From a virus: a stretch of DNA of 43,102 bases. Numbering within the stretch: position 1 is the first letter of the stretch; every line of letters begins with the position of its first letter. The stretch is taken from positions 1 to 43,102 of IMG/VR virus record IMGVR_UViG_3300017991_000178, one strand, 5' to 3'. The position numbers and the translations under genes are program-made. Of this stretch, positions 1 to 43,102 are shown one piece after another. Under the pieces are notes generated by a model that worked only from the letters and a program-made list of their open reading frames with translations, ran no database searches and was not told where the DNA came from.

Positions 1-273
1 GGCATCAGCTGGTGCCTGGACCCGATGAGCTTCTACCTCGCGATGCGGTGGGGGCGCGGCAACGCCAGGCCGAGCCCGTACCACGACCGCGTTGCTGTCA
101 TCCGCGGCGACAAGATCGTGGTCGTCGCGCCGACCGACTGGGGTCCGGCGAAGTGGACCAACAAGAACGGCGACCTCTCCCTCGGTGCCATCCAGGCCAT
201 CGAGGCGCGCACCGGGCAGACCGCTCGGTTCACCTGGGCGGAGAACGACACCCCGCTCGGTCTGGTGCGATGA
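1..273 (+). CDS. Hypothetical protein, 5' end cut by the window edge
   Basis: The reading frame is open from base 1 and ends at the TGA at 271-273. An internal ATG at 25 has no convincing ribosome binding site, so the true start is probably upstream of the window. The visible C-terminal 90 residues are soluble, with a conserved-looking stretch of hydrophobic strands (VAVIRGDKIVVVAPTDWG) and no cysteines or membrane segment. I do not recognise the family. Its stop overlaps the start of the next gene (ATGA), so the two are translationally coupled. Confidence 0.7.
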   Translation, partial: GISWCLDPMSFYLAMRWGRGNARPSPYHDRVAVIRGDKIVVVAPTDWGPAKWTNKNGDLSLGAIQAIEARTGQTARFTWAENDTPLGLVR

Positions 274-803
274 TGGCGGGACCATTCCCGAAGAGGACCC
301 GCGAGATGCTTCGCGCTGTTCTCGAGGACGTCGAGACCAGCGGCGTCGACAAGGCGCTGCTGGACATCGAGCGCATCATCCTGAAACCGCAGTCGGCGTC
401 ACCACCCTTCGCGCCTCCGCGGTTCAAGCTCCCTGCCGACCGGACCGCGGTTTCAAAGAGCCTGGTCATCCACGGCAAGGACAGCACGAAGCGCTACGAC
501 ATCACGCTCGGCTACTACCCGGATGGAAAGCTCGGCGAGGTGTTCGTCCGGCAGGAGAGGGAGGGCGGAACGGTGGGCTCGTTGCTTGACGCGACAGCGA
601 CCGTCATCAGCATCGCGCTGCAATACGGAGTGCCCTGGCCGGTCTTCGCGGAGAAGCTCGCGCACCAGCGCTTTGAGCCGGCCGGCATGACGGAGGATAG
701 CGACAACGAGCTGAAAATGGTATCGTCTCTGCTCGACTACTTTGCGAGGTGGGTGTCGAAGCGCGTCCGTCTCGCGACGGAAAGTGATGGCGACGATGAC
801 TGA
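270..803 (+). CDS. Stand-alone TSCPD-domain protein (ribonucleotide reductase-like C-terminal domain)
   Basis: 177 residues. Residues ~70-140 match the TSCPD domain: a glycine-rich turn (YYPDGKLGEVFV), a GG-TVGSLLDA segment and a helix with SIALQYGVPWPVFAEKL. TSCPD is normally the C-terminal domain of class II (B12-dependent) ribonucleotide reductases, or occurs alone in phages. No reductase catalytic domain is present here. The N-terminal 60 residues are a helical, charged extension. The start at 270 is set by the ATGA overlap with the upstream stop. Its exact role is unknown; an effect on nucleotide metabolism is inference from the domain only. Confidence 0.7.
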   Translation: MMAGPFPKRTREMLRAVLEDVETSGVDKALLDIERIILKPQSASPPFAPPRFKLPADRTAVSKSLVIHGKDSTKRYDITLGYYPDGKLGEVFVRQEREGGTVGSLLDATATVISIALQYGVPWPVFAEKLAHQRFEPAGMTEDSDNELKMVSSLLDYFARWVSKRVRLATESDGDDD

Positions 804-1077
804 AAAGCTCACGGGTCGCGGCATACGAATCATGAGGGCGATGAAGAGGTGGCCTGGCGCGCTGCAGGCGGTGGACCGGGCGACCGAGTTCTACGGGGAC
901 GTCATCGAGGCTGTGGACGTCGAAGACCGCGGCGGGATGCTCTACGCGGTGCTCGGGGTGAAGACCTGGCGCTGGCTCCTGCACCCCATCCGGGTTGCGC
1001 GGGCGACCCGGGCAGCCGAGGTCGCGGTCATCCGCTGGGAGGGCAAGGTGGAGATTCGCCCCATCTGGAGCTGGTGA
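796..1077 (+). CDS. Hypothetical small basic protein
   Basis: 93 residues from ATG 796. An in-frame ATG at 787 is also possible, but GGAAAG at 779-784 sits 11 bases from 796 and only 2 from 787. The protein is Arg- and Trp-rich at its C-terminus with alternating hydrophobic strands, and has no cysteine motif or transmembrane segment. I do not recognise it. It overlaps the TSCPD gene by 8 bases, and its stop overlaps the ATG of the nuclease-like gene, so it belongs to the same coupled operon. Confidence 0.65.
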   Translation: MTEKLTGRGIRIMRAMKRWPGALQAVDRATEFYGDVIEAVDVEDRGGMLYAVLGVKTWRWLLHPIRVARATRAAEVAVIRWEGKVEIRPIWSW

Positions 1078-1613
1078 TGGCTGACGAGGGCCAACGAGAG
1101 CGCCGCTGTGCGGCCGAGGACCTGGGAGGGGCAACGGCTCGTCCCAGGGCGGGCGCGGGCGACACGCGCCGGCTGTGGGGCACGTGGGATAGGTTTGGGC
1201 GCTGGCGCAGCCCCAGGTGGCGCTCGTGGGTCAGGACCCTCCCTTGCGTTTGTAACGGGTCTTACCAAACCATCGCGGCCCACTTCCGCTACGGCAGCCA
1301 GGTCGGGACCGGGGCGAAGCCGGACGACTTCCTGGTCTACCCGGTGACCCATGAGACCCACCAGCGCTGGCACCAGACCGGGCAGCCGAGCTGGGCGCAG
1401 CAGGCGGAGTGGGTTGCCGGGGTGTGGAGGATGGCGGCGCGGCGAGGGCTGTTGGCCATCACGGACACCGCTGGCTTCATGGCGGTCGAGCAACTGACCT
1501 CCGTTCAGGACGGGGCGTTCAACTACGACAACGCGGTGCGGAACCTCCGCGCTGCTCTTGAAACCGAGTCGGTCCTCATCACTGGACCGGCTGGAGGGTG
1601 GATTGATTTTTGA
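1077..1613 (+). CDS. DUF968/Ref-like putative HNH-type nuclease
   Basis: 178 residues, starting at the ATG that overlaps the upstream TGA. The central segment reads like the DUF968/Ref/NinG-associated zinc nuclease core. It has LPCVCNG, then AAHFRYGSQVGTGAKPDD, where GTGAKPDD is a hallmark of that family, then HETHQRWHQTG with three spaced histidines. The usual CxxC is reduced to CxC here. A helical tail follows at ~115-178. Members of this group are recombination- or RecA-associated endonucleases in phages. The family call is moderately firm, but activity is not shown. Confidence 0.65.
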   Translation: MADEGQRERRCAAEDLGGATARPRAGAGDTRRLWGTWDRFGRWRSPRWRSWVRTLPCVCNGSYQTIAAHFRYGSQVGTGAKPDDFLVYPVTHETHQRWHQTGQPSWAQQAEWVAGVWRMAARRGLLAITDTAGFMAVEQLTSVQDGAFNYDNAVRNLRAALETESVLITGPAGGWIDF

Positions 1614-1629
1614 CGGGGAGACGAAAGGG

Positions 1630-2013
1630 ATGAAGTGCAAAAAGTGTGATGGCCCAGTCGGGCGCTTCTCAAGGGACGGTCTCTGCCGCAGCTGTCGGAG
1701 CTACGGCAAGAAGAAGCAAGGGGACAAACCACGACCGCGGAAGGCGTGCGCCGACTGCGGTGAGCTGCTTGCGCCGCGGGCTCGGAACCCGCTCTGCGTG
1801 AAGTGCAGGAAGAAAAAGCAGAAGGCTGAACGGCTGGCGAACGCGCCGCGATGCAAAGAGTGCGGCAAACCCATCAGCGCCACAAGCCGAACCGGCCTCT
1901 GCCGAGGCTGCTACTACTCGTCGAGCGCGCACCGAGAAAGGCGCGACCAGCTATGGAGGCAGGTCGACTACGGTCTGCGGACCGGGGAGAGCTGCTACGG
2001 GAGAGACTCATGA
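1630..2013 (+). CDS. Multi-zinc-ribbon protein
   Basis: 127 residues with at least five CxxC pairs: CKKC, CRSC, CADC/CVKC, CKEC and CRGC. They are arranged as three repeated zinc-knuckle units separated by Lys/Arg-rich linkers. The repetition (KCKKCDGP..., CADCGELL..., RCKECGKP...) suggests internal duplication. The start ATG at 1630 follows a GAAAGGG Shine-Dalgarno. It is probably a nucleic-acid-binding or scaffolding protein. The last codons overlap the start of the transglycosylase by 4 bases. This is one of roughly thirty cysteine-pair proteins in this window. Confidence 0.75.
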   Translation: MKCKKCDGPVGRFSRDGLCRSCRSYGKKKQGDKPRPRKACADCGELLAPRARNPLCVKCRKKKQKAERLANAPRCKECGKPISATSRTGLCRGCYYSSSAHRERRDQLWRQVDYGLRTGESCYGRDS

Positions 2014-3020
2014 AGAACCTACTCGTAACTGTTGCCGTCGTGGTGGCGGCGCTCTTGTTTTCCAACCGGGCGGCGGCGCGCGAACCGGCAGCGAAGTCTG
2101 TCGCGACCGCAGTCCCTGCATCGATGAGCACCACGGTGTTCATGCGAGGGCTCGGTGCCTTGCGCGGACACATGAAGCACGTCGATGCCAAGCTCACGGC
2201 GCGGCTCGAGAAGGAGGCGCGGGCGGTGGTGTCGAAGCCAGGCAACACCTGGATGCCTGCGCATCTACTGCTCGGCCTCGCGATCACCGAGAGCGACCTG
2301 AAGTGGTGGCTGAAGCGCGGCTACGGAACCGTCGCGGACTGCGGGCTCACGCAGATCAACCTGACGAGCCTGCGGATGTCGTACCGAAAGAAGTGGTCGC
2401 TCTGCCGGATGCTTCGCGGGAAGCGCAAGGCCCCAGGCGGCAAGACGCCGACGACCCTCTCGATGGAGTGGACCATGAAGGAGCTGAACCACATCAAGGG
2501 GAAGTACTGCACCGCGTCCTGGCTGGCTCGCATCAAGCGCTGGCACCGCTGGTCGAAGTGGCGCGGGCTCACGGACCGGCAGCACTTCTTCCGGTGCATA
2601 CTCTCGGTCTACAACCAGGGTCCGCGGTGGCTCCCGCACCGCTACAACACCTGCACCTTCAAGCACCGCTTCATCGAGGACCCGCCCCAGAGCTTCCTGG
2701 ACAAGAAGGCGGCGAAGTGTCGGAGCAGGAACCTCTACTGGCTGCGGGCCTGGTGCTTCGGCGAGGGCGTGCGGCTCGGCAAGGCCCCGATGGTCAAGCG
2801 GCGCGGAAGGCTGCGGCGCGTGTCCTGTCGGCGCGTGTGGTCGATGGCCTACGTGAAGCGCATCTACAGCTACACGAAGCCACCAGCACCGAAGCTGCAG
2901 GCGTCATTGACACAGCCCCGCAGGCCTGCTAGTCTACACCCCAGCAGGTTAGCAGGGAGCAAAGCATGGCGAAGCCGACCAAGACCATCAACATCGACGC
3001 TGGCATCCACGAGGAAGTGA
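2010..3020 (+). CDS. Exported lytic transglycosylase-like protein
   Basis: 336 residues. Residues 1-23 form a signal peptide (MKNLL, a hydrophobic core, then AAA). The goose-lysozyme/SLT-type signature follows: ITESDL with the likely catalytic Glu94, then CGLTQINL at ~111-118, then VYNQGPRW, the usual AYNxGP motif. The enzyme should cleave peptidoglycan glycan strands in the periplasm. The middle and C-terminus are rich in Trp, Arg and Lys, with several cysteines that may form disulfides. The last ~35 residues are low-complexity and overlap both a promoter at 2907-2935 and the next gene, so they may be dispensable. Confidence 0.75.
   Translation: MKNLLVTVAVVVAALLFSNRAAAREPAAKSVATAVPASMSTTVFMRGLGALRGHMKHVDAKLTARLEKEARAVVSKPGNTWMPAHLLLGLAITESDLKWWLKRGYGTVADCGLTQINLTSLRMSYRKKWSLCRMLRGKRKAPGGKTPTTLSMEWTMKELNHIKGKYCTASWLARIKRWHRWSKWRGLTDRQHFFRCILSVYNQGPRWLPHRYNTCTFKHRFIEDPPQSFLDKKAAKCRSRNLYWLRAWCFGEGVRLGKAPMVKRRGRLRRVSCRRVWSMAYVKRIYSYTKPPAPKLQASLTQPRRPASLHPSRLAGSKAWRSRPRPSTSTLASTRK
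2907..2935 (+). promoter_or_regulatory. Sigma70-like promoter for the ribbon-helix-helix gene
   Basis: Perfect -35 TTGACA (2907-2912), a 17-base spacer and -10 TAGTCT (2930-2935), which keeps the TA...T core. It lies inside the 3' end of the transglycosylase gene and points at the ATG at 2966, with a strong AGGGAG Shine-Dalgarno between. The expected transcription start is near 2942. Confidence 0.65.
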
Positions 3021-3151
3021 AAATGCTGGCGCAACTCGACGGAACGCACCTGACGGTGTTGGTAGAAGGGCAGCTCCGAAAGCTGCTGCGAAGACGAGCG
3101 GAGGACCTGAAGCGGATGCGAAGGGCTCTCGGCCGACCCGCGGAAGGGTGA
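2966..3151 (+). CDS. Ribbon-helix-helix DNA-binding protein (Arc/MetJ type)
   Basis: 61 residues. An N-terminal beta strand (KTINIDAGI) is followed by two helices joined by a short turn (HEEVKMLAQLDG then LTVLVEGQLRKLL), the ribbon-helix-helix plan. The C-terminus is Arg-rich. Such proteins bind DNA as dimers and act as repressors or partners in segregation. The gene has its own promoter (2907-2935) inside the upstream gene, and AGGGAG at a good distance. It is the best candidate for a phage regulator here, but its target is unknown. Confidence 0.75.
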   Translation: MAKPTKTINIDAGIHEEVKMLAQLDGTHLTVLVEGQLRKLLRRRAEDLKRMRRALGRPAEG

Positions 3152-3196
3152 CCCGCGGCAAGGCATGAAGGGTCTTTCAGGGACGCGAGGTGAAAA

Positions 3197-3445
3197 ATGC
3201 AGATCCTACAAGAGCACAACATGGGAGTGCTGAACCAGAAGGTAGGCGAGGTGCTTCGCGCCTACCGCGGGCGGCGCGAGGAGAACATCAGGGAGTGGGA
3301 GCTTCTCGCTATCCGCGAGCGCATCGACGACATCGTAGAGCAGTCTCCCTTCGCGGGCGAGCTGCGCATCTTGGTCGGGTTCGACCAGGACGGAACACTG
3401 GGGGTGATCGTATGGCCGGAAGGCGCGCACGTCGCGAGCGCATAA
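3197..3445 (+). CDS. Hypothetical small acidic protein
   Basis: 82 residues, with a GAGGTG Shine-Dalgarno 5 bases before the ATG. The N-terminal two thirds look helical and charged (VLRAYRGRREENIREWELL), ending in a beta-rich segment (ELRILVGFDQDGTLGVIVW). There is no cysteine motif or membrane segment and I do not recognise the family. It overlaps the next gene by 34 bases in another frame. Confidence 0.65.
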   Translation: MQILQEHNMGVLNQKVGEVLRAYRGRREENIREWELLAIRERIDDIVEQSPFAGELRILVGFDQDGTLGVIVWPEGAHVASA

Positions 3446-3816
3446 AGCGGAAGCCTTACGCGCCGAAACAAGACGGCGACTACGCGCGCCAGCGCGCGGT
3501 CAGGCAGATGCAGCTCATCGTGAACAAGATGCGCGCTGGCTGGGCGACCGGGCAGCTGCGCTGGAACGAGGTGAAGTGGCTGCTCATTGCGATGGCAGAC
3601 CTCGTCCGCGAGGAGCTGGGTGTACAGGTGCGGATGGCGATGATCGACCAGGAGCAGGTTGGGCAGCGCTACTACCTCGCCCAGATCCAGGTGGGCGACC
3701 CGCCGAGCGTGATGACCATCGCGGAGCAGTTCCTCGCCTCCTTTGAAGCTGATAAACCGAGCGAGGGCGACGGCGACATCGCGTTGTCCTACTACAACTG
3801 TGAACCGGAGGTTTGA
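3412..3816 (+). CDS. Hypothetical protein
   Basis: 134 residues from ATG 3412, inside the 3' end of the preceding gene. It has an Arg/Lys-rich N-terminus (RRARRERIKRKPY), then long helices (RAVRQMQLIVNKMRAG..., IAMADLVREELG) and an acidic tail. The basic start could contact nucleic acid. It has no known motif. It ends 2 bases before the start of the endolysin gene, whose ribosome binding site it contains. Confidence 0.6.
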   Translation: MAGRRARRERIKRKPYAPKQDGDYARQRAVRQMQLIVNKMRAGWATGQLRWNEVKWLLIAMADLVREELGVQVRMAMIDQEQVGQRYYLAQIQVGDPPSVMTIAEQFLASFEADKPSEGDGDIALSYYNCEPEV

Positions 3817-3818
3817 AC

Positions 3819-4757
3819 ATGGAGACACTACGCTGGAACAAGACGGGCGAGATGATGCGCGGCATCGCCGTTCAGCGCTTCCAGGAGTTCGGCGAGCAAG
3901 TCGTCAGCGACATCAACTGGCTCGAAACGAACGGAGGCAGGTTCGGCAACGACGGCTGGTTCGGGGAGGACAGCCACAACCTCGCGCTACTCGTTCAGAA
4001 GAAGCTGGGGCTCGTCGAGGACGGCATCGTTGGTCCTGCGACCTGGACAGCGATCTTCAAGGCGCTCGACATCGCAGACCCGAACGCGCCGAAGGAGTAC
4101 GAGCGCGACGGCATCAAGGTCATCGACGGCCGCGGCATCTGGACCCCGGTCAAGAAGTACTTCGGTGTGAACCGAGCCTGGACCGGCGATGGCAAGAACG
4201 TGGTCCGCGGCGTGATGCTTCACCAGACCGGCTGCTACATGCCCGAGAGCTACGACGTCTGGCGGAAGATAAACGCGCACTGCGGTGTGACCCGCAAGGG
4301 CACCGTCATCCTGATGTTCCCGTTTGAGATGCTCATCTGGCACGGCAACGGTCTCACGCGTCCGACCATCGGCATCGAGATCGCTGGGCTCCTACGCGGC
4401 GTCGAGGGGCGGAGCAACACCCACTGGCCTCCGAGCGCGACACCGAACGAGCTGCTCGACATCCAGGTGAAGGCAGCGAACGTCCTGCTCACCATCATCG
4501 AGGAGGAGTTCGCGAAGCAGGGCGGGCGCTGGCAGGTCATCTACGCGCACAGGCAATCGAGCAACATGCGGATGAGTGACCCGGGCGAGGCCGTCTGGAA
4601 GCGCATCGGCCTTCCCTGGCTGGAGCGCACCGGCGCGACCTGTGGTGGCATCCCAGAGCTGGGCTCGTCCTCTGCGCACGACGAGTACTGCGTCGGGAAC
4701 GGGATGCCCATCCCGGCCGAGTGGAACGACGGCAACGCGCACAGGTTCTGGGGGTAG
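3819..4757 (+). CDS. Endolysin: peptidoglycan-binding domain plus N-acetylmuramoyl-L-alanine amidase
   Basis: 312 residues with CCGGAGG before the ATG. Residues ~15-85 look like a PG_binding_1 domain: a helical repeat with LVQKKLGLVEDGIVGPATWTA, where DGIVGPxTW is the hallmark. Residues ~105-265 are an Amidase_2-type zinc amidase: VMLHQTGC (His135), a second His near IWHGNG (His175), TIGIEIAG, and YAHRQ...SDPG (His244 with Asp254). It should cut the amide bond between MurNAc and the stem peptide. There is no signal peptide, so export would need a holin or another route. The tail has two more cysteines of unknown role. Confidence 0.85.
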   Translation: METLRWNKTGEMMRGIAVQRFQEFGEQVVSDINWLETNGGRFGNDGWFGEDSHNLALLVQKKLGLVEDGIVGPATWTAIFKALDIADPNAPKEYERDGIKVIDGRGIWTPVKKYFGVNRAWTGDGKNVVRGVMLHQTGCYMPESYDVWRKINAHCGVTRKGTVILMFPFEMLIWHGNGLTRPTIGIEIAGLLRGVEGRSNTHWPPSATPNELLDIQVKAANVLLTIIEEEFAKQGGRWQVIYAHRQSSNMRMSDPGEAVWKRIGLPWLERTGATCGGIPELGSSSAHDEYCVGNGMPIPAEWNDGNAHRFWG

Positions 4758-4758
4758 C

Positions 4759-4983
4759 ATGGCAGACAACAGCGAAACCAGAGAGGACGCCTTTCGCGCC
4801 GTGGCGCGCATCGCCACGATGGCGAACGGCTCGAACAAGATCGCGGCTGCGCTGCTGACGCTGGCCAACTGGACAGGCGGTCCGAAGGAGGACCTGCCGT
4901 CGTGCAGCCCGAAGGACATCGTGGACACCTACAAGCAGATGCTCGCCGAGATCGAACACCACGAGACGGAGCGCGGGCTATGA
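4759..4983 (+). CDS. Hypothetical small protein downstream of the endolysin
   Basis: 74 residues beginning 1 base after the endolysin stop. Mostly helical and acidic, with a single cysteine (PSCSPKD). No membrane segment, so it is not a holin. I do not recognise the family. Its stop overlaps the next start (ATGA at 4980). Confidence 0.6.
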   Translation: MADNSETREDAFRAVARIATMANGSNKIAAALLTLANWTGGPKEDLPSCSPKDIVDTYKQMLAEIEHHETERGL

Positions 4984-5246
4984 TCAAGGTGCCACCCAAC
5001 TGCCCGAAGTGCGGGAAGCAGACGCGCGCAGGCATCGCGGGCGGGAAGGGCGACCCTCCCTTGGTCCCGCTGTTCATCTGCTACGAGTGCAACCAGGCGC
5101 GCGTGGTCGGAGCGAACGATGTGGTGACCTGGTGGCTGTTCTGGACGCGCGGAAGGGTCGAGGCCGACGACCGCTGGGTCGACGTTTCGGAGCTGACCGC
5201 GCCAGAGCCCGCTTCGAAGGAGGAGGCTGATGATAAGCAAGTGTAG
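4980..5246 (+). CDS. Zinc-ribbon protein
   Basis: 88 residues. An N-terminal CPKC and a later CYEC (about 30 residues on) form a single zinc ribbon; a Trp-rich strand segment (VVTWWLFWTRG) and an acidic tail follow. Phage zinc ribbons of this size are usually nucleic-acid- or protein-binding, but no specific role can be named. Starts in ATGA overlap with the preceding gene and overlaps the next by 17 bases. Confidence 0.65.
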   Translation: MIKVPPNCPKCGKQTRAGIAGGKGDPPLVPLFICYECNQARVVGANDVVTWWLFWTRGRVEADDRWVDVSELTAPEPASKEEADDKQV

Positions 5247-5475
5247 AAGCTGCGGCGCGGAGGTCATCTGGACCAAGACCGAGGCCGGCAAGAACATGCC
5301 GGTCGATGTCGACCCAAACGAGAAGGGCAACATCGTGATGCTCCCTCCGAAAGGGAACGGTCCTCCGCGCGCCGTCTACGTTGACCTGATGAACCACGAA
5401 GAGTACCGGGACGAGCCGAAGTACCTGAGCCACTTCGCGACGTGCCCAGACGCAACCGGATGGAGGAAGAAGTAG
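5230..5475 (+). CDS. Small zinc-finger protein (CxxC...H...C type)
   Basis: 81 residues. It opens with CRSCGAEVIWTKTEAGKNMPVD, a pattern seen in many uncharacterised phage proteins, and closes with SHFATCPDA, which supplies a distant His and Cys. Together these would make one zinc site. AAGGAGGAGG precedes the ATG, within the 3' end of the upstream gene. The neighbour immediately downstream is an SSB-like protein, so a role in DNA metabolism is plausible but inferred. Confidence 0.7.
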   Translation: MISKCRSCGAEVIWTKTEAGKNMPVDVDPNEKGNIVMLPPKGNGPPRAVYVDLMNHEEYRDEPKYLSHFATCPDATGWRKK

Positions 5476-5476
5476 C

Positions 5477-5767
5477 ATGGCAAGAGAACAAATGACCCGG
5501 GTGAAGTTGATGGGCCTCTGGTGGAACCAGACACGCGACGGGCAGGAGTACCTGCGCGGGCGGCTGGGCGCATCGACCGTCTGGATCTTCCCGAACAACT
5601 ACAAGGACAACGACCAGAGCAACGAGCCGGATATGATCGTCTACCTTTCGCCTGGCGCGAAGAAGAAGGAGGACGACGAGCGCAACCCACCGACGGGCGG
5701 GCGGCGCGGTGGCGGGCGACGCGATGATGCGCCTCCGCCTCCCGGCGACGACGACATCCCGTTCTAG
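5477..5767 (+). CDS. Small single-stranded-DNA-binding-like protein with acidic SSB tip
   Basis: 96 residues. Residues ~5-60 form a short beta-rich unit (VKLMGLWWNQTRDGQEYLRG ... VWIFPNNYK) like an OB-fold-related phage/plasmid family. Residues ~60-90 are a charged, Gly/Pro-rich linker. The last residues are DDDIPF, the classic SSB C-terminal tip that recruits replication and repair proteins. The body is much shorter than a canonical SSB (about 110 residues of OB fold). I infer ssDNA or SSB-partner binding; the tail is what the sequence shows best. Confidence 0.6.
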   Translation: MAREQMTRVKLMGLWWNQTRDGQEYLRGRLGASTVWIFPNNYKDNDQSNEPDMIVYLSPGAKKKEDDERNPPTGGRRGGGRRDDAPPPPGDDDIPF

Positions 5768-5786
5768 CGGGAAAGGAGAGGGTGAC

Positions 5787-6203
5787 ATGGCAAACGACGA
5801 GAAACGACGAGACCCTGCAGCGATGCTCGCGACGCTGATCATGGAGAAGACCTGGGACTGGGACGAGGTCCAGGCGGTCTACATCCCCAAGAAGATGCAC
5901 CGCGAGCTACAGCGGCTCACGGAACGCATCGCGAAGGAGATGCCTGACGTTCGCAACGGCCCGTCCGACCCGAGCAACCTTCAGCACTTCGTGGCGATGG
6001 CGGTCGCTTACCAGATGGGCATGGCGACGCTGCACCTGCTTTCGCGCAAGCCGATGATCAGGCTGATCGCTGTCTTCGGTGAGGTGCTGGGAGAGATCTT
6101 GGGCGACCTCTTTGACGACGACGAGAAGGCAGGCGAGGGGAAGGCGAAGGACGGGAGCGAAGCGAAGGACGGCGAGCACCGAGAAACCTCGCCGCTCAAC
6201 TGA
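5787..6203 (+). CDS. Hypothetical helical protein with acidic linker
   Basis: 138 residues, with GGAAAGGAGAGG ahead of the ATG. A helical domain (KKMHRELQRLTERIAKEM; FVAMAVAYQMGMATLHLL) includes one strongly hydrophobic stretch (LIAVFGEVLGEILGDLF), then a low-complexity Asp/Glu/Lys tail. Not clearly transmembrane. No family recognised. The stop overlaps the following ATG by one base. Confidence 0.65.
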   Translation: MANDEKRRDPAAMLATLIMEKTWDWDEVQAVYIPKKMHRELQRLTERIAKEMPDVRNGPSDPSNLQHFVAMAVAYQMGMATLHLLSRKPMIRLIAVFGEVLGEILGDLFDDDEKAGEGKAKDGSEAKDGEHRETSPLN

Positions 6204-6637
6204 TGCAGGAGCAAGTCGCAACCGAGCTGCGCGCAGCACTGGGACGCATCGCGCAGTGGTGGGAACAAGGAGAGTTCGCCACGCTCGACAAGGCGGAGGC
6301 GATGGTGCGAGAGTACGTTGCCGACGCCGAGGCTGACGCGGGGGTCCCGATGGGCGTCCGCGTCAGCCAGGTCGAGCTGCAGGACGCGTGGCGCATCGAG
6401 GTTTTGATGAAGGGCGAGGTCATCGCGAGCGAGGACCTGTCCATCTACCCGAGCGGCGTTGGGGTCGCCGTCCCTGGTCCGAAGAACCTCGAGGACAGCG
6501 TGCAGGCTATCTGCCGAGCGATGGACCGGCTCGGCTGGATGGTCGACCGCTACGAGTTCGAGAGCGGGATGGACGGGGCGACCAACCTCGTCATCCACGC
6601 TCAGTCGCTACGTCGCAAGACGGGGAAGCGAGGATGA
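6203..6637 (+). CDS. Hypothetical protein
   Basis: 144 residues, starting at the ATG overlapping the previous TGA. Helical N-terminus followed by beta strands (RIEVLMKGEVIASEDLSIYPSG) and a basic end (RRKTGKRG). It has no cysteines and no recognised motif. The layout of helix then beta sheet is similar to 10409-10705, but I cannot claim homology. Confidence 0.6.
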   Translation: MQEQVATELRAALGRIAQWWEQGEFATLDKAEAMVREYVADAEADAGVPMGVRVSQVELQDAWRIEVLMKGEVIASEDLSIYPSGVGVAVPGPKNLEDSVQAICRAMDRLGWMVDRYEFESGMDGATNLVIHAQSLRRKTGKRG

Positions 6638-6723
6638 AATGACCGAGATAAACGAACGCAGCAAGCACATGGGCATCGCTTGAGAAATGGCTGAAGGAGA
6701 CGGCCTGGAAGTGGAACCAGGGC

Positions 6724-7020
6724 ATGGAGCAAGCCGACGACATCCGCGGCGCGCTGATCAGCGTGGGCGAGACCTACGAGGAGCTGCTCGACACCGAGAT
6801 CGAGTTGTACTCCGAGGAGGACCCGGACGGCACCGGCTTCTACCTCTCGATGCTCATCGAGCGGGAGCCCCCGGACCCAGGGCATCGCGACACCATCGGA
6901 CCCGTGCGGTTCGAGTACGTGCCCGGAGCCACACCGGAGCAGCGGAAGAAGTATGCCGAGGCGATGCAGTCGAAGCGCGCGAAGGCTGCCGAGGCCCTCG
7001 CGGAAAGCGCGGAGCGATGA
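6724..7020 (+). CDS. Hypothetical acidic protein, possibly the frameshifted remainder of a longer gene
   Basis: 98 residues from ATG 6724, which has a poor ribosome binding site. The same frame is open back to 6652 and reads like real coding sequence there (ASLEKWLKETAWKWNQ), but has no start codon. In the neighbouring frame an ATG at 6639 with AGGA 4 bases upstream opens a 14-codon ORF that ends at 6683. Joining the two needs one skipped base near 6660-6672. The C-terminus is Ala/Glu-rich helix. The stop overlaps the next ATG. Confidence 0.55.
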   Translation: MEQADDIRGALISVGETYEELLDTEIELYSEEDPDGTGFYLSMLIEREPPDPGHRDTIGPVRFEYVPGATPEQRKKYAEAMQSKRAKAAEALAESAER

Positions 7021-7301
7021 AGCAGGAGATCATCTGCTTGTCGTGCGCGGCCGACTCGCTGAAGCGCTACAAGGCTCTGGGCGAGGGCGAGTCCGTGGAA
7101 CCCTGGCCAGGTGAGTTCGTGCAGCACGTTCCCGGCAAGGCGCTCGACGACTACCGCTGCGACTACTGCGGCGACGACATCAAGTCGGGAGCGGAGTGCT
7201 GCGCGCGAGGCAACTACCTGCGCGGCGGGAACATCGACGGCTGGTGGGTGGACTTCATCCGCGTGAACCACGCACCGCACCTGTACAGGCTGAAGCGATG
7301 A
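7017..7301 (+). CDS. Zinc-ribbon protein
   Basis: 94 residues with CLSC near the N-terminus, then CDYC and CC (residues ~45-62), enough for one or two zinc sites. The C-terminus is WVDFIRVNHAPHLYRLKR; the NHAPHL here resembles the N-terminal NNAPHL leader found on several other proteins in this window, and may be chance. Coupled by ATGA overlaps on both sides. Confidence 0.65.
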   Translation: MKQEIICLSCAADSLKRYKALGEGESVEPWPGEFVQHVPGKALDDYRCDYCGDDIKSGAECCARGNYLRGGNIDGWWVDFIRVNHAPHLYRLKR

Positions 7302-7675
7302 AGGACAACGCTCCGCACCTTCAGGGCCTCCCGGTTCGGGAGCGCATCATCAAGACCGAGACGCGCGCCTGGGAGCGCCTACGTCGCGTCAGCGAGCGCG
7401 ACCGGGCCAGCGGTCGGGTGAAGCCTGCCTCGGCCAACTTCGGCGCGCTGGTGCGCAGCATGGGGCAAGCGGCGGTGCTCGCGACGAAAGGGATGAGCGC
7501 GGCGCTGAAGGTGGAGGTGGCGATGGCGAAGTTCCGGGCCGAGTGCGCTGCGCTCGGACAAGACGAGGACCGCGCGGTCGAGGAGGCGAAGCGCCTCACG
7601 CAGCACACCGCGCTGGACGCGCTGCAGGCTTTCGACGAGGTCCTGCAGCGGATACGCAAGCTGGGACCGTTCTGA
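7298..7675 (+). CDS. Helical protein with NAPHL leader
   Basis: 125 residues, almost wholly alpha-helical and rich in Ala, Arg and Glu (a long run from ~20 to 120). It begins MKDNAPHLQGL, the same short leader seen at 10409, 10702, 11058 and 15430 on otherwise unrelated proteins. No cysteines or membrane segments. Function unknown. Start is fixed by the ATGA overlap with the upstream gene. Confidence 0.65.
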   Translation: MKDNAPHLQGLPVRERIIKTETRAWERLRRVSERDRASGRVKPASANFGALVRSMGQAAVLATKGMSAALKVEVAMAKFRAECAALGQDEDRAVEEAKRLTQHTALDALQAFDEVLQRIRKLGPF

Positions 7676-7809
7676 TGAGCTGTGGTGCAATCGACTGGGC
7701 TGCGGTAGGATGGACGTTGTTGATAATGCTGGCGGTTTTCTTCGTGTTCGGTTTCATCGAAGGGGTCGTCAGCGCTGCCCGAGAAAGGGAAGACGATGAG
7801 CAATGGTAA
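7675..7809 (+). CDS. Small single-span membrane protein
   Basis: 44 residues. One clear transmembrane helix (WTLLIMLAVFFVFGFIEGVV) between a short N-terminus and an acidic tail (REREDDEQW). It starts at the ATG overlapping the upstream TGA and overlaps the next gene by 14 bases. With the two-span protein that follows it, it could take part in lysis or membrane stress, but I see no decisive holin feature. Confidence 0.65.
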   Translation: MSCGAIDWAAVGWTLLIMLAVFFVFGFIEGVVSAAREREDDEQW

Positions 7810-8128
7810 ACCCTCCTCTGCCCCGGCCGGCCTGCAGCAGGTCGAGGTCCCGATGAACCCAATGCGCGCCAACCGGATGGCGTGGGCAGCCTTCGCGCTG
7901 GGGGTGGTCGCCATCGTGGCGAACAGCCTGACTGGCGCGGGCTTCGTGCCGAAGCTGGCGATGCAAGTCTGCGGATGGCTCGCTGGCCTTTGCACGGCGT
8001 TGTCCTGGTATCTCGCGCGCAAGACGCCGAGCTTCGAGTCGATGAAGGCCGCGAAGCAGAACGGCAACAAGGAGGGCAGCGATGCCGACAGCGAAACAGG
8101 GGGAGAGAGTAGGAGCGATCCTGGGTAG
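7796..8128 (+). CDS. Two-span membrane protein, holin candidate
   Basis: 110 residues. Two hydrophobic segments (AWAAFALGVVAIVANSLTG and LAMQVCGWLAGLCTALSWYL) joined by a short turn, with a charged hydrophilic C-terminus, as in class II holins. It lies about 3 kb from the endolysin and next to a lipoprotein, so the lysis assignment is weak inference. The tail overlaps the next gene by 47 bases. Confidence 0.6.
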   Translation: MSNGKPSSAPAGLQQVEVPMNPMRANRMAWAAFALGVVAIVANSLTGAGFVPKLAMQVCGWLAGLCTALSWYLARKTPSFESMKAAKQNGNKEGSDADSETGGESRSDPG

Positions 8129-8444
8129 CAAGCCCGGAGGCATCATCGAGACTTTTGGCGAGGGCGTCTACGAGGGCGACTTCGTCTTTGGAGACGGCGG
8201 ACCCGACGACCCGGTGGGGTCCATCTGCGAGATGGTCCTGGGCGTGCCGCTCGAGCAGCGTCCGAAGAACCCGCGCATCAAGCTGGACCGAGGAGGGGTG
8301 GTGTGGGGGTGCGAGTGCTGGTGGGGTCCGGTCGATGGCTACCGCAAGCAGATCGAAGCGGCGCGCAAGGTCGTCTACGTCGACATCAACAAGGTCCGGG
8401 AGGACTACCGGAAGGAGGTGGCCGATGAAGCGGCTGATGATTAG
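8082..8444 (+). CDS. Hypothetical soluble protein
   Basis: 120 residues. Glycine-rich beta segments (GERVGAILGSKPGGII, GVYEGDFVFGDGG) followed by WGCECWWGPVDGYRKQIEA and a charged helix. The start lies inside the tail of the membrane-protein gene, with AAGGAGGGCAGCG ahead of it. Reads like a small sensor- or decoration-type fold, but no family is recognised. Confidence 0.6.
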   Translation: MPTAKQGERVGAILGSKPGGIIETFGEGVYEGDFVFGDGGPDDPVGSICEMVLGVPLEQRPKNPRIKLDRGGVVWGCECWWGPVDGYRKQIEAARKVVYVDINKVREDYRKEVADEAADD

Positions 8445-8679
8445 CGTCGCGCTGACAGCGGCGCTGTGGCTCGCTGGCTGCGGGCCTGTATGCAAACCCC
8501 TCACCCATCGTTGCCTCGGCTGCTACGCGCAGCTGTGCGACGGCAAGGGCAAGCGGTGGCGCACCGTCATGGACTGCTCGGAGCTGAAGCCGAAGGAGAA
8601 GAAGTGGCGCTGCGTCTGCGAGCCCGAAGGTAGGTGCGGCTGCAAGCCGACGGTCACCGAGAAGGAGGTGCCGCGATGA
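8425..8679 (+). CDS. Small cysteine-rich lipoprotein
   Basis: 84 residues. A signal peptide ends in the lipobox LAGC (Cys19), so the protein should be lipid-anchored. The mature part has about eight further cysteines in pairs, suggesting disulfides in the periplasm. AAGGAGGTG precedes the ATG. It overlaps the previous gene by 20 bases. An outer-membrane spanin role is possible given the small lipoprotein form, but the cysteine richness is unusual for spanins. Confidence 0.65.
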   Translation: MKRLMISVALTAALWLAGCGPVCKPLTHRCLGCYAQLCDGKGKRWRTVMDCSELKPKEKKWRCVCEPEGRCGCKPTVTEKEVPR

Positions 8680-9293
8680 TGGAACCGAACGGTGAGCAGG
8701 TGAAAGCGGTCTGGGCTGCGCTCCAGGCCGAGTACGGTAGCAAGGTGGTGCCGAAGGCGAGCGCGGGCGAGATGCAGGCCGCGGCGTGGTTCTTGGACAA
8801 GCTCCAGATCATGGACCACGAGACCTTCATGCAGCGATTCACCACGACCATCAACGACACCGTCTACGTTCCCTTCGAGATCGGTGTGGCGCGACCCGGC
8901 AAGCCCAACGACCTCTGGAACCAGATCGAGCTGGGAGGCCACGAGCATCAACACGTCTTCCAGGCGAAGCGCGACGGCGTTCCGGTGTTCTACGCGGAGT
9001 ACCTCGGGGTGCCGCAGAGCCGAGCGCAGTACGAGGCCGAAGCCTACCGCGTCGACGTCGAGCTGCACTGGTGGCGCTACAAGCAGATGCCGAACCTACG
9101 TGTGGTCGCGGAGAAGATCCGCGCCTACAACTGCGGCACGGCCGAGGTGGACTTCATCCACGAGTACCTGAAGATGAGCGCCGACGCCATCCGCGAAGGT
9201 GCGGTCATAAGCGAGGCGTCGCAGTTCCTCGTGGCCTGGCTCGACCAGAACGCACAGGAGCTTCGAGTTGACAACGGAACAAGCACGCGTTAG
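8676..9293 (+). CDS. HExxH metallopeptidase-like protein
   Basis: 205 residues from ATG 8676 (a second ATG follows at 8679). Residues 89-93 are HEHQH, a perfect HExxH zincin motif inside a predicted helix (GGHEHQHVFQAKRDG). Glutamates at 120-122 (YEAEAYRVDVE), about 30 residues on, could give the third zinc ligand, as in gluzincins. A conserved-looking helix region follows. A zinc hydrolase is a reasonable inference, but the fold around the motif is not one I can name. It is coupled to the lipoprotein gene by an overlap at its start. Confidence 0.65.
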   Translation: MMEPNGEQVKAVWAALQAEYGSKVVPKASAGEMQAAAWFLDKLQIMDHETFMQRFTTTINDTVYVPFEIGVARPGKPNDLWNQIELGGHEHQHVFQAKRDGVPVFYAEYLGVPQSRAQYEAEAYRVDVELHWWRYKQMPNLRVVAEKIRAYNCGTAEVDFIHEYLKMSADAIREGAVISEASQFLVAWLDQNAQELRVDNGTSTR

Positions 9294-9469
9294 GCCAAAC
9301 CTAACCTTCGACCCGCGGTCGGCGCAGGGAAACAGTCACCCTCCCCTGTCAGCCAGTCCCCCCATGCTGCCGCTCTTCCCCGGGCGGTTCGCGTCCCTGA
9401 AAGACGGCGTGCTGACCGCGGGTCGACCTATCTTCGACACCCACGATGCCCCGATGGTGTGCTGCCCGT

Positions 9470-9499
9470 TTGACACAGGCGGTGCAGCGGCGATACACT
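9470..9499 (+). promoter_or_regulatory. Sigma70-like promoter placed directly before a start codon
   Basis: TTGACA at 9470-9475, an 18-base spacer and TACACT at 9494-9499 (4 of 6 to TATAAT). Transcription should begin near 9505-9506, and the next ATG is at 9506, so the message would have almost no leader. The 212-base gap 9294-9505 holds nothing else I can support. This is the likely head of the long operon that follows. Confidence 0.55.
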
Positions 9500-9505
9500 T
9501 AGAGC

Positions 9506-9988
9506 ATGGACATCCGCGTCGGACAGATCTGGCGCAGCCTACCTGCGGAGCGACGCGGGCTCCGCAAGTACGTGATCGTCGAGGCAATTACGGAGGAGCG
9601 CATCACCATCCGCTTCTGCGGACGGGACGGTGCGCCCCGCGTCCTCTGGCCCCACGTCCTCCCGAAGCGTTACCGGCTGGTCATCGACCCTCCCCCCTGC
9701 CCGTTCTGCGGGGAGAGGCCGACCATCCGGCAGATGTGGGCGGCGGGCGTCTTCGAGGTCTGGTGCCACGGGCTGCCCATCGTGCGCGGCAACGGCTACC
9801 AGGCCGAGGCGATGGCCATGTGGCGTTCTTGGTGCGAGGAGTTCGAGCCCTTGCAGCGTCGCGTGGCATCGTGCCGGAAGGAGAAGAACGATGCGGATGG
9901 ACCTGATGCTGAACGGGGAGCGACTACTCAGCCTCTTCCTGCAGCGCAGCGACGACGGTTGGACGCATCATCTGCGAGCCAACAGTGA
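9506..9988 (+). CDS. SH3-like/zinc protein related to Lar restriction-alleviation proteins
   Basis: 160 residues. Residues ~1-60 form a beta-rich unit (RVGQIWRSLP...KYVIVEAI) like a KOW/SH3 module. Residues ~68-115 match the Lar-type zinc finger: PCPFCGERPTIR, VWCHG, then EAMAMWRSW, where the family usually ends in a WN/WR motif. Lar proteins blunt type I restriction. The last ~35 residues are low-complexity and overlap the next gene by 98 bases in another frame. No Shine-Dalgarno is visible, consistent with leaderless initiation. Confidence 0.6.
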   Translation: MDIRVGQIWRSLPAERRGLRKYVIVEAITEERITIRFCGRDGAPRVLWPHVLPKRYRLVIDPPPCPFCGERPTIRQMWAAGVFEVWCHGLPIVRGNGYQAEAMAMWRSWCEEFEPLQRRVASCRKEKNDADGPDAERGATTQPLPAAQRRRLDASSASQQ

Positions 9989-10178
9989 TTTCGAGCCCTT
10001 CGAGCTGCAAGACCACGTCGCCGAGTACTTTGAGCGGGAGCTGCCCGAGACCATCGGTGCGGACGAGCTTGACCAGGTGCTCTCGATGGCGATGACCGGA
10101 GCCCTCACCAGCAGCGAGGAGTTCGACCTCATCGAGGGGACGAAGGACGTGCGCTTCCATCGAGTGGATGATGCCTAA
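9891..10178 (+). CDS. Hypothetical acidic protein
   Basis: 95 residues with GGAAGGAG 9 bases before the ATG. Acidic (pI clearly low), alternating helices and strands. No cysteine or membrane motif and no family recognised. It starts 98 bases inside the previous gene and overlaps the next by 11 bases. Confidence 0.65.
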   Translation: MRMDLMLNGERLLSLFLQRSDDGWTHHLRANSDFEPFELQDHVAEYFERELPETIGADELDQVLSMAMTGALTSSEEFDLIEGTKDVRFHRVDDA

Positions 10179-10404
10179 GCCCCTCCACCCCCTCGCGCCC
10201 ATCGCTTCGCTTGCGGACCTGCACCGGGCGGTGCCTGGCATCCGCGGGAGCCGCGAGCTGCGCAACGGAGCCTTCGGGATGCTCGAGGTCCACCTGCCCT
10301 GGTGGTTCTGGCTCATCCCAGGACGCGTCGCTGCGGTTCGACGCCGGCTCGCGGATGGCCTCCCTGTGGGCACGTTCCCGCGCGTGCGGCCTTCTCTCTG
10401 GTGA
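10168..10404 (+). CDS. Hypothetical small basic protein
   Basis: 78 residues. Contains a short Trp-rich hydrophobic stretch (LPWWFWLIPG) that is amphipathic rather than a clear membrane span, and Arg-rich flanks. A second ATG at 10171 is equally possible. Not recognised. Lies in the same operon as its neighbours. Confidence 0.55.
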   Translation: MMPKPLHPLAPIASLADLHRAVPGIRGSRELRNGAFGMLEVHLPWWFWLIPGRVAAVRRRLADGLPVGTFPRVRPSLW

Positions 10405-10408
10405 CGGG

Positions 10409-10705
10409 ATGCATGACCGCGCCCCGCACCTTCGCGGCCTTGTCGGCCGCACGGAGGCCGCAGCCTGCATCGTGCAGGAGTTCATCGAAAGTGGCCTGCT
10501 CCGCTTCACGGTCAACGGCGAGCGGCTGAAGGCGAAGGACGTCGAGGTCCGCGAGGACCCGCTGTCGATGCACTTCGACCTGATCGTCAACGGCCAGGTG
10601 CTCGCCACCATCAGCGACGACGACCTGCTCCGCATCAGCCACGGCCCGGGGAAGAAGCGCGACCGCATCGAGACAGCCACCTTCCGCATCGAGAGGTCCC
10701 GGTGA
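10409..10705 (+). CDS. Hypothetical protein with APHL leader
   Basis: 98 residues. It begins MHDRAPHLRGL, one of the recurring APHL leaders of this phage, followed by a beta-rich body (RFTVNGERLKAKDVEV, HFDLIVNGQVLATIS). No cysteines. Function unknown. The stop overlaps the GTG start of the next gene. Confidence 0.65.
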   Translation: MHDRAPHLRGLVGRTEAAACIVQEFIESGLLRFTVNGERLKAKDVEVREDPLSMHFDLIVNGQVLATISDDDLLRISHGPGKKRDRIETATFRIERSR

Positions 10706-11061
10706 CCAACAACGCGCCACACATGAGCCGGCTGCTGAACCGGGCTCGGATGATCGCCTTCACCGCAGCGGTCGAGGAGCTGGAGCGCCAAGACCGCGAG
10801 CGCATCGCGCGAGAGCAAGAACGGCAACGCTGGCTCTACCAACGCCAGCGCGAAGCGGAGCAAGCACGAGAACGCATCGCCGAGTTAATGAACGACTCAC
10901 GCCAGGCAGAAATCCAGGAGAACGCCAAGGACCACTTCAGAGCGTTCGTTTCGGAACGGACAAAAGGCAAACGACGGCGAGGCGGAAAGAAGAGCAGGCG
11001 ACGACCGTACACCATCCCCGGAACCGGGGTGACCGTCCTGACCCGGAGGCGTGTGCCGTGA
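10702..11061 (+). CDS. Basic coiled-coil protein with NNAPHM leader
   Basis: 119 residues from a GTG in a GTGA overlap. After the leader (TNNAPHMSRLL) comes a long charged helix with heptad character (residues ~20-85, Glu/Arg/Gln-rich) and a very basic end (KGKRRRGGKKSRRR). It probably binds nucleic acid or another protein by coiled coil. The first 21 bases are identical to those of the next gene's start, which points to duplication of the leader. Confidence 0.65.
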   Translation: MTNNAPHMSRLLNRARMIAFTAAVEELERQDRERIAREQERQRWLYQRQREAEQARERIAELMNDSRQAEIQENAKDHFRAFVSERTKGKRRRGGKKSRRRPYTIPGTGVTVLTRRRVP

Positions 11062-11480
11062 CCAACAACGCGCCACACCTTCAGTACATCGGGGCACACC
11101 TGGTCTGGTTCGACGGGGAGCCCGTCCTTCTGGCCGAGCCTCCGCAGGTCGTCATCAACGAGAGCGCGCGGTCGGTGAGCATCGGCAACGTCCCGCTGGG
11201 CTGCACCGTGAAGAGCAAGGCGAAGATCCCAGCGCCCCCGGGCATGGAGCGCGCGCCGATGACCCGGGACACCATCGCGGAGGTGAACAAGGCGCTGCGC
11301 GAACAGCCACCGTTCCTCCATGCCTTCTGCCGCTGCGTGCTCGAGCCCGTTGCGTGCTCGGAGTGCGGCGGGCGCGGAGAGGTGGTCTGGACCAACCCGG
11401 ACCCCGAGGCCGAGTACGACCCGTGGGACACCGAGGAGTGCCCACGATGCAACGGAACAGGAAAGGAGCCAACATGCTGA
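11058..11480 (+). CDS. NNAPHL-leader protein with DnaJ-like zinc motifs
   Basis: 140 residues from GTG 11058. Leader TNNAPHLQYI is nearly identical at the DNA level to that of the previous gene. A mainly beta body follows, and the C-terminus carries CSECGGRG and CPRCNGTG, the CxxCxGxG repeats of DnaJ-type zinc domains (two of the usual four), plus an upstream FCRC. It may act in protein or nucleic-acid binding. The next gene's Shine-Dalgarno lies in its last codons. Confidence 0.7.
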   Translation: MTNNAPHLQYIGAHLVWFDGEPVLLAEPPQVVINESARSVSIGNVPLGCTVKSKAKIPAPPGMERAPMTRDTIAEVNKALREQPPFLHAFCRCVLEPVACSECGGRGEVVWTNPDPEAEYDPWDTEECPRCNGTGKEPTC

Positions 11481-11863
11481 CGACGGTAGACACGATGGAG
11501 GCCCTGGCGCGGATGAACCAGGGCGAGCGCGAGGAGCGGTCCTTCAGCGACGTGGTGGTGCTCAAGGGCTACCGCTTCGAGGTGGATTCGGCCGGCAAGC
11601 CGAAGTCCCTCCAGACATTGGAGATCAACGTGAGCGAGTACCTCGCCCCTGGGACAGCGATGGTCCCACCGCTCCCGCACGCGCTGGAGCTGAAGACCAA
11701 GGCCGGCGACACCTTCGCGGTGGTCTTCCCGACCTCGATGCGGCTGTGGCCAGGCGAGGCTGCTGGCGAGATCGGACGGCTGCAGGTGGTGGCGCACCGC
11801 ATCTTCGACGGACCCATCCGCTTCACGATGGAGGGGCAGGCCTGGAGCCCGAGCGCGTCATGA
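11474..11863 (+). CDS. Hypothetical protein
   Basis: 129 residues with GAAAGGAG before the ATG at 11474. A helical N-terminus (MEALARMNQGEREE) is followed by beta strands; no cysteines or membrane segments. Not recognised. It sits at the head of the zinc-finger array and is coupled to it by an ATGA overlap. Confidence 0.6.
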   Translation: MLTTVDTMEALARMNQGEREERSFSDVVVLKGYRFEVDSAGKPKSLQTLEINVSEYLAPGTAMVPPLPHALELKTKAGDTFAVVFPTSMRLWPGEAAGEIGRLQVVAHRIFDGPIRFTMEGQAWSPSAS

Positions 11864-12054
11864 AGGAGCGCGCCTACCACCTGCACCTGCTCGACCCGAC
11901 TCGATGCCCGAGCTGCCACGGCTGGCCTCACGAGAAGCTGCGGCCGTGCATCATCCACGGTGTTGCGGTCTGCAACCAGTGCCACAACGAGGCGCTCTGC
12001 GTGAAGCTCGACGAGGCAGGCAGGCGTGACGAGGAGGCGAAGCGGTGCGCGTGA
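11860..12054 (+). CDS. Array member 1: small zinc-finger protein
   Basis: 64 residues. Leader KERAYHLHLLDP, then CPSC, and a CNQC about 27 residues on: one zinc ribbon. It is the first of a run of similarly built miniproteins. ATGA overlap with the upstream gene; GTGA overlap with the next. Confidence 0.7.
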   Translation: MKERAYHLHLLDPTRCPSCHGWPHEKLRPCIIHGVAVCNQCHNEALCVKLDEAGRRDEEAKRCA

Positions 12055-12275
12055 CCGGGCAGCACATGAAGCTGATGAGCCGGCTGGGCTGCGTCCGCTG
12101 TCGCGTTGGGCTCGATGGGGAGCGCGACTCCTACCAGAGCCGCTACGGCAAGGAGTTCGTGGTCTGCCGCATCTGCCACAACGACGAGTGCCACGAGGCG
12201 ACGGACGACCTCGATGATGAACACCGAGAGCGCTACGTGAAGCCAGGGACGCAGATCGGATGGGTGCAGCTGTGA
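12051..12275 (+). CDS. Array member 2: small zinc-finger protein
   Basis: 74 residues from GTG 12051, chosen because it overlaps the upstream stop (GTGA), the rule for this array; GTG 12045 is an alternative. Leader QHMKLMSRLG is followed directly by CVRC, with CRIC about 27 residues on and an acidic C-terminal half. One zinc site expected. No known family; the resemblance is to its array neighbours. Confidence 0.7.
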   Translation: MTGQHMKLMSRLGCVRCRVGLDGERDSYQSRYGKEFVVCRICHNDECHEATDDLDDEHRERYVKPGTQIGWVQL

Positions 12276-12469
12276 CCGTTGCGCCGAACACCTGGAGGCA
12301 GCTGCGGCTGATGGGCGGACGCATCTGCAACGGCTGCGGCGTGCTCATCCCGGCGCGGCGACCGCACAACGCCCACGGGGCAACGCTCAGCCGGACCTAC
12401 TACTGCCGGCCCTGCGTGCGAGCGAACAACGCGGAGGCCATCCGCAAGCACGGGAAGCTGCCGTTCTGA
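12272..12469 (+). CDS. Array member 3: small zinc-finger protein
   Basis: 65 residues from GTG 12272 (GTGA overlap); an ATG at 12260 in the same frame would add four residues. Leader WRQLRLMGGR, then CNGCG, and CRPC about 28 residues later, with a Lys/Arg-rich end. Same plan as the other members. Confidence 0.7.
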   Translation: MTVAPNTWRQLRLMGGRICNGCGVLIPARRPHNAHGATLSRTYYCRPCVRANNAEAIRKHGKLPF

Positions 12470-12792
12470 TGGTGCGCGACCTGATGACGCAGCGACGGAT
12501 GGAGCTGCTCGGCTGTCTCCCATGCCTCGGCCTTTGCGGGATCTGGGTGCAGCTCGGCCCGCAGCTGCCCATCGACTTCGGCGACCGCATCCAGGTTGAC
12601 GGGCTCGTTCGGATACCGTTCCGAGCGATAGGCAACGGCGTGCTCTGCGAGCGCTGCGCGCGAAACGAAGACAGGATGGCCGATGCGTCGAAGCGCTGGA
12701 GGAGCGCGGAGCACACCATCCGCACCGCGCAGAGGCCAGGCGAGGACTGGCGCGCGTACATCAAGCGGATCATGCACGAGGAGCCGATATGA
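12469..12792 (+). CDS. Array member 4: extended zinc-finger protein
   Basis: 107 residues, longer than most members. Leader TQRRMELLG, then CLPCLGLCG, a ~40-residue insert with beta strands, CERC, and a helical tail (KRWRSAEHTIRTA). One-base overlap with the previous stop (TGATG). Confidence 0.65.
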   Translation: MVRDLMTQRRMELLGCLPCLGLCGIWVQLGPQLPIDFGDRIQVDGLVRIPFRAIGNGVLCERCARNEDRMADASKRWRSAEHTIRTAQRPGEDWRAYIKRIMHEEPI

Positions 12793-13013
12793 GGAGGCCG
12801 AGGCAAACGCGCGTTCACCTGAAGCGGCTGGGCATGATCCAGTGCGTGGACTGCGGGCTGCTCTACAGCGCGTGGTACAGGGCGACGCTGCCTGCCATCG
12901 AGACGGCGAAGCTCGGGCAGACCGTTGGCCTCGCTCCGAGCGCCTACCCACCGAGGTGCGACCGCTGCCAGAAGGAGTTCAAGGAGCGGAAGCAGGGGGA
13001 GCTGGAGCTGTGA
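12789..13013 (+). CDS. Array member 5: small zinc-finger protein
   Basis: 74 residues. Leader VHLKRLGMIQ runs straight into CVDCG, and CDRC appears ~40 residues on. This is the clearest match to the array consensus HLxRLGxxxCxxCG. ATGA overlap upstream, GTGA overlap downstream. Confidence 0.75.
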   Translation: MRRPRQTRVHLKRLGMIQCVDCGLLYSAWYRATLPAIETAKLGQTVGLAPSAYPPRCDRCQKEFKERKQGELEL

Positions 13014-13246
13014 AGTACACCCTCGGCACCTACGAGCGGATGCAGAAGCTGGGCACGGTGCTTTGCACCTGCTGCGGCACGGAGCGCGTGGCCTTCGACC
13101 CGGAGCCAGGCCTGGTGGTGGTGAGCAAGCTCTGCCCGATCTGCGACTGCTACTCGAAGTCGAGCAAGCGGCCGACCGTGCCAGGTCCTCGCGGGCGAGA
13201 GACGGTGTTCGAGTTCGAGCCAGAGGAGTTCTTCGGTGAAGGTTGA
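13010..13246 (+). CDS. Array member 6: small zinc-finger protein
   Basis: 78 residues from GTG 13010. Leader GTYERMQKLG, then LCTCCG and CPIC (with CDC next to it), ending in an acidic FEFEPEEFF tail. Same leader spacing as other members. Confidence 0.7.
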   Translation: MKYTLGTYERMQKLGTVLCTCCGTERVAFDPEPGLVVVSKLCPICDCYSKSSKRPTVPGPRGRETVFEFEPEEFFGEG

Positions 13247-13532
13247 CGCTGAAACCCAGAAGCGGCTTCTGGAATTGAGCCCGACGTTCTGCAAGGCGGC
13301 TCTGCGCGAGGAGCCCCGCGGGCCAGCCTTCTGCCCGCTGGCTCCGTGCGCGGACTGCGACCTCGGGCTGAAGGTCCAGCACATCAAGACCTTCGAGGAG
13401 TTCGTGTCGGTGTTCGGCGACGTCAACAGCGCGGACGACCTCGCGACCCAGGCAGCGATGGAGTTCTTTTCGAAGGGCGAGGCCCCGGTGATCAACATGC
13501 CCCGGTCGGCCTTCAAGAGGGTGAAGCGATGA
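13236..13532 (+). CDS. Cysteine-containing helical protein within the array
   Basis: 98 residues from GTG 13236. Cysteines at TFCKAAL, AFCPLAPCADC; the rest is helical (EEFVSVFGDVN..., LATQAAMEFF). It lacks the HLxRLG leader and so is an interloper rather than a clear array member. Overlaps neighbours by 11 and 4 bases. Confidence 0.65.
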   Translation: MKVDAETQKRLLELSPTFCKAALREEPRGPAFCPLAPCADCDLGLKVQHIKTFEEFVSVFGDVNSADDLATQAAMEFFSKGEAPVINMPRSAFKRVKR

Positions 13533-13759
13533 TTCTGAACGTCGGCGAGCACCTGGACCTGCTGGGCACCTGCCGCTGTTGCCGCTGCGGGCTCTGGCGC
13601 GCGACGGCGCACGACATCCCCTGTGTGCCCTGCCAGAAGCGGAGGGGGGCGTTGTACCAGCGGAGGCGGGAAGAGCGCACAGGCGGGCGGACGTTGGCCG
13701 ACGAGCTACAGACGCCCGACCTACTACGGGTGCTGGACAGGGCAGGGTACAAGCGATGA
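13529..13759 (+). CDS. Array member 7: small zinc-finger protein
   Basis: 76 residues. Leader GEHLDLLGT followed by CRCCRCG and CVPC about 15 residues on. The C-terminal half is Arg-rich helix. Spacing between the cysteine pairs is the shortest in the array. Confidence 0.7.
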   Translation: MILNVGEHLDLLGTCRCCRCGLWRATAHDIPCVPCQKRRGALYQRRREERTGGRTLADELQTPDLLRVLDRAGYKR

Positions 13760-14079
13760 AGAAAAGCAGGCTGACCCCCACGAGGCTGAACCGGCTCGGG
13801 CTACGCTGGTGTCCGCGATGCGACACCTGGCAGGAGGCGCGGCGAGCCACCGGCCGGCCGTTCGGCTGCTTCAACGACCTGGACGCGGACTACTGCGGCG
13901 CGTGCGAGACGGAGATTGCGAAGGAGGAGCACCTGCGGAGGCGGAAGGAGTTCGACACCAACCAGGCGACGGACGGATGCGATGGGAGCGAGCTGGCATG
14001 GGGAGCGCTCTCCGACGGAGCGCGCCAGGACCAGCGGCTGGTGGTGGCCTTCGACGGGACGCTGAAGAGGGACCGATGA
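13756..14079 (+). CDS. Array member 8: extended zinc-finger protein
   Basis: 107 residues. Leader PTRLNRLGLRW then CPRC, later CGAC, with a third lone cysteine and a long acidic/basic tail. Larger than most members, with about 50 residues added after the second pair. Confidence 0.65.
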   Translation: MKKSRLTPTRLNRLGLRWCPRCDTWQEARRATGRPFGCFNDLDADYCGACETEIAKEEHLRRRKEFDTNQATDGCDGSELAWGALSDGARQDQRLVVAFDGTLKRDR

Positions 14080-14273
14080 CCGTGCCGAGCCGGACCTACG
14101 AGCACCTGCTGGCGATGGGCTGGCGACCCTGCCTTGCCTGCGGCAGCGACCATCCGACCCGCGTGGCCTGCGTCAAGGCGGAGATCGCCCACATCGTGAT
14201 CGACCCGAACGACGACCTCTGCTGGCGGTGCGCGGAGGAAGAGCAGCAACGGCGCGACGGTGTGATGCAATGA
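14076..14273 (+). CDS. Array member 9: small zinc-finger protein
   Basis: 65 residues. Leader TYEHLLAMGWRP then CLACG and CWRC ~29 residues later; an extra cysteine lies between. It ends in a charged helix. Coupled at both ends by ATGA. Confidence 0.7.
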   Translation: MTVPSRTYEHLLAMGWRPCLACGSDHPTRVACVKAEIAHIVIDPNDDLCWRCAEEEQQRRDGVMQ

Positions 14274-14314
14274 AGCTCGACCGCAACCACCTGAACATAA
14301 AGAGGAAAGCATGA
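14270..14314 (+). CDS. 14-residue peptide or decayed array member
   Basis: A minute ORF, MKLDRNHLNIKRKA, with a 4-base ATGA overlap at both its start and its stop. It keeps the leader-like NHL but has no cysteines. Either a short peptide that carries ribosomes across the gap (coupling), or the stub of a lost zinc-finger gene. Its last codons also contain the Shine-Dalgarno (AGAGGAAAGC) of the next gene. Confidence 0.4.
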   Translation: MKLDRNHLNIKRKA

Positions 14315-14556
14315 GCACAGCAGGATACATTGAGAGGGAGCCGAACCCGGCCCACGAGCCGCGGAAGGGCGATCAGTACATCAGCCGTTCGTTTGGCGTG
14401 ACCATTACGGTGGTGGCGGTGGGGAACAAGGGCGGCAGGCGCTGGGTGGTGTGGGCTCCGGTGACGGGCGTGAAGTACAAGACCGAGTACGAGAAGTTCA
14501 AGAACGAGTCGCGGCGAGTGTTGAAACGGAAACCAGCGAAGGGCCGACGACGGTGA
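14311..14556 (+). CDS. Hypothetical basic protein within the array
   Basis: 81 residues, preceded by AGAGGAAAG. Beta-rich middle (TITVVAVGNKGGRRWVVWAP) and a strongly basic end (RRVLKRKPAKGRRR). No cysteines and no array leader. The middle resembles SH3-like folds; nucleic-acid binding is plausible. Confidence 0.65.
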   Translation: MSTAGYIEREPNPAHEPRKGDQYISRSFGVTITVVAVGNKGGRRWVVWAPVTGVKYKTEYEKFKNESRRVLKRKPAKGRRR

Positions 14557-14744
14557 AGCTGAACACTTCAGACCACTTCGAGCACCTGGCTGTCGGGCTT
14601 GCGCGGTGTCTTGACTGCGGCAGGGTTGTTCGCTTCGACGTCCCGCGACAGCGGAGCGACTACCGTTGTCCGGCCTGCCGCCGTCGAGCCCCTCGGCCGA
14701 AGGGAACGGCGCGCGTGGTTTCGGAAAGGGTGGAGCCCCGGTGA
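14553..14744 (+). CDS. Array member 10: small zinc-finger protein
   Basis: 63 residues from GTG 14553. Leader SDHFEHLAVGLAR then CLDCG, and CPAC ~19 residues on. Arg/Pro-rich end. Same architecture as neighbours. Confidence 0.7.
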   Translation: MKLNTSDHFEHLAVGLARCLDCGRVVRFDVPRQRSDYRCPACRRRAPRPKGTARVVSERVEPR

Positions 14745-14947
14745 TCAAGGGCAGGGCCATCAAGCACCTGTTCCGGCTCGGCCGGCTGGTGTGCTCGAGC
14801 TGTGGCACAACGCTGGCCACAGGCGGCGCGGTGTTGGAGCGGCAGGCACGGCTGGACGAGCCCGACCTCTGCCGCGGCTGCTGGCTGGCGCAGCACGGAC
14901 TGGACCCGGGCAACACCACGGTCTCCCGTCGAAGGAGGGGAGGATGA
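14741..14947 (+). CDS. Array member 11: small zinc-finger protein
   Basis: 68 residues from GTG 14741. Leader AIKHLFRLGRLV runs into CSSCG, with CRGC ~25 residues later and a basic end. Close fit to the array consensus. Confidence 0.75.
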   Translation: MIKGRAIKHLFRLGRLVCSSCGTTLATGGAVLERQARLDEPDLCRGCWLAQHGLDPGNTTVSRRRRGG

Positions 14948-15138
14948 AGATCAGGGAAGCGATGGAGAGCCACCTGCACCGGCTCGGCGAGCTGCGCTGC
15001 GCTGGCTGCGGGAAGGTCATCGCCAAGGTCCCGATGGACACCTACGAGATGGAGACCTGGCTCTGCGACGGCTGCGCCGGCATCGTGGGCTACGCTCCGG
15101 TGACCGAGGCGATGCGGAAACGATGGAGGAACCGATGA
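14944..15138 (+). CDS. Array member 12: small zinc-finger protein
   Basis: 64 residues. Leader ESHLHRLGELR followed by CAGCG, then CDGC ~24 residues on. GGAGG at 14938-14942 lies just upstream of the ATG. Best match in the array to HLxRLGxxxCxxCG. Confidence 0.75.
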   Translation: MKIREAMESHLHRLGELRCAGCGKVIAKVPMDTYEMETWLCDGCAGIVGYAPVTEAMRKRWRNR

Positions 15139-15302
15139 AACCGACACCAGCGACCACGCCTCCCTGCGTGGAGTGCGGTGAGCCCGTGGAAGACGAGCGG
15201 GTCATCTACGCGCGCCCCACCTGCTTCGCCTGCCTTCCGCCCCCCGAGCCCCTGCCGGAAACCCGTCCCATTCAATCGGACAGGTTTCGGAGGACCCGAT
15301 GA
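15135..15302 (+). CDS. Array member 13: zinc-finger miniprotein lacking the leader
   Basis: 55 residues. CVECG and CFAC 18-20 residues apart in the usual position, but the HLxRLG leader is replaced by a Pro/Thr-rich start (PTPATTPP). The end is Pro- then Arg-rich. Coupled by ATGA at both ends. Confidence 0.65.
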   Translation: MKPTPATTPPCVECGEPVEDERVIYARPTCFACLPPPEPLPETRPIQSDRFRRTR

Positions 15303-15433
15303 AGCTGGGTCGAGCGTGGCTGCACCTGAACCTGCTGGGCCGAACGAGCTGCGCCGGCTGCCTGGTGCTGGAGCGCGTCCAGAACAACCGCGTCTGCATC
15401 GCCTGCTGGCGAGCGAGAGGAAGGACCCGATGA
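15299..15433 (+). CDS. Array member 14: smallest zinc-finger miniprotein
   Basis: 44 residues. Leader AWLHLNLLGRTS, then CAGC and CIAC 15 residues later, with an Arg-rich end. Its ATG overlaps the upstream TGA and its TGA overlaps the next ATG, which strongly supports it as a real gene despite its size. Confidence 0.65.
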   Translation: MKLGRAWLHLNLLGRTSCAGCLVLERVQNNRVCIACWRARGRTR

Positions 15434-15852
15434 ACCACCGAGCGCCGCACATCGAGGGGCTCACCGACGAGCGCGTCTTCTTGCCGGGCGAGATCCACCT
15501 GAACCCCGAGCAGATGGACATCGAGACCCGGATGGCCAACCGCAGCTGGATGATGCACCAGGGCAGAGCGGTTGCCGCGCCCACCACCCGAGAGCGGACC
15601 AGCATCACCTTCCGCGTCCGCAACCTGCCCTCGCTCTACCTTCGCCAGCTCCTCGGTGTCATCGAAGCCTGCCGACGCCTCCCAAGGAACCGCGACACCC
15701 CGACCATCATCCTTCAGACGCCAACACACCAACTACGCTTGAACCGCTATCACCCAAGAGAGCACACCATCGACCAGACCTCCGAAGGGGACGTAACCAT
15801 CAAGATAACCCTCGACGTTGACAACTACGATCTGGTGCGAGACAAAGGTTAG
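15430..15852 (+). CDS. Hypothetical protein with RAPHI leader, last gene of the coupled operon
   Basis: 140 residues. Leader NHRAPHIEGL matches the APHL group (7298, 10409, 10702, 11058). The body has helices (LYLRQLLGVIEACRRL) and closing strands (DVTIKITLDVDNYDLV). No zinc motif. It ends the chain that began near 9.5 kb and carries a possible promoter for the next gene in its last codons. Confidence 0.65.
   Translation: MNHRAPHIEGLTDERVFLPGEIHLNPEQMDIETRMANRSWMMHQGRAVAAPTTRERTSITFRVRNLPSLYLRQLLGVIEACRRLPRNRDTPTIILQTPTHQLRLNRYHPREHTIDQTSEGDVTIKITLDVDNYDLVRDKG
15818..15846 (+). promoter_or_regulatory. Possible promoter for the HTH protein gene
   Basis: TTGACA (15818-15823), 17-base spacer, GACAAA (15841-15846). 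The -35 is perfect but the -10 keeps only half its consensus. It would start transcription about 25 bases before the ATG at 15877, which has a good AAGGAGCG site. Confidence 0.35.
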
Positions 15853-15876
15853 GCACCGACATCAAGGAGCGTTCGT

Positions 15877-16692
15877 ATGCCGCAACCCATCAGTATGGCG
15901 AAAATCGAAGAGATGTTCTCTGCTTACGCAGATACTCCGTCTGCGGCGCACGTGTCCCGCGTATGCGGGATAGACAAGCGGACCGCTCAAAAGTACATTG
16001 CAGAAGGAGACCCGGCGCGTGGCGTCGAACCGTTCGTGCAAAGAGTCCGAAGGGTCACCCGTCTTGCCGCGCGCCGCGTCGAGAAGAAGATCGCCTACCG
16101 CAAGGCCGACGCCCACGCTGCTGCCTGGGAACACCTCCAGCTGCTCGACGACTGCATCATCGAGGCTGCCCTCGACATCCGCGAGAACATGGCAGACCGT
16201 AAACCCAAAATTCACGAGCTGGCAAAGGCAGTTCAGGTGTCTGTCATGCTCAAGACCCAGCTCAAGAAATGGGCCGAAGACGACGGTGGGCAGAACGACG
16301 CGGAAGAGTTCTTCGCCGACTGGACCGAGGAGCAAGTCGAGTTCTTCATCGAGCACGGACAGGTCCCAGACGACCGCCCCAGTAGCGTCATCGACGTTGA
16401 AAGCGAAACCGTCGAACATGAACAGGGGGAGAGGGCGATACATGGCGCGAGCCGAGATGGCGGGGAGCCCGCCCTTCAAAGCCCCCCGGCCGGCCCAGAA
16501 GACCCCGATGGGGAGGCCCCGGGGGAGGAACCGGCCCCGGAGCCCCCCGATGGCGGCGAGCCACCCCCCGAAACGCCCCCCCAGCGCCCCAGAAAGGCCC
16601 CGTCCCGGGCGCGGAAGCCCCGGGCTGGTACAACGCCCCCCCCGGAAGCCCCCGGCGACCCCGTGCCCGACTGGCTAGACCCCGAGGAGTAG
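15877..16692 (+). CDS. HTH DNA-binding protein with proline-rich disordered tail; possible small terminase subunit
   Basis: 271 residues. Residues ~5-40 read as a helix-turn-helix (IEEMFSAYADTPSAAHVSRVCGIDKRTAQKYIAEG). Residues ~45-130 are long helices suited to oligomerisation. From ~170 on the chain is Pro/Glu/Arg/Gly-rich and disordered, coded by near-continuous C and G runs. The N-terminal HTH plus helical core is the usual plan of small terminase subunits, but the large subunit lies 11 kb away, so a transcription regulator is equally possible. Confidence 0.55.
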   Translation: MPQPISMAKIEEMFSAYADTPSAAHVSRVCGIDKRTAQKYIAEGDPARGVEPFVQRVRRVTRLAARRVEKKIAYRKADAHAAAWEHLQLLDDCIIEAALDIRENMADRKPKIHELAKAVQVSVMLKTQLKKWAEDDGGQNDAEEFFADWTEEQVEFFIEHGQVPDDRPSSVIDVESETVEHEQGERAIHGASRDGGEPALQSPPAGPEDPDGEAPGEEPAPEPPDGGEPPPETPPQRPRKAPSRARKPRAGTTPPPEAPGDPVPDWLDPEE

Positions 16693-16949
16693 AGCCCATC
16701 CCGGCCCATCTGGCGAGCCCCGCGGCTCATCCTCCCGCTCATCCGGCGCTCACCAGCTCGCCCCGGTGTGCTTTCGTTGAACACCACGCACGTCTCCCGA
16801 GCATATCTCCAGACGTGCGAGAACACTCTCCGAGCAGCGCGAGTGAAGAAAAGCCCAAAGAAAACGCGGGGTGTGGTTTTGTCTCGCACAGTGTTCTCCA
16901 CAGTCTCGTGAGTGTGTTCGTGACTGTGCTCGTGGTTGAGCTGGTTTCT

Positions 16950-16986
16950 CACAGGTGGAAAGCATCCGGCCCACAGGTGGAAAGCA
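16950..16986. repeat. Two 15-base direct repeats, 22 bases apart
   Basis: CACAGGTGGAAAGCA occurs at 16950-16964 and 16972-16986. The period of 22 bases is two helical turns, so proteins bound to both copies would sit on the same face. This is typical of operators or short iterons. Confidence 0.7.
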
Positions 16987-17000
16987 AAAGAGAAAAGGGT

Positions 17001-17028
17001 TTGACAGGGAGGCGCGTCAAGTTTTTTT
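17001..17028 (+). terminator. Weak stem-loop followed by T run
   Basis: TTGAC (17001-17005) pairs with GTCAA (17016-17020) across a 10-base loop, followed by G and seven T (17022-17028). The 5-base stem is short; it may be a weak terminator. The TTGACA here also looks like a -35 box, but no good -10 follows. Confidence 0.35.
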
Positions 17029-17061
17029 CTGTAACCCCCCGTTATCAGGGCACTAAGACTT

Positions 17062-17090
17062 CCAGGGCCAGGGCCAGGGTATAGCCAGGG
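17062..17090. repeat. CCAGGG tandem repeat
   Basis: Three head-to-tail copies of CCAGGG (17062-17079), a TATAG spacer, and a fourth copy (17085-17090). Confidence 0.75.
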
Positions 17091-17286
17091 ACGTATGCTC
17101 TCGGTATGCGGCAGACCCGCGGCCGATGGTGTAGCGCGTAGGCGCGGCCCCTCCCCGGCCCCGGAGCGCCCCCCGGCGCGGCGCGGAAGCTCGGAAGGCA
17201 AGGGGCGAAGGGGGTCAGGAAAGACCCGTGGCTGACGGTCGCCCCTATTTCCGGGCTGGTAATGCCCGTCAACCACCGAAGGTTTG

Positions 17287-17315
17287 TTGACAAAAGCCCC
17301 CGGGCGAGGTAAGAG
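17287..17315 (+). promoter_or_regulatory. Possible promoter of the 17.6-27 kb operon
   Basis: TTGACA (17287-17292), 17-base spacer, TAAGAG (17310-17315). The -35 is perfect and the -10 weak. A second candidate -10, TATAGT at 17470-17475, lies nearer the gene but has no good -35. Either would give a long leader before the ATG at 17563. Confidence 0.4.
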
Positions 17316-17562
17316 AACACGAGATGGTAAGCCAGCCTACAGCACGCGCCCCCCGGCGCGGAGCCCTCGCCCCCCGACCGGCCCCGTGTGCCCCCCCCGG
17401 GGGTCCCCCTCCCCAGCTTCCCGGTCCCCACCAGCTCCGCTGGTGTCTCACATGGCAAGCACATGGGTGTATAGTTACGCGAGGTTACACATATCTATCA
17501 ACGCCGACGGGAGCCTGGGTCCGTCTGGCGACAACCGAAACCCCGGGCGCAAGGAGGCCACA

Positions 17563-18417
17563 ATGGCAGGTAGAAGCAAGGGATGGCGGAGCGCGTTTCA
17601 GCCGGTGGAGGGCGTTCTGGTACGAGGCGAAGCCGGCAAGGTGATCTACATTCAGCCGCGGGACGAGGAGGTCTACTCGTTGCCGCGGTCGCAGATGGAC
17701 GCTGGGAAGGGGGTGAGCGCGGTAGGCGATGTCGGGGTGATGTGGGTGAAGGGCTGGTACATCCAGGACAGCATGGTTCCGGGCTCGACCTCGCATCAGC
17801 CGACGTTCGAGGTGTTGCAGGCGCTCTGCTATCCTGGGAAGGAGCCGGTGCCTTGGAAGAAGAAGTGCTCGAGCGTCTGCGTGCGGCCTGGCGACCGACC
17901 GCGGAGGGCGGAGTACGTTTCGCGGGACTGGCGGGAGGAGGCGATGGCGTGCATCAAGGCGAACCCGGACAAGTGGCGGCTGCCCGAGGCGGAGCGCCAG
18001 CGGAGCTTCACGGACGAGGACATCGGGCGGGACTTGGACCGGGCTGGGCTGACGTTGCCTGGGGAGGGTGAGCGGCAGGGGAGGCGAGCGGAGGGGGGTA
18101 GGGGGGAGGAGAGGGGAAGGGCTGGTGAGGGCAGGGGGTCTTCATCTGGAGGACCGCGCGACCCTTCTGTAGACTACGGGGCTCCGCCGACGAGCGGGAG
18201 CGGTGTTGCGCCGGCCGCGGAGGCGAAGCAGGTGAGCGAGCTGGCGAAGCGGCGGGTCACGGCTGCGGAGGCGGAGGTGGAGGCCTTGCGGCGGCTGGGC
18301 GACATTGCGCTCTGCCTCGGGGTGGCCTGGTTGGCGCGCGGCGACAAGAGCGACGTTGGCCAGGAGATGCGGCAAACGGCGACGGAGCGTTTGCGCACGA
18401 TGATGGGGGTGAAGTAA
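17563..18417 (+). CDS. Hypothetical protein with glycine/arginine-rich linker
   Basis: 284 residues from ATG 17563, chosen for the AAGGAGG site 6 bases upstream. The same frame is open back to 17284, but that stretch is Pro/Arg low complexity and overlaps the control region. Residues ~1-160 hold a beta-rich region (VEGVLVRGEAGKVIYIQP; VGDVGVMWVKGWYIQDS). Residues ~165-215 are a G-rich purine-coded linker. The end is a helix (KRRVTAAEAEVEALRRLG). It has two close cysteines only. Not recognised. Confidence 0.6.
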   Translation: MAGRSKGWRSAFQPVEGVLVRGEAGKVIYIQPRDEEVYSLPRSQMDAGKGVSAVGDVGVMWVKGWYIQDSMVPGSTSHQPTFEVLQALCYPGKEPVPWKKKCSSVCVRPGDRPRRAEYVSRDWREEAMACIKANPDKWRLPEAERQRSFTDEDIGRDLDRAGLTLPGEGERQGRRAEGGRGEERGRAGEGRGSSSGGPRDPSVDYGAPPTSGSGVAPAAEAKQVSELAKRRVTAAEAEVEALRRLGDIALCLGVAWLARGDKSDVGQEMRQTATERLRTMMGVK

Positions 18418-18530
18418 TGGCCTGGGTTTCGACACTCATCGCGTTGGTGTGCTGCCTCGCAATTCCCGTGCTGTTCTGGGCTTTGATCGTCTACGGCAAC
18501 CAGCCGGACGGGGAGGACGACGAGCTATGA
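18417..18530 (+). CDS. Small single-span membrane protein
   Basis: 37 residues. A single hydrophobic helix (LIALVCCLAIPVLFWALIVY) is followed by an acidic tail (GEDDEL). Its ATG shares a base with the upstream TAA, and its TGA overlaps the next ATG, which supports it despite its size. Function unknown. Confidence 0.6.
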   Translation: MAWVSTLIALVCCLAIPVLFWALIVYGNQPDGEDDEL

Positions 18531-19414
18531 GCACGCGAGCGGAAATCAAGGACCGGGCTCGGGGAGCGCTTCTCGGGCTGGCGGTTGGAGACGCGCTGGG
18601 CGCGCAGGTGGAGTTCTCGCCCCGGGGGAGCTTCCCTCCGGTGAAGGAGATGCTGGGCGGTGGGCCTCACCAGCTGCCGGCAGGCTACTGGACCGACGAC
18701 ACGGCGATGGCGCTGCACCTGGCCTCGAGCATCATCGAGCGCGGCGGGCTGGACCAGCAGGATGTGGCCAGGCGGTGGGTCCGCTGGATGGAGAAGGGGG
18801 AGGGCTCGTCGAACGGGGTCTGCTTCGACATCGGATGCACGACGTCACGGGCGCTCTTGCGTTTCGCGCGAAGCGGAGAGGTGTCGCCAGCGAAAGACGA
18901 CGCCTCGTCTGGCAACGGCGGAATCATGCGACTCGCGCCTGTAGCCATCGCCTACCACGCCGACCTTTCAAGAGCCCTCTGGGCCTCGCGGCAACAGAGC
19001 GCGATCACGCACGGGAGCTGGATGTGCCTCGATGGGGCGACGTGCCTGGGCTATTCCCTGGTGACGCTGATGCGGCGGCGGGCGAGCCAGCCGATGCCTG
19101 CAGCCATTCCCTCGATGACGGGGGTGACGGTGAACGTGCTGATGAAGAGTTGGGACGAGGTGCGCGGGAGCGGCTACGTGGTCGATTGCCTGGAGGCGGC
19201 GCTCTGGAGCTTCTACCACACCGGAACCTTCGAGGACGCCGTGCTCGCGGCGGTGAACCTCGGAGACGACGCGGACACGACGGGCGCGGTGGTCGGGCAG
19301 ATCGCAGGGGCTTGGTACGGAGCCTCCGCCATTCCCGAACGCTGGCTGCACGTCTTGCGGGCGCGGCGGCACATCACCGACCTCGCCGATGCCTTGCTGG
19401 AGGTGAACCCATGA
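18527..19414 (+). CDS. ADP-ribosylglycohydrolase (DraG/ARH family)
   Basis: 295 residues. All signature elements are present: LAVGDALGA (residues ~19-26), the metal-binding TDDT (56-59), [12 protein letters not shown] (128-139), and [17 protein letters not shown] (245-261) with its conserved aspartates. The enzyme hydrolyses ADP-ribose from modified residues using two Mg ions, reversing ADP-ribosylation. Metal ligands look intact, so it should be active. In a phage it may undo host antiviral ADP-ribosylation or reset the phage's own. ATGA overlap with the small membrane protein upstream and with the gene downstream. Confidence 0.9.
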
Positions 19415-19635
19415 AAAACCCGATCATCATCGAGGGCGAGCCCTTCGACTGGGACCACGGCAACGAGATGCAGGAGCGCGTCGCGGAGGCTGCGGCCGAG
19501 GGGCACGTCAACTGGTTCGCGGCGCATTGCGCGGACCCGGGCGTGATGAGCTGCCCCGGCTGCGGCATCCACCTTTGGCGCGAAGGGAAGCGCGTGCGCT
19601 GCCCCGACTGCGGTCACGAGTGGGAGGTGAGCTGA
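19411..19635 (+). CDS. Zinc-ribbon protein
   Basis: 74 residues. C-terminal half carries CPGCGIHLW and CPDCGHEWE, a two-CxxC ribbon of transcription-factor type. The N-terminal half is acidic helix. GGAGGTG lies just before the ATG, and it is coupled to the ADP-ribosylglycohydrolase gene by ATGA. The stop overlaps the next ATG by one base. Confidence 0.7.
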
Positions 19636-20258
19636 TGCTGAAAGACCTGAGCGACTTCCGGCCGACCGACATCAGCGCGCTGAAGATCGAGAAGAACCAG
19701 AATGGCTACCTCTGGGCGAGCGTCCGCGGGCGGCACACCCAGCGGATGCTCATCCACCGGCTCATCATGGAGAACCACATCGGTCGCTACCTGGACCCGA
19801 CGGAGATCGTGCATCATCGCGACGGCAACAAGCTGAACAACGCCATCGAGAACCTGGAGCTATTGCCGTCGTCGCGCGAGCACGAGCTGCGCCATCGGAC
19901 CGCACCACCGAAGCGGGCCTGCACGATTTGCGGGCGCGAGTTCACCGTGACCAGGCGCATCCGCTCGCATAGGAGCCGCGACTACAGCACAAAATACAGC
20001 ACCCAGAAGACCTGCTCGCAAGGGTGCGCTGCGGAGGCCAGGCGGCGTGGCATCGAAGCGAAGGCGAACGGTGAGCAGGTGCCCAGCGCGTTCCCGTCGA
20101 AGGAGGAGCTGCAGAAGCTGGTCTGGGAGATGCCCGGGGAGCAGCTGGCGGCGAAGCTCGGCATCAGCGGGAGCGCCCTGTCGAAGCGCTGCAAGCGGCT
20201 TGGCATCAAGAAGCCCGGACGTGGTTACTGGGCGAAGAATGGAGGCAAGCATGGGTGA
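19635..20258 (+). CDS. HNH homing-type endonuclease
   Basis: 207 residues. Residues ~36-80 form an HNH nuclease core: [13 protein letters not shown], then [21 protein letters not shown], with the His-His pair and Asn typical of HNH phage enzymes. Two cysteine pairs follow (CTICGRE; CSQGC), likely zinc sites. The C-terminal ~60 residues look like an HTH ([23 protein letters not shown]) that would place it on DNA. It is probably a free-standing mobile endonuclease. Confidence 0.85.
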
Positions 20259-20502
20259 CGCGCATTGTCCGTTCTGCGGAGCTGCCCCTCGGAGCATCCG
20301 CGACATCTACCCGGAGGCGAAGGACCGCTCTCTCGCCTGTCCGACTTGGGGTTGCCCTGCCGGCGCGGCGTGGGTACACCCGGACATCTGGAACACGAGG
20401 ACCGAGTGCCCGGACGAGATGGAGGAGACCGCGCGGCGCGTGACCATCCCGGGCATCAAGCCGCTGAGAACATCAAGGAGGCTGGACCATGAAACCGAGT
20501 AG
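20251..20502 (+). CDS. Lar-like restriction-alleviation zinc protein
   Basis: 83 residues. CPFCGAAPR near the start, [10 protein letters not shown] about 26 residues later, then IWNTR: the plan of the Lar family (PF14354), whose members blunt type I restriction. ATG 20251 with GGAGGCAAGC upstream. With 9506-9988 it is one of two Lar-like proteins here. Confidence 0.65.
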
Positions 20503-20878
20503 CGCTCTGAAGGAGGTCATCAAGGTCGCGACCGTCGCGGCGAACAGGAAGAAGACCTTCGGCCCGAAGAAGAACACCGTCGCCTGGCTCGTGCGGGACG
20601 AGAACCCGGAGGCGATGGTCAACGTCGAGTACGCTGACGGCAAGAAGCTGCTGCGCTGGCGTATCGGACCGCGGCCCATCGACGCGAGCCCCTTCGAGCA
20701 CGTCTTCGAGGTCTACACCAAGAGCGGCGAGAAGGAGGTCGGGAGAGCGGCGGCGTTCATCACGGCGATGGCCGAGCGCGCATCGAGCGGCCTGCCAGCG
20801 GACCTTCCGAACGGCTTCACCTGGATCGAAGGCGAGCGGCGCGGCTGGTTCAGCGGCGCGAAACCGGAGGACGCATGA
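20489..20878 (+). CDS. Hypothetical protein
   Basis: 129 residues with AAGGAGG upstream. Helical basic start (ALKEVIKVATVAANRKKTFG), then mixed strands with YADGKKLLRWRIGP. No cysteines, no membrane segment. Not recognised. Confidence 0.6.
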   Translation: MKPSSALKEVIKVATVAANRKKTFGPKKNTVAWLVRDENPEAMVNVEYADGKKLLRWRIGPRPIDASPFEHVFEVYTKSGEKEVGRAAAFITAMAERASSGLPADLPNGFTWIEGERRGWFSGAKPEDA

Positions 20879-21093
20879 GCAACTACGACGTCATCCTGAG
20901 CGCCAACGGCCACGTGCTGATGAGCGCGACCGTCTACGTCCCGGACAAGCTGCAGCTGGTCCTGCGCGACAACGGCGACTCGAAGTTCGCGGTGCTCGAG
21001 CAGCACGTCGTGAACGGCGAGGCCTGCGCCCCGACCATCAAGCTCGACGTGTTCGAGCATCCGCGAGAGCCGAAGGTGCCTGATGATGCGTGA
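20875..21093 (+). CDS. Hypothetical beta-rich protein
   Basis: 72 residues, beta-strand-rich (YDVILSANGHVLMSATVYVP). One cysteine. Coupled by ATGA to its upstream neighbour. The strand pattern recalls 10409-10705 (a NGHVL/NGQVL turn), but this may be chance. Confidence 0.55.
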   Translation: MSNYDVILSANGHVLMSATVYVPDKLQLVLRDNGDSKFAVLEQHVVNGEACAPTIKLDVFEHPREPKVPDDA

Positions 21094-21199
21094 GCAGAAG
21101 CGCGAGTTCGATTTGATGCTGGACCTCGTCTGCCCGATGGCCGGCGTGCTCATCGCGGCCTGGCTTCTGCTGGCTGCGGTTGAGGTGTTCGGATGGTGA
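21083..21199 (+). CDS. Small single-span membrane protein
   Basis: 38 residues from ATG 21083 (a second ATG at 21086). The N-terminus is charged (REQKREFD) and one span follows (MAGVLIAAWLLLAAVEVF). Overlaps the previous gene by 11 bases. Function unknown. Confidence 0.55.
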   Translation: MMREQKREFDLMLDLVCPMAGVLIAAWLLLAAVEVFGW

Positions 21200-21395
21200 C
21201 CACGGAGGGACACCGTGTAGGCGGGTCGTTTCTGCTGGCCCTTAGATGGACCGTTGGAGTCGGCGTTCGGGGTGGCCTCCGGCGTCGCAGGTCTCAAGCA
21301 GGAAAGACCGGGCGTGAACACTCCGTCCAACAGCTGGTTGCCGCGCCAGCGGTCGAAGAGCGGCACATCTTTTTCAACCGAGAGAGGGTGACACC
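21200..21395 (+). other. Gap without a convincing gene
   Basis: An ATG at 21193 opens a 68-codon frame across this gap, but the translation is Arg/Gly low complexity and its codons lack the bias of neighbouring genes. I see no clear promoter or terminator. The gap ends with the GAGAGGGTG ribosome binding site of the next gene. Confidence 0.45.
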
Positions 21396-21953
21396 ATGAG
21401 CAAGCAAAACCTGAGAACGATGGCGCGGACCCTGGCGGCGCGCGCCCACGACAACATGCTGCGGCTGGGGAACGTCCTGGTGGCGATCAACGCCAACGGC
21501 GAACACTACGGCTGGGGCTACACGACCTGGAAGGACTACGTCGAGAAGGAGATCGGGCTGCACGCTGGAGCGACCTACGAGCTGATGCAGATCAGCCGCT
21601 GGCTTCAGCACGAGCGCTTCACGAAGGAGCGGCGCGAAGCCATCGTGCGGCTCGGGCGCTGCAAGGCGTCTGCGCTGGCGCGGATGGAGTGCGACGCGAG
21701 CAAGATCGACTACTGGCTGAAGGAGGCCCCGAAGCTGACCGTTGCCGAGATGCGCGAGGCGGTGTTCAGCGTCCCGGAGAACGCGCCGAAGGCGGTTGGC
21801 TTTTGGCTGCACGCATCGCAGCGCAAGGTGGTGAGACGCGCCTTGAAGGCCGCGGGCGACAAGCACGGCTTCGAGTACATGGGCGACCAGCTCGAAGCCA
21901 TCTGTGATGACTACTTGAAGCGCAACGCGCAGAAACGGAGACGCCATGCCTAA
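21396..21953 (+). CDS. Helical phage protein (DUF3102-like)
   Basis: 185 residues. A helical protein with the pattern LAARAHDNMLRLGNVLVAIN, GWGYTTWKDYVEKEIG and TYELMQISRWL, which resembles DUF3102-type proteins of phages and plasmids. The middle has an HTH-like run. Function is unknown in the family. GAGAGGGTGACACC precedes the ATG. Confidence 0.6.
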   Translation: MSKQNLRTMARTLAARAHDNMLRLGNVLVAINANGEHYGWGYTTWKDYVEKEIGLHAGATYELMQISRWLQHERFTKERREAIVRLGRCKASALARMECDASKIDYWLKEAPKLTVAEMREAVFSVPENAPKAVGFWLHASQRKVVRRALKAAGDKHGFEYMGDQLEAICDDYLKRNAQKRRRHA

Positions 21954-22626
21954 CTTCCACGAGACAGGTTACGGGAAGCGGTTCTTCGAGAGCCAGCTTC
22001 CGCGCCTCATCGAGGCGCTCGAAAGCATCGCCTCGGCGGCGCACGCAATGACCGAGGCCACCGAGCAGTTCCGGCGCATCGCCGACCGGCTGGAGGAGAT
22101 CGACCTCGAGGCCGAAGACGACGCCCCGGCCCCGGCGCTCGCAGCCATCGCTCGCGAGGCGCAGAGGCAGCGACCGTTGCCCAAGACCGCGGTCCCACAG
22201 CAGGACGTGAACGCGGCGCTGATGGGCATCAACATCCGACCGCTGGTGTGCCCGGAGTGCGAGGGCTTTCTGGATGAGACCCACGACAGCCCCGAGGAGT
22301 GGTACTGCCCGGAGTGCAAGAGCCACGTCGGTGGCGTCGATGCGCTGATGGCGAGCGACGAGTACTACGCGAAACACCGCCGCGTCCCGGACAGCCCGGA
22401 GATGATCTCCAACCGGCTGAAGGAGTGGGAAAACGACGACCCGATCACCGGGGTGATGCGCGAGGCCGGCCTGCTCCCTGCCTGTCCGAAGTGCAAGGGC
22501 AAGCTGCAGGAGCCGCAGCCGAACCGCTTCCGGTGTCCCAACTGCCAGGAGGACGTTCCCATCGACAAAGTTGCGTCCATCCCGGCGAACCCGAAGCAGC
22601 CAGATAGCGAACGCCGTCGGCGTTAG
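21946..22626 (+). CDS. Two-zinc-ribbon protein with helical N-terminus
   Basis: 226 residues. Begins MPNFHETGYGKRFFE, a start seen in other phage proteins, followed by helices (LIEALESIASAAHAM...). Two zinc ribbons follow: CPEC/CPEC (~102-125) and CPKC/CPNC (~180-205). A Pro-rich linker joins them. It is likely a nucleic-acid-binding protein, but without a known role. Confidence 0.65.
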   Translation: MPNFHETGYGKRFFESQLPRLIEALESIASAAHAMTEATEQFRRIADRLEEIDLEAEDDAPAPALAAIAREAQRQRPLPKTAVPQQDVNAALMGINIRPLVCPECEGFLDETHDSPEEWYCPECKSHVGGVDALMASDEYYAKHRRVPDSPEMISNRLKEWENDDPITGVMREAGLLPACPKCKGKLQEPQPNRFRCPNCQEDVPIDKVASIPANPKQPDSERRRR

Positions 22627-22637
22627 AGGCGCGTCTC

Positions 22638-22715
22638 ATGTTGATCGCGTTCTGGGTTGCGAGTACGCTTGTCGTCATCCGCGCCGGCATGGCGCGACGG
22701 AGGATGACGAGATGA
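22638..22715 (+). CDS. Possible 25-residue membrane peptide
   Basis: ATG 22638 gives MLIAFWVASTLVVIRAG... with a basic end, one short span. The stop overlaps the next ATG (ATGA), which is the main support. No clear Shine-Dalgarno. Confidence 0.35.
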   Translation: MLIAFWVASTLVVIRAGMARRRMTR

Positions 22716-22999
22716 AACGAGCGTTGCGAGTTCTGCACTCGCTGATGACGTTGGCGCTGGCGATGGCCAACCTCATCCTGGGCCTCGTGCTCGGGCTGGT
22801 GACCTTGCTCGGCGACAAGATCGGCGTTCACCCGGTGGCCCTGGCTGGCTCCGACTTCTGGGGAGCCCTCGCGGCCTGCGCCTTCGCGGGCGCTGCTTGC
22901 GAGCTGGCGCGTCGCTACGTGGCGATGGGCCGGATGGCCGACGAGGCGGAGGCGGCGGCACAGGCGGCGGCACAGGGCGACACGGAGGGCGAACCATGA
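22712..22999 (+). CDS. Two-span membrane protein
   Basis: 95 residues. Two hydrophobic spans (LALAMANLILGLVLGLVTLL and FWGALAACAFAGAACEL) flank a short loop, with an Ala/Glu-rich tail. CGGAGGATG-type site upstream. Could be a holin or other inner-membrane protein; context gives no lysis partner nearby. Confidence 0.6.
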   Translation: MKRALRVLHSLMTLALAMANLILGLVLGLVTLLGDKIGVHPVALAGSDFWGALAACAFAGAACELARRYVAMGRMADEAEAAAQAAAQGDTEGEP

Positions 23000-23253
23000 G
23001 CTGCTCGGACCTGACCCTGCTGGTGGGCTCGGCCTGGCTCCTGGTTGCGTCCTTCACGGCCTGGCGGCGCAAGCTCCAGGCGAAGCGAACGATGGTGGCT
23101 GCGGCGGAGGAGTGGGGCGACCGGGTCATCCACTGCGAGGTGGAGATCCGCCCCTGGTGGGCCTGGCCCTTCGGTGGAACCGTGAAGGTCGTGGCCCTCA
23201 TCGAGGAGGCGGACGGCGCGCTGGTGACCGTCTGCAGAATGGAGGAACGATGA
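22996..23253 (+). CDS. Membrane-anchored small protein
   Basis: 85 residues. N-terminal span (LTLLVGSAWLLVASFTAW) followed by a basic stretch and a beta-rich soluble end (VIHCEVEIRPWWAWPFGG...). ATGA coupling. Not recognised. Confidence 0.55.
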   Translation: MSCSDLTLLVGSAWLLVASFTAWRRKLQAKRTMVAAAEEWGDRVIHCEVEIRPWWAWPFGGTVKVVALIEEADGALVTVCRMEER

Positions 23254-23531
23254 CCGGAACCTACGAGGAGCGCGGGCGCAAGCTCGGCAAGCTGGTGGAC
23301 GAGAAGCAGGCTGCCTACGGTGACTCGTTCGGGCGAAGCGCGGAGGTGCTCGCGGTGTTCTTCCCGGACGGCGTGAAGCCAGAGCAGTACGGTGACCTCC
23401 TGGCGCTGGCGCGCATCATCGACAAGCTCTTCCGCATCGCGAACAAGAAAGACGCGTTCGGCGAGTCGCCTTACCAGGACATCGCCGGCTACGGTCTGCT
23501 CGGCACGGTGAAGGACGAGGGTGATGCTTGA
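23250..23531 (+). CDS. Nucleotide-modification-associated-type phage protein
   Basis: 93 residues. The pattern KLGKLVDEKQAAYGDSFG, KPEQYGDLLALARIIDKLFRIA, KDAFGESPYQDIAGYGLLG is the one seen in DUF1599-like (nucleotide modification associated) phage proteins. Those are linked to modified-nucleotide metabolism, but the activity is undefined. GGAGGAACG precedes the ATG. Overlaps the next gene by 8 bases. Confidence 0.65.
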   Translation: MTGTYEERGRKLGKLVDEKQAAYGDSFGRSAEVLAVFFPDGVKPEQYGDLLALARIIDKLFRIANKKDAFGESPYQDIAGYGLLGTVKDEGDA

Positions 23532-23880
23532 GGGACTGCGCGAGCTGCGCGAGGCGTTCCGTCCGCAGATGGAGCGAGCGGCTGCCGCTGCGAAGTTCGT
23601 GGAGCCGTTCGGCATCAAGCAGACCTGCCAGTATTGCCCGGTTCAATACGAGGGCTCCACACCGGACGGCAGGGTGTTTTACTTCCGGGCGCGCTGGGAA
23701 GAAGCGAGGATGACCATCGCGGACAACATGGACGCGGCGGTCGATGGCGTCGGCTGGACCGCGGTCGAAGACCTCCCTGGCGAGTACGATGGGAGCTGGC
23801 TCGAACACGACCGCGCCGTCTGGATGATGGCGATGTGGCTCGCAGCCTACGAACAGGAGGTCGCAAGTGTCGAAGCGTGA
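23524..23880 (+). CDS. Hypothetical protein
   Basis: 118 residues from ATG 23524 (GTG at 23521 also possible). Helical start, a CQYC pair (~37-40), then mixed strands and helices. Only one cysteine pair, so a zinc site is unlikely without a partner. Not recognised. Confidence 0.55.
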   Translation: MLEGLRELREAFRPQMERAAAAAKFVEPFGIKQTCQYCPVQYEGSTPDGRVFYFRARWEEARMTIADNMDAAVDGVGWTAVEDLPGEYDGSWLEHDRAVWMMAMWLAAYEQEVASVEA

Positions 23881-24184
23881 CGTCGAGGTACGACAGCTTT
23901 TGTCGCACGTCGGTGGTACGCTCGCCGACCTGCTCGGCCTCGCGCCTCCGGGCGAAGGCCCCACCGAAGTTGAGGTGGACTTCTCCCCGGTGAAGTTCGT
24001 GCCGATGCTGCTGCAGGCCGTGGGGCGCATCTACCAAGAGGTCGCACCGACCGAGTGGCGACACGACAAGGTGCCACTGCGCATCTTCTTCTTCGGACCA
24101 CTCATCATCAAGTTGAGCCGGCCCGTCCCTCCCGGCGCTGAAAACAAAATCAACCAGGGCGAAAAAGAGGTGGATGCAAAATGA
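23867..24184 (+). CDS. Hypothetical protein
   Basis: 105 residues from GTG 23867. Helical N-terminus (DVEVRQLLSHVGGTLADLLG), then a hydrophobic strand (LRIFFFGPLIIKL). Not recognised. The stop overlaps the next ATG (ATGA). Confidence 0.55.
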   Translation: MSKRDVEVRQLLSHVGGTLADLLGLAPPGEGPTEVEVDFSPVKFVPMLLQAVGRIYQEVAPTEWRHDKVPLRIFFFGPLIIKLSRPVPPGAENKINQGEKEVDAK

Positions 24185-24507
24185 AAAACAACGCGTGCCA
24201 TCTTGCGCTGCTTCATCACTTCACGGGCAACGGCGGCGAGCTGTTTGTCGGCGTTCGGGCGAACGGGAGGCGCTCGGTGATGATGATGCACACCCCGATG
24301 CACATGTTGGACGACGATGTCAACGAGGCGAAGTCCATCGCGGCCGGCTTCTTTACCAACTGCGGTTGGCAGATCCGCTTCTACGTGGACAACGAAGAGG
24401 AGTTCATCGCGGGCTCCATGCAGGAGTTCGTGGACAACATCGACGCCTGGCATCTCGGCTGGATGGCCGACATGACCAGGGACCTACGCAAGGGGGCCAC
24501 ACCATGA
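24181..24507 (+). CDS. Hypothetical protein with NNACHL leader
   Basis: 108 residues. It begins MKNNACHLALL, close to the NNAPHL leader of 10702 and 11058 though outside that operon. A Met-rich middle (RSVMMMHTPMHMLDDD) follows. No zinc motif. Function unknown. Confidence 0.6.
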   Translation: MKNNACHLALLHHFTGNGGELFVGVRANGRRSVMMMHTPMHMLDDDVNEAKSIAAGFFTNCGWQIRFYVDNEEEFIAGSMQEFVDNIDAWHLGWMADMTRDLRKGATP

Positions 24508-24773
24508 TTTTTCAGATGACCAGGGTCGACGCTTACCGCTGCGACCGCTGCGGAAAGTTCGAGACCGTTCCCGCTGGAGACGCGCCACCAACCTGCCCGA
24601 GGTGTTCGTTGCAGGCCAGGCTCGACTTCGAGCGGCAGCACTTTGGAGAGGCCGATGCAGAACAACGAGTTCAAAGGGAGAAGCCTGGCCATCGGGGACG
24701 AGAGCATCGCGGTCGGGCGACTGCCAGGCCGAAAGCAAGTCGCCCTGTACCAGGTGCGCGGAAGCGTCCTTGA
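24504..24773 (+). CDS. Zinc-ribbon protein with out-of-frame extension
   Basis: 89 residues. CDRCGKFET and CPRC form one zinc ribbon within the first ~40 residues. The last ~45 residues are Arg-rich and overlap the next gene by 119 bases in another frame, so they look like read-through of a lost stop rather than selected sequence. Real only in its first half. Confidence 0.55.
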   Translation: MIFQMTRVDAYRCDRCGKFETVPAGDAPPTCPRCSLQARLDFERQHFGEADAEQRVQREKPGHRGREHRGRATARPKASRPVPGARKRP

Positions 24774-24888
24774 GCCGCTCGCCTACTTCAAGACCGAGGA
24801 GAAGGCGCGCGCAACCATCGACTGGCTGATGCGGCTGGCGGGCGCGGTCGGCGCAACGTGGAACCCGAAGCCACCGGAGCTGCCATGA
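24655..24888 (+). CDS. Hypothetical small protein
   Basis: 77 residues from ATG 24655, with GGAGAGG before it. A beta-rich start (RSLAIGDESIAVGRLPG) and a helix (EEKARATIDWLMRLAG). Not recognised. Coupled by ATGA to the next gene. Confidence 0.55.
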   Translation: MQNNEFKGRSLAIGDESIAVGRLPGRKQVALYQVRGSVLEPLAYFKTEEKARATIDWLMRLAGAVGATWNPKPPELP

Positions 24889-25280
24889 GCGACCGACCTA
24901 CTTGCGCAGCCTGCGGAAGCGGGCTCTTTCCCGGAGCAACCATCGCTGGTGGGACGCGCATCCACTGGCGGTGCAAGTGCGGCATGAGGCGGCCGGTGCG
25001 CGGCGAAGAGATCGTCGCGTGGGCTACCCTTGTCACCGTGGTTGTGATGCCCCATCCGCTGCAACCGAGCGACTGCATTTTTCACGGCGTGCAAGACTGC
25101 CACGACTGCGACCACGAGGCGTGTTGCGACAACCTGAGACGGAGGACGGGCGATGCCGATTTGCGAGAGCGAGAAGAACCACCCCGGGGTGAAAGTGGTG
25201 TACCTGCACGGGGAGCTTGCGTGCCCCCTTTGCGAAGCAAAGGACCAACTGGAGACAGCGGTGACCCGCGAGGAGATTGA
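24885..25280 (+). CDS. Cysteine-rich zinc protein with out-of-frame extension
   Basis: 131 residues. CAACGSG and CKCG near the start, then DCIFHGVQDCHDCDHEACC in the middle, enough for two zinc sites. A short hydrophobic segment (VAWATLVTVVVM) lies between. The last ~45 residues are Arg/Pro/Gly-rich and overlap the next gene by 128 bases, like the previous case. Confidence 0.5.
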   Translation: MSDRPTCAACGSGLFPGATIAGGTRIHWRCKCGMRRPVRGEEIVAWATLVTVVVMPHPLQPSDCIFHGVQDCHDCDHEACCDNLRRRTGDADLREREEPPRGESGVPARGACVPPLRSKGPTGDSGDPRGD

Positions 25281-25398
25281 AGCAAGAACGGGCTGGCTGA
25301 AAGAGGAACGCGACGCGTGGCGCAAACGAGCCGAGCAAGCGGAGCTGAACCCAGGCACCCCGTACAGAATGGAGGACGAAGATGAAGACGGAGCGTAG
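25153..25398 (+). CDS. Zinc/coiled-coil phage protein
   Basis: 81 residues. The start CESEKNHPGVKVVYLHGELACPLCEAK gives a CxxC zinc pair with an upstream Cys and His, and a charged coiled-coil helix follows (EEIEARTGWLKEERDAWRK). This small form is common in phages with unknown role. Confidence 0.6.
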   Translation: MPICESEKNHPGVKVVYLHGELACPLCEAKDQLETAVTREEIEARTGWLKEERDAWRKRAEQAELNPGTPYRMEDEDEDGA

Positions 25399-25582
25399 AA
25401 CGGTCTTCGCCGGACGGCTGATCACCGACAGTGGTCGAGCCATCACGGTCTTGGAAGACAGACCCTACGACCTGCTTTGCCAGCTGGAGCGCAAGGCGCG
25501 GGCGCTCGACGCCGAGGGCGAGGGCTTCCGCATCGTGACCTGGAAGTACAACCAGATGGTCGAGGTCGAGGAGGACGCATGA
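25382..25582 (+). CDS. Hypothetical small protein
   Basis: 66 residues, with GGAGG just before the ATG at 25382. A mixed strand-helix fold (VFAGRLITDSGRAITVLEDR). No motif. Its stop overlaps the recombinase start. Confidence 0.55.
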   Translation: MKTERRTVFAGRLITDSGRAITVLEDRPYDLLCQLERKARALDAEGEGFRIVTWKYNQMVEVEEDA

Positions 25583-26271
25583 GGGTGATCGGCTACGCGC
25601 GGGTTTCGACAGCGGAGCAAGCGGAGAGCGGTGTGAGCCTTGACGCGCAGCGCGAGAGGCTGCGGATGTACTGCGACCTCTATCAGCACGAGCTGCTCGA
25701 TGTCATCGCCGATGCCGCGAGCGGCAAGTCGCTGGAGCGCGACGGCATTCAGCAGGTGTTTCGGATGCTCCGGTGCGGTGAGGCGGAGGGGGTCGTGGTG
25801 TTGAAGCTCGACCGGCTGACGCGCAGCCTCCGCGACCTGCAGTCGCTTCTCGAGGAGTTCTTCGCGGCGAACGCCGAGACCCCGCGGCAGCTGATGTCGG
25901 TCAACGAACACCTGGACACGTCCACGGCAAACGGGCGGATGATGACCAACCTGCTGATGGTCATCGCGCAATGGGAGCGCGAGACAATTGGCGAGCGCAC
26001 CAAGGAGGCGCTTGCCTACAAGAAGGCGAAGGGCGAGCGATGCGGCAGCATTCCCTACGGCTGGGAGCTTGCCGACGACGGCATCAACCTCGTCACGAAC
26101 ATCGCCGAGCAGAAGGCTATCCAGCTGGCGCGCGAACTACGGGACCAAGGGCTCTCGCTTCGCGCCATCGGCAAGAAGCTCTGGAAGCTCGGCTACGCGC
26201 AGCGCAACGGCGCGAAGTGGAAACCGCAGACCGTGAAGAGCCTGCTGGCTGCGGAGGAAGGCACGGCATGA
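25579..26271 (+). CDS. Serine recombinase (resolvase/invertase family)
   Basis: 230 residues. Resolvase catalytic domain with RVIGYARVSTAEQ, where Ser10 is the nucleophile, and KLDRLTRSLRDLQ, which carries the conserved Arg residues. Then a long helix E, and a C-terminal helix-turn-helix-type segment (LSLRAIGKKLWKLGYAQRNG) ending in VKSLL. It is short compared with large serine integrases (over 450 residues), so it may be a resolvase/invertase rather than the phage integrase. GGAGGACGC precedes the ATG. Confidence 0.85.
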   Translation: MRVIGYARVSTAEQAESGVSLDAQRERLRMYCDLYQHELLDVIADAASGKSLERDGIQQVFRMLRCGEAEGVVVLKLDRLTRSLRDLQSLLEEFFAANAETPRQLMSVNEHLDTSTANGRMMTNLLMVIAQWERETIGERTKEALAYKKAKGERCGSIPYGWELADDGINLVTNIAEQKAIQLARELRDQGLSLRAIGKKLWKLGYAQRNGAKWKPQTVKSLLAAEEGTA

Positions 26272-26555
26272 TGGACCCCGCACCCTACTACCGAAAGATC
26301 AAGGACTGCCTCGATGGCATCGACGACTTCCTGGCGAAGCGCGGCCGGCACGTCGCCACCTACCAGGAGGTGAACATGGTTGAGATCGCGCGCCAGTGCA
26401 TCGAGGCGTTGGAAGGCGACCCGGCTGCCCAGGCATCGCTGCTGGTCCTCGGAGCCATCGACCCGGACGGGCTTGTGGTCTGCACGAAGTGCGGAGGCAT
26501 GATGCGCGCGAACCATCGGCACAGCCCACCGCTCTACTGCCCGGAGTGCGGCTGA
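26268..26555 (+). CDS. Helical protein with C-terminal zinc ribbon
   Basis: 95 residues from ATG 26268 (or 26271). Helices (YYRKIKDCLDGIDDFLAKR...) followed by CTKCGGMMRANHRHSPP and CPECG at the very end, one zinc ribbon. AGGAAGG upstream. Lies between the recombinase and the terminase-proximal gene. Confidence 0.6.
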   Translation: MMDPAPYYRKIKDCLDGIDDFLAKRGRHVATYQEVNMVEIARQCIEALEGDPAAQASLLVLGAIDPDGLVVCTKCGGMMRANHRHSPPLYCPECG

Positions 26556-27013
26556 TGGCGAACCGAAACGACAGCGACATCTTCAAGGTCGTGGCCGGCC
26601 TCGCCGACCAAGGACACCACGGTCCAGCGGTGATGGCGCTCTACAACCAGCGCGACGCCATCCAGGACGACACCGCCTACTGGCAGATCGTTGCGGCGGT
26701 CTGGATCAAGAGCGGGACGACCCGCACAGCGCCCCTGTTCCGCGTCCTGTTGAGCAGCGAGCGGCGCAATAGGCACAAGCTCATGAAGAAGTCAGACCGG
26801 CGCGTGTGGCGCAAGCTGCCGGCCCAGGTGAAAGCCTACCGAGCGGTCGCCCCCGGTGAGCGCACCGAGGACATCTTCTCCTACACGCTGGACCCCAAGG
26901 TGCTCGACCGCATCTACGGAGACAGCCGACGTCGCGTCGAGCGGGTTTTCCCGAAGCGGCGTGTCGTGGCATACTTCAACAGGCGAAACGAACACGAGAT
27001 CATCGTTCTCTGA
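26555..27013 (+). CDS. Possible ADP-ribosyltransferase-like phage protein
   Basis: 152 residues. After a helical start (VVAGLADQGHH...), the second half reads QVKAYRAV, IFSYTLDPKVLDRIY, VVAYFNRRNEHEIIVL. The order Arg...Ser-x-Thr...Glu-x-Glu resembles the R-S-E layout of arginine-type ADP-ribosyltransferases, and a group of phage hypothetical proteins shares it. This is a pattern match only; the N-terminal half has no match. Directly upstream of the large terminase (stop/start overlap). Confidence 0.45.
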   Translation: MANRNDSDIFKVVAGLADQGHHGPAVMALYNQRDAIQDDTAYWQIVAAVWIKSGTTRTAPLFRVLLSSERRNRHKLMKKSDRRVWRKLPAQVKAYRAVAPGERTEDIFSYTLDPKVLDRIYGDSRRRVERVFPKRRVVAYFNRRNEHEIIVL

Positions 27014-28674
27014 TGCCAACGCGGAAACGGAACATAAAGTCGCAAGGCAGCGGTTCGACCAGCGGCGGGAAGGTGTCGCGCAAGACAGCCCTGCGCGCCA
27101 TCGCCAAACGCAAGCAGCTGGTCGAGCGATGCCGCAAGGACGTCAACACCTTCATCGAGTTCGTGTTCGACAAGCCCGATGGCACCCCTGCTCGCTGTGG
27201 CGAGATGCACCGCGAGTGGCACGCTCTCGCCGACAAGCACGACCGGCTTCTGATCGTTGCGCCCCGAGGCCACTGGAAGACCGGGCAGATGGTTGTCGGC
27301 CGGACCCTCTGGGAGTTGGGCAACAACCCGGACCATCTCATCAAGGTCATCTGCCAGAGCGACGCGAAGGCGGTGAAGCGGCTCTCGGAGATCCGCGAGC
27401 ACATCCGGTCGAATAAGCGGCTGCACCTGGTCTTCCCACACCTGCGGACGCGCCGCGACCTCGAGCTGGAGTGGAACAAGCACATGGTGACCGTCGAGCG
27501 GACCCGGCGCTCTCCAGACCCGAGCATCGAGGCGCTCGGCATCACCAGCTCTGCCTCGGGCGACCGCGCCACACGCATCATCGCCGACGACGTGGTTGAC
27601 CGGCGCAACGCCATCACCCTCCCGCGGGTCCGCGCCAGCATCAAGGAGGCCTGGGACGACTGGGTGAACCTTCTGCTGCCTGGTGGGCGCATCATCTACG
27701 TCGCGACCCTCTGGCACCAGAGCGACCTCACCCACCAGCTCATCGCGAGCCCGAGCTGGGCGGTTGCGTGGTACGAGATCACCCCGGAGCTTGGAAGCTA
27801 CTCGAAGGCCCCCGATGGCAGCGAGCGGCACAGCGACGAGCCCCTTTGGGGCATCGACATCAACTGCCCCGTTCACGGCGGGCGGCACATCCTGGATGGC
27901 ATCAAGGCGTCGCAAGCGAAGACCGGCGACGGCGCAAAGCCAGCGGTGTGCAGCTGCGGCCCCTGGTCCCGGGCGGCGCTGGAGCGACGGCGCGCAGAGC
28001 TGGGCGAGCGGAAGTTCGCTCGCGGCTTTTCCAACCGGCCTCTCGGCGACCTCGAGGCGCGGGTCAACCCGGAGTGGATAGCCTACTGGGACGCGCCTCC
28101 CAGCGAGGACCTCGTTCGCATCATCGCGTTCGACCTGGCGACAGCGACCGCGAAGCGCAGCGACTGGACGGCGATGGTGGTGCTCGCGGTCGACCCGAAG
28201 GACGGGCGCATCTACGTCGAGGAGGCGCGGCACTTCAAGTACACCTTCCCCGAGAAGGCGCGGCTGATGAAGGAGGCGTTCGCCACCTATCGGCCGGACT
28301 ACATGGTCGTGGAGCTTGCGTCGGGCGGGCGCGAGCTGATGGAGTTCATGCACGAGAACAGCGCGCTGCCTCTCCGCGGAATCAAGCCCCGCGGCTCGAA
28401 GGCCGACCGGCTGGACCGCGTGAGCCCCTACATCGAGAGCGGCATCGTGCGGTTCAACCCAGCGCTCGACCCGCAGGCCGGTGTGGTTGGACCGGAGTAC
28501 GGAGACCTTGTCGGCGAGCTGCTCTCCTTCCCGGTCGGCGAGAACGACGACTTGATGGACGCGCTGGTTCACGGGCTTCGCTTCGCGACGGTGGTCTACC
28601 CGGAGCTGGTGGAGAGCGCTATCGAGGACGACGTCGAAGCGCTGCGGCCGACTTCCCGCGTGATGGTGTTCTAG
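27013..28674 (+). CDS. terL: Large terminase subunit
   Basis: 553 residues. The N-terminal ATPase has Walker A APRGHWKTG (83-91; the usual G-x-G is replaced by G-H-W), Walker B RIIADDVVD (188-196), and a coupling motif near ATLWHQSD (231-238). The C-terminal RNase H-like nuclease has AFDLA (Asp374), VVEL (Glu434) and NDDLMDAL (511-518). A ~50-residue insert between them (~265-315) carries C285, H288, C313 and C315, a possible zinc knuckle. It packages DNA into the procapsid through the portal. Confidence 0.9.
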   Translation: MPTRKRNIKSQGSGSTSGGKVSRKTALRAIAKRKQLVERCRKDVNTFIEFVFDKPDGTPARCGEMHREWHALADKHDRLLIVAPRGHWKTGQMVVGRTLWELGNNPDHLIKVICQSDAKAVKRLSEIREHIRSNKRLHLVFPHLRTRRDLELEWNKHMVTVERTRRSPDPSIEALGITSSASGDRATRIIADDVVDRRNAITLPRVRASIKEAWDDWVNLLLPGGRIIYVATLWHQSDLTHQLIASPSWAVAWYEITPELGSYSKAPDGSERHSDEPLWGIDINCPVHGGRHILDGIKASQAKTGDGAKPAVCSCGPWSRAALERRRAELGERKFARGFSNRPLGDLEARVNPEWIAYWDAPPSEDLVRIIAFDLATATAKRSDWTAMVVLAVDPKDGRIYVEEARHFKYTFPEKARLMKEAFATYRPDYMVVELASGGRELMEFMHENSALPLRGIKPRGSKADRLDRVSPYIESGIVRFNPALDPQAGVVGPEYGDLVGELLSFPVGENDDLMDALVHGLRFATVVYPELVESAIEDDVEALRPTSRVMVF

Positions 28675-28676
28675 CA

Positions 28677-28704
28677 TTGACCTCCCCGGCCCCGGCGCGA
28701 TAAC
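28677..28704 (+). promoter_or_regulatory. Promoter of the CATTGAC...GATAnC type
   Basis: TTGACC (28677-28682), 16-base spacer, GATAAC (28699-28704), just after the terminase stop codon. The same form with CAT before the -35 occurs at 30669-30697 and 39414-39441. It lies only ~35 bases before a strong hairpin terminator. Confidence 0.6.
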
Positions 28705-28710
28705 CTGGGG

Positions 28711-28784
28711 CTCGGCAGAAGTTGCCCCTCCTGCCTTCGCCCCGAGCGCCGACCCCCATCCCCCAGGCGTTCGGGGCATTTTCT
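28711..28784 (+). ncRNA. Candidate small RNA from a promoter-terminator unit
   Basis: The expected transcription start (~28711) and the end of the terminator T run (28784) bound an RNA of about 74 bases. There is no ORF in it. Besides the terminator stem it has a possible GGCAG/CTGCC hairpin near its 5' end. The unit sits alone between the terminase and the accessory block. It could also be a promoter with attenuator; no function can be given. Confidence 0.35.
28740..28784 (+). terminator. Rho-independent terminator
   Basis: An 11-base stem (28740-28750 with 28766-28776, one G-U pair) closes a 15-base loop and is followed by CATTTTCT. Very stable. It should end both terminase transcripts and those from 28677-28704. 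Confidence 0.75.
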
Positions 28785-29048
28785 ACTAAACCCGTGTGCT
28801 TAAAGCCCTTTTGCCTTGGCGAATAGGTCGCCCCCGGGCACACATCCGGCCGAAAAACCTCGAGGACAAACGTATGCTCCGCTACAACAGGCGAAAAAAG
28901 AGACCCAGCCATCAAAAAAAGTTCTGTAGAGGTGTCGGGGGGTTATCAACTTTCTTCTGACTTTCTGTAAACAGGGGCTTGCAATAAATACCACATCAGG
29001 TACAACACACACATGAACGCGAAACAAACCAACCGCCCGGAGGCCACC
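28785..29048 (+). other. Non-coding gap with promoter
   Basis: 264 bases with no gene I can support. The only feature found is the promoter at 28979-29006 close to its end. A run of A (ATCAAAAAAAG) and a C/G-rich tract are present but I see no further structure. Confidence 0.5.
28979..29006 (+). promoter_or_regulatory. Promoter of the accessory block
   Basis: TTGCAA (28979-28984), 16-base spacer, TACAAC (29001-29006). The transcription start would be near 29013, where an ATG also lies, but the gene more probably begins at 29049, which has a GGAGG site. Confidence 0.5.
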
Positions 29049-29264
29049 ATGAAAAAGACCACGAAGAACGACGCCACCCTCGCCGCCAACGCCCAGCGCA
29101 ACGAGATCAAGGCCCTCATCGCCCAGCTCGAGAAGGCCATCGAGCCCTGCGACGGGGTCCGGGTCAACTGGGGCGAGGTCGGGAGCCTGACCGAGATCAA
29201 GCGGCAGCTGGCCGACACGGTCCGCTTCGCCACCGGCGCGGAAGAGGAGCCCAGCGCCTGGTAG
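29049..29264 (+). CDS. Small helical protein
   Basis: 71 residues from ATG 29049, chosen for GGAGG at 29039-29043; ATG 29013 would add 12 residues. Charged helices (NEIKALIAQLEKAIE, LTEIKRQLADTVRF) and one cysteine. Function unknown. First gene of an inserted block between the terminase and the head genes. Confidence 0.65.
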   Translation: MKKTTKNDATLAANAQRNEIKALIAQLEKAIEPCDGVRVNWGEVGSLTEIKRQLADTVRFATGAEEEPSAW

Positions 29265-29283
29265 GCGCGGGAAGGGACGCACC

Positions 29284-29505
29284 ATGAGCGACATCACCAT
29301 CACGGTCACCGACAAGCACGCCCCCGACGGCCGACGCATCGTGACCTTCTGCGCCTGGTGCGACAAGGAGCGGCAAGCCCGCGGCGAGCCCTCCGCCATC
29401 ACCTACATCAACCTGAAAACCCACGCCCCGAGCCACGGCATCTGCGAGGGGCATCGACGACAAGAGCTGATCGCGGCGGGCATCGACCCGGACGCGGTCA
29501 GGTAG
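29284..29505 (+). CDS. Zinc-type small protein
   Basis: 73 residues. Strands at the start (ITITVTDKHAPDGRRIVTF), then CAWCDKERQ and later SHGICEGH, a CxxC plus Cys-x-x-His arrangement that could bind one zinc. GGGAAGGGACG upstream. Not recognised further. Confidence 0.65.
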   Translation: MSDITITVTDKHAPDGRRIVTFCAWCDKERQARGEPSAITYINLKTHAPSHGICEGHRRQELIAAGIDPDAVR

Positions 29506-29514
29506 GAGGCCACC

Positions 29515-29901
29515 ATGAACACCGAGCACGTCATCATCAAGACCGGCACCACCGACTACCGCGAGGAGCTGGAGAACTTCAGCTGGAAGCAGCGCAACGC
29601 CCGCGACCGCTACGCGGAGTATGTCCGCGGCGCGGACCGCAAGACGCGGGTCTACCTCTTCGCTGGCGACCGCGAGACCCACCAGGTCTTCGACGCCCTG
29701 CCCACCAGGCAGATGCAGAAGCTGCGCCGGCAGGTCCTGCGCGAGGCCCTTGAGGCCGAGGGGCTCGACCCGAACACCAAGGCGCGCTGGAGCCGGACGG
29801 CTGGCTGCAGCTGCGGCTGCTCCCCGGGCTTCATCCTGGAGGGCGACACCGGCAAGGACATCTTCGCCGACTTCATCGCCTGCTTCGCGAAGGAGGGCTG
29901 A
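29515..29901 (+). CDS. Hypothetical helical protein with CSCGCS motif
   Basis: 128 residues; TAGGAGGCCACC precedes the ATG. Charged helices (REELENFSWKQRNARDRYAEY...), a turn with GCSCGCSPG near residue 100, and a helical end. The cysteine triplet could bind metal. Not recognised. Confidence 0.6.
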   Translation: MNTEHVIIKTGTTDYREELENFSWKQRNARDRYAEYVRGADRKTRVYLFAGDRETHQVFDALPTRQMQKLRRQVLREALEAEGLDPNTKARWSRTAGCSCGCSPGFILEGDTGKDIFADFIACFAKEG

Positions 29902-29902
29902 A

Positions 29903-30355
29903 ATGAAATCGCACCGCATCATGGGAACCGAGGCCACGACCCGCTTCATCCTCGCCGGCAACGCGCGCTTCACGGTGCTCAACACCGGCACCGGCAACCG
30001 CATCACCTACCGCGTCAAGCGGATGCCCGAGCGCCCCGGCCGCGACGCCGGCTGGTTCGTGAGCGTGCTCACGGGCAGCAACAACGACGGCGACTACAGC
30101 TACCTCGGCTGCATCTGGGAGGACCCCCAGGGCGGAGCGCCCCGCTACTACCACGGGCGGAACAGCCGCATCGGCCGCGACGCCATGAGCGCGAAGGCCT
30201 TCGAGTGGATCGCGCGGCGGCTCTTCGGCACGGGCTACCTGCCGAGCGGCATCGAGGTCTGGCACGAGGGACGCTGCGGGCGCTGCGGGCGCGCGCTGAC
30301 GGTCCCGGAGAGCATCGCCACCGGGCTCGGCCCGGTCTGCGCGAGCGCGGCATGA
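29903..30355 (+). CDS. DUF6011-like zinc protein
   Basis: 150 residues. A beta-rich body (RITYRVKRM..., WFVSVLTGSNNDGDYSYLG) is followed by CGRCGRALTVPESIATGLGP and a final Cys, the DUF6011 pattern: a zinc ribbon with its 'GlGPvC' end. Family function unknown; it is frequent in phages of actinobacteria and other high-GC hosts. Starts just after the upstream stop. Confidence 0.7.
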   Translation: MKSHRIMGTEATTRFILAGNARFTVLNTGTGNRITYRVKRMPERPGRDAGWFVSVLTGSNNDGDYSYLGCIWEDPQGGAPRYYHGRNSRIGRDAMSAKAFEWIARRLFGTGYLPSGIEVWHEGRCGRCGRALTVPESIATGLGPVCASAA

Positions 30356-30365
30356 ACCACGAACG

Positions 30366-30383
30366 GCCCCCCTTCGGGGGGGC
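30366..30383. repeat. Strong G/C hairpin upstream of a ribosome binding site
   Basis: GCCCCCC (30366-30372), TTC loop, seven G and C (30376-30383). The hairpin lies just before AGGAGG and the ATG at 30397, so it could mask or stabilise the 5' end of that message. It is not followed by a T run, so it is not a clear terminator. Confidence 0.65.
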
Positions 30384-30396
30384 AGGAGGACGACGC

Positions 30397-30585
30397 ATGA
30401 GCAAAGAGACCCAAGGCCTGAAGACCCTCTACACCGACGCCCCCCACCACCGGCTGGCACGCTCCGTCGCGGCGGTCCTGAACGTCACCCTGCGGGAGGC
30501 GACCGAGCGCCTGCTCCGGGGAGACCCCGAGGCCGGCAAGGTCGCGCGCAAGCTGGCCGACACCGTCGCCCCTGTTCGCGCGTAG
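30397..30585 (+). CDS. Small basic helical protein
   Basis: 62 residues from ATG 30397, with AGGAGG at a good distance. An in-frame ATG at 30352 would add 15 residues across the G/C hairpin and is less likely. Helical, Arg/Ala/Leu-rich (RSVAAVLNVTLREATERLLRG), DNA-binding is possible. Its TAG is the loop of the following terminator. Confidence 0.6.
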   Translation: MSKETQGLKTLYTDAPHHRLARSVAAVLNVTLREATERLLRGDPEAGKVARKLADTVAPVRA

Positions 30586-30606
30586 CGCGTCGAACGCTTC
30601 TTTCCT
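30574..30606 (+). terminator. Rho-independent terminator overlapping a stop codon
   Basis: GTTCGCGCG (30574-30582) pairs with CGCGTCGAAC (30586-30595, one T bulge); the TAG stop at 30583-30585 is the loop. GCTTCTTTCCT follows. It closes the accessory block. Confidence 0.6.
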
Positions 30607-30668
30607 ACCAACGCCCCCTCCGTTCCGGCGTCAGCCGACACGCGCCAAAACAACGCCATCCTGGGGCA

Positions 30669-30697
30669 TTGACGCGAAACGGTCGCGATGCGATACT
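30669..30697 (+). promoter_or_regulatory. Promoter of the head module
   Basis: TTGACG (30669-30674), 17-base spacer, GATACT (30692-30697). CAT precedes the -35 and GC the -10, as at 28677 and 39414. It leads to the ATG at 30741 with a GGAGG site between. Confidence 0.65.
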
Positions 30698-30740
30698 GTT
30701 GGGTGAAAGGTCCTGGACCTGGACCACGACGGAGGCCCTC

Positions 30741-31058
30741 ATGCTTGCACGACTTGAGCTTGTAGTACCCACCGAAGTAGCCAGCGGCGACCCCGTGGAG
30801 CTGGCCCGGTTTTGCGCGCAGCCGAACGCCGGCTGGGTGCAGATCCGCGGTGGCGTGACCGGCACCTATCACATCGAGGGCTCGATGGTCCACGACAAGG
30901 AGGACCACTGGGAGCAGATCGGTGCGAACGTCACGGGAGACATGGCGTCGCCCATCGCCATCCCGGCCGGCTGGATGTTCATCCGTGTGCGCTGCAGCGT
31001 CTACACGAGCGGGACCCCCTACGGCTTCTTCGTTGGCGAAGACGTCAGGCAGCGATAA
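30741..31058 (+). CDS. Beta-rich structural protein candidate
   Basis: 105 residues from ATG 30741 (GGAGG site 6 bases upstream). Beta strands dominate (LELVVPTEVASG, GWVQIRGGVTGTYHIEG, WMFIRVRCSVY). It lies first in the head module, just before a membrane/coiled-coil protein and the portal, and could be a minor head or decoration protein. Not recognised at family level. Its stop overlaps the next ATG. Confidence 0.6.
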   Translation: MLARLELVVPTEVASGDPVELARFCAQPNAGWVQIRGGVTGTYHIEGSMVHDKEDHWEQIGANVTGDMASPIAIPAGWMFIRVRCSVYTSGTPYGFFVGEDVRQR

Positions 31059-31519
31059 TGCCGGACGGCATGGGTGGCGCTGGAATCGGCGCTGGCGGTG
31101 GCGCGGCTGCCGCAGCAATCGTCTACGCTCTGGACCGCATCTTCGGTTCGGGCAAAGCTGTCAAGAACCTCGACGACCGCTTCAAGGAGCTGCGCGAGGC
31201 GCTGGAGAAGGACATCGACTCCTTGCGCACCCTCGCGGAGCGCGCGACGGCGTTCGCCGAGAAGCTCCACGACTGGCACAACGTGGCGGACCCAGACGAC
31301 CCCTCGGGGAAGCTCTGGTACTTCTCCGTCTCGCTGCGCCGGCACATCGACTCTCTCCAAGCGAAGGTGTCCAAGCTGCTCGAGCTGCTCGACCAACTCG
31401 TGCGGCGGTTCGACAAATACAACAACACGATGGAGAAGCTCATCACGGTCGTGGAGCAGCTACAGAAGGACGTCAATGCTCTCGGCCTGATGGTGAGCGG
31501 GATAAACAGGAGGCCCTGA
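31058..31519 (+). CDS. Membrane-anchored coiled-coil protein
   Basis: 153 residues. An N-terminal Gly/Ala-rich segment (GGAGIGAGGGAAAAAIVYAL) suits a membrane insertion. A long coiled coil of charged heptads follows (~35-150: FKELREALEKDIDSLR..., RHIDSLQAKVSKLLELLDQL..., MEKLITVVEQLQKDV). Function unknown; a holin-like or lysis-timing role is one possibility. Confidence 0.6.
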   Translation: MPDGMGGAGIGAGGGAAAAAIVYALDRIFGSGKAVKNLDDRFKELREALEKDIDSLRTLAERATAFAEKLHDWHNVADPDDPSGKLWYFSVSLRRHIDSLQAKVSKLLELLDQLVRRFDKYNNTMEKLITVVEQLQKDVNALGLMVSGINRRP

Positions 31520-31779
31520 TGGCTGATGAGGGGAAGGGCGCTGACCCGGGGCAGATCACGGTGTCTCGCTACGACAAGAAAGAGCTGAAGGCGGAGATGG
31601 CGGAGCGCGCAAAGGCAGCTCAGAAGACACCCGGTCTCCCGTGCGGCTGCGAAGAGTGCGTTGACTGCGGCGAGTGCAAAGCGGACCTGGCGAAGGCGCG
31701 GCTGCGCCGGCAGAACACCTTGGTTACGCGGTTGAACTCCCGTGTGCTCGCGCTGCTCGAGCAGGCCACGGCAACGTAA
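31519..31779 (+). CDS. Cysteine-rich small protein
   Basis: 86 residues. A charged start, then GLPCGCEECVDCGECK, six cysteines close together that could hold one or two zinc ions. Basic helical end. AGGAGGCCCTG precedes the ATG. Not recognised. Confidence 0.6.
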   Translation: MADEGKGADPGQITVSRYDKKELKAEMAERAKAAQKTPGLPCGCEECVDCGECKADLAKARLRRQNTLVTRLNSRVLALLEQATAT

Positions 31780-31781
31780 AA

Positions 31782-31886
31782 ATGTCTTGCAGCGAAGGGC
31801 TGCTTCAGGGGCTGGCGGTCATCGTCGTCAGCGTTGGGGTGGCCTGGCTTATCGCCGAGCTGGTGAAGACCCTCGGCGGTCGATGA
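31782..31886 (+). CDS. Small single-span membrane protein
   Basis: 34 residues. One span (GLAVIVVSVGVAWLIAELV) and short charged flanks. It fits exactly between its neighbours. Weak ribosome binding site, but the clear span and tight placement support it. Confidence 0.5.
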   Translation: MSCSEGLLQGLAVIVVSVGVAWLIAELVKTLGGR

Positions 31887-31896
31887 GAGGTGAGAA

Positions 31897-33726
31897 ATGA
31901 ACGACCGCGCGATGGCCCCCGAGGTAGACATCGAGCGCGCAGCCGCTGACGGAGCAAACGTCACGGTTCACGTGTTCAAGCACGGCGGGAAGGTTAGCAA
32001 GAGCGGCCCATCCATCCCTGCTGGAAAGTCCGAGGACGACGAGGGCAAGTCGGTGTGGTCTGGCACCGAAACCGTCGAGCCGCTCTACCCACCAGACTCG
32101 CTGCTCTTCCTCTACAACGTCAGCGACACCCTGCGGCAGTGCGTCGATGCGATGTCGACGAACATCGACTCGCACGGGCACATGTTCGAGCCGACCATCG
32201 ACTTCGCAGCGGAGGACATCAAGGAGCAGATCGTTGCTGCGCTGATGAGCGACGGCGGCACCAAGGAGCCCGACGAGGAGACCATCGACCGCACCATCAA
32301 GGAGTGGAAGCGCGAGGCCCGCATCGAGCGCATCCGGCTCAAGAGCTACTTCGAGGGCGTTTGCTTCGAGTACTCGTTCATCGACCTTCGGCGCGCGACC
32401 ACCACCGACAAAGAGACCGTTGGCTGGGGTGCGTGGGAGATCATCCGCGACAAGAAGAACGGCACCCCTGTGCGGTTCAAGCACGTCCCTTCACACTCGC
32501 TGCGGCTCTCCAAGGCCAGAACGCCCGTCGAGGTCGAAGAGCACCTTCCGGCCGGCGTGCTCAAAACCCGGACCGTGAGCGTGACCAGAAAGCTGCGGCT
32601 CGTGGTCCAGCTCGATGAAAGCGGCTCTGGGTTCACCTACTTCAAGACCTTCGGCGACCCGCGGCTCATCGGAACGGACGGCGAGGACTACACCGCGCCG
32701 GACGGTGGCGAGGCGAAGCAGATGCCCGAGGGCGTCGAGCCCGCGACCGAGATCTTGATGTTCCAGACCTACTTCCCTGGGACCCCCTACGGAGTGGTGC
32801 GCTGGCACGGCATGATCCCGCAGATCCAAGGCACGCGAGAGGCGCAAGAAAACACGCTCGACTACCTGGAGAACAGCGCCATCCCGCGCGGCATGTTGCT
32901 CGTGGCCGATGGCCGGATGGGCAGCGACTCGGTCACGAAGCTGGAGAACTTCTTCAAGACCCTGAAGGGCGAGGCCGAAAACCGGATGGTGGTCGTCGAG
33001 GCAGAAACCCCTCGCGACAAAGCGCTGGAGCAAAGCGGGCGCGTTCAGATCCAGTGGGTGTCGTTCCGAAACGAGCAGCGCGAAGACGCAACCTTCGCTG
33101 CATACATTGCGTCGAACGCACACGGCGTCGGCAGCACCTTCCGCATCCCTCCCATCCTGCGCGGCGACACCAAGGACTTCAACCGCGCCACGGCGGTCGC
33201 GGCGCTTGAGTATGCCGAGGAGCAGGTGTTCACCCCCGAGCGCGAAGCGTTTGACTGGGTCATGAACCGCAAGATCCTGCCGCTGCTCGACGTCCGCTTT
33301 TGGAAGTATCGCTCCAGGGCACCGCGCAAGAGCGACCCGGAGGCGATGGCGAAGATCGCCGAGAGCTTCTTGAAGCACGCCGTGGTGGTCCCGTCCGAGA
33401 TGCGCCCCCTCGCGGAGCGCGTGCTCGGCGTGGACCTGCCGAACGACGCAGCCGACTTCCAGCGGCTCCCCCTGCAGGCCTGGCTGGCTGGCTTCCAGCC
33501 GCCCCCTGTGCGGTCGGCAGGAGGCGATGGGCCGATGACCCCACCCCAGGCTGCTCCGCCCGACGTGGGGCAACAGGGCGGCGACACGGGGGAGAACGAG
33601 CCCACCCCCGATGACGAAGAGGCGCTGGCCCGGAAGATCCTGACCCTGAAGGCCAGGCTGGAGCGGGTCCGGGCGGCGCGGGAAGCGGCGCGGACCCTGG
33701 CTGCCGTGAGCGGTGACGACGACTGA
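31897..33726 (+). CDS. Portal protein
   Basis: 609 residues, GAGAGGTGAG before the ATG. Matches PBSX/Mu-type portals: an N-terminal region with PPDSLLFLYNVSDTLRQC, a mid-section PGTPYGVVRWHGMIPQIQG and LDYLENSAIPRGMLL, and IASNAHGVGSTFRIPPILRG, seen in this portal group. A Pro-rich linker then a helical end (EALARKILTLKARLERVRAAREAARTL). It forms the 12-subunit ring that receives DNA from the terminase. Its stop overlaps the next ATG. Confidence 0.85.
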   Translation: MNDRAMAPEVDIERAAADGANVTVHVFKHGGKVSKSGPSIPAGKSEDDEGKSVWSGTETVEPLYPPDSLLFLYNVSDTLRQCVDAMSTNIDSHGHMFEPTIDFAAEDIKEQIVAALMSDGGTKEPDEETIDRTIKEWKREARIERIRLKSYFEGVCFEYSFIDLRRATTTDKETVGWGAWEIIRDKKNGTPVRFKHVPSHSLRLSKARTPVEVEEHLPAGVLKTRTVSVTRKLRLVVQLDESGSGFTYFKTFGDPRLIGTDGEDYTAPDGGEAKQMPEGVEPATEILMFQTYFPGTPYGVVRWHGMIPQIQGTREAQENTLDYLENSAIPRGMLLVADGRMGSDSVTKLENFFKTLKGEAENRMVVVEAETPRDKALEQSGRVQIQWVSFRNEQREDATFAAYIASNAHGVGSTFRIPPILRGDTKDFNRATAVAALEYAEEQVFTPEREAFDWVMNRKILPLLDVRFWKYRSRAPRKSDPEAMAKIAESFLKHAVVVPSEMRPLAERVLGVDLPNDAADFQRLPLQAWLAGFQPPPVRSAGGDGPMTPPQAAPPDVGQQGGDTGENEPTPDDEEALARKILTLKARLERVRAAREAARTLAAVSGDDD

Positions 33727-36503
33727 TGTGCTACCTGTGCGAACACGTCGCCCCCCTTGAGATCCCGGCCCAGGGGCTCTACCTCTCCGATGCCGGCCGG
33801 CTGACCTTCATGGGCAACGACGCTGTTCGCGTGGCGGCGATGCTACCGAACGCCATCCCGGCGCGCGGCTACGTCGCCATCCACAAGACTCGCAACGGTG
33901 TGTGGAGAGCGCGACGCCTGGATGCCTTGACGCTCGCCGATGCGAAGCGCACCGCGCTGGAGATGGGGCGGCACTCGGTCACCCCCGTGGTTCTCGGCGA
34001 GGTCGCCAAGATGGGCGGCGACCCGTTCAGCCCGGTGTTCATGATCTCAGCGGTGTCCCTGTTCGAGCCCGTGACAAAAGGCGACCTGCTTCGCAAGGCC
34101 ATCGAGGCAGCGGACGACATCACCGACAACCTCAAGCTGCTGCGCGTCGAGAAGGCGAGCAAGAAAGACCCGTTCAGCAAGGTCGGGTTCGACACCTACG
34201 CAGCGAACCTGGTGAAGGCGCTGGAACAAAACCTCGGCACGCTTCCACAGGACGCCATCAACAGCGTCATCAGCGGCAGCGGCATCAACTTCGCGGCAGC
34301 AAGCGAAGAGCAGATCAAGCAGTTCGCCAACAAGATGAACGCGGCGATGCGCGGCGCGCTGGGAACCAAGGAGTGGACCTCGGTGCAGAACAGCTTCGAG
34401 GTCCATCACAACCGTGTTCGGAAAGGCACCGTCGAGAAGGTCGTCGACAAGTACAACCTCGGCGTCTCGACCGGGCTGGACCTGAAGGACAAGCGCGCCA
34501 TCGCTCGTTCAGCGTCGGCGCGGACGACCTTCGTGCGCGACTTCTACAACGGCCAAATCTGCCCGAAGACATCAGACCGCGCGAAGCGCATCGTGCGTGA
34601 AGGGATGGAGCAAGGCTACGGCAGCCGAGAAATCGGCCGCGAGATGCGGCGCGAGCTTGGGCGCTACGTCCAGGAGCAGAACCGCGACTACTTCAACGTC
34701 GTCGCCGATGCGGCTGTGGCGCGGGCGCGCGAGCACACCGCGATGACAAAGTATGCCGAGGCCGGCGTCTCGGTGGTGTTGCTGTCCTCGGTGCTCGATG
34801 AGGCGACCACCGAAACCTGCCGCTGGCTGGACGGCAAGGTGCTCGAGGTCGAGCACTGCATGCAGAAGTACAACCAGATGGACGAGGCGAACCCGGAGGA
34901 GGTCAAGTGGCGTCTTCCGTGGATGCGCGAGAAGACGCTGACCGATGGTCCGAACGCTGGCAAGCGGGCGATCTTCATGGCGCGCGAGAAGGGCTGGCGG
35001 CAGGTCGCGGTGGTTCACAAGCCAGCCATCGGGACCCAGGGCACCGGGAGCTACAAGGGTTATGGCATGCCTCAGATGCAGAAGCTCGGGCTCGGCCCTC
35101 CTCCGTACCACGGGCACTGCCGGACAACGACCGTCCCAGACGTGTCGTACCATCCGGTCGTACAGCAGGAGCTTCCTGGCATGAGAAACCCGCGCGTTCC
35201 AGATCAGCGCAAGCAGCCGAAGCAGATGCCGCGCCCACGGAAGAAGATCGTCGGCCCCCAGGCGATGCTCGACGAAAAGTTGATGGGGACACACGGTGGC
35301 CAGGCGCTCCCGCTGGATGCCGAGGACATCGAGAACCAGGTGGTGCGCTTCCGCAAGGAGCGGGACAAGCAGGGCGAGTACTACGTGGTGTCGTTCCGCG
35401 TTCCGGCTGCGCGCGGCGTGCAGATGCGCAGCGATATGAAAAGGCAAGGAGCGAAGCAGAAGTCCCACGCGTTCAAGAAAGCGAAGCCAGGCGACACCAA
35501 GAAGCCCATCCAGCGGACCGGGGAATACTCGTCCATCGGGACCACCGTTCTGGAGCAGAAGTCCGGCAAGAGCATCGTGCGGCTTCACTCCGACAGCGGC
35601 CAGTTCGCGATGGAGAACCGCGTCGAGATCAAGGTCCGCACCGGGGACCCGAAGGCCGCGTTCGCTGAGTACCAGCGGGTCATGCAGGACCTGAAGGTCA
35701 AGGACGCCACTGCGTTCCCAAGCCCGCAGGCGGCGCGCGCTGCGATGCAGGCGCGGCTCATTACGCAATGGGACAAGAACGCAGCGCAGACCCTCTCTGG
35801 GATGCGCAAGATCGACCCGGCCGAGATCGACAAGCTCTACGAGCAGGCTTCGAAGCGCAACCCCGGGATGCGCAAGGCGCTGAAGGACATGGAGAAGCGC
35901 GAGGTCTTCCCTGGGCACCAGGCGTTCTACTCTGAGGCGCAGGCGAAGGAGGCGCAGAAGGGCGGCGTGAAGTTCCTCTACCACGAGGCGACCGACCCCG
36001 CTGCTGTTGGTCACGTCTTCGGTGGCGACGGTCTGATGTCCTCGGTCAACCGCTTCGACCGAGGGGTTTTCACCACCGGCATGAGCACCAGCTCTGACTT
36101 CAGGACTGGTGGTGCGAGCGGCGTTTTCGTGCGCGCCAGCGCTCAGGCGAACCCTGGCGGCAAGCGCGGCTTCTACAACTACGGTCCCGTCCGGTTCATC
36201 ATCGACCCGAAGCAGCTCGGTCGCACGGACTGGTGGGCATACAACTCAGACAGCTTCGGGCAGACCGGGCGGCAGTCTCTCGGTGGGCGTTCCTACGTGA
36301 AAGACGTCGGCGGTCCGAAGCAATACAACGGTCGCTCGAACGAGATCATGTTCGAGCAGGGCATCCCGAAGGAGGCCATCAAAGGCGTCTACGTCCGAGG
36401 GACGACAACGCGCAGGAAGGTCCTTGCCGACCTCAAGGCGCGCGGCATCAAGGAGATCAATGGCACCCCCATCGAGAAGTTCGTCAAGCTCGGCGGCGAC
36501 TAG
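33726..36503 (+). CDS. Head morphogenesis protein (SPP1 gp7/Mu F-like) with ADP-ribosyltransferase-like C-terminus
   Basis: 925 residues, about twice the usual length. Residues ~330-470 hold the minor head protein core: HTAMTKYAEAGVSVVLLSSV, LDEATTETCRWLDGKV (from ~357) and GPPPYHGHCRTTTVPDV (from ~457). A basic, Pro-rich linker and a further domain follow. From ~750, the sequence has FLYHEATDPAAV (His753), MSTSSDFR (~786-793) and NEIMFEQG (872-879), spaced like the H...ST-S...E layout of ADP-ribosyltransferase-like domains, sometimes joined to minor head proteins. Minor head proteins can be injected with DNA. Head assignment is firm, the transferase part is inference. Confidence 0.75.
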   Translation: MCYLCEHVAPLEIPAQGLYLSDAGRLTFMGNDAVRVAAMLPNAIPARGYVAIHKTRNGVWRARRLDALTLADAKRTALEMGRHSVTPVVLGEVAKMGGDPFSPVFMISAVSLFEPVTKGDLLRKAIEAADDITDNLKLLRVEKASKKDPFSKVGFDTYAANLVKALEQNLGTLPQDAINSVISGSGINFAAASEEQIKQFANKMNAAMRGALGTKEWTSVQNSFEVHHNRVRKGTVEKVVDKYNLGVSTGLDLKDKRAIARSASARTTFVRDFYNGQICPKTSDRAKRIVREGMEQGYGSREIGREMRRELGRYVQEQNRDYFNVVADAAVARAREHTAMTKYAEAGVSVVLLSSVLDEATTETCRWLDGKVLEVEHCMQKYNQMDEANPEEVKWRLPWMREKTLTDGPNAGKRAIFMAREKGWRQVAVVHKPAIGTQGTGSYKGYGMPQMQKLGLGPPPYHGHCRTTTVPDVSYHPVVQQELPGMRNPRVPDQRKQPKQMPRPRKKIVGPQAMLDEKLMGTHGGQALPLDAEDIENQVVRFRKERDKQGEYYVVSFRVPAARGVQMRSDMKRQGAKQKSHAFKKAKPGDTKKPIQRTGEYSSIGTTVLEQKSGKSIVRLHSDSGQFAMENRVEIKVRTGDPKAAFAEYQRVMQDLKVKDATAFPSPQAARAAMQARLITQWDKNAAQTLSGMRKIDPAEIDKLYEQASKRNPGMRKALKDMEKREVFPGHQAFYSEAQAKEAQKGGVKFLYHEATDPAAVGHVFGGDGLMSSVNRFDRGVFTTGMSTSSDFRTGGASGVFVRASAQANPGGKRGFYNYGPVRFIIDPKQLGRTDWWAYNSDSFGQTGRQSLGGRSYVKDVGGPKQYNGRSNEIMFEQGIPKEAIKGVYVRGTTTRRKVLADLKARGIKEINGTPIEKFVKLGGD

Positions 36504-36525
36504 CTTTGACTTCGCCACCCACAAG

Positions 36526-36849
36526 GTGTGCGTGTTGCTGACCGACGGCATCGGTCCGTACCTCATGGTGCGGCCGACGCGCAAGATGGTGGACGGCGTG
36601 GATAGCATCGTGTTCGACACCGGCGAGCGCATCATGGTTCGCGAGGTGGAGCGCGTGCTGAAAGAGGACCTCGACGAGCTGGAGTTCAAAGACCACGGGC
36701 GGACGCACCGCGTCATCCCGCTGACCATGAAGACCTACAAGCGGCACATCGAGTCGGTGCTCATGGATAAGCCCGACGAGAAGTTCAGGAGCGACGAGGA
36801 GCTGGTGGACTACGTTCTGGCGGCGTCGCCACAGGAGGTACTGTTATGA
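36526..36849 (+). CDS. Hypothetical head-region protein, start uncertain
   Basis: About 107 residues from GTG 36526; GTG 36532 or an ATG at 36564 are alternatives, none with a good ribosome binding site. The same frame is open back into the end of the head gene. Strands (YLMVRPTRKMVDG, SIVFDTGERIMVREV) then helices. Not recognised. The stop overlaps the next ATG. Confidence 0.5.
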   Translation: MCVLLTDGIGPYLMVRPTRKMVDGVDSIVFDTGERIMVREVERVLKEDLDELEFKDHGRTHRVIPLTMKTYKRHIESVLMDKPDEKFRSDEELVDYVLAASPQEVLL

Positions 36850-37163
36850 GCGATATGATTCAGACCCTGCGAAAGGGAGGCGTCGGCGTGCGCGACCTGG
36901 CCAACCTCACGATGGGCATCGAGAAGGCTGTCGTGCTCTCCATCCAGAACAGGCCGCAGCGCGAGGGCGGCGTCACCGAACACGAGATGAAGCGGCGCGC
37001 GAAGTGGTGCGTCGACACTGCGCTGATGCTGATGAGGGACTACCAGTGGTCCTCCGAGCGCGTCTGCGATACCTTGCCCGAAGCGCTGGTGACGTACCTC
37101 GACACCGGCGACTTCATCCCGAGCCCGCATCGCAGCTGGGTTCAGAGGGGAGTAGAAGCATGA
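36846..37163 (+). CDS. Hypothetical helical protein
   Basis: 105 residues with CAGGAGG before the ATG. Helical (IQTLRKGGVGVRDLANLTMG; KRRAKWCVDTALMLMRDYQW). Not recognised. Coupled to the methyltransferase-ligase-protease fusion by ATGA. Confidence 0.55.
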   Translation: MSDMIQTLRKGGVGVRDLANLTMGIEKAVVLSIQNRPQREGGVTEHEMKRRAKWCVDTALMLMRDYQWSSERVCDTLPEALVTYLDTGDFIPSPHRSWVQRGVEA

Positions 37164-39940
37164 CCTACGAGACCGACATCGAGAAGCGGAAGCTCGCGAT
37201 CTGGGGCTCGTCGGCTGGGAAGTCCGCCATCGCCGACAAGCTCGCAGCCATGCTTCCGTCCCACCGCGTCTACGTCGAGCCGTTCGTTGGGAGCGGCGCT
37301 GTGCTCTTCGCGAAGGAGCCGGCAGAGGTGGAGGTGGTGAACGACTACGACGAGGAGATCGCCGAGGCGTTCCAGGCCATCAAGAACATGACGCCTGAGA
37401 AGCTGAAGGCGCTCGAGCGAAAAAACTGGAAGAACAGTCGGGAGCACTGGACGCGGCTGAAGGAGAACAAGCCGTCCGACGAGCTTGGCCGGCTGCATCG
37501 CTTCATGTTCCTGGCCCGGTTCAGCTACGGCAACATGCGTGGCAAGAGCTGGGACCCGGGGAGCAACGGCCAGGTGTACTCCGGTGCGGTGAAGCGCATC
37601 GAGCGGCACATGGCGCGCTGCAAGAAGCTCCACATCTACAGCGGCGACTACGAGAAGGTGGTGCGCAAGTACGACAGCCCAGACACCGTCTTCTTCTTCG
37701 ACCCACCCTACTTCGGTTACGACGCTCGGGTCCGCGAGAACAAGTTCGACGAGCAGCACTTCTACGAGGTGCTGAAGTCCATCAAGGGCAAGTGGCTCCT
37801 CACCTACGGCGAGCTGCCTGGGTTGCTGCGGAAGGGCGGATACAACGTCCGCACCTTCAGGACCTATCGCAGCATCGCCACGATGCGCGGCGTGAAGCCC
37901 ACCAAGGTGCTCTCGCAGATCTGGGTCGCCAACTACAAGGTCGGCAACGCCACCAAGGCGCTGGCAAAAGCAGAGCGGCGCTCGCTGCGCGTCTCCAACC
38001 CGGCGCACCTGGTAGAACGCCTCACCGCTGGGCAACCGGCCGGCGTGCTCTCCGCCATCGACCGCAGCACCTTCGTTGACCAAGAGCTGGTGCTCGTCAA
38101 CGACATCCAGAAGGATGACGCGGCGCAGCAGGCCTTCGGCGTGGTGGTGATGAAGAGCGGCGTGCGCTTCGAAAGCGGAGCGAAGGCGGTGCAGGCCCTC
38201 GGCGAGAAGATCGACACCTTCATGGCCGACACCTATCGCAACGACCCAGAGCCTGTGTGGTTCGTGCCGCTGCGGCTGCAGACCCGCTTCGACCCTCCGC
38301 GCGAGATCGTGAAAGGGCAGCCCCTCCCGAGCGTTCCGTCACCGGAGCCCAAAGCCTACGATGACCGCGATGCCTTCCTGGCCGAGTTCGAGAAGGAGGA
38401 TGTGCTCGCTGGCGGCGTAGTGGTGGAGCCGATGCTCGCTGGCAAGAAGGTGATCGTGGCGCGCGACACCAGCGGCAAGGCGTTCGTGACCTTCAACGGG
38501 CGCGAGGACCAGTCGGCGAGCTACCCGGGCATCGCAGAAGCGGTGGCGAAGCTCTCTGATGCGTGCCTGATGGTCGGGATGTGGGTGCCACACGACGAGG
38601 CCGGAAACCCGATGCCGGTCGATAAGGCCGTCTGGAGCACCGCGTTCATCAACGACCTCCCGGACAGCGCCTTCCTGCACATCGAGGCTGGCGGCAAGAA
38701 GGACGAGGACGGCAAGACCGTCCCGCGCAGCCTTCGGCACTTCCCCGTGCGAAACCAGGATGGCGACCTCGACGTCCCGCACCTGCGCAACGCCATCAGT
38801 CGAGCCCCGCAGGCAAAGCTGCCCAAGGAGGTGATCGAGCGCGTGCAGGCCGAGGCGCGGCGGCTGCTGGAGGAGGTCCAGAAGGCTGAGCGCCCCCGGC
38901 GTCGCGCCGACCATCCCCAGGGACGGGTCTTCATCTACGATGCCCTGCTGTGGGGCAAGGAGGACCTCACGAAGCGCCCCTGGACCGAGCGCAAGGCTGT
39001 GCGCGACAGGGCGCTCGGACAGCGCGGCATCGGCCCGCTGGTAAACACCCCCGGCCGCGTCGTCTACTCGCGGGACGCGCTATCTGGTGCGCTCTCGTGG
39101 GCCTCCAAGCAGCCCGCGTCGGAAGGGGCGGTCGGCAAGCAGGCCAACGGGCAATATGTCCACGGCGGTCGCTTCGCCACCCTGAAGACCACCCGGGTCA
39201 TCAACGCCTTGGTGGTTGGGGCTTCCAAGCAAGAGGGAGGAACCGTCTACGAGTGCGCGGTCGGTCCGCTCGCGGAAAACGAGGCTGGCCTCTGGAAGAA
39301 CACGACCAACTACGACGGTCGCCTGTTCACCAAACTGGGGCCGACTCTGCCGACGAAAGTTCAGGCGTCGAACGGCGATGTTTTGCGCGTCGATGTTTCT
39401 GAATTGCTGGTCATTGACAGCGATAAAGGTCGTGCGATAACATGGGGGTCGCCGGTTGTGGCAGAGCGAGTTCGAGTTCGACCCGACGCGGTCACCGATG
39501 TCCGGTCCAAGGCGAGCCCGAACGAGATCGTGAGAAAGACTGAAGTCGCGGTTCTGAAAGCAGATGAAGAAGAACGCTATGTACTCGGGGTTGTGCTGGA
39601 GCCAAACGATGGCAAGGACGGTGCTCCGCTCGAGCCGGACGCACACCGCGACGTCTATTCTGTCGACGACGTTCGCAAGGCAGCGCTGCGGTTTCTTGTC
39701 GAGTACAATAAGCTCGGCGTCATGCATCAGCGCATCGCCAAGCGGGCGGAGATGGTTGTGTGTGAAAACTACGTCGCCCCGGCCGACTTCACCGTCAACG
39801 GCCAGAACGTCCGCAAGGGCTCCTGGCTGCTCGGCGCGTTCATCCTCTCGGATGACATGTGGCAGCAGGTGAAGGACGGCAAGCTCAATGCGTGGAGCAT
39901 CCAGGGCAAGGCGATGAGCAGACCGGAGGTTGTTCGATGA
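37160..39940 (+). CDS. Fusion: Dam-type adenine methyltransferase, degenerate ATP-ligase-like domain, XkdF prohead protease
   Basis: 926 residues with at least three parts. Residues 1-~275: a Dam/D12-class N6-adenine methyltransferase, with YVEPFVGSGAVLF (38-50) and the catalytic DPPY at 181-184. Residues ~420-770: like the nucleotidyltransferase core of ATP-dependent DNA ligases. EPMLAG (423-428) sits where KxDG should be, with Lys and Asp both lost; LMVGMWV replaces the DGE motif; YDALLWGKEDL...RPWTER (from ~592) matches motif IIIa. A LPDSAF...HFP segment seen in head-protease-associated proteins is inserted at ~500. Residues ~795-926: an XkdF-type (peptidase S78_2-like) protease. The protease should process the prohead. 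Confidence 0.75.
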   Translation: MTYETDIEKRKLAIWGSSAGKSAIADKLAAMLPSHRVYVEPFVGSGAVLFAKEPAEVEVVNDYDEEIAEAFQAIKNMTPEKLKALERKNWKNSREHWTRLKENKPSDELGRLHRFMFLARFSYGNMRGKSWDPGSNGQVYSGAVKRIERHMARCKKLHIYSGDYEKVVRKYDSPDTVFFFDPPYFGYDARVRENKFDEQHFYEVLKSIKGKWLLTYGELPGLLRKGGYNVRTFRTYRSIATMRGVKPTKVLSQIWVANYKVGNATKALAKAERRSLRVSNPAHLVERLTAGQPAGVLSAIDRSTFVDQELVLVNDIQKDDAAQQAFGVVVMKSGVRFESGAKAVQALGEKIDTFMADTYRNDPEPVWFVPLRLQTRFDPPREIVKGQPLPSVPSPEPKAYDDRDAFLAEFEKEDVLAGGVVVEPMLAGKKVIVARDTSGKAFVTFNGREDQSASYPGIAEAVAKLSDACLMVGMWVPHDEAGNPMPVDKAVWSTAFINDLPDSAFLHIEAGGKKDEDGKTVPRSLRHFPVRNQDGDLDVPHLRNAISRAPQAKLPKEVIERVQAEARRLLEEVQKAERPRRRADHPQGRVFIYDALLWGKEDLTKRPWTERKAVRDRALGQRGIGPLVNTPGRVVYSRDALSGALSWASKQPASEGAVGKQANGQYVHGGRFATLKTTRVINALVVGASKQEGGTVYECAVGPLAENEAGLWKNTTNYDGRLFTKLGPTLPTKVQASNGDVLRVDVSELLVIDSDKGRAITWGSPVVAERVRVRPDAVTDVRSKASPNEIVRKTEVAVLKADEEERYVLGVVLEPNDGKDGAPLEPDAHRDVYSVDDVRKAALRFLVEYNKLGVMHQRIAKRAEMVVCENYVAPADFTVNGQNVRKGSWLLGAFILSDDMWQQVKDGKLNAWSIQGKAMSRPEVVR
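39414..39441 (+). promoter_or_regulatory. Internal promoter within the protease fusion gene
   Basis: TTGACA (39414-39419), 16-base spacer, GATAAC (39436-39441), with CAT before the -35 and GC before the -10, as at 28677 and 30669. The surrounding ~100 bases are less GC-rich than the rest of the gene. It would serve the scaffold and capsid genes, or a short form of the protease from the in-frame GTG at 39530. Confidence 0.55.
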
Positions 39941-41076
39941 GCAGGTTGTCCAGCCTTTTCCAGGACGTCTACAACGCGGCCGACGAGGATGACCAGAAGC
40001 AGCGCGTGCGCAGGCTCTGGGATATGGCCGTCGGAAGCGTTCACCTTGTGGACCGCGGCGCGAACAAGCGGCGGTTCCTCATCCGCAAGAGCGAGGACGG
40101 GGGCGGCGACGACGACCTGTTCGGCGATGTCATCGTCGAGAAGGACGGCGACCTCTCGTTCAGCGTTCTCGACGAGAACCCCCAGCAAGAAACCAGCGCT
40201 GCGGTAGACGCTCTCACCGAGGTCACCGAGCGTTCTCTGCTACTTCTCAAGAGCGCCCAGGAGGGCACGATCAATGAGACCGAGTTCGCGGCGGAGGCCA
40301 ACGCGATTGGCCAGGCTCTCGCAGCCGTCAGCCCGTCGCCCACCAAGGAGGAAGCCGTGAAAACCACCGAGATCGACACCATCAAGATGGCCATCGACCA
40401 GGCGAAGTCGCCTCAGAAGTGCGCCTACTGCGACAAGGCGGCCGAGTACGGGCTCGTCTACAACGAGGGGAAGGAGTTCATCCCCTGTTGCGGCGGGCAC
40501 GTCATGCAGGCCACCAACGACCTGAAGGCGAAGAACATGAAGGTCGAGGAGAAGCTCACCATGCCCACGAAGGGCAAGGAGGAGGACGCCGAGAAGGCCA
40601 AGAAGAAGCCCGAGGAGGACGAGGAGGAGAAGGGGAAGAAGGCCGACACCAAGAAGGCCGACGGTCCGTCCAACGCCAGCGTCGCCGCGCGCATCATGAA
40701 GAGCGCCGACGATATGGCCATTGAGATCGAGAAGGCCGGCCGGAAGATGAGCAAGGCCCGCGTGGCGAAGCTCAAGTCCGCGCTGGTCAAGCTGCTCGAG
40801 CTGGCGAAGGAGCTGGACCCGAGCGAGGCGCAGGACATCCTGAACGCCTCCATCACGAAGCGCCTGGACGACGTGGAGGGTGTGGAGGATGGCGCGGAGA
40901 CCGAGACCGCGAAGTCGGCCGACCCCGACAAGATCGGCGACGGCAAGTCCACCGACTCGACGCCGACCGACGTGGAGAAGGGCGAGGCCGAGGAGAGCGC
41001 GATGTGGGGGCTGAACCTGAACGACCCGTCGCTGCACGAGGGCAGCGCCGACAAGGACACTTCCTTCTTCGACTAG
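39937..41076 (+). CDS. Scaffold-like head assembly protein
   Basis: 379 residues. Start MAVGSVHLVDRGANKRRFLIRKSE is typical of proteins next to XkdF proteases. A cysteine cluster (CAYCDKAA ... IPCCGGH) at ~155-180 may bind zinc. The second half is a highly charged Glu/Lys helix (~200-330) and acidic end, the usual make-up of a scaffold. It sits between protease and capsid as in many HK97-type phages. An internal start at 40357 would give a shorter scaffold. Confidence 0.65.
   Translation: MSRLSSLFQDVYNAADEDDQKQRVRRLWDMAVGSVHLVDRGANKRRFLIRKSEDGGGDDDLFGDVIVEKDGDLSFSVLDENPQQETSAAVDALTEVTERSLLLLKSAQEGTINETEFAAEANAIGQALAAVSPSPTKEEAVKTTEIDTIKMAIDQAKSPQKCAYCDKAAEYGLVYNEGKEFIPCCGGHVMQATNDLKAKNMKVEEKLTMPTKGKEEDAEKAKKKPEEDEEEKGKKADTKKADGPSNASVAARIMKSADDMAIEIEKAGRKMSKARVAKLKSALVKLLELAKELDPSEAQDILNASITKRLDDVEGVEDGAETETAKSADPDKIGDGKSTDSTPTDVEKGEAEESAMWGLNLNDPSLHEGSADKDTSFFD
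40357..41076 (+). CDS. Possible nested scaffold from an in-frame internal start
   Basis: GTG 40357 is in the same frame as 39937, preceded 5 bases upstream by AAGGAGG (40345-40351). It would give 239 residues that keep only the charged scaffold half and the cysteine cluster. Lambda makes its scaffold Nu3 from a nested start within the protease gene C in the same way. The ribosome binding site is the only direct evidence. Confidence 0.45.
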   Translation: MKTTEIDTIKMAIDQAKSPQKCAYCDKAAEYGLVYNEGKEFIPCCGGHVMQATNDLKAKNMKVEEKLTMPTKGKEEDAEKAKKKPEEDEEEKGKKADTKKADGPSNASVAARIMKSADDMAIEIEKAGRKMSKARVAKLKSALVKLLELAKELDPSEAQDILNASITKRLDDVEGVEDGAETETAKSADPDKIGDGKSTDSTPTDVEKGEAEESAMWGLNLNDPSLHEGSADKDTSFFD

Positions 41077-41083
41077 TCGAAGA
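41066..41083. repeat. Perfect 18-base palindrome across the scaffold stop codon
   Basis: TCTTCGACTAGTCGAAGA, centred on the TAG stop at 41074-41076. It can form a 7- or 8-base stem in the RNA, between scaffold and capsid coding. There is no T run, so it may slow decay or tune translation rather than end transcription. Confidence 0.65.
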
Positions 41084-41129
41084 GGGCGAAGAAACCATCT
41101 TCGACGAACACTAGAGGAGGCGAAGAGAA

Positions 41130-42086
41130 ATGAAGACCAACCAGGAACATCTGGCGAAGCTCACCAACATCGAGAAGGCGGAGTTCACGCTGGGTCACCT
41201 GCTCGGCAACGGCGGTTATCTGACCCCGGGGCAGGCCCAGAAGTTCATCCGGCTCATCATCAAGAAAGCGGTGCTGATGTCTCAGTTCACCGTGTTCGGG
41301 ATGAAGGAGTTCAAGTACCGCCTGAACACCATCCGCTTCGGCGACCGAGTGCTGAAGCCCGGAACCCCGGGGCAGGCCCTCCCGAGCGCCGACCGCTCCC
41401 GTCCGGCCATCACCCAGAAGGAGCTGGACGCGAAGCTCTTCAAGTGCGAAGTGCTCGTGGACGACGAGGTGTTCGAGGACAACATCGAGCAGGCCGGTCT
41501 GCGCAACACCATCATGCAGCTGCTCGGCGAAGCCATCGCTCGCGACACCGAGTACGTGACCATCAACGGCGACACCGCGTCCGCGGACCCGCTGCTCGCC
41601 ACGATGGACGGCATGCTCAAGCAGGTCGTGACCAACGTCAAGGACGCGGCCGGCGCGCGCCTCACCCGTGCGCTGCTGAAGGACGCGCTCAAGCTCCTGC
41701 CGCACGAGTACAAGGGCGACCACAAGGCGATGCGGTTCCTGACCTCGACCAACGCCGCGCTGGACTACAGCGAGGAGCTGGGCGACGCCAACGCGGCCGA
41801 CATCCTGGCGCGGCACGTGGAGAACGAGCTGGGGCCGAAGTACAAGAGCATCCCCGTGGTGGCGGTGCCCGAGTTCCCCGAGAACCTCGGCGGCTCGAGC
41901 AACTACACCGAGTGCGTGCTCTGCCAGCCCAACAACTTCCACGTGGGCTTCCACCGGAAGATCCAGGTCCGCGTCACGGAGGACATCCAGAGCGGGTCCG
42001 TGATCATCGTGGGTCGGCTGCGCTTCGACGCGAAGTTCGCCAACGAAGAGGCGACCTCGAAGATCGAGAACCTGCTCGCCACCTGA
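41130..42086 (+). CDS. Major capsid protein, HK97 fold
   Basis: 318 residues; TAGAGGAGG before the ATG gives high expression. N-terminal helix (KLTNIEKAEFTLGHLLG) and body with GFHRKIQVRVTEDI, the sheet and E-loop pattern of HK97-type major capsid proteins of this group. Codon use is strongly biased to G/C endings, fitting an abundant product. It follows the scaffold-like gene directly. Confidence 0.8.
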   Translation: MKTNQEHLAKLTNIEKAEFTLGHLLGNGGYLTPGQAQKFIRLIIKKAVLMSQFTVFGMKEFKYRLNTIRFGDRVLKPGTPGQALPSADRSRPAITQKELDAKLFKCEVLVDDEVFEDNIEQAGLRNTIMQLLGEAIARDTEYVTINGDTASADPLLATMDGMLKQVVTNVKDAAGARLTRALLKDALKLLPHEYKGDHKAMRFLTSTNAALDYSEELGDANAADILARHVENELGPKYKSIPVVAVPEFPENLGGSSNYTECVLCQPNNFHVGFHRKIQVRVTEDIQSGSVIIVGRLRFDAKFANEEATSKIENLLAT

Positions 42087-42163
42087 TAGGCGGCGTGCGG
42101 AGCGGAGCGGTTTTGAGCAACTGACAGCTGGCGCGTTGCTGCGCCGGCATGAAGGAGAAGATC

Positions 42164-42484
42164 ATGGCTCTCACTTACGGAACCACCCCGGACGTGAAGT
42201 CGGCGCGCGTGAAGCAGGCCAACTTCCTCATCCAGCAGTCCATCGACCTGGACGACAGCTACCCGAGCGGCGGCTACGCGCTGACCGATCTGGCGGCGTC
42301 TCTCGGCGACAACGTCTACACCATTCTGCACGTGGATGTGCAGCCCGTGGCCGGCTACCTGTTCAGCTACGACCGAGCGAACGACAAGCTCATCGTGCTG
42401 GACGCAGCCACCGGCGCGGAGATCGCTGGGGCCACGGACCTGCAGGCCGTGACCGGACTGGTCGCAACCATCTGGGCCGAGTAG
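42164..42484 (+). CDS. Head decoration-like protein
   Basis: 106 residues from ATG 42164 with AAGGAG 6 bases upstream (ATG 42149 lacks one). Beta-rich (NVYTILHVDVQPVAGYLFSY, DKLIVLDAATGAEI), resembling the small decoration or head-fibre proteins next to HK97-type capsids. The 42087-42163 gap holds only its ribosome binding site. Confidence 0.65.
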   Translation: MALTYGTTPDVKSARVKQANFLIQQSIDLDDSYPSGGYALTDLAASLGDNVYTILHVDVQPVAGYLFSYDRANDKLIVLDAATGAEIAGATDLQAVTGLVATIWAE

Positions 42485-42524
42485 AACAGACGGGCCTCAT
42501 GTTGCCCGAGTTAGAGGTAAAAAG

Positions 42525-43061
42525 ATGAAGGTACGACTCAGGCCATACAACCCCGCCATCGGGAACGTGAAGCGTGCTCACGGGGCACCCTTCAAAGACG
42601 CGAACGGCCAAGCCATCACGTACCAGGCTGGCGTCTGGTACGACCTCGACGACGACGAGGAGGAGGCCATCGCCTACCTTCGCGGCATCAGACAGGTGTC
42701 TCGCGACCCCGGGTCGCCGCTGGCGTTCGACGTCTGCACCGAGGAGGAGGCTGAGAAGCTACAAGCGGAGGAGGAGGTCATCGGCGTGGTTCGCCGCGCC
42801 GAGACCCCCCCCTCCGAAACTTCCGGCCCCGTCCAGGTGAAGCAGCGCAAGGACGCAACGCTCAACGCACCGCGTCCGAAGCATGAGCTGTCCGCGGCTG
42901 CTGTCGCGAAGACGAAGGAGCCCCCGAAGGCCAAGCCAAGGCCAGCGAAACCATCGGCATCAAAGGCGTCCGCGGGGAGCAAGACGCCCAAGAAGTCGAC
43001 GGCCAAAAAGAAGGCCGCGCCGAAGCGGAAAACCACGCCGCGGCGCAAAGGCTCCACCTGA
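42525..43061 (+). CDS. Head-region protein with histone H1-like tail
   Basis: 178 residues. The N-terminal ~80 residues are a mixed domain (VKRAHGAPFKDANG; VWYDLDDDEEEAIAYLRGIR). From ~110 the chain is Lys/Pro/Ala/Ser-rich with KAKPRPAKPSA and KKSTAKKKAAPKRK, like histone H1 or bacterial H1-like tails. It could condense or neutralise packaged DNA, but this is inference. AGAGGTAAAAAG precedes the ATG. Its stop overlaps the next ATG. Confidence 0.65.
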   Translation: MKVRLRPYNPAIGNVKRAHGAPFKDANGQAITYQAGVWYDLDDDEEEAIAYLRGIRQVSRDPGSPLAFDVCTEEEAEKLQAEEEVIGVVRRAETPPSETSGPVQVKQRKDATLNAPRPKHELSAAAVAKTKEPPKAKPRPAKPSASKASAGSKTPKKSTAKKKAAPKRKTTPRRKGST

Positions 43062-43102
43062 TGTCGGGCGGTGGTGGCGACCGGAATCACTTGACCACCA
43101 CC
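43061..43102 (+). CDS. Hypothetical protein, 3' end outside the window
   Basis: ATG 43061 overlaps the upstream TGA. Only MSGGGGDRNHLTTT is visible. Cut off by the window end. Confidence 0.5.
   Translation, partial: MSGGGGDRNHLTTT

Follow-up and report, generated by a model that had tools for sequence, protein, structure and literature searches.

The analysed window is a virus record of 43,102 bp with a GC content of ~65%. It contains, away from its structural genes, a region of small ORFs in which one set had been described in the initial annotation as an array of about 14 miniature zinc proteins sharing an N-terminal leader. All 14 ORFs are present on the + strand with the annotated positions and sizes of 44-107 residues, and nearly all genes in the string are joined by 4-nt start-stop overlaps of the ATGA or GTGA type, the overlap at 12469 being 1 nt (Table 1; genes are named by their start positions). 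These overlaps run along the + strand, therefore coupled translation from one mRNA is likely, and a single message would likely carry the whole string. A candidate promoter lies upstream; three sigma70-like sites were found, against 0.6 expected when the region is shuffled. The first gene past the promoter-like site (9506-9988) matches Lar, a restriction alleviation protein, below threshold (E 0.0028).

Table 1 Features of the small-gene string and of the structural region.
Position	Strand	Feature
9470..9499	+	candidate sigma70-like promoter match TTGACA-18-TACACT, upstream of gene string
10409..11480	+	three consecutive non-family genes (10409, 10702, 11058), leader M-x-x-[NR]-A-P-H-[LM]-x-x-[LI]
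11474..11863	+	non-zinc gene directly upstream, N-terminus MLTTVDTMEALARMN, weakly leader-like
11860..12054	+	zinc microprotein, 64 aa, leader HLHLLD
12051..12275	+	zinc microprotein, 74 aa, leader HMKLMS
12272..12469	+	zinc microprotein, 65 aa, leader QLRLMG, weak endonuclease VII profile match
12469..12792	+	zinc microprotein, 107 aa, leader RMELLG, borderline member
12789..13013	+	zinc microprotein, 74 aa, leader TRVHLKRLG
13010..13246	+	zinc microprotein, 78 aa, leader TYERMQKLG
13236..13532	+	degenerate member, 98 aa, leader TQKRLLELS kept, first CxxC lost
13529..13759	+	zinc microprotein, 76 aa, leader HLDLLG
13756..14079	+	zinc microprotein, 107 aa, leader TPTRLNRLG
14076..14273	+	zinc microprotein, 65 aa, leader TYEHLLAMG
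14270..14314	+	14-codon ORF MKLDRNHLNIKRKA*, probable leader-only remnant of lost member
14311..14556	+	unrelated basic 81-aa protein within string
14553..14744	+	zinc microprotein, 63 aa, leader TSDHFEHLA
14741..14947	+	zinc microprotein, 68 aa, leader HLFRLG
14944..15138	+	zinc microprotein, 64 aa, leader HLHRLG
15135..15302	+	leaderless CxxC/CxxC protein, non-member, weak DksA/TraR finger match
15299..15433	+	smallest member, 44 aa, leader HLNLLG
15430..15852	+	non-zinc gene, leader MNHRAPHIEGL, ends coupled string
27013		terminase large subunit
31897		portal
41130		capsid-type protein

The phage belongs to an isolated lineage. The contig IMGVR_UViG_3300018080_000278 is 100% identical across window positions 31130-43102 and extends ~30.8 kb past the right end, and a related terminase is encoded on only two short contigs, at 74% and 45% identity. 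Beyond these three contigs, searches with the terminase, the capsid and neighbouring genes returned nothing, and a search of bacterial and archaeal genome contigs for a related terminase yielded no host genome relative.

Elsewhere in the window, a single ORF of 978 aa (37004-39940) is an unusual fusion: its residues 72-292 match families of DNA methyltransferases, its residues 845-970 those of head maturation proteases. Other genes encode a phage ADP-ribosylglycohydrolase (18527-19414; phrog_6572, E 1.3e-64) and a serine recombinase with a Resolvase and a partial Recombinase domain (25579-26271), from which a temperate lifestyle is possible.

Membership and conserved positions

To assess membership, each ORF was scored in a leave-one-out HMM analysis and ranked against ~2,200 start-codon ORFs from both strands. 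Twelve of the 13 leader-bearing ORFs came first or near-first, and ten scored above every non-member ORF. ORFs 12051 and 13010 were each equalled or outscored by a single leaderless CxxC ORF, and six non-members ranked above 12469. The fourteenth ORF, 15135, was outscored by 78 non-members and scored under its own cysteine-preserving shuffles; its cysteines are present, without a leader or a profile match. Failing both the held-out profile and the shuffle test, it was rejected as a family member. The array as annotated thus holds for 13 of its 14 ORFs and has to be corrected for 15135. Further leaderless small CxxC proteins or domains occur in the phage at 1798, 19543, 22222, 24504, 26409 and 29284.

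With the cysteines kept fixed, the 13 members were mutually closer than shuffles (mean Z 1.6 over 78 pairs), and the best pairs were 12272-14076 (Z 6.4), 14741-15299 (5.4) and 12789-14076 (5.1). Judged from these comparisons, the family is real but highly divergent, and common ancestry is established at the sequence level for most of the 13 members. Membership is less certain for 11860, 12469 and 14553, and the weak members 12469 and 11860 might be convergent CxxC proteins.

The family plan consists of an N-terminal T-x-x-[H/R/Q]-[L/M]-x-x-[L/M]-G followed by CxxC, 11-36 variable residues and a second CxxC; the linker between the knuckles had been given as 15-45 residues in the initial annotation. 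Invariant among the aligned columns are the start Met and the four cysteines only. In leader-anchored columns, conservation was high at T-3 (z 5.6), H/R/Q0 (10.9), L/M1 (7.6), L/M4 (8.2) and G5 (7.0), and near the second knuckle only the cysteine columns rose above z 3. Apart from the cysteines, conservation is confined to the leader residues, and the tails differ among members in length and charge; the strong divergence that had been noticed outside this frame is borne out. The leader core lies 4-9 residues past the Met and stands exactly three residues ahead of the first Cys in 10 of the 13 members. It runs into CxxC in all 13, as described, and into CxxCG in just nine. The proposal of a single family, its leader conserved and its second half variable, is supported.

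Two copies absent from the initial annotation appear degenerate. ORF 13236 keeps its leader, AETQKRLLELS, followed by three residues and then a Cys, the first CxxC being gone; its leader score tops that of every gene outside the 13. The 14-codon ORF MKLDRNHLNIKRKA at 14270-14314 has ATGA overlaps at both ends and resembles the start of 15299 (MKLGRAWLHLNLLG). Its HMM score alone is not significant, the match being too short for significance, and it is probably the leader remnant of a lost member. Both fit a scenario of gene birth and decay within the array, and repeated duplication with fast divergence, as first proposed from the sequence, is the best explanation of the family.

Predicted fold and relatives

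AlphaFold2 models computed with the family alignment reached pLDDT values of 69 (14944) and 74 (14076) and pTM values of 0.46-0.53. In both, an N-terminal helix leads into a short hairpin built around the first CxxC, and a further helix begins at the second CxxC; in 14076, these elements span residues 5-13 (helix), 16-18/25-27 (hairpin) and 50-60 (helix). These modest-confidence models of two members suggest a treble-clef-like fold. Foldseek gave no significant match against the PDB and none against viral models, where the top hits included PhnA ribbon, HNH and endonuclease VII proteins.

Sequence searches of Pfam, PHROGs, NCBIfam, PADLOC and the PDB returned sub-threshold zinc-motif matches only. 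The members may, as first proposed, face many different host targets in defence or transcription; in the databases searched, none was tied to anti-defence or RNA polymerase. A PADLOC-DB search with four members and six other genes found no defence-component match. Queries with four members, the consensus and the lookalike L066 (see below) gave nothing significant by tblastn against 50,697 phage genomes. Scanning 2.9 million viral contigs for exact motif forms, an approach that could miss more diverged arrays, brought up neither a homologous family nor a second array. The strict HLxRLGxxxCxxC pattern produced 40 hits, none a convincing family member; ATGA-anchored and T-anchored patterns gave 16 and 14 hits, mostly out-of-frame or single-knuckle, and a pattern for the A-P-H leader of the non-zinc genes gave two chance-like hits. 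The only convincing lookalike among the anchored hits is L066 (IMGVR_UViG_3300009788_000184), from an unrelated phage, with MKDRYTTPEHLELLGIHVCPDCG...CYGC and 27.9 bits against the family profile. It was found by a pattern built from the family motif and, unlike the array, is a single-copy protein of 129 aa in a 34% GC context; it may be convergent. Another hit, L068, is a Ref-like nuclease.

No described tandem family sharing an N-terminal helix was found in the literature, and the earlier view that no phage family of this build has been described stands for the databases and literature searched. The tailed archaeal haloviruses of the HF1 group carry 12-14 CxxC proteins of less than 100 aa, mostly of unknown function and outside the structural region (PMC7230728). 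They resemble the window phage in having many small CxxC proteins away from structural genes, but these are described as numerous and not as a single tandem family that shares an N-terminal helix (PMC7230728). No sequence link between the array and these proteins was found here. NinD and NinF of the lambda nin region are likewise tiny CxxC/CxxC proteins and lie in a phage operon whose genes overlap tightly, without the paralogous expansion seen in the array. As candidate ancestors, they scored no better than their own shuffles against the family profile (NinF, PF05810: 0.9 versus a null mean of 1.1).

A rival reading derives the array from an HNH/endonuclease VII treble-clef nuclease, its members being regulatory or catalytically dead fragments of that enzyme. 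Nucleases of this group (PF02945; PF06147, DUF968) have the arrangement modelled for the family, a hairpin at one CxxC and a helix that begins at the other. The match of 12272 to endonuclease VII phrog_1035 (E 8.7e-4, and 4.7e-5 in a one-genome search) is weak and restricted to this member. HNH, endonuclease or endonuclease VII proteins account for four of the first 11 Foldseek hits among viral models (TMq 0.41-0.55), but the Foldseek E-values are 0.26 or worse. The Ref/DUF968-like HNH nuclease L068 of another phage starts with KEHLNLIGSMPCIVCG, resembling the family's own start in its E-H-L-x-x-I-G-x-x-x-C-x-x-C-G arrangement. The window phage itself encodes DUF968 and HNH_3 genes; its own HNH proteins, however, do not score with the family profile, and the profile scores give no support to these genes as ancestors. 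Moreover, the family members are far smaller than such nucleases, Pfam Endonuclease_7 (PF02945) finds no match in the window, and the linkers share no His/Asp motif, none of the catalytic Asp/His/Asn of an HNH motif being conserved. A nuclease descent thus appears unlikely, and the affinity of the family to the endonuclease VII/HNH fold is weak.

The leader beyond the zinc proteins and a proposed role

Five other genes (7298, 10409, 10702, 11058 and 15430) begin with M-x-x-[NR]-A-P-H-[LMI]-x-x-[LI], and four of the five lie inside the string. The A-P-H leaders share the H-L-x-x-L spacing of the zinc family; homology is not proven. The gene outside the string spans 7298-7675, and a similar start, ACHLALL, occurs at 24181-24507; the bodies of all six proteins otherwise differ. 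Genes 10702-11061 and 11058-11480 are identical in their first 21 nt. The weakly leader-like gene at 11474 gave no score with the family HMM.

Conceivably, the conserved helix serves as a modular docking tag at the N-terminus of many operon proteins, zinc or not, and addresses one common partner of the phage or the host. Besides the cysteines, the leader alone is conserved, and 13236 has lost a knuckle yet keeps it. The neighbours 10409, 10702, 11058 and 15430 bear H-[LMI]-x-x-[LI] at Met+6, making four of nine operon ORFs outside the 13 in comparison to five among 90 other genes (p 0.003 in a post hoc Fisher test chosen after the data were seen). However, the motif is short; in the A-P-H type the T cap is missing and so, usually, is the G; and in most of the zinc family the helix sits exactly three residues before the knuckle, as expected of a structural element of the domain. 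We regard a docking tag as rather improbable. Its furthest extension, in which the H-L-x-x-L(-G) helix would be an operon-wide address tag directing ~18-20 phage proteins with different bodies, for the most part fast-evolving zinc domains, to one common hub of host or phage, with each body acting on a different client, is speculative and has a small chance of being right.

That the array is a set of unrelated small CxxC proteins, alike merely through CxxC motifs and composition, is very unlikely: column identity across the aligned ORFs averages just 22-23% and other leaderless CxxC proteins of the phage, 15135 among them, score near the weakest members, but the leave-one-out and cysteine-preserving tests and the leader conservation reject it for most members, so that it is largely refuted for about ten of them, 11860, 12469 and 14553 excepted.

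We slightly favour the reading that the array comprises lineage-specific, single-domain zinc microproteins with a treble-clef-like fold, duplicated in an early-type operon and serving as binding adaptors against host machinery. Each member would start with a two-turn helix, with T as N-cap, an H/L/L face and G as C-cap, followed by a zinc hairpin at the first CxxC and a second helix opened by the other CxxC, i.e., a minimal treble-clef-like fold. The helix would be either a common docking surface or part of the core of the fold. We infer that the members bind zinc and are expressed from a single mRNA. Repeated duplication inside the coupled operon would have built the family, with copies diverging fast in loop and tail and some of them, such as 13236 and 14270, decaying. 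Early in infection, the products would act on host machinery as small adaptors that bind protein or nucleic acid. The searches yielded no relative from which a conserved function could be read; a host-directed adaptor or regulatory role is probable by analogy, because small treble-clef/CxxC microproteins behave in this way and because the location is early-type.

Fast-diverging phage microprotein arrays of this kind would represent natural libraries of binders. A fixed helix combined with a variable zinc body, in 13 copies per operon, would show how a phage diversifies its host-interaction proteins, and the array would supply a ready set of small, stable modules for screening. Should the helix prove to be a shared docking tag, it would point to a single hub addressed by many phage proteins.
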